Source: Halichondria panicea
Lineage: Eukaryota; Porifera; Demospongiae; Suberitida; Halichondriidae
DNA length: 64,000 nt
Assembly (NCBI RefSeq): GCF_963675165.1
Contig: NC_087393.1
Coordinates: forward strand, 302,001-366,000
Direction of reading: 5' to 3'
In this document: one piece after another, positions 1 through 64,000 of the stretch
Position numbering within the stretch: the first letter of the stretch is position 1
How the letters are laid out: each line of letters starts with the position of its first letter
Position numbers and translations under genes: made by a program
Notes under the pieces: model-generated
Database searches by the model: none
The model's input: only the letters and a program-made list of their open reading frames with translations
Told to the model about the DNA's origin: nothing

Positions 1-43
1 TGTGTGTGTGGTGTGTGTGTGTGTGTGGTGTGTGTGTGTGTGT

Positions 44-97
<54 letters not shown>
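1..97. repeat. (TG)n microsatellite
   Basis: Nearly pure TG dinucleotide run with occasional GG interruptions at the left edge of the window. The open frames through it are low-complexity Cys/Val strings and are not genes. It may extend beyond the window. Confidence 0.95.
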
Positions 98-98
<1 letters not shown>

Positions 99-586
99 TG
101 GGAAGTAGTAGGAGTCAAAACAAACTACAAAGACACTACTAGCTGCCACTGTTGTACAGCTATTGAACTCTTACATAGAATTTTGACATTCCTCTAACTT
201 TCTCCACATCATAAATCTCCAGCTTTACCACAGGAGAGCCCGTGGGTTGCTTAGAGCTCGCCATCATATCCTCTCTTGAACTTAACTATCTCCAAACAGC
301 AAGGTCAGCAGTAGTTCAGGGGGAGGGGCTCGTTTGCTGTTAGAGGGTCTTTCCCCAATATAATTATTGTAGCCTCGAGGTCAAAACCGTAGACACTTTA
401 CTGCTGCATGGGTATGCTATGAATATTATTAAAATTGATGTGTGCACAGCCTCTAGACGTGGGCGTATCTGTTAATTAAGTGGTTTTTGGACCCTGATAT
501 AATCTCAAGGCGTGCTCACTGCTAACTAAAGATTAGGCAGCAGCTAGGACTCTACTTGTGCAGAATAGAGCAACGCAGCTATCAAG
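98..586. other. Upstream region of the SKAP-like gene
   Basis: No exon was recognised here. The stretch holds AT-rich unique sequence ending just before the ATG at 587. It should contain the promoter and 5' UTR of the SKAP-like gene, but I see no convincing TATA box or other core element. Confidence 0.4.
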
Positions 587-2298
587 ATGAGTAAAGATCT
601 GCTCACAGAACTTCTGGACAGTGTGACAGGTCAGTTGTGTTACAGCTACAAGCTAGCTGTACAAGCTACCTCAATTGAGACCAATGTAATTGTCCACCAC
701 TCTATTATGGTTAGCAATAGATCAACTATACTACCAACATCGTAGGTGGGAGGCTGGGTATTTGCTGTTTGTAAGCAATGGCTGTTTTGTTGGCCAAGTT
801 CATAGCTAGCTAGCTACCTCAAGTCATAAACTAATAACAACACGATTGGGTCAGGTTAACCAATAATAGGTCACTATCATGATAATACCAGTGTAGTAAT
901 TTGGTGGAAAACTAAATACTGATAGTCAATCTATGTAAATCGAAACTAACGATTATTGTCAATTGGTATCAAAATAAACGTCTCCCTGTGTGAGCTCCCT
1001 AACAATGCTTGGTATGTTGATTAGCTGACCAACGATATGCTTCAATACCCACACAGCTGTACATGCATTCATCTCAACGGATCTAGCCAGAGAGGCTCTA
1101 TCCCCAGACTGCAGTTACAAGCGAGAAAAGTTTTCTCAAATTCTAAATGACCTCTGCAACAGGATACGGTCTGTTCCACCGTCTTTGCGGCCCCTTGTGA
1201 ATACACCCTCCAACAATAAGGCCCCCAAACCACCCCCACCCCCACCTACTGATATCCCGGAGATTGGGGAAGAGGAGGAACAGGAGATGTACACGGACAT
1301 GGAAGGGGTGGGGCAGCTAGAAGAGGTAACGGATTATCTCGAGTTTGAGCCCTCACAGAGAAGCGGAGGGGACCTATCACAAGAGATGTACGAAGCTATG
1401 GCAGGAGAGCAGGACGATGATGTTTATGAGGAACCGAGTGAGTGTGGAGTGTGTGTGGGGGTGGAGGTTATGTGTGTGGTGTGGGGGTGGAGGTTATGTG
1501 TGTGTGTGGGGGTGGAGGTTGTGTGTGTGGGGGGGTGGAGGTTGTGTGTGTGTGTGGGGGTGGAGGTTGTGTGTGTGGGGGGGTGGAGGTTGTGTGTGTG
1601 GGGGGTGGAGGTTATGTGTGTGGTGTGGGGGTGGAGGTTATGTGTGTGTGGGGGGGTGGAGGTTGTGTGTGTGGGGGGGTGGAGGTTATGTGTGTGTGTG
1701 GGTGGAGGTTGTGTGTGTGGGGGGGTGGGTGTAGCTCATTCGTGTGGTATGTATGTGTTGAAGTATAGCACATGTATTTCTGAGGGTCGTATACTGAACA
1801 GCTTATTGAGAAAATGTGTGTTTATAAAACTTCACTGGACCTGTTTCTGTGGGAGCCCTTGTCACCTTTAGTATTGTGAAATTAGATACATGTTTTGTTA
1901 TGTTGCCTTTTGCACAAACTTTGCTCTAGGGGCAGCTGTGTGTGATGATGGTGTTTTGGTAGCCATTGTTATAGTGTAGTTTCTACACTGGATTATGTTA
2001 AAAGAACACAATAAGCATGTGTGTGTGTGTGATTGTATGGAGAATATTGATTTGTAAACTATCCTTGTGATCGTGGCTTCACTGCATGGCTTTGGTAAAC
2101 TTCCCCCCTACCAGGCTTTCTCTGAACCTTTTATCAATTTTCTGTTTAGCAACCAGCTTCCTTGCACAAACACTCTTGTATAAACACTCCAGTCAGCCAG
2201 CCTAAAATATGCATTCTTGAGATATCTTAGCTGTTGACCTGTCAAAACTTTACGGTACTTATTAAAATTGATAATAGTACGAGTATGTAGTGAACACA

Positions 2299-2348
<50 letters not shown>

Positions 2349-3773
2349 CCTGGCCCACCGGTACAGGAGCCTGTACCAGAGTTGTACGAGGAACCATCGT
2401 TATCCTCTGACAGTCGACCAAGCACCGCCTCCTCACTACAACCACCCACTCCCTCACAGTCAAGAGAAAACTCCGCCTCGGGTGCAGAGTTCATTGAATC
2501 GACTCGCGAACGTGCACAAATGGAACGTTCAGGCGATGTTTCGACAGATTGGAACGGGATTTATTCACCTCCCAAGAAGGGCAGTGGTGATTCAAAAGTA
2601 GGCAGTCTAAAAGGAATCAGTATCAAGGGCATTCTGGAGAAATTAGGTGGACACAATCGAAAGAATTGGCAGAAACGTTATTGTGTCATGTCTGGCCCAC
2701 TCATGTATTTCTATGAAAAAGAGTCAAGTAAATCGTACAACAATTTCATCTGTGTTCTCAACTTCACTGTCTCTAAAGAGTCAACTTTGACAAACGAAAA
2801 GAAGAAACAGTTTGCCTTCAAGCTCACGCAAACAGACACCGCCACTGGCACGAAGAAAGACTACTGTTTTCGTGCCATCTCCTCAGAGACCAGAGAAAAA
2901 TGGATAGCATCCATCGAGAAAGTTACACAGAAAATTCCACCTCCTAGCATTTTCTCCTCGTCGGCTTCTGGTATGGGATCATCTGTTACTCTTCCCCGTA
3001 TGCCGTCTAGTGGTCACGTTTCTCCCATTCCCACGTCCATTCCTAAACCACGGTCGTTCACAACTGTCCAAGATCTTGGAGACAATGAAGATCTATACGA
3101 GGACGTCCCAGCGCCGATCATAGAAGAAGAGTCTGAAGAGGAAGATGGCGGCGATTATTTGCCAGTTTCTCCAGCAGCACACGGCGACGTTGAGGAATTG
3201 ACATCATCTGCCGAGTATGTTGACGTAGCTCCTGGAGAGGAGATTCTAGAGGAGACATACGAAGATACCACGGCCTTTCACCCAGACGCACCACCTCCAC
3301 CACCCATGACCCCACCCCCTGGTCCGCCTACTTCACACCCACTATTACCCCCACGAGCTCCACAAGAGGTTGCTCCACCCACTCAGAAGCCTGCCTTGCC
3401 CCCTCACATGCCTGCCCCACCCACTCATAAGCCCGCCCTGCCCCCTCATACGCCTGCCCCACCCACTCAAAAGCCCGCCCCACCACCCCCTCTAGTAGAG
3501 GACCTGCCAATAGACCTGGACAAGATGTACAGTCAAGGTTCAAATGGAATCGTACTCAAGAAAGTCTACGTGTCACTCTGGGACTTTGAAGCACACGAAA
3601 AAGATGAATTAGGATTGATTAGAGGAGATCTCATCCTTGTGAGCGAACCCAGCGATGGATCTGATTGGTGGTTCGGAGAGCTGTTGGATATAGAGGCAAC
3701 AAAGAAAATAGGAAAACAGGGACTTTTTCCGAGACAGTATGCGGACTTAGCGTTTGAGGGTGTGGCTAGTTAA
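587..3773 (+). CDS. SKAP: SKAP-like adaptor protein (PH + SH3), three exons
   Basis: Coding exons are 587-629, 1057-1437 and 2347-3773. Reading phase closes exactly, giving 616 residues. The N-terminal ~60 residues look like the helical dimerisation region of SKAP proteins. A proline-rich and acidic segment follows, with tyrosines in SH2-type contexts (DVYEEP, ELYEEP, EDLYEDVP, EETYEDTT). Exon 3 encodes a PH domain (about 2599-2930, with NWQKRYCVM and a terminal W in REKWIASIEK), a long Pro-rich repeat (about 3280-3490) and a C-terminal SH3 (about 3560-3765, with ALYDY replaced by SLWDFEAHEKDEL, then DWWFGEL and GLFPRQYADL). In vertebrates SKAP1/2 couple Src-family kinases and ADAP to integrin adhesion. 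The orthologue's role here is inferred. Start choice: the first ATG of the exon, followed by good donor GTCAGT. The acceptor of exon 3 is the end of a CA repeat. Confidence in PH-SH3 order is high; SKAP1 versus SKAP2 cannot be separated. Confidence 0.88.
1442..1730 (+). repeat. G-rich minisatellite in SKAP intron 2
   Basis: About twelve tandem copies of a 22-27 bp unit (TGTGTGTGGGGGTGGAGGTT with A/G variants) lie immediately after the exon 2 donor at 1438. All three forward frames stay open through it, an artefact of composition. The G-runs give potential quadruplex structure on the coding strand. Confidence 0.95.
2294..2346 (+). repeat. (CA)n tract forming the exon 3 acceptor of SKAP
   Basis: An uninterrupted CA run ends in the AG used as the 3' splice site (exon begins at 2347). 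The expected polypyrimidine tract is therefore replaced by alternating CA. Confidence 0.85.
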
Positions 3774-4039
3774 GTTGTGTGTGTAGTGAATCATGTGTAG
3801 GGCTTCTTGTATTAAATTTTGTATAATATGTTTTACATGTGATATTACTGTGTGTTTATACCAATGCTTTTTTGTACTACATTTTGAACTAACTTCAGTC
3901 TAAAATTTTATGCAAACTTGTTGATTCTTATTATGACCTCATGCTTGCAATGTGATGTATACTGATGGCATGTGTGCATGTGTGCATGATGGTTATTGTA
4001 CTCGTACAGAAACACACAATATTAAATATGAAAATGTGA
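3774..4039. other. Convergent 3' region of SKAP and LSM11
   Basis: A 266-bp gap between two stop codons facing each other. ATTAAA at 3811 is a candidate polyadenylation signal for the SKAP-like gene. On the minus strand the LSM11 3' end is equally close, so the 3' UTRs may abut or overlap. Confidence 0.45.
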
Positions 4040-5117
4040 TTATCTTATCGATGACACAATAACAACGTTGTCACCACGTACAAATAATCGAGATAATGTC
4101 CGTGATTGAAATGTATCTACATTCTCTATCACATGACAGCAACCTTTAATCACATGAGCACTAGTTCTAATCACATGACTATCATCAACGTCCGACTTTT
4201 CTTTATTTTTCTTTTTTTTCTTTTTCTTCTTTCTTCCCTCCACCCCTCCGTTACCCAGTGTTCTAAACGGCTGGTAATATTCAGTGACTTCCTGGAGTAC
4301 AAGGTTCATGTGCTTGTCGAAGGCAAGGAGCACACCCTCACACACTCCTCTCACGCCCACACAGTGTCGGGTCCACACCCTCACACGAGACAAAGCCCTC
4401 CAGCAATCTTGGAGCAACTTAAACGGCCCAGGGTCAGATCCTGCAAGAAACAACAACAATTCTAGAGTTCTGATGGTCCAATTTTACCAATTTGATTTTG
4501 ATTTCTGAAAGCTTATATAGAAGGACTGGAGCTCTTTCAGATGGTATGCTCAAATCTCAAATTTGGAACAAGCCATGATTCCTTATTTTCGGAAAAAGGC
4601 CGTTCATGCTCTATTTAATGCTAGGTTGATATTACTTACAAAAAGCAACGCAAAGCATTATTATCGTAAAATTTACCCAGTTCTTACGCAACTATAATAT
4701 AGGTCAAAATCCACACTAGAAAACCTTCCTACAGAATACATATTTACGTCGCATGAAGGTAGTTACTGTCTTCGAGGAGAACTTTGGCTCCAGTGCTCGA
4801 GGTGGTGGTGGGGTGGGTGTGGCAGGGGGCGGGGCTGGTTCCTCTTTAGGTCGTGCGTACACTCTCCTAGTCCCCTTCAGTACTACAGGGAAGAGAGCAT
4901 ACCATTGAAAATAGCTACAGAACGATTATCGATGCGATGTTGACACACGTACACGGCCGGTCATACCTTGTCCATACATTTTGAGGTTATCACAGGGCCT
5001 CACGTCAGGACATGGCAGCTGTATCTTGGAGGGGCTGGTGGCTAGTGCCCTCAGAGGATCAAACTGAGGAGAGAGGAAGTCCAGGGCCTCCTCTACATCA
5101 TGTTCTTCACCTTGCAT
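4040..5117 (-). CDS. LSM11: U7 snRNP-associated Sm-like protein LSm11
   Basis: Three exons: 5117-4967, 4882-4748 and 4440-4040. Phases close to give 228 residues. Exon 1 carries the conserved N-terminal block (QFDPLRAL, then Pro/Cys-rich to DNLKMY) that in known LSm11 binds other U7 snRNP factors. Exon 2 is a Pro-rich linker. Exon 3 has the Sm1 motif (VRVWTRHCVGVRGVCEGVLL, followed by AFDKHMNLVL), a spacer with a run of eight lysines, and the C-terminal Sm2 motif (LFVRGDNVVIVS), which is the diagnostic split Sm fold of LSm11. LSm11 with LSm10 replaces SmD1/D2 in the U7 ring that directs histone pre-mRNA 3' cleavage in the nucleus. The protein is shorter than the human one (about 360 aa), mostly in the linker and the Sm1-Sm2 spacer. 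The gene lies 205 bp downstream of the TBCD stop in the same orientation. Confidence 0.9.
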
Positions 5118-5322
5118 GTTTGCAGTCCATGTTGACCTCTAATAATAACCGCGGTCACTAATCCGTTCATGTAGTGTCTCGAATAATCACTTGGCATGCG
5201 TTCTATTAGAAAAAACTCGGCCTGATGAAGAGACCTCTACCCGCGGCTAATAATGCGGCGTTTAATAGATGCAATCAGCAACAGTAATTAGCTCAGAAAC
5301 ATGAATGTCCTATAATACATTG

Positions 5323-13740
<8,418 letters not shown>

Positions 13741-13764
13741 AGTTATTAAAACCTTGAAGCCTGT

Positions 13765-13771
13765 GTTCACT
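13765..13771. repeat. Left copy of 7-bp target-site duplication
   Basis: GTTCACT abuts the left TIR. The matching copy is at 15312-15318. Confidence 0.8.
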
Positions 13772-15311
13772 CATAGATAGTAGAGGAAGGGGATTGTGAA
13801 CGAGATCACGTGCGCTATAGATCATACATGAGAGCTGAGGTCTATCCGCGTTAGACCGCGAATTGACTAATTTTGAGCGGGCTAAAGACTTTTCAGAGTT
13901 TTACTCGGTTCTAAAGGTAAGAAACGACTATCTAAGAGCTTTAATGTCAGTAGTAATCTATACTAACAATATTTTGAGCGTTTTAAGTAATAAGATATAC
14001 CTGTTGAGCTACAAGTTAGCTATGACTCACCATTTACCTGTTTTTAGCACTGTTTGGGGAGAATCTAGTTTCTGATACACTTTTAGAAGCTAGTAAGCAT
14101 ATTGGCTGTTTCCTTGACTTGAGCTTTAACAGGATAGCCCCTTTTTTTGATATGTAAGCTTTTTGTTGTTCTCCAGTGTTGTGAAATAAGTCGAATGGGG
14201 TGCCTTCTTTGTGTGGGGTGTCCTGATCTGACTGTTCACAATTGAAAGTTTTAGTGTGAATTTTCTGATTCTTTTAGCTTTACTCTATGAGAATAGCTAT
14301 TACATAGTAGCTGTACTAACTCGAAAGAAGAATTTTTCCTCAATGAAAAAGTGTGAAAATGTCATGTTGCTCTTTTCCCACACAGGTGTGATTGTAAACA
14401 ATGGGCATGGGAAGTCAGAAATTGCGTTTTTTTCAGCAAAAGAAAAGCAAGAAGCAGCAGACATCCCCCGTCTGCTCTCATCAGCCTTTACCTGAGTCGA
14501 CCAGCAACTCTTGAATCTCTCCACTTCTTGGTTGCCAAGTCAGTGTTGAACTAATTGCCGTCAAGAACGTGCTCACCATTGTCAAGCTGCCAAGAGTTGA
14601 TGTCATCGTCACCTCGTGTGTTCAGTGCCAGCTCATTTGGAATTTGTCAGTACGTTCTGAATATACCCTTACACCCCCTCTCTCCTCATCACTCCAGTTC
14701 TTTCAACCTAAGTTACCAGCGTGCTGTGCTATTTTGATTGAGATACATCGATTCCCTGAACTTTTGTGATGAAAATCCTGGCCTTAAATGTTTAATTAGA
14801 TTTGTGAAAGCATCACTCTTCTACACTTATTATATAGTTGATCAGGTAAGTTCTGTCAAAAAATTGTTCACGAACCGTTACCCAAACGCAGAAGACCGGA
14901 CTCTGACAACACATTCTGACTCATATCGTTCATAATATACGTGTATCTTTACAATGTCATGGCTTGTCTGCAGTTCATAATAATGTTATATAGATGATGA
15001 GTTGTCATGGATATTTTATATTGTATAATTGTAGAGCATAGACACATTTCCAGAGTAGAAAGAACCTACAAAAAAAAGAATTTCAAAACTAAAAGCTTGC
15101 ATACACACATAGCTCAGAGTCCCTACTTCCTTGATATGTCTTCACTAGCAGGAGGGCCCACAGAGGAGGCTGCAACCATACCCAGCAACACAGATCTATA
15201 TACTTCCTGTCTACTTCCGGCCATTCTGCTAATGCTTCCGTCTAACACGGACAGTCCATGAAATTGAGTTCACGTGATCTCGTTCACAATCCCCTTCCTC
15301 TACTATCTATG
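13772..15311. mobile_element. DNA transposon (apparently non-autonomous) with 41-bp TIRs
   Basis: 13772-13812 and 15271-15311 are perfect 41-bp inverted copies, beginning CATAGATAGTAGAGGAAGGG and ending in CACGTG. The seven bases GTTCACT occur directly outside both ends (13765-13771 and 15312-15318), as expected of a target-site duplication. Total element length is 1540 bp. I see no transposase-like frame inside; the longest open frames are under 85 codons and carry no recognised domain. Superfamily is not assigned: a 7-bp duplication and a CA start are not diagnostic (P-like or hAT-like are possible, neither shown). It occupies the divergent promoter interval between TBCD and the GST gene. 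Confidence 0.85.
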
Positions 15312-15318
15312 GTTCACT
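15312..15318. repeat. Right copy of 7-bp target-site duplication
   Basis: GTTCACT abuts the right TIR. The matching copy is at 13765-13771. Confidence 0.8.
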
Positions 15319-15591
15319 CTCTACTACACTCTCTGCAGGGGGCGTGTCTCAAGCTGAGAGTTTTCCCTTGCCAAGAGCTGGTTGCAGTGAGATCTACTCG
15401 GTTTCAAGCCGCGGGTTTCTTACACATGTAGCTAGGTAATACGTCGACCCTTTACCATATTGAATGACAAATAAACAATAGTGGGTGTGTCTGTACGCGT
15501 CCCTGGCCTTATTACGGTAATCACAGTACACAGAAGACTGCTGGACTGTTCTGTATACAGTCAAGACTCTCTATTAACTACCGGTGGAGCT

Positions 15592-16631
15592 ATGTCGTCG
15601 GGATCGATGGCAACAACCACTCTGGCTGCTCTGGCCGGCCTAGGTGTGGGATCGCTGGGAGTTGTGGCCTACATGAAGGCCTCCAAATGGTGGAAATCTC
15701 GTCAATCTGGCAGCAAAGTGGAAGCCAACCTTCAAGATCGACCCTCCCGCCAGCAGCACGCACTCACACTCTACCATAGCTTCCCATTTCGATCGTGCAG
15801 ATGTGCCTGGCTTATCAATGAATTAGACGCTTCTGAGCACGTGACGATTGTACCTATTGCTCTCCATGGCTCCGATGCTAAGGACCTGATGTCGTACCGA
15901 GAGATTCACCCTCATGGAACACTGCCCGCTCTCAAACTAGAGGATGGGACCGTTCTGCTTGAGTCTTCAGCCATCTGCCTCTACCTGGCCGAGATATTCC
16001 TGGACAGTGATGGAGGAAGTCTACTGCCTGACCCGCAACACACGTCAGAGTACTACAAGTAAGTGAAATCAGTACACATGTGATTATAAATCATGTTAGT
16101 ATATACACCAATACAAACAGTTGATTAGCGTGTATGCCAATTGACATACACACCCTTGCTTTTGTCTTATAAGGTTACGCATTTGCTTGATTTCACCATG
16201 GACATAGATATACGTACTCCTGTGTCTATGACTTCACTCTGTAATACTATTTTCTCAACTGCAGCTTCATCTGCTATGCTGCGAGTTCACTGGACCATAT
16301 TCTGGACCCCCTCTACATGCAGCTCACACACACCCCAGAGGACAAACGCAATCACGCTCAAGTCGAGTCCCTCAAGAGAAAGTTCACCATCACTGCCAAC
16401 GTTCTCTCCAACCACCTGGCTGATCGGGAGTATATCTGTGGAGACAAGTTTACGGCGGCCGATTGTGTGATGGGTTTCAACGTGTGGTGGGCGTCAATGG
16501 TGAAGGGTGGGGCTTTATTAGAGGACCACCCCGTGCTCAGAGATTATCTCGAGAGAATTAAAAGTCGTCCAAACTTTCAAAAAACTTTTGTAGGGAAAAA
16601 GCAGATTAAACCTAGCGGTGGTAGCATTTGA
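15592..16631 (+). CDS. Glutathione S-transferase family protein with N-terminal hydrophobic segment
   Basis: Two exons, 15592-16058 and 16265-16631, in phase, giving 277 residues. The ATG at 15592 is the first in-frame methionine near the conserved part; the upstream frame to 15481 has no ATG. Residues about 8-27 are a hydrophobic Ala/Gly/Val stretch followed by a basic WWKSR segment, suggesting a membrane anchor or an organelle signal. From about residue 60 comes a thioredoxin-fold GST N domain (LTLYHSFPFRSCRCAW, then the cis-Pro motif GTLPALKL and LLESSAICLYLAE). Exon 2 holds the helical C domain (FTAADCVMGFNVWW). The SxxC arrangement near the active site recalls zeta/bacterial-like classes, but the class is not assigned. 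Soluble GSTs conjugate glutathione to electrophiles or isomerise substrates; the actual substrate is unknown. Confidence 0.85.
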
Positions 16632-17044
16632 AATGTGTAGCTAGTTAATAAAAATAATTAGTAGCTAGTTTAACAGTCGTTGTCACATAAATGTTTCATA
16701 TGTTCAGCAACTTTTGTATATAATTATAGCCTTTTGTCATAATTATAATCATTGTGCACCATTGCAATTAAGATATCGATCAGATCAACAGCATAACATA
16801 CAAATGAATGGTTTCATTATGTCATTACGGTTGATGCTGTAGTTATGAATATACTTAGAGACTTGTACGTTTTAACATCATATAAAAGTGTCAGTCAAGC
16901 AATTTTTTATAAACAGAAGACAATATCCAGGCCATAAAATAACAATAATAATTAATTACTGTATAATAATATACAATGAGCAGTGAAGTGACCGGGTTGC
17001 TATAGCTACACACAATAAGAGAGTACACAAACAAAAATTAATAC
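16632..17044. other. Convergent 3' region of the GST and dynein genes
   Basis: A 413-bp AT-rich interval between opposing stop codons. AATAAA near 16647 is a plausible polyadenylation signal for the GST gene. Nothing else is recognised. Confidence 0.5.
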
Positions 17045-17857
17045 TTAATCGTCAAGCTGACAGAGTGCGGCCACCCCACGGTTGACCCAGTGGCTCTGAG
17101 GCTGGTCGGTCTTGAGTTGTATCTGGAGGACATAGTTGGTAGAGTGGCCAGTGGTGGAGAGCATGCCTCGACGTGCGCTCGTCTTGTACACTGGACAATC
17201 ATACGTCCTCTCTTCTTTAAACTTGCCCCTCTCTCCAGGCTTCAGCCATAGCTACACAAGGGGAGACACAGTTGTTAGCTTAATGTACGTATAATTATTA
17301 GCCAATAATAATAATAATGATGTTACTTACAATAGGGAGTGTGTCATACAGGATCTTTGGTAGTGATTCTCCAATCAACATCTTGTGCCTGTCCCAGCGA
17401 GCACCCTCCAGAAACAGCCCCTATACAAATAATACAAGAGCACAATCATACGTGTAGCATTAATTTGTGTAACGAGTGTACTAATTACTGTATGGCCATC
17501 AAAAATACACTGAATCTTAACTGAAGCACAACATGAAGACCTACATGTACTCATTTTCGATTTGAAGCAGGCATAAATTATGGAAAATGATATTGAAAAG
17601 ATGCTGTACAAGTGCAGTACTGCAAACATTGATAATTACTCACATGAACATAAGCGCCATCTTCAGCTTTTGAGGAAGAAGTTCCCTCTTCTTTCATCAC
17701 CTCAAACTGGAACCCAAGATGGTCGATGGGGATGGTGTACTTCCTGGCGTAGTTCTGTAGCACCCCCGTGAGGAAGGACTGGGTGAAGTAGAATCCTGAC
17801 ACCCAGAATACATTCGGAGCAACTCCAGTGTCAATCCAATCCTGGAAAAACTTGAGC

Positions 17858-17936
<79 letters not shown>

Positions 17937-20281
17937 GTATGTGTGTGTGTGGGTGTGTGTGTGGGTGTGTGTACCAGTATACATGTTTGTCATTGTACAT
18001 GTATACAATCTGATATTGAAACGACTAAGTGTAAATAGGAACAAAAACTGTTTGGTAAACATCGAAAACACGTACCTAGCCAGTAGGTCAGTGATGTAAC
18101 TACCCATGGGCTTGAGAGAGGGGTAGGACTTGGCAGCCCACACAGCTGGCACTCTCCCCACTATCATACTGCTGAACACATCTTCCAGCTCTGAAGACAT
18201 CACCACAAGTCCCTTCATCGCCTTCTGGAGGTTCTGTAACGTACTTCGAACCACAGACGTGAGTCGATTGAATCGAATGAGCTCTTGTCTCAATACTGTG
18301 TTCATTGACTCATCATACACCACTGGAAACTGCTCACAGATTTTCTCGAGATTAAAATCGGTAGGCAGCTTTGACAATATATCAGCTGCAAGTTCGTCAA
18401 TGACCTGTTGGGATGATTTGCCTCCCCCGCCACTTTGCCGGGGAAGGGTCACTAGGATGCTGTCAAACAGCTGCTGTGTTTCCTGGTTGTCCTTGGTAAT
18501 GTCAGCGTTCTCATGTAGGCCAAACACCTCGGGATGTGGGATAATGGGAAGTGATCGAATGTAGTCCAGATAGCTCTGATAGTCGCCATGGTCAGGGGAG
18601 AGGTAGTCACCACTCGGAGAAAATCTATGTGTGTGGTGTGTGTGTGTGGGGGGGTGAGTGTGTGGGTGTGTGTGTGTGTGGGTGTGTGGGTGTGGGGGGG
18701 GGCAATAGCCAACACACACAAGCAGATTTTATAACACAAACAAATTGTAAGTACATGTGTATAATTATAGTACATTTAGTTTCTACACGTAGTTACCAAA
18801 TTATTGGCTAGAAAGAAACACACAGATGCTCTTAATCAAATGGACAAAACTTGCACTGTATCTCACATGAAATTTAATCTCCTTACCATAGGCTCTCACA
18901 CAATACATAATCACATGGAAGCCCACTGCTTACTTGCGTTGGTCTGTTAGATAGATCTCCTTGCAATAGAATATTGATAGTAATGATACGAGGAGCCTCC
19001 TGTCCCAGTCATCAGTCACCCTGCCCCCGTAGTTACACTGGCCAGTGAGGTATGTGAGAGCATCCAGCGGTATCTCTTCATACTCGTTCAAGAACATCTG
19101 AACATAGATACACATTTCAGAGTGAACTTCCCGAAAAGGGGGATACAAAATTCCCTAACTATACAACGGTAAAAATCCAAATAATTATTACGAAAGGGGA
19201 TTACAAAATTCCCTACTATACAACGGTAAAATGTCTGGAAAATTTGTTTAACACGCTCGAGGCTTCACCCACCTGTTGCTGTTTCATGCTGATCCTGAGG
19301 TCGCTCTCGTTAAACTCATACGGAATATTCCAGCCCAATGGTCCGAATTTCCTCCTCTCCTGAACCAGAGCGTGAAAGAAGCACAACCCAAACAGTAGCT
19401 TCTGCCATGGCTGAGCTTTGTTGCAACCCTCAAAGAACTCTGGGTCTGAGATGGGGTCATTGAGGTAGGACCGGAGGAGGTTGGCACGCAATCCTTTAGG
19501 AGGCTCGTTGGTCATCTTCACTCCTACAGGGAAAGAAATATAGACACAAAATAAATGCCTAATGAAGTAATAGAGAGTCAGAAATAAAGGGGACAAGTCA
19601 TCAGATGCCAACACTTGTTGTGAGAGCTGAAATGAAATCTGAGGTGTACAGTACACCAGTCAACATTCCATTTAGATTTGCACAGTTGGACAAATGTTAC
19701 TTACCATTCTGTAGTATAGACACAGGGAAATCTTCTGAAGGGTAGCTAGTCAGCCACAGCCTAAACTCAGTGTGTGTAGACTCAGGAATGATGACCTCTT
19801 CACACATCTTCTCCAGTCTAGGCATCCAAGAGGTAGCCAGATGACAGTTCTGAAGCACCACCCAGGTGCCCTCCACAATTGCCTTGTCTATCATCTTGGA
19901 GGCTATGGGTCCCTGCATGGACATGGTCTAGTTAGTGCATTTTGTTTACAATTTTGGACTCCCCATTGGTTGTCCATCCAAAAATTATAATGATTGTTAC
20001 GCTGATTGCTCATGCTGATTGCTTACGAAGAACGATCTGTATCTGACTCAGCTAGTCAGGCAACCTCTTTTTATACAGCACTACATTCTCACTATTTAGT
20101 GGTCGACAAAACACATTCTCAGTGCCCATGAATACACTTGTTAAATACAACAGTATTTACTACAAATGTTTTGAGTGCTAAAGACTTTCGACATCTGTTA
20201 AACTGATTGCTGATTTGGCTCATTCGTGATTTGTTGCTTGCAAAACATTGTACATGTACATGTAGTAAACACGGTGTGTGT

Positions 20282-20343
<62 letters not shown>

Positions 20344-23300
20344 CTGTATCTGACCTGCCCCTGTCCCAGTGAAATGGTTTGAATCCTTTTCCCTCCAAAA
20401 CCTTTATCCCCAGCGAACTTGAGGAGTCCTGCCATGGGGTCTGCCCCGGGGGAGAGCACAAAGATGAGAGGGGCACAGCAGTGAGAGTCCGCAAAGCTCC
20501 CGGCAAGGTCAAAGGTGGGAGGCTCGATGTACTGTCGTCCCATGTTGTTGACAATGTACACTTGAACAGCTGGAATGATCTTGTCTGGTCTGATACAGCG
20601 AAGGACTACCATTCTGTACAACAATAATTATAGTGTATGGACACTGTGTACAGTTGCATTTGTAACATTATCACTACTAATTCAAGGCTGAAAATCTGTT
20701 TTAATTCTGGTAAATAATACTCAGTTGCAAGTGCACTGACCTACTGTACAGTACACTACAATAACATAGATTACTTGCATGTAGCTACACAGTGGTACTG
20801 TATACGTGGTATGCATATACTGTACCTGTCAAGACCTTTGACCTTGCTCTCCCATGTCTCAGGGAACTGTGCGTCTTGTGGAGTGGGAGAGTCGTACATC
20901 TTCTTCCATTCAGCACCAAAATCTGAATGAGTGGGTGGGTGGGTGGGTGGGCGTGAATCAGCACACATCACACATCACACACACAAAGCGGGCAGATTAC
21001 TGTATGCCCACCGAGGCATAATAAGTACAAAGTACATATACTGACCTTTGAACCGGCCCACCGAGGCATAGTAAAGTACAAAGTACACGTACTGACCTTT
21101 GAACCACCCCTTGAGCTTGGGTAGTTGTGATGCCCTGACTATCTCTCCCCACGACTTGTCACCGAGCCACTGAGGGTAGGGGTTAGGGTTCGGGTTCTCC
21201 AGAGCCACACCCCCTGTTAACAGGAACCGCCACACCTCCTCATCAACCTCTCCTCTGTACGTGTATGAACAAGATTATTGTATAGTGCACAGTACTTATA
21301 ATTATGTACATGGTCCAATTTCCAATGATAAAAACGTTTTAAGAGCTGAGATAAAGCCTTAATTGTCACATGATGTACGCTGTTCAAAGTTTCAATTGGA
21401 CATCAATTTGTTAAAAAACAAAGTCTTAGGATCGAGACTAACTAGCCAGGCACACACCTTCCTTTCTGTATTCCAATACATAGCACAAATGAAAAGAGTA
21501 GTTTGTCTTTCTCAAAGAGTGAGCGACACACATTGTTGTAGATGCTCTTAGTGAAGTGATCGTTCAGAGAATCAATCCTTTCCTGCAAATCAGTCGACTT
21601 GTTGCTATTGGCAATCGACTGCAGATACAAGTTAATAAACCAGTTGAGTGAGTACTGATACATGGGCTCTATATTGGCCAGGTCAGAGATGCAGAAGAAC
21701 AGAATAGATGCATGAACGGCCACTGGTTTGTAGCCGTTTCGCGTTTCATCAATTTCCACTTCAGTACGAGCAGCAATCTCCTGTTTAGCTTGGATCTCCT
21801 CTGAGAGAACTTTAGACGATGATAAAATCTTAATGGCAGTTTCGTCTTCAAGAATGTTCCCTTCTGAAGATGATAGGACTTTTAGGATCTTGTCTTCAAT
21901 CTCCTTGAGTTGTTTTTTGTTGGCCGCTCCCTCAAGAATGAGCTGGTTTTTCTTTTCCTCTAGTTCTGGTTTCTCCTTGGCTGCCACTATACCTAGTAAC
22001 TGGTCCTCCAGACCAAGCGGTGTGATCATGAAGTTAAGCAATACAACCTGTAGGAAGGACAGTACAGTACTTGAAGAGGAAATAATTACCTGCCAAATGG
22101 GCATACATGATACACTACAATTATAGTCTATGAAAACACACACTATTCAAAAGTTGCAGACTTGGAATTTGACTATAGTTACATATATCTTTAAACAGTA
22201 GTCCAGGCCTGGTAAGCTAGATGAGAGGCTGCTCCAATTATTACGTTACATATAGACTCACCTTGACTGACACCTCGGGCAGGTAGTGAGGGTTGCGTAG
22301 TCTGGTGGTGATATAGAACCTGAAGTCCTGACTGTACTCTATAATATTCTCCCCTAATCTCATATAGTCCACTCCTCCCTGTTTGAAGGTCTGCTTGAGT
22401 AGCAATGGCTCGAGGAGAGGGTCCAACTCTTCCCCTATATTCTCCAGTAGGACTGGGGTCCCAAACTGAATACTGTTCTCAAGAGTACGAGCGTAGTTAG
22501 CATCAGATAGTTTGATAACAGAGAGCTTATTGGGACGCTCTAGATTCTTGATCCACTTGTTGGCCTGGCCTGGAGGGTATACAAATGTACGTGCATTGAT
22601 TGTATAATAATTGTTATAAAACGAAAAAGATTATCAACATACAGCGTAAAACAGATCAACATCAAAAGCCAATAATACGCACACAGGCAGGCCAATAAGC
22701 ATACAGGCCATACAAGCATATACACACAGGCCAATATAAGCATACACACGCAGGCCAATATAAGCATGCGCTCACCTTGAGGGTCGATCATGAGAGGCCA
22801 CCTCCTAGAGTTGGAGACAATGATCCCATTATCCACTGAGAAGGAATCAACTGGCAGACCGGCAATATTCCACTCTCGTATCTTGACCGGCTCACCAAGC
22901 GTGTTATTGACAGAGAACACATCAGAACAAGGAATCTTCCTCTCTCTGCACTGTTCATGCCATCTCTGAGTAGCCTCTTGTCTAAAGTCCACCGTAAAAG
23001 CACCAAGATAGGCCACAACTCCCGAAGAAATAAGCACATCCCCTGTGATATTCACAGCTCTCTCACCAAGCTCCTTGGCTGCCAGGCTCCAGCGCTCCTT
23101 CTCCCCACCCAGGCCTCCAATTAGTTTCGAAGCTCGGTCTAGTTTTTTCTGACAGAGGTCAATGTTGGTCTCGAGGCTGGCCTTTTTCTTAGTCATGGCA
23201 GTGAATTCATCGTTGAGACCTTGCAGCTTGTCTGAGAGGTGTGTGTAGTGTCATAACATTTGGTATATTGGCATTGCTAAATTGTACAAAATGAGGGAAT

Positions 23301-26300
23301 TCCAATGAATTAAAACAACTGTCTGTACAATTTTTGCATGGTATTGCAGTAGCAACACATAATAAACATTTGTGTTAAGACCCTCAGGCACTCTTAAATT
23401 GGGAAATTCCCAAACAAGCCTAAGGAATGTAAACTACAGGTAATTATTTTCGTGGGGTAAAATATTCGTTATTTTCGTGGGCAAGCTGACCTCAACGAAA
23501 TTTTAACGTAGGCGTGGCGTAGGAATACAGTGCAGGCAATGAGACTAAATGAAAATTTTACTCAGGAAAACCACCGTTTCTCGAGTTGAACGAATTTTTT
23601 ACCCCACGAAACTTACCCGCTATACGGTAGACAAAATCGAACACTGTGCAAGAGTACATGCATGCTGACACACACATACCAAGGACTTCCTTGAGCTCTG
23701 CCCTCTTCTCATTCAGTGTGGCCATCTGTACTGACAGCTCAGCCTCGGCCTCGGCTAGTTTAGCTTTCTTAGGGGCCACCACTTTGGCCACTCTATCGTA
23801 CACCTCCATAGCCCGCACCCACTTGCACAGGCCCTCACACGCAGTAGACGCTGACTTGATGACATCAGGGTTGAAGTCTGGTATAGTACAGTATCTGCAG
23901 TACATGGAACACAGAGGGATAATGTACAACTAGAGTAATAATTATGCCTATAAACTGTCTCACTTTTCTCTGATTTTCTTCATAATAGCAGGTGCTATGT
24001 TGTCCTTGTCGTAAGATTTCAGGCTGTCCAAGAACTTAAAATCACTCAGCATCTTTTGCGACGGTCCCCAATAATCCTCAATCATCTTGCCACTCCCCGA
24101 TGGGTCTGGTTTCCTCTCTGGCTTGACAGCCTTCATCACACACACTGACTCCATCACCAGTCTCACCAGCTGTGGGGGGTTCTGGGGGGGGGACAATACA
24201 CACAGGGGGGCATTACACACACTTATCTGTGGGGGTTCTGGGGGGTATTATACACAATATCTGTATACTAGTACTAAAAACATGCATACAAAAGTTAACT
24301 TATTCGTAAACACAAAGGCTCCTATAATCTGCTACATGCGTACACACATCATGTACTATATGTACCTTGAAGTTGCTACCCTATATAGTGCCGTACCTTC
24401 ATAGCTTTGACGAGTGTGATGTCCTTGTTGGTGAGAGTGTTGAGTGCGGACAAGGCAGCCTCCAGAGCAGGGAGGGCCTCGGCTAGGTCACTCTCACAGT
24501 CTTCTTTGATTGCCTTTGCAGCCGCAGCCGCTTTATCAGCCACAGCCTCGTCAGCAGCTACTAGCTCTTTCTTAGCTTCTGCTTCGACAGTGTCCTTCTC
24601 AATCTTCACCATAAGTTCAGCTGTCTCCTTGGAAGTCTGTACTAGCTGTGGTTGTAGCTCAACCAATTCTTGCTGCATTACAGATACTTGAGACGCTGCA
24701 AAATCGAGTTTCTCAAGACCTGTGACATAACGTTGTTTCGTTGTCAGAATTTCATTTCGTTTCTTGCCAAAAAGCGTTTTAAAAGTAAGAATGAGCTCTA
24801 AATATGACGTAGGAGTGGTGTAGTTTTTGCGACGAAGAATATCGTAATATTTGTCAGAAAGTCCTCTAACACTTTGATGAAACACTTGACACATGTACAC
24901 ACATTGTGTGCGAATATCAGACTCCATATCTAAATCTTCGAGGAACTTATTGGCCACCATTTCCAGAGCATCGTCAGGCCACGCTTGAAACCAATCGATA
25001 GTACAACAGTTTATAAGAGAAGGGAACATACGTAGCCTGTTCCTGAAGGCATCTCCAATGGGGCTCATGGCCAGTACAATGTGGAGGTTTTGCTTGACTC
25101 TTTCGATAAAAAAGTTATACATTGACAGTGGGGTGGAGTCGATTTTACGTCCTTCTGTACGGGCTGCCATTTGCATTTTTTCAATAACTTCTGCTTTTTC
25201 GTCAGCCGGGAAGATATTGGGTACATCTCCAGTGTTCAGAATCATGTTAATATCTTCAACGAAAGCTTCGTCTTTGATTTGGTTATCAGAGAACAAGAAT
25301 GTGGTTTGTTTTCCCTCTGCCCCTGCCTTTAGGAGAAGTCTCTTTAAGTCATCCCTCCATTCAATCATCGTATAGTTTTTGGCTATTTCGATTTGGAACA
25401 GGTCGTAGTCGGCCATGAAGGTTGCTAGTTTACAAGCACTTTGTCGCCCGCTACCTCCTACGCCTATTAAGAGGGCGTGGCCATCGTCCTGCTTCAGTAC
25501 GCGAGCAATTCTTGAGACATGCTCAATGGCAAACTTGAACATGACCAGTTTCATAGGAGCCTTGCTCATCTGATTATAATCCTCAAGGTAGCTATACGGA
25601 GAAAGATGTACGTAGGTTTGTAAATGTTGATCTAACAGTATAATTATATATATATATACATGTAGCTAGCATATACAGAATGAGCTACTAGCTATACACA
25701 TGTACAGTATATACTTGCGTACTGTACAGCACAAACCTTTCCACTGAACTTGTGAGATTGGTAAAGTCAGTGATCTCATCATATATGGTGGGGTCAGCTC
25801 CAGGCACCATATAGTCCCCAAAAAACAGACTCCTATAAAAATCTTTATAAACTAGACCATATTTAAAATCATTCACTGACCTGATATCATCGTCCACTAG
25901 CTTGTCTGAGGTGGCCAATCCGCTGAGTAGTTTATCAATATTGACTTTGAAGAACTGTTGCAACATCTCCTTCACAATCTCAAAGAATTGGGACCTGTCC
26001 TTGTCATCGATGAGCCTGTCATAGAATACTCTATAGACTTCGTGTGTCCACAGTCTCATGAGTTTGTCACCCTCTGTCATATGAGAGGCTGGCATTAATA
26101 GGACACCTCGAATAACACGGGCAAAATCACGCAGGTTGAATATGTAGTGGGACTTGGAGGGGGTGGGCAAGAAATGAGCTACGGCTGACTTGTACACGCC
26201 CATCGTGGCTTGGACAAGAATCTGGCGGTAGAAAAGTACGGCGGTTAATGCTACTTGAGAAGTTTACATGTAATGTACAGTTCCAGTAATACTCAGTGGT

Positions 26301-29300
26301 TAAATAGAGCATCTTTGAACGGCCATAACTTTTGTTCAGTTGGTATAATAACGTTAATTTTATGATTTTCTGAAAGCTTAGAGAGAGGCCTTTCAGATAT
26401 GCGTTAAAAATCAGAAGTCTATTTTTGGCCTGTTTTTGAAAAGCATGGTCTTTTCCCGAAAATGGGAAATTATGGCCTGTTCTAAATTTGGGATCTGAGC
26501 ATACCAACTGAACGGGCTCCTTCTAAGCTTTCAGAAAATCATAAAATTGTTAAATTTGGGCCATCAGAACTAAAGTCACAGAGCTGATTCAAAATGAAAG
26601 GGACCTACATGTACATTGTAGGTACATGTAAATGTGTACACCGTACCTTTCCCAGTCTAGTGAAGATAGCATCGAAGCCCTTGCCAAAATGCCAGTCAAC
26701 CAGGGAGGTGAATATCTTGGTCATGGTGGAGTCATCAAAGGACTCTATAGAGACTATGTTGAGATGTCTGGTGAACCTTCCTGTGATGTGGTTACGCCCA
26801 CCACCAGGAGGACCCATCGCACACACCAACAACTGGATAGAGAGACACAAACATTCTATCAACACTGAAAAGATTCCCTACTGTACAGTTACACTATTGA
26901 CCTATACAATGCAGTCATAATTATACTGTGAACTGGTACAATAGCAAATTAACACAATTACTTCATTTCTTAGCTCTAAACAATCTCAGTTCAACAAACA
27001 CACGCACGCACGCACACACATGCATGCACACACACATGCATGCACACACACACACACAGAGCCCTTACCACATCAACAAGATCAACCCTAGAAGTATCTT
27101 TCTTATCGAACCAGAAGCCATGGTCCAGAAAGTGTCTCAGCAGTTCTATAGGAGGCTGTGCTCCGTACTTCTCTTTGGCTGGCATATTGAGATCGTCCAC
27201 AAAAGACACATTCTTCTTGCCCATGGGTGGTCCAAACACACCCTTCCTGCGTCGATCCAACTTGGACATAACTATGTCCTGAGTCTGAGCAGCAGTTGTA
27301 CGAGCAGAGAAGTTGATCAAATTAGGAACATATCTGAAAAGGAGAGGCAATATAATTGTAATTTTCCAGCTATGTATATATACATTGTACAAGCATGCAA
27401 ATACAGTGTACATATACACGTACATGTGGTAAGTGCACATACTGTATGTACTGTACATGTACACTGCTTATATTTGTACTCTAACCTGTCCTTTGGTAGT
27501 CGTACGAGGTAGTTGTTGGTGATGGCTGACTTGCCAGTGCCAGTGGGGCCCACAAAGAGGAGGGGCTTGTTGTGTGTGACATAGCACTCCAGGAAGAACC
27601 TCTGTCTCACTGTGTCCGTGGTGGGGATGATCAACTCATTCGCCTGAAGGGAGGGGGGGGGAGGGGGGGTAGTGAGGGGGGGGGAGGGGGGTAGTGAGGG
27701 CATAATAATTATTAACTTTATGTAAGATATTTCTAGTGGAGTTTAGTGTACATGTATCAGCATACACACATATATACGTATAGCGAATAGTGAATCAAAG
27801 GTCAGGCCAATAGCAGTGCTCTTCAACATTATTAGCAGCCCACTGTGTTCACCTTAGCGTCAGCAGGAATGATGGCGTTCCTCTCGAGTAGGTCCTCCCA
27901 CAGACACCACGTCCCTCCCTTCTTTTGGAAGTAGTAGTCAAACACAGTCTCCCTCTCCGGAAACAGGTTGCTCTGTGTTAGGGTCAAAATCAGTCAATTA
28001 AAATTGAGAAACTTGCGTGTATTCCCTCAACTGTACATGTATGCTATACTTATACAAGTGCTTCACATAGCCTTATAAGCACACACATACCTTTGATAGT
28101 TTGATGATCTTTGGTCTGGGATGGTCCTGATCCGTTCCTGACACTAGCGTTCTATAGAACACATCAAACTTCTTGCGAGCATCTCCAGTCATAGTGCCAC
28201 CCAGAGTCCATATCAGGGAGAATACGAATAGACATGGCAGCCATACAGTGCTCTGTGTTTGTGCTACTGGAGCTCCAGCATTGTCAGTGATAAAATCATC
28301 GAGTAGACAAGTGTAGAGGTTTATCAGCGAGTGTACGAGGTGTAGAGGAGAGGTGGTTATAAACAGCTTGCATTCGTGTCGGATAAAGTCCAGGCAAGGT
28401 TGAACCAGCCAATCAAAGAGTGTTTTGATGAGATCTCGCTGCTCTTCGAACATCTTAGAGAATTGGTCCCTATTGGCCTCAGCTACTGCCTCTTGTGAGG
28501 AGGAGGTAAGGTAGGAGTTCATTAGAGGCTGCCAACCAAGCTGTAGAGAATTGGAGCATAAATTCAGGCCCGTATACATAAATTATATAACAATATGCAC
28601 ACTTAGAGGACGCATCTATACTATATTGACAATGGTGTTCTGAGGGGCCTGACTAGCTGGGGAGGAGGGCTAGCTAGTACTATGCTACCAACCTGATGTG
28701 GTTCCATGTAGATCATGCCACACCTACTGACAGTTGCGGGAGAGGCCACCTCTAGATCCTCTGGTTCGAAAATCAGATTCATTTTCTGGCTCATCTGAAT
28801 AATCTCCCCACTCATAAGACACAGTTTCTTGTTATCATCCAGAACAGTGTTCATGTTCTCAATCCAAATAGCATCCACTGGGCCGTCAAAAATAAGCCAC
28901 TTTCTGTTTTCATCAGTGGCAGAGGCCTGGTCTCTGTAGGTGTTGGCCAGGACTCCATCAGACCATTCATGAGAAACTGGGTCAAAGCAACCATACAGTT
29001 CCCCCATGGTCATAGACTTGGGGTTGATGACACGAACATCAGTCTGTGTGTGTGTGTGTGTGCGTGTGTGCGTGTGTGTGTGTGTGTGTGTGTGCGTGTG
29101 TGTGTGTGTGTGTGGGTGTGTGTGTGGGTGTGCGTGTGGGGGGGATACTTAATGTGCAGTGTATTGAAAGGTACGATGTGTATATGAAATGTTGTTTGTA
29201 TATATAGCATAAAAAATACATGTAATGCGCCTTCACCACACAAACCAATACCGCCCTCTAGATATAGAGATCCACTGTACAACTGACTTGTACAATGAAT

Positions 29301-29415
29301 ACACCTAGGGTATGGGATTTGTACAAACGGTGGTTTTCCTTTGCAGCTGTTCATTGTTCATACATATCATTGTGCAAGAAGAATATGTACCTCTATTGCT
29401 ACAGGACAATTTCTC

Positions 29416-29449
<34 letters not shown>

Positions 29450-32400
29450 TGGTAGACTACACATACCTTCCATTCTTCCATAAGTCCACTCATGTTGAGG
29501 TCAGCCAGTGCAGCGGCCAGTACCTGGTAGGCACTCGTCTTGCCTCCCATTGGTTCACCCACTATCATGAACCCGTGACGTACCAGCATCATCTCGTAGA
29601 TCTGCATGGGACGAACAACATGATTAATTACATATACATGTAATGGAAGCTAGTTGTTTAAAAACCACAGGCTGATAAAAATCTGGGGGTGCCCCAAGGA
29701 ATGTCATGGATGATAAGTGCCCACAAATTGGGGGCACAATGTAACATATCAAGATGGCAGCAAACCAAGCTCTCTATGGTGGCTATGAGTGTAACTGGAT
29801 TGAGGATCCCCCAGATGATCTCAAGTGTCAGATCTGTCTAATGGTGGCCAGGGAACCTAGGCAGCACGGAGACAACAAAGGATGTGGCAAGATCTTCTGC
29901 AAAACTTGTATAACACTACATCAAAGAAATAGCAAAAAATGTCCAAACTGCAGGGAGAAACTAATTCTCTTCCAAGACAAGAGAAGTATGTACTACTAAA
30001 ACATTGAATGCCATAAATAACTAGTAATTAGACTATTGTACATCGATTATTGACAATACACATGCAGTTGCTGCCAACACACTATACCATTACACTACTG
30101 TAGGTGTTCAACATATCAATGCTCTAAGAGTGAAGTGTGAAAATCTGGAGAATGGCTGCAGATGGGTGGGAGAATTTGCCGATCTAAGGACGCGTCTAAA
30201 CACGTGCGATTACGCTCTACTGCCTTGTGACAACAAATGTACAAACAACGGCCAGGCTGTAAAAGTTTTAAGAAAGAATCTGCCAGACCACCTTATGAAC
30301 CATTGCCCGAGACGTCTGTACAAGTGTCCACACTGCGAGGAAATGGGGGAACACCACGAGAGGACAAGTACACACCTCGAAATATGCCCACAAGTTAGTA
30401 TACCCTGCCCCACTAGCATTTCCTGTACAGCTGCTATTCCACGCTGTGAACGCCACATCCATAGAGCTACATGCCAGTATGAGCGCGTGCCCTGCAAGTA
30501 CGCTGAGGTTGGGTGTAGAGTGAACCCTCAACGCAAAGACCTCAAGGAACACGAAGAAAACGATCAGATTCACCTGAAGGTGACTACTGCCAAAGTTCTC
30601 GAGTTAACACAGCAACTAACTGACCAAAAGGAAATGCTAGATGAAATATGGTTAATAACCATGGAGAGTAAGCCACAAATAACATTTAGAATGGGTTGTT
30701 TTGAGGCGCACAAGAATGACAAAACTGTGATTTTCAGTAGTCCTCACTTCTACACATCTCACAGAGGATACCAATTTCGAATTCGAGTCTATCCAGGTGG
30801 TAATGGTCGCGGAGAAGGCACTCACATTTCCATCTTTGTTTGCCTAATGAAAGGAGACTACGACAATGCTCTCACGTGGCCATTTCTAGGAGAAGCCACC
30901 TTCGAGCTGCTTAATCAGATCGAGGACAAAAACCATCACAAAGCGACTACAAAATTCCTTAACAATGCGTCAAGTCAGAGAGTGGAAGGTGAAGACGAGC
31001 GTGCATTGGGAAAAGCAAAGTTCATTGCATACAGAGACCTCGAGTACAATCCGGCCAAGAATTGCCAGTACTTGAAATATGATGCTCTAATCTTTCGAGT
31101 TTCAGTGCGACCACCAAGCTACAAGTGGTTACAGTGTACCCACGCATGAGTGACACAAAACAATGAAATTGCGTAACGTTCTTAAAGGTATTAGCTGTTA
31201 TACATGTACTATATAATATGTTGTTGGTTTAATTCTTGCTGTTAAATGTACGCTTAGCCTATGAATTTTTGACATGTATCAGCTAACATGGACCACATGC
31301 AAACATGAAGTGTGCATGAACAGTGGACTATCAGATCAGCATGCAGGAGGAGAGTATCAGTAATATATGCAAGACACAGCCCGGCTCTAACCTATAATTA
31401 TTAATATACAGCTCCCAGAAGCAACAGCAGAGCTACAACAAAACTGGCAATTAGATCTGCTATTACACATTCAATTCATGCACTAGCACTGTGGAATGAA
31501 TGTCTTTCAGTACTGTTTAAACTGTGAGCTGGCTCAGATTACAAGCTGGCTCAGGTTACAAGCTGACTGGACAGGATATTTATGATTACTTTTTCATTTT
31601 TTATTAGTCCTGATGATTTACGACATTCGTAATGAAAAACTTTGACTCGTTAAAAAGTTTAAAATAAGCGTGGGCGTATTAGAGCGCGTGGCTGTACGCA
31701 TTGGTTAAAGCCATTGCGGTCACAGCTCAGTGAGTTCCGTCTACTCTTACTCATTCGTAGTACTCGTAATCTATTTGATTTACGTCATAGAAGTAACACA
31801 AGTACATATAATAAATTATACAGATGATCTCGTAGATCTGTGGTACAAACATCATGCGTTGTCAAGCTACTTTCAAAATGAAAATGTAGATGATCACCAT
31901 GCAATTGAATCATAGTAGAAGAACAAAACTTGTTGACAGACATGCTGTCTCCATTATGATACTAGGGTGGTCCCAGGTAAGATCCCAGGTAAGATCCCAG
32001 CACAGTATTTGATCTAGCTAGCACCATAGATAAATCTATGCTAGTACCTGTGAAGAAAAATTGTAGGTACAAACAAGCGTAAAAAAATGTTTGAAAAAAT
32101 AATGGTGAGAAGTAGGGTTGCATGTTGGATGAGCCGCTGGCAAAGGGATGTGAACAAGATGGGTAACCCTAATAGGAACGCCCATTAGAATAGACACAAA
32201 ACGTCACTACTTAAAATATTGTACGTGGTTTCCCAGGACCACTTATTAACGCATGCATGCAGTGAAAAAAGTTTACAAACAAGTGCAAAAAACATTTTGT
32301 GAAAAAATGGGGAAGAGTAGGGTTGGAAGAGCATGTGCACTGAAGTAACAAAAAGTTCGAAAACAAGATTAATTGTGGGTTGGTATAGTCTTGCATGCTC

Positions 32401-35400
32401 CAACTAGTTGGGGGTGGGGCACGATCTTTAACAGTTGGGTCCAGCACTACTTCGAGTTTTGGGTGGGCAGGGCTCATATATATCTGTAGAGTCTCAAATT
32501 TAATATTAATTTTACACCATGCATGTGTTTCGGTGCTGTAACAGAAAGAAACGTTAATTTGAAAAAGCCTTATTCAAATGCGTCATTATGTAGAAACACA
32601 TGCAAGTTGATGGTCAAATACGTGATCAAGTGTCTCAAATAAAGAAAGAGGTGTAACGAGAAGTAGTGCTGGACCCAACTGTTAAAGATCGTGCCCCACC
32701 CTCAACTAGTTGGAGCATGCAAGACTATACCAACCCACAATTAATCTTGTTTTCGAACTTTTTGTTACTTCAGTGCACATGCTTTTCCCCATTTTTTCAC
32801 AAAATGTTTTTGGCACTTGTTTATATAATTATTGTATATTATACAGATAAAGTGAGATAATTCAGGAGGCCTAAAAATCCCATTCACGACAAACAAGGAA
32901 ATCATACAGGCATATATAGTAAAGGTCTAGCCTCTACACAGGCTCTCCTTTTTCTGTTCTTTATCACATCGTTCAATAAGATAAAATACTGTCTGAATCG
33001 TTCAATGAGATAAAATACGGTATTAATTGGAGGAATAAAGAAAGAAATAGACGTAGAGTTAGGAAAAAGGAGAGCCTGTATCGGGAAGTCACGTGAGGGT
33101 AGAAGGGTGGTAGAAGGGTGAAAATGAGCGTGGGCATGCTGAGCTAGAGATGTTGGACTGCCCACGCAGATATCTATGACTAATAAAACTTTGCCTGCAG
33201 CAAACTGGACATGGACTTGGAACTGGAAGTTTGCAAGCACTATAGCTAGCTATATACCTTAGATGATCTACTAGTCTAGATTGTGTGTTCAGATTCTATC
33301 AGACTATTACCTTTTCTTGTGTCTTTCTACATGCTAGTATAGATCAAGAGAATAGCTTAAAGTTAGTCATCATTATCATATATAGCAGGTAGCTACTGCC
33401 ACCAGAGCTGGCCACGCTGGTTCTCTGATCTGACTTGCAGCACAGCTTGGTGGTGGTTGTCTCAGTACATGTACAGTCTTATTAACTCTGAATGCGTGGG
33501 AGAATACCTTACGTCACGATTGTGGGCTACATATCGCCCACGTTCATAAAAATCCTTGAGGATCACGCGATTTCCCAAACCAGGCCTTACTTTTTCTTAA
33601 CTGTAGATCTACGCCCATTTCTTTCTTTGCTGCCTCACTAGCACTATGTCTTTCTAGTGATTTGTGGATGAACAGTGACAACAGCAAGAAAAAGTAAGGC
33701 CTGGGAACGAGGCTAGTAAAGGTCCAGGTTGTGGCTGGGATTTGGGGGAGATCCCAGGGAAGATCCCAGCATTGAGTGCATTCCATTGGTGTGCTAAGTA
33801 AACTTTAAGGAACTACATGTAAATTGGTTGTGTAAGATGGCAGCAAACCAAGCTCAAACTGGAGGCTACGAGTGTAACTGGACTGAGGATACCCCAGATG
33901 ATCTCAAGTGTCAAATCTGTCTAATGGTGGCCAAGGATCCTCAGCAGCATGGAGGCAACAAAGGATGTGGCAAGATCTTCTGCAATAGCTGTATAACAGT
34001 ACATCAAAGGAATAGTCAAACCTGTCCAAACTGCAGGGAGCAACTGAGTCTCTTTGAGGATAAGAGAAGTATGTACAAAACATTGAATAGATATATACCA
34101 TAACATGCTATACTGTAACTACCTTAAATACGTACGTATGTAGTTAGCTATCTAACAGGCATACAATTGTAGGTGTTCGTCATGTCAATGCTCTGAGAGT
34201 GAAGTGTGACAATCTGGAGAATGGTTGCAAGTGGGAGGGAGAGCTGGGAAATCTAGATACTCATCTAAACACATGCGACTATGCTTTATTGCCTTGTGAC
34301 AACAAATGCACAAACAAAGGCCAGATCATAAAAGTTTCCAGAAAATATATGCAAGAACACCTCGCCAAAAACTGCCCGAGACGTCAGTACAAGTGTCCAC
34401 ACTGCAAGGAAATGGGGGAACACCACGAGAGGACCAGTACCCACCTCAAGACCTGCCCACAAGTTCGTATACCCTGCTTCAGTCCTCTTTGTACAGCAGC
34501 TATTCCACGCTGCAAACTCCCCGCCCATAGAGCTGCGTGCCAGTATGAGCGTGTGCCCTGCAAGTATGCTGAGGTTGGGTGTAAAGAGAAAATTCTGCGC
34601 AAAGACCTCAAGAAACACGAGGAAGATGATCAGCTTCACCTGAGAATGAGTATTGCCAAAGTTCTCGAGTTGACGAAGAAAACCATAAGTTTAGAGACGC
34701 ACATTTCTGAGCAAAATAAAGTGCTAGTTGAACAAAGTGCAAGGTTGACACGTGTGGAGAGCAAACCACAATTAACATTTAGATTGGATTGTTTTGAGAA
34801 TAAAAAGAGTGATAAAAATAAATTCGACAGTAGTTCTTTCTACACATCCCCAAAAATGTATAAATTTCGGATTCGGGTCTATGCAGGTGGTAATGGCTCT
34901 ATAGAAGGCACTCACATTTCAATATACGCCACTCTAATGAACGGAGAACACGATGATGCTCTTACGTGGCCATTTCTAGGAGAAGCCTCCTTCGAGCTGC
35001 TTAATCAGATCGAGGACAAGAACCATTATAAAAAGACTGTACAGTTCAAAAATAATGCACGTCCGAGAATGGTGGAAGGTACATTGGGAAAAGCAAAATT
35101 CATTGCACACACAGACCTCGCATACAATCCAGCCAAGAATTGTCAGTACCTGAAAGATGATGCTCTAATCTTCCGAGTTTCAGTGCGACCACCAAGTTAC
35201 AAGCCATGGTTACAGTGTACCCATGAGTGACTTTAATAGCGTTTTACACATACTGTATGTATGTATGTGTATGATGCTTGTACTACATTGTGTTAGCTAT
35301 ANNNNNNNNNNNNNNNNNNNNNNNNNNNNNNNNNNNNNNNNNNNNNNNNNNNNNNNNNNNNNNNNNNNNNNNNNNNNNNNNNNNNNNNNNNNNNNNNNNN

Positions 35401-38400
35401 NNNNNNNNNNNNNNNNNNNNNNNNNNNNNNNNNNNNNNNNNNNNNNNNNNNNNNNNNNNNNNNNNNNNNNNNNNNNNNNNNNNNNNNNNNNNNNNNNNNN
35501 NATAATTAGTACACAAATAATAAAAGCACCGCAGGTGCTGATGCCTCGGTGGAGGTGCCAAAGCTACATAACATAAAGCTAGCTAGCTTTTATATGATTT
35601 TACTGCATGCAAAATCCAGGGAAACTCAAAGAGTGGGTAATGTTTGACGATGATTGTTGTTAAAAACGACCAAAAGTTCAAGTTTAAAATTAATGGCTGC
35701 AAGTCAGCAGAGCCTTGCAGCTCTCTTCTCACTCTTGCAGCTACCAATAGCTAGCGTTCTAGTGCAGAGCTAACTACTAAGTGGAGTAGCAACATTCTGT
35801 AAACAAGTTTGGCTACGTGCTCTTCTAAAAAGGCTGCAATGGCATTCCAAGTAAGCAAAACTAGGCATAACTCGAGAACGAAGCATTATTTTGCAAATCC
35901 ACGAATTAAAATCCAAAAAAACATGACTAGAAGCCTATAGAAACTCTTACTTGCACTTCATTGATCCTTGTGCAGCTGTAGCAGTCTACACAGACACAGA
36001 CAGACACACACACACACAAACACACTACCGTATACCTTAGGCATAATAAATGATCATGTACCACACACAGTAAGTATACATGTACAGTGCCTGTAACCTA
36101 GAGAGTCGAATACCACAAATTTGTGAGATTGGTACTAGTAGCCGCGGCCTCTGATCAAGCATATGCGATAAACGCCAAATATACGACATGATAGCTGCGC
36201 TTGCATAAATAGCATTATAGCAGATACATTAATGTAACGCAACCAACCCATTACCCCCCCCCCCCCCCCCCCCCCATCACACACCATACATACCTGTATG
36301 ATCTTGGTGATAAACCAGGGCACTGGTTGTAGGCCCATCTTGGCAATATTGTCACACAGAGCATCCACTAGGCTCTCATAGTCAGGCTTGGGTAGGATCA
36401 CACCGGGAAACAAATCAGACGTGATGCCTTCAAAGAGGGGAACATCGTGGGCCAAAAACTTGGGTAGATTGACATCGTTTATAGCTCTCAATAGCAAAAC
36501 AGATTCGTTCTCTTGCTGATACTTGAGTTTAAGATTGCCTGCTGCAGTGAGAACGGATTTCACGGCCCTCATACCGTAGTCATAGTGATGCTGTGATGAT
36601 AGCTGTTCAGAGCAGAGACGATAAGTGGCCACAATCTTGGCAGAGAGACTACGAGCATCCACAAAGCCCATAGAGTAGAGCATGATCTCACCAATCAGAC
36701 CATAGTCTGGCACCATCATAGCCACAGTGCGGAAGAGGACCTGAAACGCAAAAAAGAGGGTTAAAGTAGCAATCAATTTACCGCAGTATTACGTCAATTT
36801 GACTAAAAGCTTAATTACAGTCATAACGTTAAATAGATCATCTTTGAATGGCCATAACTTTAGTTCCGTTCCTCTAATAACGTTAATTTTATGATTTTCT
36901 GAAAGCTTAGAGAGAGACTTTTCAATTGGTGTCATCAAAAATTATATTTGAGAGATAAAAATATTTGCTAATTTGGCCATACCATGGTCCAAGGCCAAAA
37001 AATGACAAGTTAGGGCTCCGATGAAATTTTAGATTGAAACATATCATTTGAAAGGTCTCTTCAGAAAATCATAATTTTTTTGACATAGGATCAACGGTAC
37101 TAAAGTTATGGCTGTTGAAAGACGAGTCATACATGCATCATATACGCGTACATGTACGTACGTACGTAGCCTTTCACATGTTGCTTACCTTGAGGTTGTC
37201 TGGTAGTTCCTGCCTGCCAGCATAGCCAGGGTTCATGGTGATGAACACAGTGCAGGAGGGGTCCAGCGAGATCTCTGTGCCCTCAAATATGAACTTCTTC
37301 ACTCCAAGATTCACTGCCACTTGAATACCTTGAATCTGCTGGGCTATCACTGAGAGTACCTACAAGTAGTGTGTGTGTGTGTGGGGGGGGTGATTATACT
37401 GCCTAAATTTACAGGACGTATACATGTACATGTACAGTGATTATAAGGGGGGATGAATATACATAATACGTACATACAAATACATTATACGGTAGCTTTA
37501 AAGCTCTTACCTCCAACTCAATCCTGTTGAACTCATCAAAACAAGCCCATGCTCCAGCTTGTGCTAGACCCTTGAAGAACTTGCCCATGGCCTTATAGTC
37601 CAGTCCATCAGAGCAGTTGAACACTACACACTGTTTGGCCACGGCCTTAGCCAAGTCCTTACATGTCTCTGTCTTGCCTGTACCAGCCGGACCCTCGGGA
37701 GCCCCTCCCAAGTGAAGCTTGAGTGCTCCCATTAGTGTCCGATAGCAGCGATCAGTTAGAGGGGTGATGACAAGACGACCAGTGTTTCCAAGATACTCAT
37801 AGCCATAGGGAACGTCCGTGGTGATCATACGCACTATGACTAACTCATCCTCAAAGTAATAACGAAGTTGACTGATCCATTGGAAGTCCACTGAGCTGTG
37901 TACATTGTCCTTGTGTAGCTTTTCAACCACATCACGAGCTGCACACAGAGCACAAACACTATCAAGTACACTGTACAATGCATCAACAGAGCTTATGCAT
38001 GTATTACCAGTATGTGTACTAATCAAGTATCAAAGTACAATGTAAGTATTAACAGAGCTAGTATATAGCTAAAATAATGTCATACATACATGTATGCCGT
38101 ACACTATACACATGCATGTAACCAGGTATGGCTTGTGGTACTAACCGTGTACGTCTATGACAGTGAGAGCTCCCAGAGTGATTCTAGCCATGCTGGATAG
38201 CTTCCCACGGACCAGCTCAACAATCTCATCAATCTGACCATTGCTCTTGTCCAGATAAGCCTGCATGGGAAAAGAATAGTTTATCGAAAAAAAGTATTAC
38301 TGGAACTAAAATTTAAGCCAAAAATGTGATAACTAAAAACTGTAGTTCACTATAAATTATGTAGGCACAGCCCAAAAAATTCACCGACAATTACTGAGTA

Positions 38401-41400
38401 CACACATGTTCATGTACAGCTATAAATGTACCTTGAGTTGTCCAGTCTCGATGGCCTCAGTGACTTCCCTGGTCCAGTAGATAGTGCCGACAGCAATGAC
38501 TGCCTGCCCTGGCCAGTTGAGCACCCACTTGTTGCGAGGGTCCTCTGCATAGGCAATCACTGACTTCTTCGTGACGTCCTTTAGACTGAGAATCATGGTC
38601 TGTTGTACTTGAAGCAGCCATTTCTCCACCATACCCTATGCAAAGGGAGGGGGGGGTCAAATAGAAGCAATATACATTACTGTACAATGCATCAAAAACT
38701 GTAGAAAAACTATCAAAATAATTTTATACTGTGCAAAATACGTGTGCCTATACACATGTACATAGTAAAAAATTAACAGAAGAGAGCCTATCAAAGCACT
38801 AACACACAGCTATAGTGTACAGAAGCCTCACCTTAGCATCAGCTGGGACGATGGTCTTAGAGAATGGCACACTCTCCTTCTCACTGCTGATCATTCCCTT
38901 GACCTCTTGGTTCTCAGTGAACACTAACTTGGCAATGCCCTCGAAGCACTTCTTGAGGTGAGGCTGCACTCGTGTGGGATCCTTGGTCTCAGAGAGGATC
39001 TCTAGCAGCTCATCGTTAGATAGAAAGAAGAACCTGTGTACCAGAGAGAGTGGGAGTTCAGTGAGCTACACACGTGTACTGTAACAGCATAACATTTAGC
39101 CAGTGCACGTGCATTTTACAATGTAATGAAAATATCCATCAGAAAACGTAGCTATACAAATTAATACATATAATTATAATGGAAGAAATTAACTACCAAT
39201 AGCAGATTTATTGAGCGAGTCAACTTTACGCTTACCTTGGGAAATAAAGACGCTTCTTCTCCAGATAATCATTAAGTCCTTTCTGGATCTGCTCCAGTAG
39301 AGTGTTGGATTCCTTGAGCTTATCCAGCATGTTAGCTTGTGCAGTGACAACCAGTGCGTGGCTATCCTTAACCGCCTCGCCCATTATCTCGCGCCAGTAG
39401 CGATCCACAATACCAAACTTCCTCCCCTCCTCCGGCATCTGTGCCATAATGTCCTCTGATGAGAAAATGGGCTCTGGGGAAAAAGGAAAAAATTTAATAG
39501 CTACATGTACTACAGCCCCATGGTATTTTTCCGAAAATTAGAAATTACGGCCCCTTCAAAACTTAAGATTTGAGAATATACTATCTAAATGGGCTCCTTC
39601 TAAAATCATAGTCTATATTTTGTGGCATCTCTCACCTAGGTAGAGCCATGTGGCCTGACACTTGAGCCAGGCATCAAGGATGTCTTGAATCAATACTAAC
39701 TTCTCCTCCCACTGTTTGATCCCTTCTTCGAATGGCTTAATGAAGGGGGATCCCCTCATCGTCTGTGTCTTAATGATGTGGTCGTCCAAAAGGACCTGGA
39801 TCTCATCCACCGCAGTGAGAATGGACACACCAGTATCTCTGTACTCCATGAATATGAACTCTGTATCTGTCCATTCTGACTGCATCTTGTCCAGGGCTTT
39901 CTCCAGGGAGTACTCTTTGCTGGCAGACGCTCCAATCTCCTCAAGGCTGTGTGTGTAATTATTATTAATTATAAGTGAGGAAATGTGTATAGGTTGTCAT
40001 ACCATATAGTGGGTAATTTTTGAGGGCTAATCTTTTCAATCAAGCCACGAAATGTTCAATGGTAAAAATTATATGTGAGAAAGTTCACAAAAATAGCGAA
40101 TTTGCGAAAAATTTGAGCCTCGAAAATTACCGGCTATATACGGTACTATACTTACACTTCTAGATGCTTCTCGAGGCCAAACTCGAGCATGGCACTAAGA
40201 GGTGTGTCTGGCTGAGGCTTGAGATCAAAGCCTGCCACTTCACTCATTCGTGTCCAATGTCGATCTCGGATACCCGGGTTACAAAACGTCTGCAGAATAG
40301 GCAAGTGCTCTTTAAACTTGTCCAATTTCACTTTGAAAGCATTTGTGGATTGTTTAGGCAGAGGCAGATCACTGAAGGTCTTGGAGAGCTTGTGCATAGT
40401 ACGCCACATATTACCAACGTCATCATCGACTTTCTCTGCATCTAGTTCAAGAAATGGTCCGTTCATCCACTTGTCGTTTTTCTCGTGGAAATCTAGCGCT
40501 GTATGCCACAGTCGATCGTACGGTTCTTTTAGGACCTTGGTGGACTGTATCTGAGGGAAGGCTGTCATTTCCCACTCGAGCAACTCCTCTTCGTTGTTTA
40601 TTGCCTTTAATAGAGGTAGAAAAGAATGAAAAGTGAGGTGACATATTCAAAAACGTTTAGTTATAGAGCAAAACTGGTATGTGTAGATATTTAGCTGTTC
40701 ATATTGACTGACCATTGCCTCGTTCTTTGCATCCTCCAGATCGCTGGCCAGTTTGTCGAGTGTCTCTACAACTGGTCGTATGTCATCCACTGCACGAGGT
40801 ACCTCCTTCTTGGTGAACTCCTCCACCTGGTTAGTGAAGTCAGTCAGTAAGCTCTCAAACTTCTTTCGCCTGAACGTAGCGAGAGAGGAGGGGGGTATTA
40901 ACGGAGTAACTCTTTATGCATTATCATCCGAATGGGCTCCTTCTAAGCTTCAGAAAATCAGAAAATCCTTTAAATTGGATCACCAGAACTCTAGTTACAG
41001 AGCCAACTCTAGTACTCAAGCAAACTAACTCACGGCCACACACAAACACTCTAACTGACTTTGCTTTGACTTGATCCTCTGCCTCCTCCCTCCGAGACAC
41101 TAGTCGTTGCTGACTGACCTCAAAGATGGGGTCCATGCGTGCAGGCCATTGAAAGGTCCTGCTGTTCAGGTCCAGGTCCTCCACTGGCAGGATGGCATAG
41201 TCCAGTAGAAACTTCAGCCTCTCTCCAGCCTCACGTACTTTTGCCAACAGGACGAAAACTGTCTCTTCCCGGGACTGAAGGAAGGAAAGAACAAGAAGAG
41301 GGTTAGGGAAGGGAACAAACAACGAGTAAAGGTTGGAGAGGGAAGAAAGAATGAGTAGAGGTTGGAAAAAAGCAAGGGGCGCATCAATTAATGGGTTAAT

Positions 41401-44400
41401 TGGAGGGGCATACCTCTGTGAGGAACTGCATTAGAGAGACCATATCTTCAGTGGTGGCTGCTTTCTCATAGACACGTGTAGCAATCTGGTCATAACTCTC
41501 ACACAACCTGCAGCAACAGTACTAGCACATGTCCTGATCTAACACACGCACACTACTCACTTCCTATTGAAATCTCTGTTATTCTCCACCAGCTGGTTGA
41601 CTAGACGGCTAGCTAGATCACTGGCCATCCTCTGTAGCCTCTCGTTCACCTCACAGCAATCTACAGCCAGGAGGTTGAGGTAGACCTTACGTCTGAGCAG
41701 GTACAGCTCATCAGATTGATCACGAAACTTCTTGATCATCTAATATAGTGATATATTCAAACGATTGAGCAGTTGTTACATTTAGTGCGTTATCAACGCT
41801 TACTTTTCCAAACTGTTGCAGCTCTTGATCTGATGATTTGAGAAAGTCGTCGACCTCTACAGCAGCACTGCCGTCCAAGAGCTGCTCATACTTGGTGTAT
41901 GTGGCACTCACATACCTAGGAGTAGTATATACAGTTAGTATACATACTTATCACAGGAAACCAATAATATTATAGGCACACTACACTGTGTATATACTGT
42001 ACACTATATTTTCAAAGACCACCCACAAAGTTACCATACAAGGAGAGGTACAACTTAGACGAACAATACTTATACTCCCTCACTTTTGTGGGCCGCAGAA
42101 GTTTCTCCTGAGCATGTGCAGTGCCCTCTCCCTGGTCTCCTCCACTAGCCCCTCACACAGCTTCACAGCTGGGAGGACCAACTCACAACCTTGCAGCTCA
42201 GAGAAGAGCACATGCTCCACTCGAGGCAGTCCCTGGGCACTCTCCACTATGGCTGTTACAAGACGGCCCAGGATGGCCTCAATATCAAGGAAGCATGGCT
42301 GAAAGATGAGCTCTGATGACTTAATATCAAGCTTGAGTAGAATCACCTACACAAAAGGAAAGGCAATTTGATGAAAAAACAAACTACATTGCATAGAAAG
42401 ACCTCTCTCTAAGCTTTCAGAAAATCAGAAAATTAATACGATTGGACCAACGGAACTAAAGTTATGGCTGTTCAAAGATGCTCTATTTAACGCTGGGTTC
42501 CCCTTCATTTTCAGAGTTGAGTTTTATTCATGCTAATCACTGTACACTACTTAAGGCTCACTGGTTTAGACACGAAGAGAAGGTTGTTAAACTCTTCCTG
42601 ATAATCGTTGCCAATCTGATAGTGACTCAGAAACTGGAGGAAGTCTTGTAGTGATTTCTCCACCGTCTCCCTCAACTGTCTGGCCATTAGACTAGAGGCA
42701 GCATTGAAGAAATGCTCAGCCAGTACAGCAGGTTGGTCCGGGGAGGAAGGCATGAGGTGGGCCCAGTCAACCTTGTACCTCCGGAAGATCTCTCCACACT
42801 CAGACACCCATCTACATGTATGTGATGTGTATGGAAAGAACATTCTAAGCACTATGATTAAAATGTCATACGAAATTCCAAATTAAAAGCCCTTCTGTGT
42901 ACATATACATTGGGACATCACACAGTACACGTATAGATGCTTTTATCTTTTACAATACATGTACTACCCAGTGTGTGAGTGTACACGTGTACTGCTCTTA
43001 CCCCTCCTGTAGGGTCCTCCTGGCATGAGCACACTGGCTCTTGACGAGGGCCTCAAACTGAGATGGTTTCAACTCTCTGACCTCGTCTCTCTCAGAGCAC
43101 AGCACCTCCAGGTCAACAAAGTGAACACTGGAATACCTACACAGGGAAATAGACTAGTACACAATTAAAACTTCCTACAGATGGTTTCGTTTGACTTCAT
43201 CACATGACCCTTACAATAAAGTAACCATAATTATACAGACAGTTCTGAGAAATTCATTTTAAGGGGTCATATCAAACATAAAAAGCTATCAATCAGACAC
43301 CAGGCCCACTCACTTGTTATACCAGAGGCTCTGCAACTCAGTCATGACAGTGTTGGAGATGAACAGTTGCTGACTCTGAGCGTCCTTGGCACACCTCACA
43401 CTCTCCTTCCATGGTACGGGTGCGCGAATAGCCCTCTGAGGGAGCGGCCGCGGGACTGACCCAATCTTAAGTCGTTTCATTTCACTGCTGTCTTTGAGAA
43501 TGTAGTCAATGATAGCCTTCTTTAGGCTGAGTTTATAGTCATCCAGGATTTCCTTGTGAAGGTTCTGTCGAAGTGTTTTCCAATCAGGGTTGTCGAGTAA
43601 TTTTTGGAGGAGCTTTGAGTGTACTTGTGTCATTGTCCCCTCTGGCATCGGAGGTAGGTCAGCCTGGGACACACCCTCTAGAATATAGTACTGGTAGCGC
43701 TGTAGACACACACACACACACGGCCCAATAGCATTAGGTGATACATACGATTGCTACTAACAGCTTGGAGCCATAATTATTTTTATTAAGTATAACAGCC
43801 ACACATTTGCTGAAATTTCACACACTACATTGTATTCTAGAGCAATACAGTTGCAAGCAGCTACTATATAAAATACCTCCAGGTCCTCTGTGGTTGGCTC
43901 CTGCCCGTCCTCCATTGCCATGAACCCAAACTGCTCTCCCGGGCTCATCGGTCGGGACTCTGGGTTGTATTGGTGACTGAATGGGGAAAGTGACGACCTA
44001 GGGGTGAGGTGAACTGGAGACTTGGTAGCCTTCATTGGAGCTGGTGGAGTAATAAGTTAGGGACGCTAAACTATTAACTATTATTGATATACCAGTGATT
44101 TTCACCATTGAAAATTTATCAAAGTTTATTCGTACAGCTCAGAATGGTGACGTAGAACCTATTGTATATTAATAACCCGCTATACACAAATACATTCATT
44201 GCACAGAGACTGTTAGATGATAGGATACAAGGTGATCTTGCCTTCCTGAGGTTTCTGATCTTGAGCTTGCTGGCAGTTGGGGTGTAGTTGTTAGCTATGG
44301 ACTCTGACGGGGTCCGATGATACTTCTCCTCCTTGAAGGGAGCTGCTCTGGTCCAGGACATGCGCTTCATGACAGGAGGATTCTCAAGATTCTTGAGAAC

Positions 44401-45283
44401 AAGCTGAGGGGAGTAGTTAAACTTTCACACTATCCCATAAAATATGCGTGCACAATAGTAAATTAGATGAGACCTTTAATAAGAAATATTGGCCACTCTA
44501 CTAGTCTGAGATGTGTAGATTATGCAGGGATTAGAGATACAACATTATGCTGTACTGGATGGGTACAATATATGCATGTAGTCAGTAGACTATTCATTGA
44601 AGAGACTCACGCTGTATAGAGGAGATGGCTGTGTGTGGGTAGAGGGGCGTATGGGGATATGGGGTAGCTCAGTGTGTACCCTCATGTTGGGGTTAGCCAA
44701 CACTTCCACAGAGCACTGCATAAGAGATGTATAGCATAGGAACAGTATTCACATCATCATTATTAACTTGAGTGGGTGCACCATTTACGATTGTTTGAAA
44801 GCTTAGAGTAAGCTCGTTAATATGATGTACACGTATATAAAAGCTTTGATTGATAAAAATAATGAAGGCACATACCGTACCAGGATATAATTGTTTTGAG
44901 CGTGTGATTCAACCTATTTTCCATTTGCTAAGGACGGGGCTGGGAGGTAATTCAGGCTCGATCAAAGATTGAGAGTTGAACGTTATCTCGTTGTAAGCTT
45001 GTATTAAACGTATAATGCGGCCGGCTTGTAAGCTTTCAGAAACTCATCAAATTAGCTATCAGACTGACCGAACTCAAATTATGACTACTCAAGAGCACAC
45101 GTACACTCCACCAAGTATATGCCACTGTACTGTACAGTCCTAGAAGACGTTCGGAGGGTTCGAACCACACCGAATACCTGTAGAACACCCTCTAGCTTAT
45201 AAATGAGCTCCCTAGCTTATACTGGGGGTGTGGCATGTTCCAGTGGATTGTGAGTGGTTCATTCTTACCTTTCGAGTCTCCAT
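17045..45283 (-). CDS. DNAH7-like: Axonemal dynein heavy chain, inner-arm DNAH3/7/12 type, ~46 exons
   Basis: The gene starts with a tiny exon (45283-45269, METRK) and ends at a stop at 17045-17047 after [14 protein letters not shown]. In order it encodes an N-terminal tail, linker, six AAA modules with a stalk between AAA4 and AAA5, and a C-terminal domain. Diagnostic motifs: [10 protein letters not shown] (AAA1), [22 protein letters not shown] (AAA2), GPTGTGKSA (AAA3), [10 protein letters not shown] (AAA4) and [10 protein letters not shown]. The best match from memory along the whole C-terminal half is DNAH7 (for example [19 protein letters not shown] and [12 protein letters not shown]). 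DNAH3 and DNAH12 are close relatives and not excluded. The product is the motor of a single-headed inner dynein arm, driving microtubule sliding in motile cilia. The junction near 44222-44240 is uncertain (a GC-AG or a weak GT donor both keep frame). Two plus-strand genes are nested in its largest intron. Confidence 0.93.
17863..17970. repeat. (TG)n microsatellite in a dynein intron
   Basis: A long TG run on the plus strand. The minus-strand CA end ...CACACTAG forms the 3' splice site of the exon beginning at 17857. Confidence 0.95.
18628..18702. repeat. TG/GGGTG-rich simple repeat in a dynein intron
   Basis: Low-complexity GT with G-runs just upstream (minus strand) of the exon starting at 18624. 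It makes spurious His/Pro/Thr open frames. Confidence 0.9.
19133..19231. repeat. ~60-bp imperfect tandem duplication in a dynein intron
   Basis: The phrase ACAAAATTCCCTA followed by CTATACAACGGTAAAA occurs twice (about 19144 and 19204). No function is evident. Confidence 0.75.
20276..20341. repeat. (TG)n microsatellite in a dynein intron
   Basis: A pure TG run just downstream, in transcript sense, of the AAA6 exon donor at 20356. Confidence 0.95.
21006..21106 (-). repeat. 51-bp tandem duplication containing a 5' splice site
   Basis: Copies 21006-21055 and 21056-21106 differ at a few bases. Each contains, on the minus strand, GGTTCAAAG|GTCAGT. The donor used by homology is at exon end 21097; the duplicate gives exon end 21046, and the 51-base difference is in frame without a stop. 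Confidence 0.85.
23682..25590 (-). other. Dynein heavy chain: AAA4 and microtubule-binding stalk
   Basis: A single large exon (25590-24396) holds AAA4 ([10 protein letters not shown] at about 25436-25465) and the first stalk helix, rich in Ala/Glu/Lys heptads ([20 protein letters not shown]). Exons 24184-23964 and 23893-23682 encode the stalk-tip microtubule-binding domain ([21 protein letters not shown]) and the return helix ([15 protein letters not shown]). Confidence 0.9.
25737..28538 (-). other. Dynein heavy chain: AAA3 exons
   Basis: Exons about 28538-28091, 27971-27854, 27641-27486 (Walker [10 protein letters not shown] at 27527-27550), 27333-27069 ([28 protein letters not shown]), 26833-26646 ([14 protein letters not shown]) and 26222-25737 ([15 protein letters not shown]). 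The residue after the P-loop lysine is serine, which is ordinary for AAA3. Confidence 0.9.
26298..26580. repeat. AAGCTT-centred hairpin repeat (interspersed family)
   Basis: The left end reads GGCCATAACTTTTGTTCAGT, then GATTTTCTGAAAGCTTAGAG. The right end contains the inverse, CTAAGCTTTCAGAAAATC, then CAGAACTAAAGTC. Related copies occur at about 36830-37125, 40925-41005 (partial), 42400-42500 (partial), 47103-47395, 50160-50410, 52620-52850, 55485-55700, 58985-59290 and in the TBCD intron near 9100-10260. Confidence 0.85.
29043..29137. repeat. (TG)n microsatellite forming a dynein exon acceptor
   Basis: The minus-strand CA repeat ends in AG at the start of the exon at 29043 ([10 protein letters not shown]). 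Confidence 0.9.
29418..29450. repeat. (CA)n microsatellite in a dynein intron
   Basis: A short CA run on the plus strand just downstream of the AAA2 exon in transcript sense. Confidence 0.9.
29754..31149 (+). CDS. RING/TRAF-type zinc-finger protein with MATH domain, copy 1, nested in dynein intron
   Basis: Two exons, 29754-29985 and 30104-31149, phase 1 junction, 425 residues. Exon 1 encodes an N-terminal RING-like domain (C25, C28, C44, C49, C52, C63, C66). Exon 2 begins with TRAF-type zinc fingers ([10 protein letters not shown], then [32 protein letters not shown]), followed by a short coiled coil (about residues 200-225) and a TRAF-C/MATH domain ([49 protein letters not shown]). TRAFs are cytosolic adaptors and ubiquitin ligases under TNF-receptor and Toll/IL-1 receptor pathways; that role here is inferred from domain order. 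The classical RING histidine position holds lysine (CGKIFC). The gene is transcribed opposite to its host dynein gene and is paralogous to the gene at 33837. Confidence 0.92.
31150..32273. other. Intergenic/intronic stretch between the two TRAF genes, left part
   Basis: AT-rich DNA inside the dynein intron. I see no exon. A short direct repeat of GTAAGATCCCAG occurs near 31978-32000 and a related GGAAGATCCCAG at 33762. Confidence 0.4.
32274..32822. repeat. Long foldback (inverted) repeat, arms ~165 bp
   Basis: The left arm (32274-32451) and right arm (32662-32822) are near-perfect inverted copies, including GATTAATTGTGGGTTGGTAT and GGGCACGATCTTTAACAGTT. The right arm lacks about 13 bases present in the left near 32325. 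They are separated by a 210-bp spacer. No flanking duplication was recognised, so whether it is a foldback transposon is unclear. Open frames of 64-88 codons in the arms mirror each other and are not genes. Confidence 0.88.
33570..33711. repeat. Small inverted repeat (~20-bp arms)
   Basis: CCAGGCCTTACTTTTTCTT at about 33579 pairs with AAGAAAAAGTAAGGCCTGG at about 33687, giving a hairpin with a roughly 90-base loop upstream of the second TRAF gene. Confidence 0.8.
33837..35230 (+). CDS. RING/TRAF-type zinc-finger protein with MATH domain, copy 2, nested in dynein intron
   Basis: Exons 33837-34068 and 34173-35230, same junction phase as the first copy, 429 residues. Domain order is identical: RING-like ([17 protein letters not shown]), TRAF zinc fingers ([18 protein letters not shown]), a slightly longer coiled coil (about residues 200-228) and a MATH domain ([36 protein letters not shown]). 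The ATG at 33837 is chosen because it aligns with copy 1 (MAANQA). The copies remain similar throughout, with exon 1 of equal length and the intron only ~104 bp, so this is a tandem duplication within the host intron. The gene ends 71 bp before an assembly gap, so a further copy in the gap region is possible but not seen. Function as in copy 1, by inference. Confidence 0.92.
35302..35501. other. Assembly gap of 200 N
   Basis: Exactly 200 unknown bases, probably a placeholder of arbitrary length, inside the dynein intron 3' of the second TRAF gene. Confidence 1.
35502..36293. other. Remainder of the large dynein intron
   Basis: No gene was seen. It includes a run of 22 C at 36254-36275 close to the 5' splice site (exon end 36294). 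Confidence 0.5.
36294..37940 (-). other. Dynein heavy chain: AAA1 exons
   Basis: Exons about 37940-37511, 37360-37190 and 36740-36294. The AAA1 Walker A ([10 protein letters not shown]) lies at 37664-37693 and the Walker B region ([10 protein letters not shown]) follows at the end of the same exon. The next exons carry [19 protein letters not shown] and [17 protein letters not shown], both nearly invariant in axonemal dyneins. AAA1 is the main ATP-hydrolysing site. Confidence 0.9.
36830..37125. repeat. AAGCTT-centred hairpin repeat in a dynein intron
   Basis: Inverted ends GGCCATAACTTTAGTTCCGT and ACGGTACTAAAGTTATGGC flank an AT-rich core with ATATTTGAGAGATAAAAATA, shared with the TBCD intron repeats. 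Confidence 0.85.
37941..45283 (-). other. Dynein heavy chain: N-terminal tail and linker exons
   Basis: Approximate exons, 5' to 3': 45283-45269, 44716-44610, 44405-44222, 44035-43877, 43700-43312, 43137-43000, 42813-42553, 42345-42085, 41917-41802, 41739-41561, 41509-41414, 41278-41055, 40872-40712, 40603-40155, 39947-39633, 39476-39235, 39034-38831, 38634-38431 and 38260-38145. These cover the intermediate/light-chain-binding tail and the linker (WLQVQQTMI-like stretch, then [11 protein letters not shown]). The first exons are poorly conserved and the first 150 residues were placed only by phase. Confidence 0.75.
40003..40146. repeat. Probable degenerate MITE with TATAG(C/T)GGGTAATTTT ends
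   Basis: The ends TATAGTGGGTAATTTTTGAG and (inverse) CTCGAAAATTACCGGCTATA are inverted with a few mismatches. It lies in a dynein intron. Confidence 0.65.
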
Positions 45284-46639
45284 TCTTGAATTCTTTGCAG
45301 TGTAGGGACTCTTTTACTGCATCTCTATCCTGGACCCTCGGCTTGATGATTATCAGATAAACATAGCCGTAGGCATTTATCACCATAGCAACTTTTTAGC
45401 ATCTTTGTTAGAGCTGCAGCCACGTGGCAGAAAAGGGGGGCGTATCTCCTCTGCCATGTGGACCCATAGGTATGGAAGAATGAAAGGTATAGCTATGTAC
45501 CTCTGGCTATGTACTGTGCATTGCAACAAAAATCAGCTATACATGTGGTTTTATCTTTCAGGCATTTGGCAGCTGGAGTTTGGAGGAGCTCTCAACAGGA
45601 AACCACACAAGGACAGCTTGGAATGGAAGGATCCTAGCTTTGTGCTCTGGGAGAACCCAGTCCCCCAGGTGTGTTAACCTGCACCAATGAGTTGGCATTA
45701 GTGATGACATGGGACTCCCAATGTGTTTGTATGTATAACTATTATCCCATGAGATCTGCTAGTTGCAGACTTCATGCAAAGTGTTCGTATGTATAGTCTA
45801 ATTATTAAAATTTTTCGTCTTTTCTTCTCACATTTTCATATGGCGGATCATCATGGCTGGTGTGTGTAGCGCTCATCCTGTCACATGACTGTGTGTAGGT
45901 GTGTCCTGATCATCTCTATTAAATAAGGTATATGTTAACTATAAGCTTGTAAGCTATGTACATGACGTGTACAAATATAGACCCTTATAATTATTAACTA
46001 CCGTATCGTTGCATAAAATTAATTTGATAGCCGAGTAAATAGGAGAAACTTGTACATACATAGCTGGTTTTCCCATGCATCTATTCTTGACCAGCAGCCA
46101 TGCAGTATCCGTATATATACTGGTATAGACTGGCCATGCACTCCCTACATCTCAGTACTGCCCGTGTTAAGTTGACCTAGTGTGTACATGTACTTACAGT
46201 ACACGTATGTACTACTAATAACTGTTGCTGTATTAATTGCATGCTTGAGAGACTATAATGACGACCAAACAAAGATTATAATTGTTGATAGGACATATTC
46301 TTAAGTTAACCAGTAAAATTGTTAATTACAAAAAACAGTAAAATTATCCAAAAATGTGTAGAATAAGCAGTAGAATGATCGCAAAAATATTTCTCATTAT
46401 ATCCAACTTGAGAGCATATGTTACGGCCACATAGGTTCATATCCATCTTCTGCCTCTGGTAAACTAGTAGCTCCATTCTCCACCAAATTCCCGTAAGTCG
46501 TATCACCATCCCTCTCCTCCGCATTGCTGTAACCACTGTTCATGGTATCTACTTGTGCATATTCGAGGTCAGGGATGTTAATGCTTTCATATAATTATGT
46601 TGGGTGGATTTAAAGTTGTAATCGTAATTAGCTCGTATG
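45284..46639. other. Region between the dynein 5' end and receptor copy A
   Basis: It holds the dynein promoter side, a GC-richer exon-like patch at 45560-45670 of unknown meaning, a block at about 45840-46240 repeated near 57590-58140, and at 46430-46640 a duplicate of part of the copy A tail exon. No complete gene was recognised. Confidence 0.5.
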
Positions 46640-46640
46640 C
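46430..46640 (-). pseudogene. Duplicated fragment of the copy A cytoplasmic-tail exon
   Basis: About 235 bp repeats the sequence of 46665-46900 (tail from SEPTAI to GYEPMWP), with a few-base insertion near 46590. It lies downstream of the stop that the duplication junction itself creates for copy A, so it is not translated in the main reading. Confidence 0.75.
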
Positions 46641-48547
46641 TATTGCCGTAGGTTCTGAGTAGACGGCCACATAGGTTCATATCCATCCTCTGCCTCTGGT
46701 AAACTAGTAGCTCCATTCTCCACCAAATTCCCGTTAGTCGTATCATCATCCCTCTCCTCCGCATTGCTGTAACCACTGTTCATGGTATCTACTTGTGCAT
46801 ATTCGAGGTCGGGGATGTTAATGCTTTCATATATGTTGGGTGGATTTAAAGTTGTAATCGTAATTGGCTCGTAGACTATTGCCGTAGGTTCTGAGTAGAC
46901 TTCACTTATGTTTTCTAGGGTATTGGGAGACCGGATCCCTCTGTTTGGATAAGAAAAGGAGTTCATTACAAGCTATATACTATAGGCGGTGATCATTTAA
47001 ATCTTACTCTGAATTTGTCTTATTTTCAGCAATCTGCACAGTACTGGATCCTGGCGTAGCCTCAGTCCTGTTGATAGATAATGCATTAGTTAATTACTCC
47101 TCAACCCATTCAGTGTTAAATAAAGATATTTGAACAGCCATAACTTTAGTTTCGTTGGTCCAATAATGTCTATTCTGAAAGCTTAGACAGAGATCAAGTC
47201 TATTTTTGGCCTGTTTTTGACAAAATACCAGGTTCTATAAAATTATGGTCTTTTTCCAAAAATGGAAAATCAGTTGGGCATATCATCTCAAAGAGCTCCT
47301 TCTAAATTTTCAGAAATTAATACGATTGTACCATGCAACGAAAGTAAAGTTATGGCTGTTCAAAGATGTTTTTTATTTAACCCTGCATGCATGCATATAG
47401 GTCAATTGAATTACCTGATATTTCTCTCCTTTTTCCTTTTAACTAGTAGGCACACAACTAGTATGATGATAGTAACATTTAAGATCACAAGTACGAAGGT
47501 AGCTCCACCCACTGCCGCTCCCACAATGGCTCCTGTGTTCCCAGCACTGACTGGCATTGCTACTGACATAGCATCCTCAATTTGTTGGGGAGAGGTTGTT
47601 GATATAATTTGTGTGGTATCTGTGGTAGCAGTTGTATGTTTGTGTGTGTGTACCGAGAATAATTATATATTAATCAAATTAATGTATAGGAGATTGAAAG
47701 TCCTTGCATTAAACAGAGATTTAAGAGTTTTGTTCATTTGCGATGTCACTGTCTAGCTGCCCTCTGTGTATTATTATGGATATAATTATGCTAAAATAAT
47801 GGCTTACCTAGAAATAGGACACAGCCAAGTGCCTCCATATCCAAACAAGGCTCTGCTCCACTATGAACCACACTGACAATCCTCAATACTCGAGTGGTGA
47901 GGGGGGTGGGTAGGACTGTCGTGCTGACATCGGGAGAGTCTGGTCTAGTGAAGACCATCGGGTCAGTGGAATTAGCTTGGAGAATGCTGCTCAACTGGTC
48001 ACTGTTAGGACCATGCTCTATTGTGAACTGATTGAGATAGAACTGGTATAGTCCTCCATCTCCTCCTATCTGTAGCTCTTGAATTATGACATCTGCTTTG
48101 AAATCAACTTGAATCCAGCTTCCCGTATTATTATTTTTTGCACACCACGATTTTCCCCCCAGCCTAGCTTCGTGGGGAAGGTAGTCTTCAGAAAAGCTTG
48201 AACTGGCCGTGAACTGTTCATCCTCCACTCTGTACCTCCCACCAGTAATGAGTGGCTCTCGACATGCTGTATGCATGGGGGGGGGGGGGGTAAATGAGAT
48301 AGCCTTGTGCTTTCTACACATGCATGTGCATGTATCATAAAAGTGACATGTACATGGCTAAGTACATGCAAGCGAAATATAATAATTATTGTACTGTATA
48401 ATAGTTAGCTACGTATTATATGGTGAACATTGGACGTGCAGAACTGTGGTAGCTTTCTAGCTCTCACTCACCATTATTTCCTTGGCATAGGACTTGAGAT
48501 GTTTGTAGTATACACACTAACATCACCCAAACAGCTGTGGAATTCAT
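46640..48547 (-). CDS. Discoidin-domain transmembrane receptor-like protein, copy A
   Basis: Exons 48547-48472 (signal peptide, MNSTAVWVMLVCILQTS), 48266-47808 (F5/8 type C domain), 47619-47415 (Thr-rich stem plus transmembrane segment), 47067-47008 (linker) and 46940-46640 (tail). Phases close to 366 residues. The discoidin domain shows HEARLGG.SWCA, WIQVDF, LRIVSVV and the terminal ALGC typical of the family. The tail has EVYSEP, VYEPI, LEYAQV, SGYSNA and GYEPM. TTNGNL replaces TTYGNL, losing one tyrosine. After GYEPMWP the frame runs into a tail duplication and ends STQNLRQ instead of the usual W-stop. Discoidin domains bind glycans, lipids or proteins at the cell surface. No enzymatic domain is present. 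Ligand and role are unknown. Confidence 0.85.
47103..47395. repeat. Hairpin repeat in intron 3 of copy A
   Basis: Member of the AAGCTT hairpin family, with CATAACTTTAGTTTCGTTGG and its inverse near 47345. The same intron position is occupied in copies B-E. Confidence 0.8.
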
Positions 48548-49236
48548 GCTTGCAGCTTCTTACATTTGAGTAGATAATAGGCTCAAGCTTATGTTCCTTA
48601 AATTAAAGGCTAAATTGTTGATTCAAACAGAACCCATTATATAATCATCGTCTGTATGTCTGCGTGCATTGTTCCTTAAATTAAGGCTTAATTGTTGATG
48701 CAAACAGAACCCATTATGTAATCATTGTCTGTCAGTATGTCTGCATGCATGTCTGCACATGCAATTAGGTCATGGCTATTAAATTAGTGTGCTCAGTGTA
48801 CGTATGTGGGCGACATTGTGGCCATTGACGTAGTTACTAGGTGTATGCTGTTAATGCTTGCATGCATCACTTTATTGCAGTCTCGTAGAAAAAGAATTGA
48901 GTTTTATTACTGACAAATTTTGTTGAATAATTAAGATATCTCGTTGCTACGTTGTTGCCAAGTGCAATATATATATATGCAGCATGATGCCTGCTGAAAG
49001 TCATAATGCACTATAACCACAAAGTCATAATGCACTAACCACAGAACGCCCCTCTGGCATTAGACAGACAAATTAAATTAAATATCATGAGAAATAACAA
49101 TTAAGTATCAAAGTAAGTCCAGCCATGCAGGAATGTTCAGCACTGCTGGAGTTTCTTCTATGCAGGTTTTAAAATTGCCCAAGGTTCATGTTGTGTGTTC
49201 CTCGACCTAGTCCTCATGATGCATGTCAATTCTGCT
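48548..49236. promoter_or_regulatory. Upstream region of copy A with conserved block (class 1)
   Basis: A roughly 110-bp block at about 48778-48888 (with GTGGGCGACATTGTGGCCAT and TGCATCACTTTATTGCAG) recurs about 230 bp upstream of copies B (51701-51828) and C (54173-54290). Its conservation at a fixed distance suggests promoter sequence, or simply recent duplication. An imperfect ~80-bp tandem repeat lies at about 48595-48735. Confidence 0.5.
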
Positions 49237-49629
49237 TTACCATAGCACTAGAAGCGGCTCTTTTTGCTGGGGGCTGAGCTGTTTTGCAGCGGTGTAGAGG
49301 CGAGTTTCTTTGGCTTGATGTGAGGCCGAGGGTGGGGCTGTTTTCTGGTTTATTCTCTTTGTTCTAGCATAAGCATCATGCTCCCATAGGGCTGCGTTAT
49401 AGACTATTTTCTCTGTGCCATCTTGAGAGGTCTCTATATCGTGTTTACTGTCCATACTTTGTTGACTGCTCTCACTGGATGTCACGGGTTGGTCATTGCT
49501 AGGCAACACAACCTTTATAGACGTGTTCACATTAGCGTATGTGTACAATAGGGGGCTACCAACACTTTTGTATGGCGTGCTTGAAGCTCTAACATTTGAA
49601 CTCCCAATAGTTTCGTACATATTGGCCAT
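49237..49629 (-). CDS. Possible second cytoplasmic-tail exon of copy B
   Basis: An intact 130-codon frame 120 bp downstream of the copy B stop, preceded by an AG (CTATATAG). It carries tyrosines in MYETIGS, LLYTYANV, IVYNAAL and DAYART and has no domain match I recognise. Degraded relatives lie downstream of copies D, E and F at comparable positions. It could be an alternative terminal exon, joined from the conserved GTGAAG donor-like site inside the first tail exon, or a remnant of an older longer tail. No signal peptide or own promoter is evident. Confidence 0.5.
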   Translation of the reverse strand: MANMYETIGSSNVRASSTPYKSVGSPLLYTYANVNTSIKVVLPSNDQPVTSSESSQQSMDSKHDIETSQDGTEKIVYNAALWEHDAYARTKRINQKTAPPSASHQAKETRLYTAAKQLSPQQKEPLLVLW

Positions 49630-49747
49630 GTCTATATAGCCTTGGTATAATTATTAAGCAGAGAATGCATGGTTAGTTAAACAATAACTGAAAAAATAAT
49701 TATAAGCAGTAGAATGTTTCTCATTATGTCCAACTTGAGAGCACATG

Positions 49748-51554
49748 TCACATCCACATAGGTTCGTATCCATCCTCTGCCTCTGGTAAACTAGTAGCTC
49801 CATTCTCCACCAAATTCCCGTAAGTCGTATCATCATCCCTCTCCTCCGCATTGCTGTAGCCACTGTTCATGGTATCTACTTGTGCATATTCGAGGTTGGG
49901 GGTGTTAATGCTTTCATACGTGGTGGGTGGATTTAAAGTTGTAATCGTAATTGGCTCGTAGGCTATTGCCGTAGGTTCTGAAACTTCACCCATGTTTTCT
50001 AGGGTATTGGGAGACCGGGTTTCTCTGTTTGGATAAGAGAACGGAGTTCATTACAAGCTAGGCAGTGATTATAATTATATACTCTTACTCTGAATTTGTA
50101 TCATTTTTGGCAATCTGCACAGTATTGGATCCTGTCATGGCCTCAGTTCTGTTGATAATTAAGCGTTAATTCTGAAAGCTTAGAGAAAGGCCTTTCAGAT
50201 GTGTTAAAATCAAAAGTCTGTTTTTGGCCTGTTTTGAGAAAATACCATGGGCATATATAATTCCCATGCAGCGTAGACTTTTTCCAAAAATGGAAAATTA
50301 TGGCCTGGGCATATTATCTGAAAGAGCTCCTTCTAAGCTCGTAAAATTAATGTGATTGTACCAACATAACTAAGTTATATATGACCGTTCAAATATACTT
50401 TTTATTTAACCCTGCATATTATATAGATCAATTGATTAAGAATTACCTGATATTTCTCTCCTTATTCCTTTTAACTAGTAGGCACACAACTAGTATGATG
50501 AAAATGACATTTAAGATCACAAGTACGAAGGTAGCTCCACCCACTGCCCCTCCCACAATAGCTCCTGACATAGCATCCTCTGTTTGTTGGGGGAGGTTTG
50601 TTGATATATTTTGTGTGGTATCTGTGGTAGCAGTTATATATGTGTGTGTGTGTGTGTACTGAGACTATATATATATAGTGTGCATAATTAGTATATATAG
50701 AGGATTCCAGTTATTAAACTATAGGTAGTCTATATTCTAGATTTAAGAGCTTTTTTCATTTGCGATGTCACGGTGTAGCTACCCTCTGTGTATATAATTA
50801 TGGATATATATAGTATCTTACTTGGAGCTAGGACACAGCCGATTGCCTCCATGTCCAGACAAGGTTCTGTTCCAGAATGAACCACACTGACAATCCTCAA
50901 TACTCGGGTGGTGAGGGGGGTGGGTAGGACTGTGATGCTGGCATCGGGGGAGTCTGGTCTAGTGAAGACCATCGGGTCAGTGGAATTAGCTTGGAGAATG
51001 CTGCTCAACTGGTCACTGTTAGGACCATGCTCTAGTATGTACTGATTGACGTAGAATACAGTATTTCCTCCATTTCCTCCTATCAGTAACTCTTGAATTA
51101 TGACATCTGCTCCAAAATCCACTTGAATCCAGTTTTCCGTATCACTACTTTCTGCACACCATGAAGTTCCCCCCAGCCTAGCCTCGTGGGGAAGGTAGTG
51201 TTCAGAGAAGCTTGAACTGGCCGTAAACTGTTCATCCTCCACTCTGTATCTCCCACCAATAAGGAGGAGCTCTCGACATGCTGTATATATATGGAAGGGG
51301 GGGGGGATAAATTAGATAGCCGTATGCTTTCTACACATGTGCATGTATCATAGAAATGACATGTACACGGCTAAGTTCTGTATACATGCAAGCGAAATGT
51401 AATAATTGTTGTACTGTATATAGCTAGCTACGTATGGTGAACATTGGACATGCAGAACTGTGTTAGCTTTCTCTCACTCACCATTTCCCTGGCATAGGAC
51501 TTGAGATGTTTGTAGTATACACACTAACATCACCCAAACAGCTGTGAAAGTCAT
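49748..51554 (-). CDS. Discoidin-domain transmembrane receptor-like protein, copy B
   Basis: Exons 51554-51482, 51280-50822, 50621-50447, 50148-50089 and 50024-49748. Every junction keeps phase and the product is 347 residues. The signal peptide is MTFTAVWVMLVCILQTS. A discoidin domain of about 150 residues ends DMEAIGC. The transmembrane segment runs through GGAVGGATFVLVILNVIFII and VVCLLV, then KR as stop-transfer. The linker is RTEAMTGSNTVQIAKNDTNS. The tail has YEPI, LEYAQV, SGYSNA, TTYGNLV and GYEPM before the stop. YEPM fits the YxxM consensus for PI3K-type SH2 domains; LEYAQV and TTYGNL fit ITIM/ITSM-like patterns. These readings follow consensus motifs only. This is the cleanest copy and serves as the template for the array. 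Confidence 0.88.
50160..50410. repeat. Hairpin repeat in intron 3 of copy B
   Basis: Same family and same intron position as in copy A, with CTGAAAGCTTAGAGAAAGGC and an eroded inverse end. Confidence 0.75.
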
Positions 51555-52196
51555 CCTTGCAGCTTCTTACATAATTTTAGTAGATAATAGGCTCAAGCTT
51601 TATGACCCTTAAATTATAAAGCTTATTGTTGTATGCAAACAGAACCCATTATGTAATCGTTGTCTGCATGCATGTCTGCACGTGTAAATTAGGTCATGGC
51701 TATTAAATTAGTGTGCTAAGTGTACGTATTATGTGGGCGACACTGTGGCCATTGCCATAGTTACCCGGTGTATGCTAGCTGTTGATGCTTGCATGCATCA
51801 CTTTATTGCAGTCTCGTAAAGTAACAAAATTGAGTTTATCACTGACAAATTACGGCTAAATAATTAAGAGATGATTATGATAATTATGATATTATGCATA
51901 ATTATGATGATAGTATATAAAACAAAGTGATCTGTAACATAATTAGCTATTCCTACACCACGCCAGTTACATAGTTGATGTACACTACATAATCGTACAC
52001 TATACATAATCGTAATTGTTGATAGGACGCTATTATTATTTTATGCTAAAGTAAAATTCCTGAGTATATTATACTTATTAAGCATGCAGTTAGAATGCAT
52101 GGTTAGTTAAATAACAACTGAATAAAATGGTAGAATATAGTAAGTAGAATGATTATAAATATTTGTCATTATGTCCAACTTGAGAACATAATTATG
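51555..52196. promoter_or_regulatory. Upstream region of copy B with conserved class 1 block
   Basis: The conserved block lies at about 51701-51828. The remainder up to copy C is AT-rich without recognised genes. No second-tail exon is seen 3' of copy C. Confidence 0.45.
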
Positions 52197-54013
52197 TCAC
52201 AACCACATAGATTCGTATCCATCCTCTGTCTCCGATAAACTAGTAGCTCCATTCTCCACCAAATTCCCGTAAGTATCATCATAAGTCGTATCATCATCCC
52301 TCTCCTCCGCATTGCTGTAGCCACTGTTCATGGCATCTACTTGTACATATTCGAGGTCAGGGATCGTAATGCTTTCATACGTGGTGGGTGGATTTAAGGT
52401 TGTAATTATAATTGGCTCGTAGGCTATTGCCGTAGGTTCTGTGTAGACTTCACTCATGTTTTCTAGGGTATTGGGATCCCGGGTTTCTCTGTTTGGATAA
52501 AAGAAGAAGTTCAGTATATACAAGCTAGGTGGTGATCATTTAATCTTACTCTGAATTTGTCTCATTTTCAGCAATCTGCACAGTACTGGATCCTGCCGTA
52601 GCCTCTGTCCTATTGAAATAACGTTAATTTGCTTATAGAGAGAAGCCTTTCAGATGTGTTAAAATCATGTGTCTATTTTTGGCTTGTTTTTGACAAATAC
52701 CATGACCATAATTATAGCGCAGGATATTTTTTCCAAAAATGGAAAATTATGACCTGGGCATATCATCTAAAAGAGACCTTTAGAAAATGATAAGTGATTG
52801 TACCAACGTAACTAAAGTTATGGCCTTAAATGTACTATTAATGCTGCATGGGTCGATTGATTAGAATTACCTGATATTTCTCCTCTTAACTAGTAGGCAC
52901 ACAACTAGTATGATGAAAGTGACATTTAAGATCACAAATACGAAGGTAGCTCCACCCATTGCCCCTCCCACAATAGCTCCTGTGTTCCCGGCACTGACTG
53001 GCATTGTTGTTGTCATAGCATCCTCAGTTTGTTGGGGAGGGGTTGTTGATATAGTTTTTGTAGTATCTGTGGTAGCAGTTATATATGTTGATAAGTATGT
53101 ATGTATATGTACTGAGAATAGTGTGCATATTATAGTTAGTGTATATAGAGGATTGAAGGTATCCCATACAGTCATTAAAACACAGGTATTTTAGATTTAA
53201 GTTCATTTGCGGTGTCACGGTCTAGCTGCATGCCCTCTGTGTGTATGATATGGATATGCATGGATGGGCTTACTTGGACAGCCAATTGCCTCCATGTCCA
53301 AACAAGGCCCAGATCCAGTATGGACCACACTGACAATCCTCAATACTCGAGTGGTGAGGGGGGTGGATAGGACTGTGGTCCTGACATCGGGAGAGTCTGG
53401 TCTACTGAAGACCTTTGGTTGGTTGGAATTAGGTTGAAGAATACTGCTCAACTGGTCACTGTTAGGACCATACTCTATTCTGAATAGATTGACGTAGAAC
53501 TGGGCTGCTCCTCCATCCCCTCCTATCAGTAACTCTTGAATTATGACATCTGTTCCAAAATCTACTTGAATCCAGTTTTCCGTATCACTACTTTCTGCAC
53601 ACCACGAGTTTCCTCCCAGTCTAGCCTCGTGGGGAAGATAGTCTTCAGAGAAGCTTGAACTGGCTGTGAACTGTTCATCCTCCACTCTGTACTTCCCACC
53701 AAGAATGAGGTGCTCTCGACATGCTGTATGGGGGGGGGGGGGATAAATTAGATAGCCTTGTGCTTTTTAAATATGTGCATGCATGCATGTATCATAGAAA
53801 TGACATGTATATACATACATGGGCTGTACATATATTATATACATGCCTGCAAGGAAATGTAATAATTATTGTACTGTATAATATAGTTAGCTGTGGTGAA
53901 CATTGGACATGCAGAATTGTGTTAGCTTTCTCTCACTCACCATTTCCCCGGCATAGGACTTGAGATGTTTGTAGTATACACACTAACATCACCCAAACAG
54001 CTGTGAAAGACAT
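52197..54013 (-). CDS. Discoidin-domain transmembrane receptor-like protein, copy C
   Basis: Exons 54013-53941, 53723-53274, 53066-52871, 52609-52550 and 52488-52197. Phases close to 356 residues. The discoidin exon is 9 bases shorter at its 3' end than in A and B (ends AIGCP, lacking VLxx). The stem is Thr/Pro-rich (TTPPQQTEDAMTTTMPVSAG) and the transmembrane exon ends KRRNIR, lacking the NKE of other copies. The tail has VYTEP, AYEPI, LEYVQV, a duplicated TYDD before TYGNLV, and GYESM, again a YxxM ending. All lesions tested (stops, phase) are absent, so it looks functional. Confidence 0.87.
52620..52850. repeat. Hairpin repeat in intron 3 of copy C
   Basis: A shortened family member between the linker and transmembrane exons, recognised by GTGTCTATTTTTGGC, CAAAAATGGAAAATTATGAC and ACTAAAGTTATGGCC. 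Confidence 0.7.
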
Positions 54014-54480
54014 CCTTGTAGCTTCTTACATAATTTGAGTACATGTATAGAATAGCTCAAGCTTTATTTAAGGCTTGATTGTTGTATGCAAACAGAAGCC
54101 ATTATGTGATCATTGTCTGCATGTCTGCGTGCATGTGTGCCTGAATGTCTGCATGTGCAATTATAGGCCATAGCTATTAAATTAGTGTGCTATGTGTACT
54201 AAGTGTGTGTGGGCGACATTGTGGCCATTGCCATAGTTACCCGGTGTATTCTGTTAATGCTTGCATGTATTACTTTATTGCTGTCTCGTAGAGTAAAAGA
54301 ATTGAGTTTATTACTGACAAATAAAATTATGCTGAACAATTAAGAGATGATAATTATGCATACTTATGGTGATATTGATCTTTAGCTATTCCTACACCAC
54401 GCCAGTTACATAATTGATGTACACTACATAATCGTACATTACACGACACAATGCATAGAACCATACAACGGATTATCCAT
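54014..54480. promoter_or_regulatory. Upstream region of copy C with conserved class 1 block
   Basis: The block at about 54173-54290 matches those upstream of copies A and B. No gene is seen. Confidence 0.45.
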
Positions 54481-54800
54481 AAGCTCATTTCCTGGTTTAC
54501 TCTCTTTGTTCTAGCATAAGCATCATGCTCTCATAATTATAGGCTGCGTTAGTAACTGTCTTCTCTGTGTCATCTTGAAAGGCCTCTATATAGTCTTTAC
54601 TGTCCATACTTTATTGACTGCTCTCACTGACTGTCATGGATTGGCTATTGCTAGGCAACACGACCTTTATAGGCATGTCCACTTTAGCGTATGGTACAAT
54701 GGGGGCTACCAACACTTTCGTATGATGTGCTTGAAGCTCTAAACGCGTTGGGACTCCCAATATTTCAAGTATAATTATGACTAGCACCGATCTGCTAGTT
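54481..54800 (-). pseudogene. Degraded second-tail exon downstream of copy D
   Basis: It aligns with the 49237-49629 frame (IKVVLPSNSQS and SESSQ), but the frame ends at TAA where copy B has CAA, and later parts are frameshifted. The change creates AATAAA, which might act as a polyadenylation signal. Confidence 0.6.
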
Positions 54801-55074
54801 TGAGGCGTCATGGGAGAATTGTTTTGTATGTAGAATTATATGCTCAATTTTTCCGTCTCTACTTCTATAGGTTTTCATACTAACAGTATATGTACTAATA
54901 TAACTTTGTTGTATAAATTGCAGTTTGAGAGACTATAATAATGACCAAACAAAGATTGTTGATAAGACTATGAGATTTAATTTGCAGTAGAATTGTTAGT
55001 CAAATAACAGCCCAAAAAATTGTAGAAGAGGCATTAATTATTATATCCAACTTGAGAGCACATGTAATGCACAA

Positions 55075-56863
55075 TCACACAAGTTCGTATTCATTCTCTG
55101 CCTCTGGTAGACTAGTAGCTCCATTCTCCACCAATCTTCCATAAGCATTGTTCTGAGTCATATCACCATCCCTCTCCTCCGTGTTGCTATAGCCACCTTT
55201 CGTGGTGTCTACTTGTGCATACTCCAGGTCGGAGATGTTAATGCTTTCATACGTATTGGATCGGTTTAAAGTTGTCATCGTAATTGGCTTGTAGGCTATT
55301 GCCATAGGTTCTGAGTAGACTTCACCCATGTTTTCTAGGGTATTGGGAGATCGGGTTTCTCTGTTTGGATAAGAGAAGGAGTTCAGTACAAGCTAGGCGG
55401 TGATTATTTAATCTTACTCTGAACATTTTTTCTCAGTGCTGGATCCTGGCGTAGCCTCAGTCCTGTTGATAATTAAATAACGTTCATTCTGAAAGCTTAG
55501 AGAAAGGCCTTTCAGATGTATTAAAATCAAAAAGTTTTTGACAAATACCATGAGCTAAGCCCATTCAAAAATGGGATTGTGCAATTTAAGATTTTCAGTA
55601 ATACCATCTTAATAACGAGCTCCTTCTAAGTTTTCAGACAATTATATGATTGGACAAACGGAACTAAAATTATCAAAGATCAAAGATGCTTTATTTAACG
55701 CTACATGGGTCGATTGCATGGTCAATTACCTGATATTTCTCCTTTTAACTTGTAGGCACACAACTAGTATGATGATAGTGATAAGTAAGATCACAAGTAC
55801 GAAGGTGGCTCCACCCACTGACCCTCCCACAATGGCTCCTGTGTTCCCAGCACTGACTAGCATTGTTGTTGTCATAGCATCATCTGTTTCTGTTTCGTTT
55901 GTTGGTGTAGTTTGTGTGGTATCTGTGGTATGTGTGTGTGTGCCAAGACAAGAATGGTGTGCATATTAGAAAGACTTTCAATTGTTAAAACACAGATTTA
56001 AGAGCTTTTTTCATTTGCGGTATCACAGTCTAGCTGCCCTCTGTGTATATAATGATAATGGATATATAATTATAGCTATAATTATAGCTATAATTATGCT
56101 AAATGGCTTACCTGGAGATTGGACACAGCCAATTGCCTCTAGGTACAGACAAGGGTCTGATCCAGAATGGACCACACTGACAATCCTCAATACTCGAGTG
56201 GTGAGAGGGGTGGGTAGGACTGTCGTGCTGACACTGGGAGAGTTTAGTCTAGTGAAGACCATTGGTTGGTTGGAATTAGCTTGGAGAATGCTGTTCAACT
56301 GGTCACTGTTAGGACCATGCTCTATTGTGAACTGATTGATGTAGAAGCCTCCTCTATCTCCTCCTATCTGTAACTCTTGAATTATGACATATGTTTTGAA
56401 ATCGACTTGAATCCAGGCACCACTACCCAAGCCTGCTTGTGCGCACCACGAATTCCCCTCCAGCCTAGCCTCGTGGGGAAGGTAGTTTTCAGAGAAGCTT
56501 GAACTGGCCGTAAACTGTTCATCCTCCACTCTGTACATCTCACCAGTAATGAGGGCCTGGGGCTCTTGGCATGCTGTATGGGGGAGGGAGTATAGGTAGC
56601 CTGTGCTTTTTACAAATGTGAGAGATATTATATGTACTTGGTTATTATAGTTCTGTGCATGGAACCCTAAAATGAGATGTATTGATTGTACTAGTAAAAT
56701 TATAACTTGATAAGTCACTGCATGTGTAGTACGTTATACGCATGGTGAACATTGGACATGCAAGAATTGTGTTAGCTTTCACTCACTCACCATTTCCCTG
56801 GCATAGGACTTGAGATGTTTGTAGTATACACACTAACATCACCCAAACAGCTTTGGACGTCAT
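55075..56863 (-). CDS. Discoidin-domain transmembrane receptor-like protein, copy D
   Basis: Exons 56863-56791, 56573-56112, 55922-55730, 55462-55418 and 55360-55075; product 352 residues in closed phase. The discoidin domain has LGSGAWIQVDF. The linker exon is 15 bases shorter (deletion of five codons) yet stays in frame. The tail has VYSEP, AYKPI, LEYAQV, GGYSNT, NAYGRLV and ends EYELV-stop. The YxxM ending of copies A-C is therefore replaced by YELV. Its 5' flank belongs to the second upstream class shared with E and F. Confidence 0.86.
55485..55700. repeat. Hairpin repeat in intron 3 of copy D
   Basis: A partly deleted family member with CTGAAAGCTTAGAGAAAGGC and the inverse end GGACAAACGGAACTAAAATT. 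Confidence 0.7.
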
Positions 56864-57140
56864 CCTTGCAGCTTAGTAGCTAGTATTTCCCAAATGAATT
56901 CTTATGTTGCCTTGTTGCAGATTAAGAGCTATGCAAAGGGCATGCAATGTGATCCCTTCCAGTGTATGTTTGAACTAGCATGCATGAAATTGTAATTAGT
57001 ACTGCGTGGTATGTATGTATGTGTGGTAATATGAACTGGCAGAAGTTGCTTGATATAATTGATCCACACTACATACAACGCTACGTAATCATACTTGCAT
57101 ATAGTACCATACAACGGATTGGCTTTTATAACTATTTTGG
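56864..57140. promoter_or_regulatory. Upstream region of copy D (class 2)
   Basis: It starts about 20 bp upstream of the ATG with TTTCCCAAATGAATTCTTAT and continues to ATCCCTTCCAG. The same sequence precedes copy E (61027-61170) and copy F (63654-63790) but not A-C. Confidence 0.5.
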
Positions 57141-57490
57141 TTCACTTTTTATTCTAGCATAAGCAGCATTCTCCATCAAGCTCCCATAGGCCGTATTAAT
57201 AACTCTTCTCTGTGCCATCTTGAAAGGCGTCCATGTCTGGTTCAATCTTGGTTCCATCATGCTACTATATATTGTGTTAACAACTGTCTTCTCTATGTAC
57301 ACATTAAAATTTATATTTCATATTTTGTTGTCTGCTTTCTGTCATGGGTTGGCCATTGCTAGGCAACACGACCTTTCTAGGCGTGTCCATTTTAGCGTAT
57401 GTGTACAATAGGGGGCTACCAACACTTTCGTATGGTGTGCTTGAAGCTTTAACGTTGGGACTCCCAATGGTTTCGTATACGTATGTCTAT
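57141..57490 (-). pseudogene. Degraded second-tail exon downstream of copy E
   Basis: It shows similarity to the copy B second-tail exon (GTGTTGCCTAGCAATGGCCA and the block with TACACATACGCTAAAATGGA on the minus strand), with rearranged segments and no continuous frame. Confidence 0.55.
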
Positions 57491-57732
57491 CATATAGATC
57501 TGCTAGTTGGAGACTTTAGGGGAATTGTTTCGTATGTATATGATCAAATTTTCCGGGCCATCTTTACTTCTCAGGCTTTCATGTGACGCATCAGTGAGTA
57601 TCATGGCTGGTGTGTGTAGCGTTCGTATCCTGTCACATGGCTGCTTGGAGGTGTGTCCTGATCATCCCTATTAAATTTAAGGTATATATTGTTAACTAAG
57701 CTTGGGTAAAATATATTAAGCTATATAGGTAC

Positions 57733-57892
57733 CGTATAGCGGGTATATTTCGAAACTTTCGCGGATTTAATTTTCGTGGAATAGCAGTATGCATGCATGC
57801 GATATTAAATTCGTGGGTATAAATGTTCGCGGTACATGCTTAATCAGCGAAAACCGCGAACATTTATACCCTCGAAATATACACGCTATACG
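57733..57892. mobile_element. MITE-like element with CGTATAGCG(G/T)GTATATTTCG ends
   Basis: A 20-bp terminal inverted repeat with one mismatch. Inside is a second inverted pair (GGGTATAAATGTTCGCGG and its complement), giving a nearly complete hairpin of about 160 bp. No coding capacity. Confidence 0.8.
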
Positions 57893-58147
57893 CCATAACG
57901 GTACATGACATATATGTATATACATGTACAAATATGGACCTTTATATTTTAACTACCGTATATCGTTCCTATTAATTTGATAGCCGAGTGAAACAGATTA
58001 ATGTATAGAAACTTGGTTGCCCATGCATCTATTCTTGACCAGCAGCCAGTATCCGTATCTACTATAGTAGACTGGCCACTCCCCACATAATTTATGTAGT
58101 GTCCGTGTTAGGTTGACTTAGTGTGAACAAAATGTATAGATTGTGTA

Positions 58148-58321
58148 TACCGTATAGCGCAAAATTTTCGAGGGGCTTAATTTTCACTGCTTTTGTGGGT
58201 TAGCAATCCTACATGAAAATTAAGTCCACCGACGAAAATAGTTCTTTAATTAGAATTATCTGCTATAACGTGCAAAGAGTACACGAACAGTGTGCTCTCA
58301 AAAATTTCGCGCTATACGGTA
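58148..58321. mobile_element. MITE-like element with TACCGTATAGCGCGAAATTT-type ends
   Basis: Inverted ends of about 25 bp (TACCGTATAGCGCAAAATTT and the inverse of CTCAAAAATTTCGCGCTATA). It is related to the element at 57733 by its CGTATAGCG terminus. A TA duplication is possible but not distinguishable from the terminal TA. Confidence 0.78.
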
Positions 58322-58579
58322 TGTACATATATATAATTATATATATATATTATACTGCTGGTTTTGTGATTTTACTTGATAACTTATTGCTGCATTAATA
58401 TCTTAAACTTAAGACACGAATGACGACCAAACAATATTGTTAATGAACACGATATGAATTTATGCTGAAGTAAAATTCCCATTTTAACTGAGCAGCATAT
58501 TTAAAATGGTTGTTAAACAATTATAAAATAGCCGCCTGAGTAGAAGTACTTCTCATTATGTCCAACTTGAGAGCACATG

Positions 58580-60993
58580 TCACAACCACACAAGTTCGTA
58601 TCCATCCTCTGTCTCTGGTAAACTAGTAGCTCCATTCTCCACCAATTTCCCAAAAGCAATGTACTGAGTCATATCACCATCCCTCTCCTCCACATTGTTT
58701 ATGGTATTTGCTTGTGTATACATGTTGGGTGGATTTAAAGTTGTAATTGCAATTGGCTCATAGGCTATTGCCGTAGGTTCTGAGTAGACTTCACCCATGT
58801 TTTCTAGGGTATTGGGTGCCCGGGTCTCTCTGTTTGGATATGAGAAGGAGTTCAGTACAAGCTAGGCAGTGATCATTTAATCTTACTCTGAATTTGTCTC
58901 ATTTTCAGCAATCTGCACAGTATTGGATCCAGTCGTGGCCTCTGTCCTATTGATAATCATACATAATCATTGTTTTAATTACTCCTCGACCCATGCAGCG
59001 TTAAATAAAGCACCTTTGAATGGCTAGTTTCGTTTGTCCAATGACATTGATTTTCTGATTTTCTGAAAGCTTATAAGGAGCTCTTTCCGATGGATATACG
59101 TATTAAAACTTTTGGCCTGTTTTTAACAAAATACTCATGGTCTTTTCCCGAAAATGGACCTGTTCCAAATTTAAGATTTGAGCATACCATGATGGCATCT
59201 GAAAGAGCTCCTTTTAAAATCAAAACTAACATTAATGTGATTAGACCATCAGAACTAAAGTTGTAGCCGTTCAAAGATGCTTTATTAATGCTTCATGTAT
59301 TAATTACCTGATATTTCTCCCCTTATTCCTTTTAACTAGTAGGCACACTAGTATAATGATAGTGACATTTAAGATCACAAGTACGAAGGTAGCTCCACCC
59401 ACTGACCCTCCCACAATAGCTCCTGTGTTCCCAGTCATAGTGTCATCCGTTCGTTGGGGGAAGTTTGTTGATGTAATTTGTGTGGTATCTGTGGTGGTAG
59501 CATCTGTATGTGTGTGTGTGTACTGAGAATAGTGTGCATATTAGTCAGTAAAAAAATCTCCCAGTTATTAAAATACAGATTTAAGAGAATTTGTGGTGTC
59601 ACGGTGTATGCCCTCTGTGTATATATAATGATGCTAAATAGCTTACCTAGAGGTAGGACACAGCCGATTGCCTCCAGGTCCAAGCAAAGTACTGCTCCTC
59701 CAAAGAATGCCACACCTACAATCCTCAATATTTGAGTGGTGAGGGGGTTGGGTAGGACTGTCGTGCTGACACTGGGAGAGTCTGGTCTAGTAAAGACCAT
59801 TGGTTGGAAGGAATTAGGTTGGAGAATGCTGCTCAACTGGTCACTGTTAGGACCATACTCTATTGTAAACTGAGTGAGGTAGTACTGGAATTCTCCTCCA
59901 TCTCCCTCTATCTGTAGCTCTTGAATTATGATATTTTCTCTGAAATCGACTTGAATCCAAGCGCCAATACCCAAACCTTCTTGTGCACACCATTCCATTC
60001 CCCCCAGCCTAGCCTTGTGAGGGGGATAGTCTTCAGAGAAGATTGAACTGGCTGTGATCTGTTCATCCTCCACTCTGTACTTCTCACCAGTAATAAGAGG
60101 CTCTCGACATACTGTATGTAGGGGGGGGGGGGGGGGGGGGTAAAGTAGATAGCTTTGTGCTTATAGGCATTTTAGATTAAGGGCTTTTTTCATTCGTGAT
60201 GTCACGATCTATAGCTGCCCTCTGTGTATAATGATAATGGTATATGCTAAATAGCTTACCTGGAGGTAGGACACAGCCGATTGCCTCCAGGTCCAAACAA
60301 AGCACTGCTCCTCCAAAGAATGCCACACCTACAATCCTCAATATTCGAGTGGTGAGGGGGTTGGGTAGGACTGTGGTGCTGACATCGGGAGAGTCTGGTC
60401 TAGTGAAGACCATCGGGTCAGTGGAATTAGGTTGGAGAATGCTGCTCAACTGGTCACTGTTAGGACCATACTCTATTGTAAACTGAGTGAGGTAGTACTG
60501 GAATTCTCCTCCATCTCCCTCTATCTGTAGCTCTTGAATTATGACATTTTCTCTGAAATCGACTTGAATCCAAGCGCCAATACCCAAACCTTCTTGTGCA
60601 CACCATTCCATTCCCCCCAGCCTAGCCTTGTGAGGGGGGTAGTCTTCAGAGAAGATTGAACTGGCTGTGATCTGTTCATCCTCCACTCTGTACTTCTCAC
60701 CAGTAATAAGAGGCTCTCGACAAACTATATGTGGGGGGGGGGTAAAGTATACAGAGACGTACCTGGTTACGTAATCCTACAGTGAAATTATTTATTATAC
60801 TAAGTTGATAAAAGTAGTTGTTATAATTATAGTAATTTTTTAACATGCTGTTATACTGTAGATACATATAGATTTGGTAAACATTGGACATAAGAACTGT
60901 GATAGCTTTCTCTCACTCACCATTTCCCTGACATAGGACTTGAGATGTTTGTAGTATACACACTAACATCACCCAAACAGCTGTGGACGTCAT
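58580..60993 (-). CDS. Discoidin-domain transmembrane receptor-like protein, copy E, with two discoidin exons
   Basis: Exons 60993-60921 (signal), 60724-60260 (discoidin 1), 60111-59647 (discoidin 2), 59488-59308 (transmembrane), 58946-58887 (linker) and 58829-58580 (tail). Both discoidin exons are 465 bases and symmetric phase 1, so using both gives 497 residues and using either one gives 342. They differ at only about six residues. Both lack the usual GG loop sequence of A-C and share VAFFGGAVLCLDLEAIGC. The tail is reduced: the block containing LEYAQV is deleted, AYGxL is changed to AFGKL (tyrosine lost), and the end is GYELVWL. The acceptor of discoidin 1 is TAG after a C run. Whether both exons are spliced together or alternatively cannot be told from DNA. 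Confidence 0.8.
58985..59290. repeat. Hairpin repeat in intron 3 of copy E
   Basis: Family member with GATTTTCTGAAAGCTTATAA and the inverse end CATCAGAACTAAAGTTGTAG, at the same intron position as in A-D. Confidence 0.75.
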
Positions 60994-61320
60994 CCTTGCA
61001 TGCAGCTTCACAGTTTGAGTAGATAATATTTCCCAAATGAATACTTATGGGTGCCTTGTTGCATCAGATTAAGAACATGCAGAGGCCATATGTGATCCCT
61101 TCCAGCATATTTGTGCCTAGTTTGTTGGTGGTCATCCCACGATTCAACCAAATATTGTGATAAGTGCTGGTATACGTATGTACACTCATACATGCACTGT
61201 TTAAATGCATGCACTGGCAGAACGTATTAAAATTGCTTGATGTTCAAATTGATACCCCACATAATGCGTATACACTAACATACGTAATCATACTTGCATA
61301 GTGCCATACAATGGATTGTC
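60994..61320. promoter_or_regulatory. Upstream region of copy E (class 2)
   Basis: It carries the class 2 block (TTTCCCAAATGAATACTTAT, then ATCCCTTCCAGCATATTTGT). No gene was seen. Confidence 0.45.
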
Positions 61321-61329
61321 AATCAGTTC

Positions 61330-61800
61330 TTTTCCAACATTCTCTGGTTCACTTTTTGTTCCAGCATAAGCAGCATTCTCCATCAAGCTCCCATATAGGC
61401 CGTGTTAATAACTGTCTTCTTCTCTGTGCCATCTTGAAAGGCCTCCATGTCTGCTTCAATCTTTGTTCCATCAGCTAAGCTACCATAGGCTGTGTTAATA
61501 ACTGTCTTCTCTGTGCCATCTTGAAAGGCCTCCATGTCTGGTTCAATCTTGGTTCCATCAGTTAAGCTCCCGTAGGCTGTGTCAATAACTATCTTCTCTA
61601 TGTCATCTTGAGAGGTCTCTATATCGTCTTTACTGTCCATACTTTATTGACTGCTCTCACTGAATGTTATGGGTTGGCCATTGCTAGGCAACACGACCTT
61701 TATAGGCATGTCCACTTTAGCGTATGCGTACAATAGGGGTCTACCAACACTTTTGTATATGATGTGCTTAAAGCTTTAACGTTTGAACTACCAATGATTT
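61330..61800 (-). pseudogene. Second-tail region downstream of copy F with repeated TAYGSL motifs
   Basis: Resembles the copy B second-tail exon but is interrupted by TAA at the SSQQ position. Downstream, a 75-84 bp unit is tandemly repeated (minus-strand ORF 61640-61383), encoding INTAYGSLADGTKIEADMEA-type units with AFQDGTEK. Each unit carries TAYGSL, an ITIM-like TxYxxL. Whether any of it is translated is unknown. Confidence 0.55.
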
Positions 61801-62032
61801 TGTATATGAGTTTTGTATGTATATATATGCTCCATGCATCCTCTATACCTCAGGCTTTCATACTAACAGTACATGTATTAATAACTTTTCTGCAAGCTTG
61901 AAATATATATTAACGACCAAAAAAAAAAATAGTTGATAGGACTATGACATAATATCTTTAGTCAAAAAATTGTAGAATGATTATATAATTATCTCGTTAT
62001 GTTCAACTTGAGAGCACATGTCACAATCACAA

Positions 62033-63598
62033 TCACACAAGTTCGTATCCATCTTCTGTCTCTGGTAGATTAGTAGCTCCATTCTCCACTAATCTTTCAT
62101 AAGCTACGTTCTGAGTTATGTCACCATCCCTCTCCTCCGCATTGCCATAGCCACCTTTCATGGTACCTACTTGTACATATTCAAGGTCAGGGATCTCATA
62201 CGTGTTGGGTGGATTTAAAGTTGTAATTGCAATTGGCTCGTAGACTATTTCCGTAGGTTCTGAGTAAACTTCACCCATGTTTTCTAGGGTATTGGGAGAC
62301 CAGGTCTCTCTGTTTGGATAAGAGAAGGAGTTCATTACAAGCTAGGCGGTGATCATTTAATCTTACTCTGAATTTGTCTCATTTTCGGCAATCTCCACAG
62401 TATTGGATCCTGGCGTGCATGGCCTCTGTCCTATATTGATAATCCATTTCACCATTTTATTGAATACATTGAATTACCTGATATTTCTCCCCTTATTCTT
62501 TTTAACTAGTAGGCACACAACTAGTATGATGATAGTGACAAGTAAGATCACAAATACGAAGGTAGCTCCACCCACTGCCCCTCCCACAATAGCTCCTGTG
62601 TTCTCAGCACTGGCTGTCATAGCATCCTCTGTTTGTTGGGGGGCCGGGGGGGGTTGTTGATATATTTTGTGTGGTGTCTGTGGTATAGCAGTTATAATTA
62701 TGTTTGTGTGTGTGTACCGAGAATAGTGTATATATTAGTCAGTATACCAATACATACTTGCATTAATTAAAACACCGGTATTTTAGAAGAGCTCTTTTTT
62801 TTATTTGCGGTGTCACGGTCTAGCTGCCCTTTGCATGTGATATATATAATTATGCTAGACGGGCTTACCTGGAGATAGGACACAGCCGATTGCCTCCATG
62901 TCCAAACAAGGCTCGTCTCCAGAATGGACCACACTGACAATCCTCAATACTCGAGTGGTGAGGGGTGTGGGCAGGACTGTCGTGCTGACACTGGGAGAGT
63001 CTGGTCTAGTGAAGACCATTGGTTGAATGAAATTAGCTTGGAGAATGGTGCTCAACTGGCTACTGTTAGGACCATGCTCTATTGTGAACTAAGTGACGTA
63101 AAATTGACCGTTTCCTTCATCTCCCTCTATCTGTAACTCTTGAATCATGACATCTACTCCGAAATCTACTTGAATCCAGCTTCCCGTATCACCACCTCGT
63201 GCGCACCATGAGTTTCCCCCCAGCCTAGCCTCGTGGGGACGGTAATTTTGGGAGAAGCTTGAACTGGCCGTGAACTGTTCATCCTCCACTCTGTACTTCT
63301 CACCAGTAATGAGGGCCTGGGGCTCTTGGCATGCTGTATGGGGGAGGAGAGAAATTATAGCCTTATGTTTTTAGAAATGTGCATGTATCTGGCTATTGTA
63401 GTTCTAGCCTAAAGATTGTACTGTAAAATTATAACGCGATAAGTCAATAAAATATGTAGCTGCATGTATATGTATAGGTGAACATTGGACATGCAAAACT
63501 GTGATAGCTTTCTCTCACTCACCATTATTTCCTTGGTATAGGACTTGAGATGTTTGTAGTATACACACTAACATCACTCAAACAGCTGTGGAAGTCAT
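62033..63598 (-). pseudogene. Discoidin-domain receptor-like copy F, disrupted
   Basis: All five exons are recognisable: 63598-63523, 63333-62869, 62677-62478, about 62428-62363 and about 62310-62033. The discoidin exon has an in-frame TAG at 63089-63091 where other copies have CAG (glutamine of NQFTIE). The transmembrane exon is 200 bases, which breaks the phase rule met by all other copies. The change sits in a C-rich run near 62640 and leads to a stop before the membrane segment. Splice sites are intact. The hairpin repeat found in intron 3 of A-E is absent. Either lesion could be an assembly error, but two independent ones make a pseudogene likely. The tail still reads VAYERLV and GYELV. 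Confidence 0.75.
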
Positions 63599-63650
63599 CC
63601 TTGCAGCTTCTTACAGCTTCTTACAGCTTCGTACAGCTTGAGTAGGTATA
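63599..63650. repeat. 11-bp tandem repeat upstream of copy F
   Basis: CAGCTTCTTA is repeated three to four times directly before the copy F start codon. Other copies have a single unit. Confidence 0.8.
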
Positions 63651-63653
63651 GTA

Positions 63654-64000
63654 TTTCCCAAATGAATACTTATAGTGTCTTGTTGCATATAGAGTAAGAA
63701 CTATGCGAAGTCCATATGTGATCGCTTCCAGTGCATGTTTGTGTAACTAGCACTTGGTGTGCTACGGTGCTACTTAATTAAGTGTTGGTATGTACGTACG
63801 TGCATGTGCTTATATGAACTGTTAAACTGGCAGATCGTATGAACTTACTTGATATATTGACATAATTAACGCACACTATACATATACCGTTACGTAATCA
63901 TACTTGCATAGGACCATACAACAGATTGTCTTTCCCTTTGGTTCACATCCAGCATAAGCAGCATTCTCCACAATGCTCCCATATAGACTGTATTAATAAC
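63654..64000 (-). other. Class 2 upstream block of copy F and 3' edge of a further array member
   Basis: 63654-63790 is the class 2 flank. From about 63945 to the window end, sequence matches the second-tail region (CAGCATAAGCAGCATTCTCC as in copies E and F), so a seventh gene, G, probably lies beyond the window. Confidence 0.6.

Follow-up and report, generated by a model that had tools for sequence, protein, structure and literature searches.

The window, which is the whole stretch of 64,000 nucleotides analysed here (G000:C17:302001-366000, from an assembly of 131 Mb in 39 contigs), carries six units of one receptor type, A-F, which belong to group I (Table 1). Each unit consists of five exons encoding a signal peptide, a discoidin (F5/8C) domain, a Thr-rich stem with the transmembrane (TM) helix, a linker and a tail, and the exon places and intron phases (1-1-2-2) match across the six units, the splice sites being given partly by construction because the splice-aware aligner permits GT-AG introns only (for gene B a hand reading was made as well). 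Hydrophobicity was the basis for calling signal peptides and TM helices. An earlier note on this DNA had described six same-strand copies with a common architecture; strand and plan hold for all six, but the intact copies number five, since two in-frame stops and one or more frameshifts make F a pseudogene. Gene A has an altered C-terminus, ending in ...YEPMWPSTQNLRQ, which adjoins a partial tandem repeat of its own tail exon. In gene E the discoidin exon is present twice; each copy is phase-symmetric and flanked by AG/GT sites, and the two are 95% identical over 300 nt.

Table 1. Features of the discoidin-receptor array and candidate reader genes. Positions are those of the window unless a contig (C3, C4, C17) is named.
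Feature	Position	Strand	Details
Gene A, intact	46640..48547	-	exons 48547-48472, 48266-47808, 47619-47415, 47067-47008, 46940-46640
Partial second tail-exon copy behind gene A	46386..46591	-	with stop
Gene B, intact	49748..51554	-	347 aa; exons 51554-51482, 51280-50822, 50621-50447, 50148-50089, 50024-49748
Relic X behind gene B	49240..49641	-	134-aa frame, homologous to gene H tail, 5' truncated
Gene C, intact	52197..54013	-	356 aa; exons 54013-53941, 53723-53274, 53066-52871, 52609-52550, 52488-52197
Gene D, intact	55075..56863	-	352 aa; shortened linker exon; exons 56863-56791, 56573-56112, 55922-55730, 55462-55418, 55360-55075
Relic X behind gene D	54489..54761	-	with stop
Gene E, intact	58580..60993	-	342 aa counting one discoidin exon; exons 60993-60921, 60724-60260, (60111-59654, second discoidin exon), 59488-59308, 58946-58887, 58829-58580
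Relic X behind gene E	57175..57480	-	with stops
Gene F, pseudogene	62036..63598	-	stops in signal-peptide and discoidin exons, frameshift
Relic X behind gene F	61575..61825	-	with stop
Gene G	C17 371732-366447	-	586 aa; two discoidin domains
Array fragment	C17 373-374 kb		
Gene H	C17 377293-374711	-	626 aa; two discoidin domains
p85-like gene	iSH2 C4:1811396-1811725, SH2 C4:1812617-1812823		domain matches
SH2-SH2-PTP (SHP2-like) gene	C3, about 8406.2-8404.0 kb		domain order

The array exceeds the window, continuing past position 64000 by about 36 kb, to about 401.6 kb of the contig. With 18 genes and one fragment, 21 discoidin domains in all, on one strand at 348.6-401.6 kb of C17, it is larger than first reported. 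We judge 15 of the 18 gene models to be intact (A, B, C, D, E, G, H, VI, VII, V_387, III_401, III_391, IV_399, IV_395 and IV_393); the four broken units are F, V_389 (frameshift in the TM exon), III_397 (signal peptide disturbed, acceptor lost) and the fragment. In H and G the first domain is of group I type and lies in one exon, and the second is of an older type that is split by a phase-0 intron. A single old-type domain is present in VI (504 aa), in VII (485 aa) and in the members of subfamilies V (two genes), III and IV (three genes each). The intron phases are 1-0-1-2-2(-2) in genes with one old-type domain and 1-1-0-1-2-2 in H and G, as computed for H, G, VI, VII and III_391 and, for III_401 and IV_399, taken by hand from the exon borders; the models of IV_395, IV_393 and V_387 rest on the aligner, with odd junctions in V_387 corrected by eye. 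The common exon-phase plan suggests a single ancestor for the cluster. In the stem of IV_393 the aligner proposes an additional intron.

The heads of B (E 5.7e-11), III_401 (1.1e-6), IV_399 (9.5e-7) and H (1.8e-22, in two stretches) match the Pfam family F5_F8_type_C (PF00754) above its curated cut-off of 28.2 bits; VI and VII have no F5/8C match in Pfam, and their discoidin domains were detected by the family profile only. A search of PDB sequences matched 56 distinct sequences at 0.01, of which neuropilin-1 was the best (3e-15), followed by factor VIII, neuropilin-2, lactadherin, DDR2 and others. The B domain is 17-23% identical to four old-type domains. An AlphaFold model of the discoidin domain, with the six intact window exons (five genes) as input, reached a pLDDT of 47.

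When iterated over reading frames from C17:292001-454000 and from three loci elsewhere (C16 and C1), the domain profile matched 22 frames, equal to 21 domain copies (F being split), at 349.8-401.5 kb; the loci on C16 and C1 gave no match. Used as whole-genome queries, the group I domain, the group I tail, the IV domain and the VII domain (III, V and VI were not among the queries) matched 9, 9, 10 and 6 places, respectively, all inside the cluster, in searches that score best candidates only and could thus miss distant copies elsewhere. For PF00754 the genome search gave 11 places, eight above cut-off, all in the cluster, and three outside it below cut-off; since the latter also look unrelated by their reading frames, kinship with discoidin genes elsewhere was rejected. 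Two of these outside places, both on C16, resemble HERC-type RCC1/ZZ genes and are nearly identical to each other, whereas the third, on C1, resembles a gene of lectin or glycosyltransferase type. Clear orthologues of DDR have been described in sponges (PMC6485061). No DDR gene was found in the present genome searches, again among best-scoring candidates; the searches may overlook discoidin genes, or the host may be without DDR. The synonymous divergence (dS) of the discoidin exons is 0.18-0.38 in 27 of 28 pairs of copies, the exception being the two exons of E (0.07), so that the copies are too divergent for an assembly duplication. The array in the window is real.

A 5'-truncated copy of the H tail exon (relic X) follows each of B, D, E and F; it was also looked for behind C and G and not found there. 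For gene B, the idea that relic X could act as an alternative terminal exon was discarded, since in a hand reading the near acceptor is out of phase with the linker exon. Because these relics of the H tail exon stand behind group I genes, the latter probably derive from a gene resembling H, the old tail of which became orphaned. Two mosaic genes, G (two-domain ectodomain with a group I tail) and III_391 (III ectodomain with an IV-type tail), point to tail exchange between ectodomains, and the phase-symmetric group I discoidin exon is the one duplicated in E. In such a history, duplication, loop diversification and the swapping of tails between ectodomains would have altered ligand and output separately.

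Positive selection across the whole discoidin domain was rejected, since the pooled pN/pS of the discoidin exon is 0.57 (n=8: A, B, C, D, both E exons, G and H; F dropped). Four loops, L1-L4, were placed by alignment to neuropilin-1 b1 at positions that we take to be its pocket loops. In the first discoidin domain pN/pS is 0.18 for L1, 0.84 for L2, 0.81 for L3 and 1.37 for L4 (six columns). L2-L4 combined, which were picked after the variable columns were known, have a pN/pS of 0.95 versus 0.40 elsewhere (L1 included) and a mean of 2.61 versus 1.49 distinct residues, a value reached by 1 of 152 mask rotations, the unrotated one counted. Indels within the domain fall in L2, in L3 and beside L4, with one more near the N-terminus. 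Given the post-hoc choice of L2-L4, and as loops vary in most proteins, this variation suggests ligand diversification and falls short of proving positive selection.

The strongly conserved pocket loop L1 is consistent with the receptors being matrix or adhesion scaffolds that bind collagen, proteoglycan or other matrix in development or remodelling, as do DDR, neuropilin and DCBLD, with no immune role, and the nearest solved domains by sequence, those of neuropilin-1/2 and factor VIII, then lactadherin and DDR2, point the same way. Known matrix receptors occur in one or few copies, however, and an array of 18 genes that includes pseudogenes, has exchanged tails and diverges mainly in its loops goes beyond that; we regard this reading as a tentative alternative. 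The clustering of the genes and the loop-focused variation are in turn what would be expected of innate immune or allorecognition receptors such as those of the Alr cluster in Hydractinia and the fester co-receptor cluster in Botryllus, in which a variable ectodomain is combined with tyrosine tails of inhibitory and activating kinds. This role is an equally tentative alternative; against it, the whole-domain pN/pS is well below 1, a value passed only in the six columns of L4, and the sequence represents one assembled haplotype.

The tails are kinase-less and contain 5-12 tyrosines each, many in docking contexts. In agreement with the earlier note, which had described them as free of enzymatic domains, Pfam recognised, apart from F5/8C, no kinase, phosphatase, CUB, LCCL or other family above cut-off in the six cluster proteins scanned (B, III_401, IV_399, H, VI and VII). 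Tyrosine contexts were compared with 5000 residue shuffles for seven subfamily representatives (58 Tyr in 1154 residues, linkers included) and nine patterns, uncorrected; the representatives are related, so that the p values are too small. With that qualification, Yxx[ILVMP] surrounds 39 of the 58 tyrosines versus 15.1±3.3 in shuffles (p 0.0002, the floor), and the same p value was obtained for Y[DEST]x[ILVMP] (23 versus 5.4), NxxY (17 versus 4.4) and N.[LI]Y (6 versus 0.5). YxxP occurs 11 times versus 3.7 (p 0.0008), in the IV, V, VI and VII representatives and in none of B, H and III, while ITSM occurs 4 times versus 0.7 (p 0.004) and ITIM-type [SIVL]xYxx[ILV] 7 times versus 2.5 (p 0.014, uncorrected), at least once in five of seven tails. 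Enrichment was not significant among the seven representatives for YxxM (4 versus 1.6, p 0.064) and YxN (6 versus 4.4, p 0.28).

The proposal that tail tyrosines lie in SH2-type contexts is thus borne out, while the individual motifs first named for it are less general than was thought. Across the seven group I tails (A-F and G), YEPM is found in A and B and YESM in C but neither in D, E, F and G (YxxM in 3/7); the LxYxxV motif, as LEY[A/V]QV, is kept in six but lost in E; and TTYGNL, though present exactly, is confined to B. The label ‘immune-receptor-like’ likewise exceeds the data: ITIM-type sites are modestly enriched, but YxxM is not significantly so, and YxxP, of the DCBLD/CRKL type, is enriched too. 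The mixture of ITIM-like and other tails fits an immune role, against which the modest ITIM-type enrichment has to be set. Tyr columns of the tails are better kept than other columns: those fully conserved number 5/7 versus 42/89 in group I, 7/8 versus 87/135 in IV and 6/8 versus 44/135 in IV taken with V, as raw counts that set gaps aside and hence hide tyrosines deleted in E.

Some tyrosines have been lost. A linker motif of the NNELYG/NDLYH/DNEIYG type is found in subfamilies II-V, with a looser NRTLYK in VI; it is absent from VII and from group I, and III_391 has Cys in place of Tyr. Copy E lacks three tail tyrosines. These losses in group I, together with broken F, the relic tail exons behind B, D, E and F and a pooled tail pN/pS of 0.71 (n=6: A-E and G; F dropped), could reflect a mostly neutral expansion, in which a small number of old receptors (III-VII) are functional while the group I array is young, decaying and has little function of its own. 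We consider this improbable, since open frames and splice sites are kept in A-E, the discoidin pN/pS outside L2-L4 indicates constraint, and in A-D the exons (84-94% identity) are better kept than introns 1-3 (69-77%), though not than the short intron 4 (92%).

The reading that we regard as likely is that of a single-locus, tandemly expanded set of type I single-pass, kinase-less phosphotyrosine-scaffold receptors that work like DCBLD1/2. The predicted protein plan comprises a signal peptide, one or two discoidin domains, a Thr/Ser-rich stem, a TM helix, a membrane-proximal linker and the tail. The discoidin head would bind ligand via its pole loops, and clustering of the receptor would bring the tail within reach of a kinase of the Src or Abl type. 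Once phosphorylated, YxxM, ITIM/ITSM-like, YxxP and Yxx[I/L/V] sites would recruit SH2 proteins (p85, SHP2 and Crk/Nck-type adaptors), so that different tail types would yield different outputs. Observations that run against the scaffold reading are the lost tyrosines (E tail, group I linker, Cys in III_391), the four broken units, the conserved L1, the non-significant enrichment of YxxM and YxN, the lack of a Pfam match for the discoidin domains of VI and VII and the low pLDDT of the AlphaFold model. The same genome contains two likely readers of the tail phosphotyrosines, a p85-like gene, whose iSH2 match lies barely over the cut-off (32.0 versus 31.5 bits), and an SHP2-like gene, both names resting on domain order and a reading of the sequence; their presence would also suit an immune role.

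Among known receptors, neuropilins have the F5/8C domain closest by sequence and are likewise single-pass proteins without a kinase, but no CUB or MAM was reported in the cluster proteins, and neuropilin tails are short and not known to carry such Tyr arrays. DDR1/DDR2 share the discoidin head and Tyr docking sites but have a kinase domain, which was found in none of the six cluster proteins scanned. Closest in working principle are DCBLD1/2, which by analogy we consider a close match: in the excerpts available of one study these are transmembrane proteins with a discoidin ectodomain and a multi-Tyr tail that recruits SH2 adaptors (PMC6029619), features that the cluster shares as far as its sequence tells. 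There, YxxP sites bind the SH2 domain of CRKL, promoted by Src-family kinases and Abl (PMC6029619), and the YxxP sites of the cluster also agree with a matrix function. Unlike DCBLD1/2, the cluster is without CUB or LCCL by Pfam in the six proteins scanned and consists of many tandem genes with mixed ITIM-like, YxxM and YxxP sites. The earlier claim that no described family has exactly this layout stands in so far as our search of the open-access literature found neither such a receptor layout nor such a locus described, and the consulted parts of PMC6485061 and PMC8260672 contain nothing on such a discoidin locus, but it has to be read beside the closeness of DCBLD1/2 in working principle.

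For Alr and FcoR/fester an allorecognition role and polymorphism have been studied, whereas the cluster is known from the sequence of one haplotype. Hydractinia Alr ectodomains are Ig-like. The Alr and FcoR/fester receptors are clustered, as here, and carry ITIM, hemITAM or Yxx[I/L/V] tails, on which, as summarised in the accessible sections of a 2025 review (PMC12065747), unrelated invertebrate allorecognition receptors converge, a point in favour of an immune role; the FcoR ectodomains are of Ig and sushi type (PMC12065747), unlike the discoidin heads of the cluster. In the same sections the mechanisms of invertebrate allorecognition are called a mystery, candidate proteins are said not to be conserved among sponges, cnidarians and ascidians, and for sponges aggregation factor work is cited (PMC12065747). 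If the host is a sponge, the locus offers candidate receptors arranged compactly on one chromosome, with signalling tails that can be read, and makes this question testable. The one COX1 match in the genome, a short stretch on C1 that is open only with TGA read as Trp, agrees with a sponge or cnidarian host but is no proof of it. It could, though we think this unlikely, be an undescribed self/non-self locus of an early-branching animal that uses discoidin, not Ig, for recognition, with ITIM-, YxxM- and YxxP-type tails shuffled to tune activating and inhibitory output, and would then add one more independent case to the convergence on tyrosine tails in allorecognition signalling. Should the array have no immune role, it would still constitute a discoidin scaffold-receptor family of many genes that differs in layout from DCBLD and neuropilins and that grew through the duplication of exons and the exchange of tails.

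On its low side the cluster adjoins an axonemal-type dynein heavy chain (by reading frames, one of which was confirmed by Pfam), and on its high side a frame that, by eye, looks like a nucleoside transporter.

Tyrosine phosphatase domains are very greatly expanded in the whole assembly (G000), mainly on contig C4: at least 176 matches were found, with 150 scored out of 361 candidates, and C4 holds most of those among the matches listed. Within the window, a frame encoding PH and SH3 domains, with several tyrosine sites, lies about 43 kb from the discoidin receptor array, and we take it to resemble the immune adaptors SKAP1/2. The two TRAF-type frames are alike, and both lie on the strand opposite to the dynein heavy chain frames around them.

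Features near the array and elsewhere in the assembly (G000)
Feature	Position	Strand	Basis or remark
PH + SH3 frame	window 2238-3773	+	domains by Pfam
TRAF-type frame 1	window 30028-31149	+	Pfam zf-TRAF and MATH
TRAF-type frame 2	window 34148-35230	+	read from frames
Inverted-end element	group I genes, third intron (for example window 59300-58990); also introns of subfamilies V and VI		by eye
Tandem repeat	piece L009, about 4990-5620 (C17 ~369 kb)		by eye
HERC-like genes	G000:C16:1618339 and 1638511		near-identical pair
Short COX1-like stretch	piece L022 (G000:C1:5280527-5280718)

By eye, introns of several array subfamilies share an element (gaacggccataacttta...) whose ends seem to be inverted and which may be a fold-back mobile element. 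A tandem repeat with a unit of roughly 80-90 bp sits in the long intron of the two-discoidin gene G, between the exons for the second discoidin domain and the transmembrane segment.

On C16, the HERC-like genes and the membrane-protein genes adjoining them lie 20 kb apart; the pair and its neighbours reflect either a recent segmental duplication or a duplication in the assembly. The COX1-like stretch on C1, which contains two in-frame TGA codons, is probably mitochondrial DNA copied into the nucleus.
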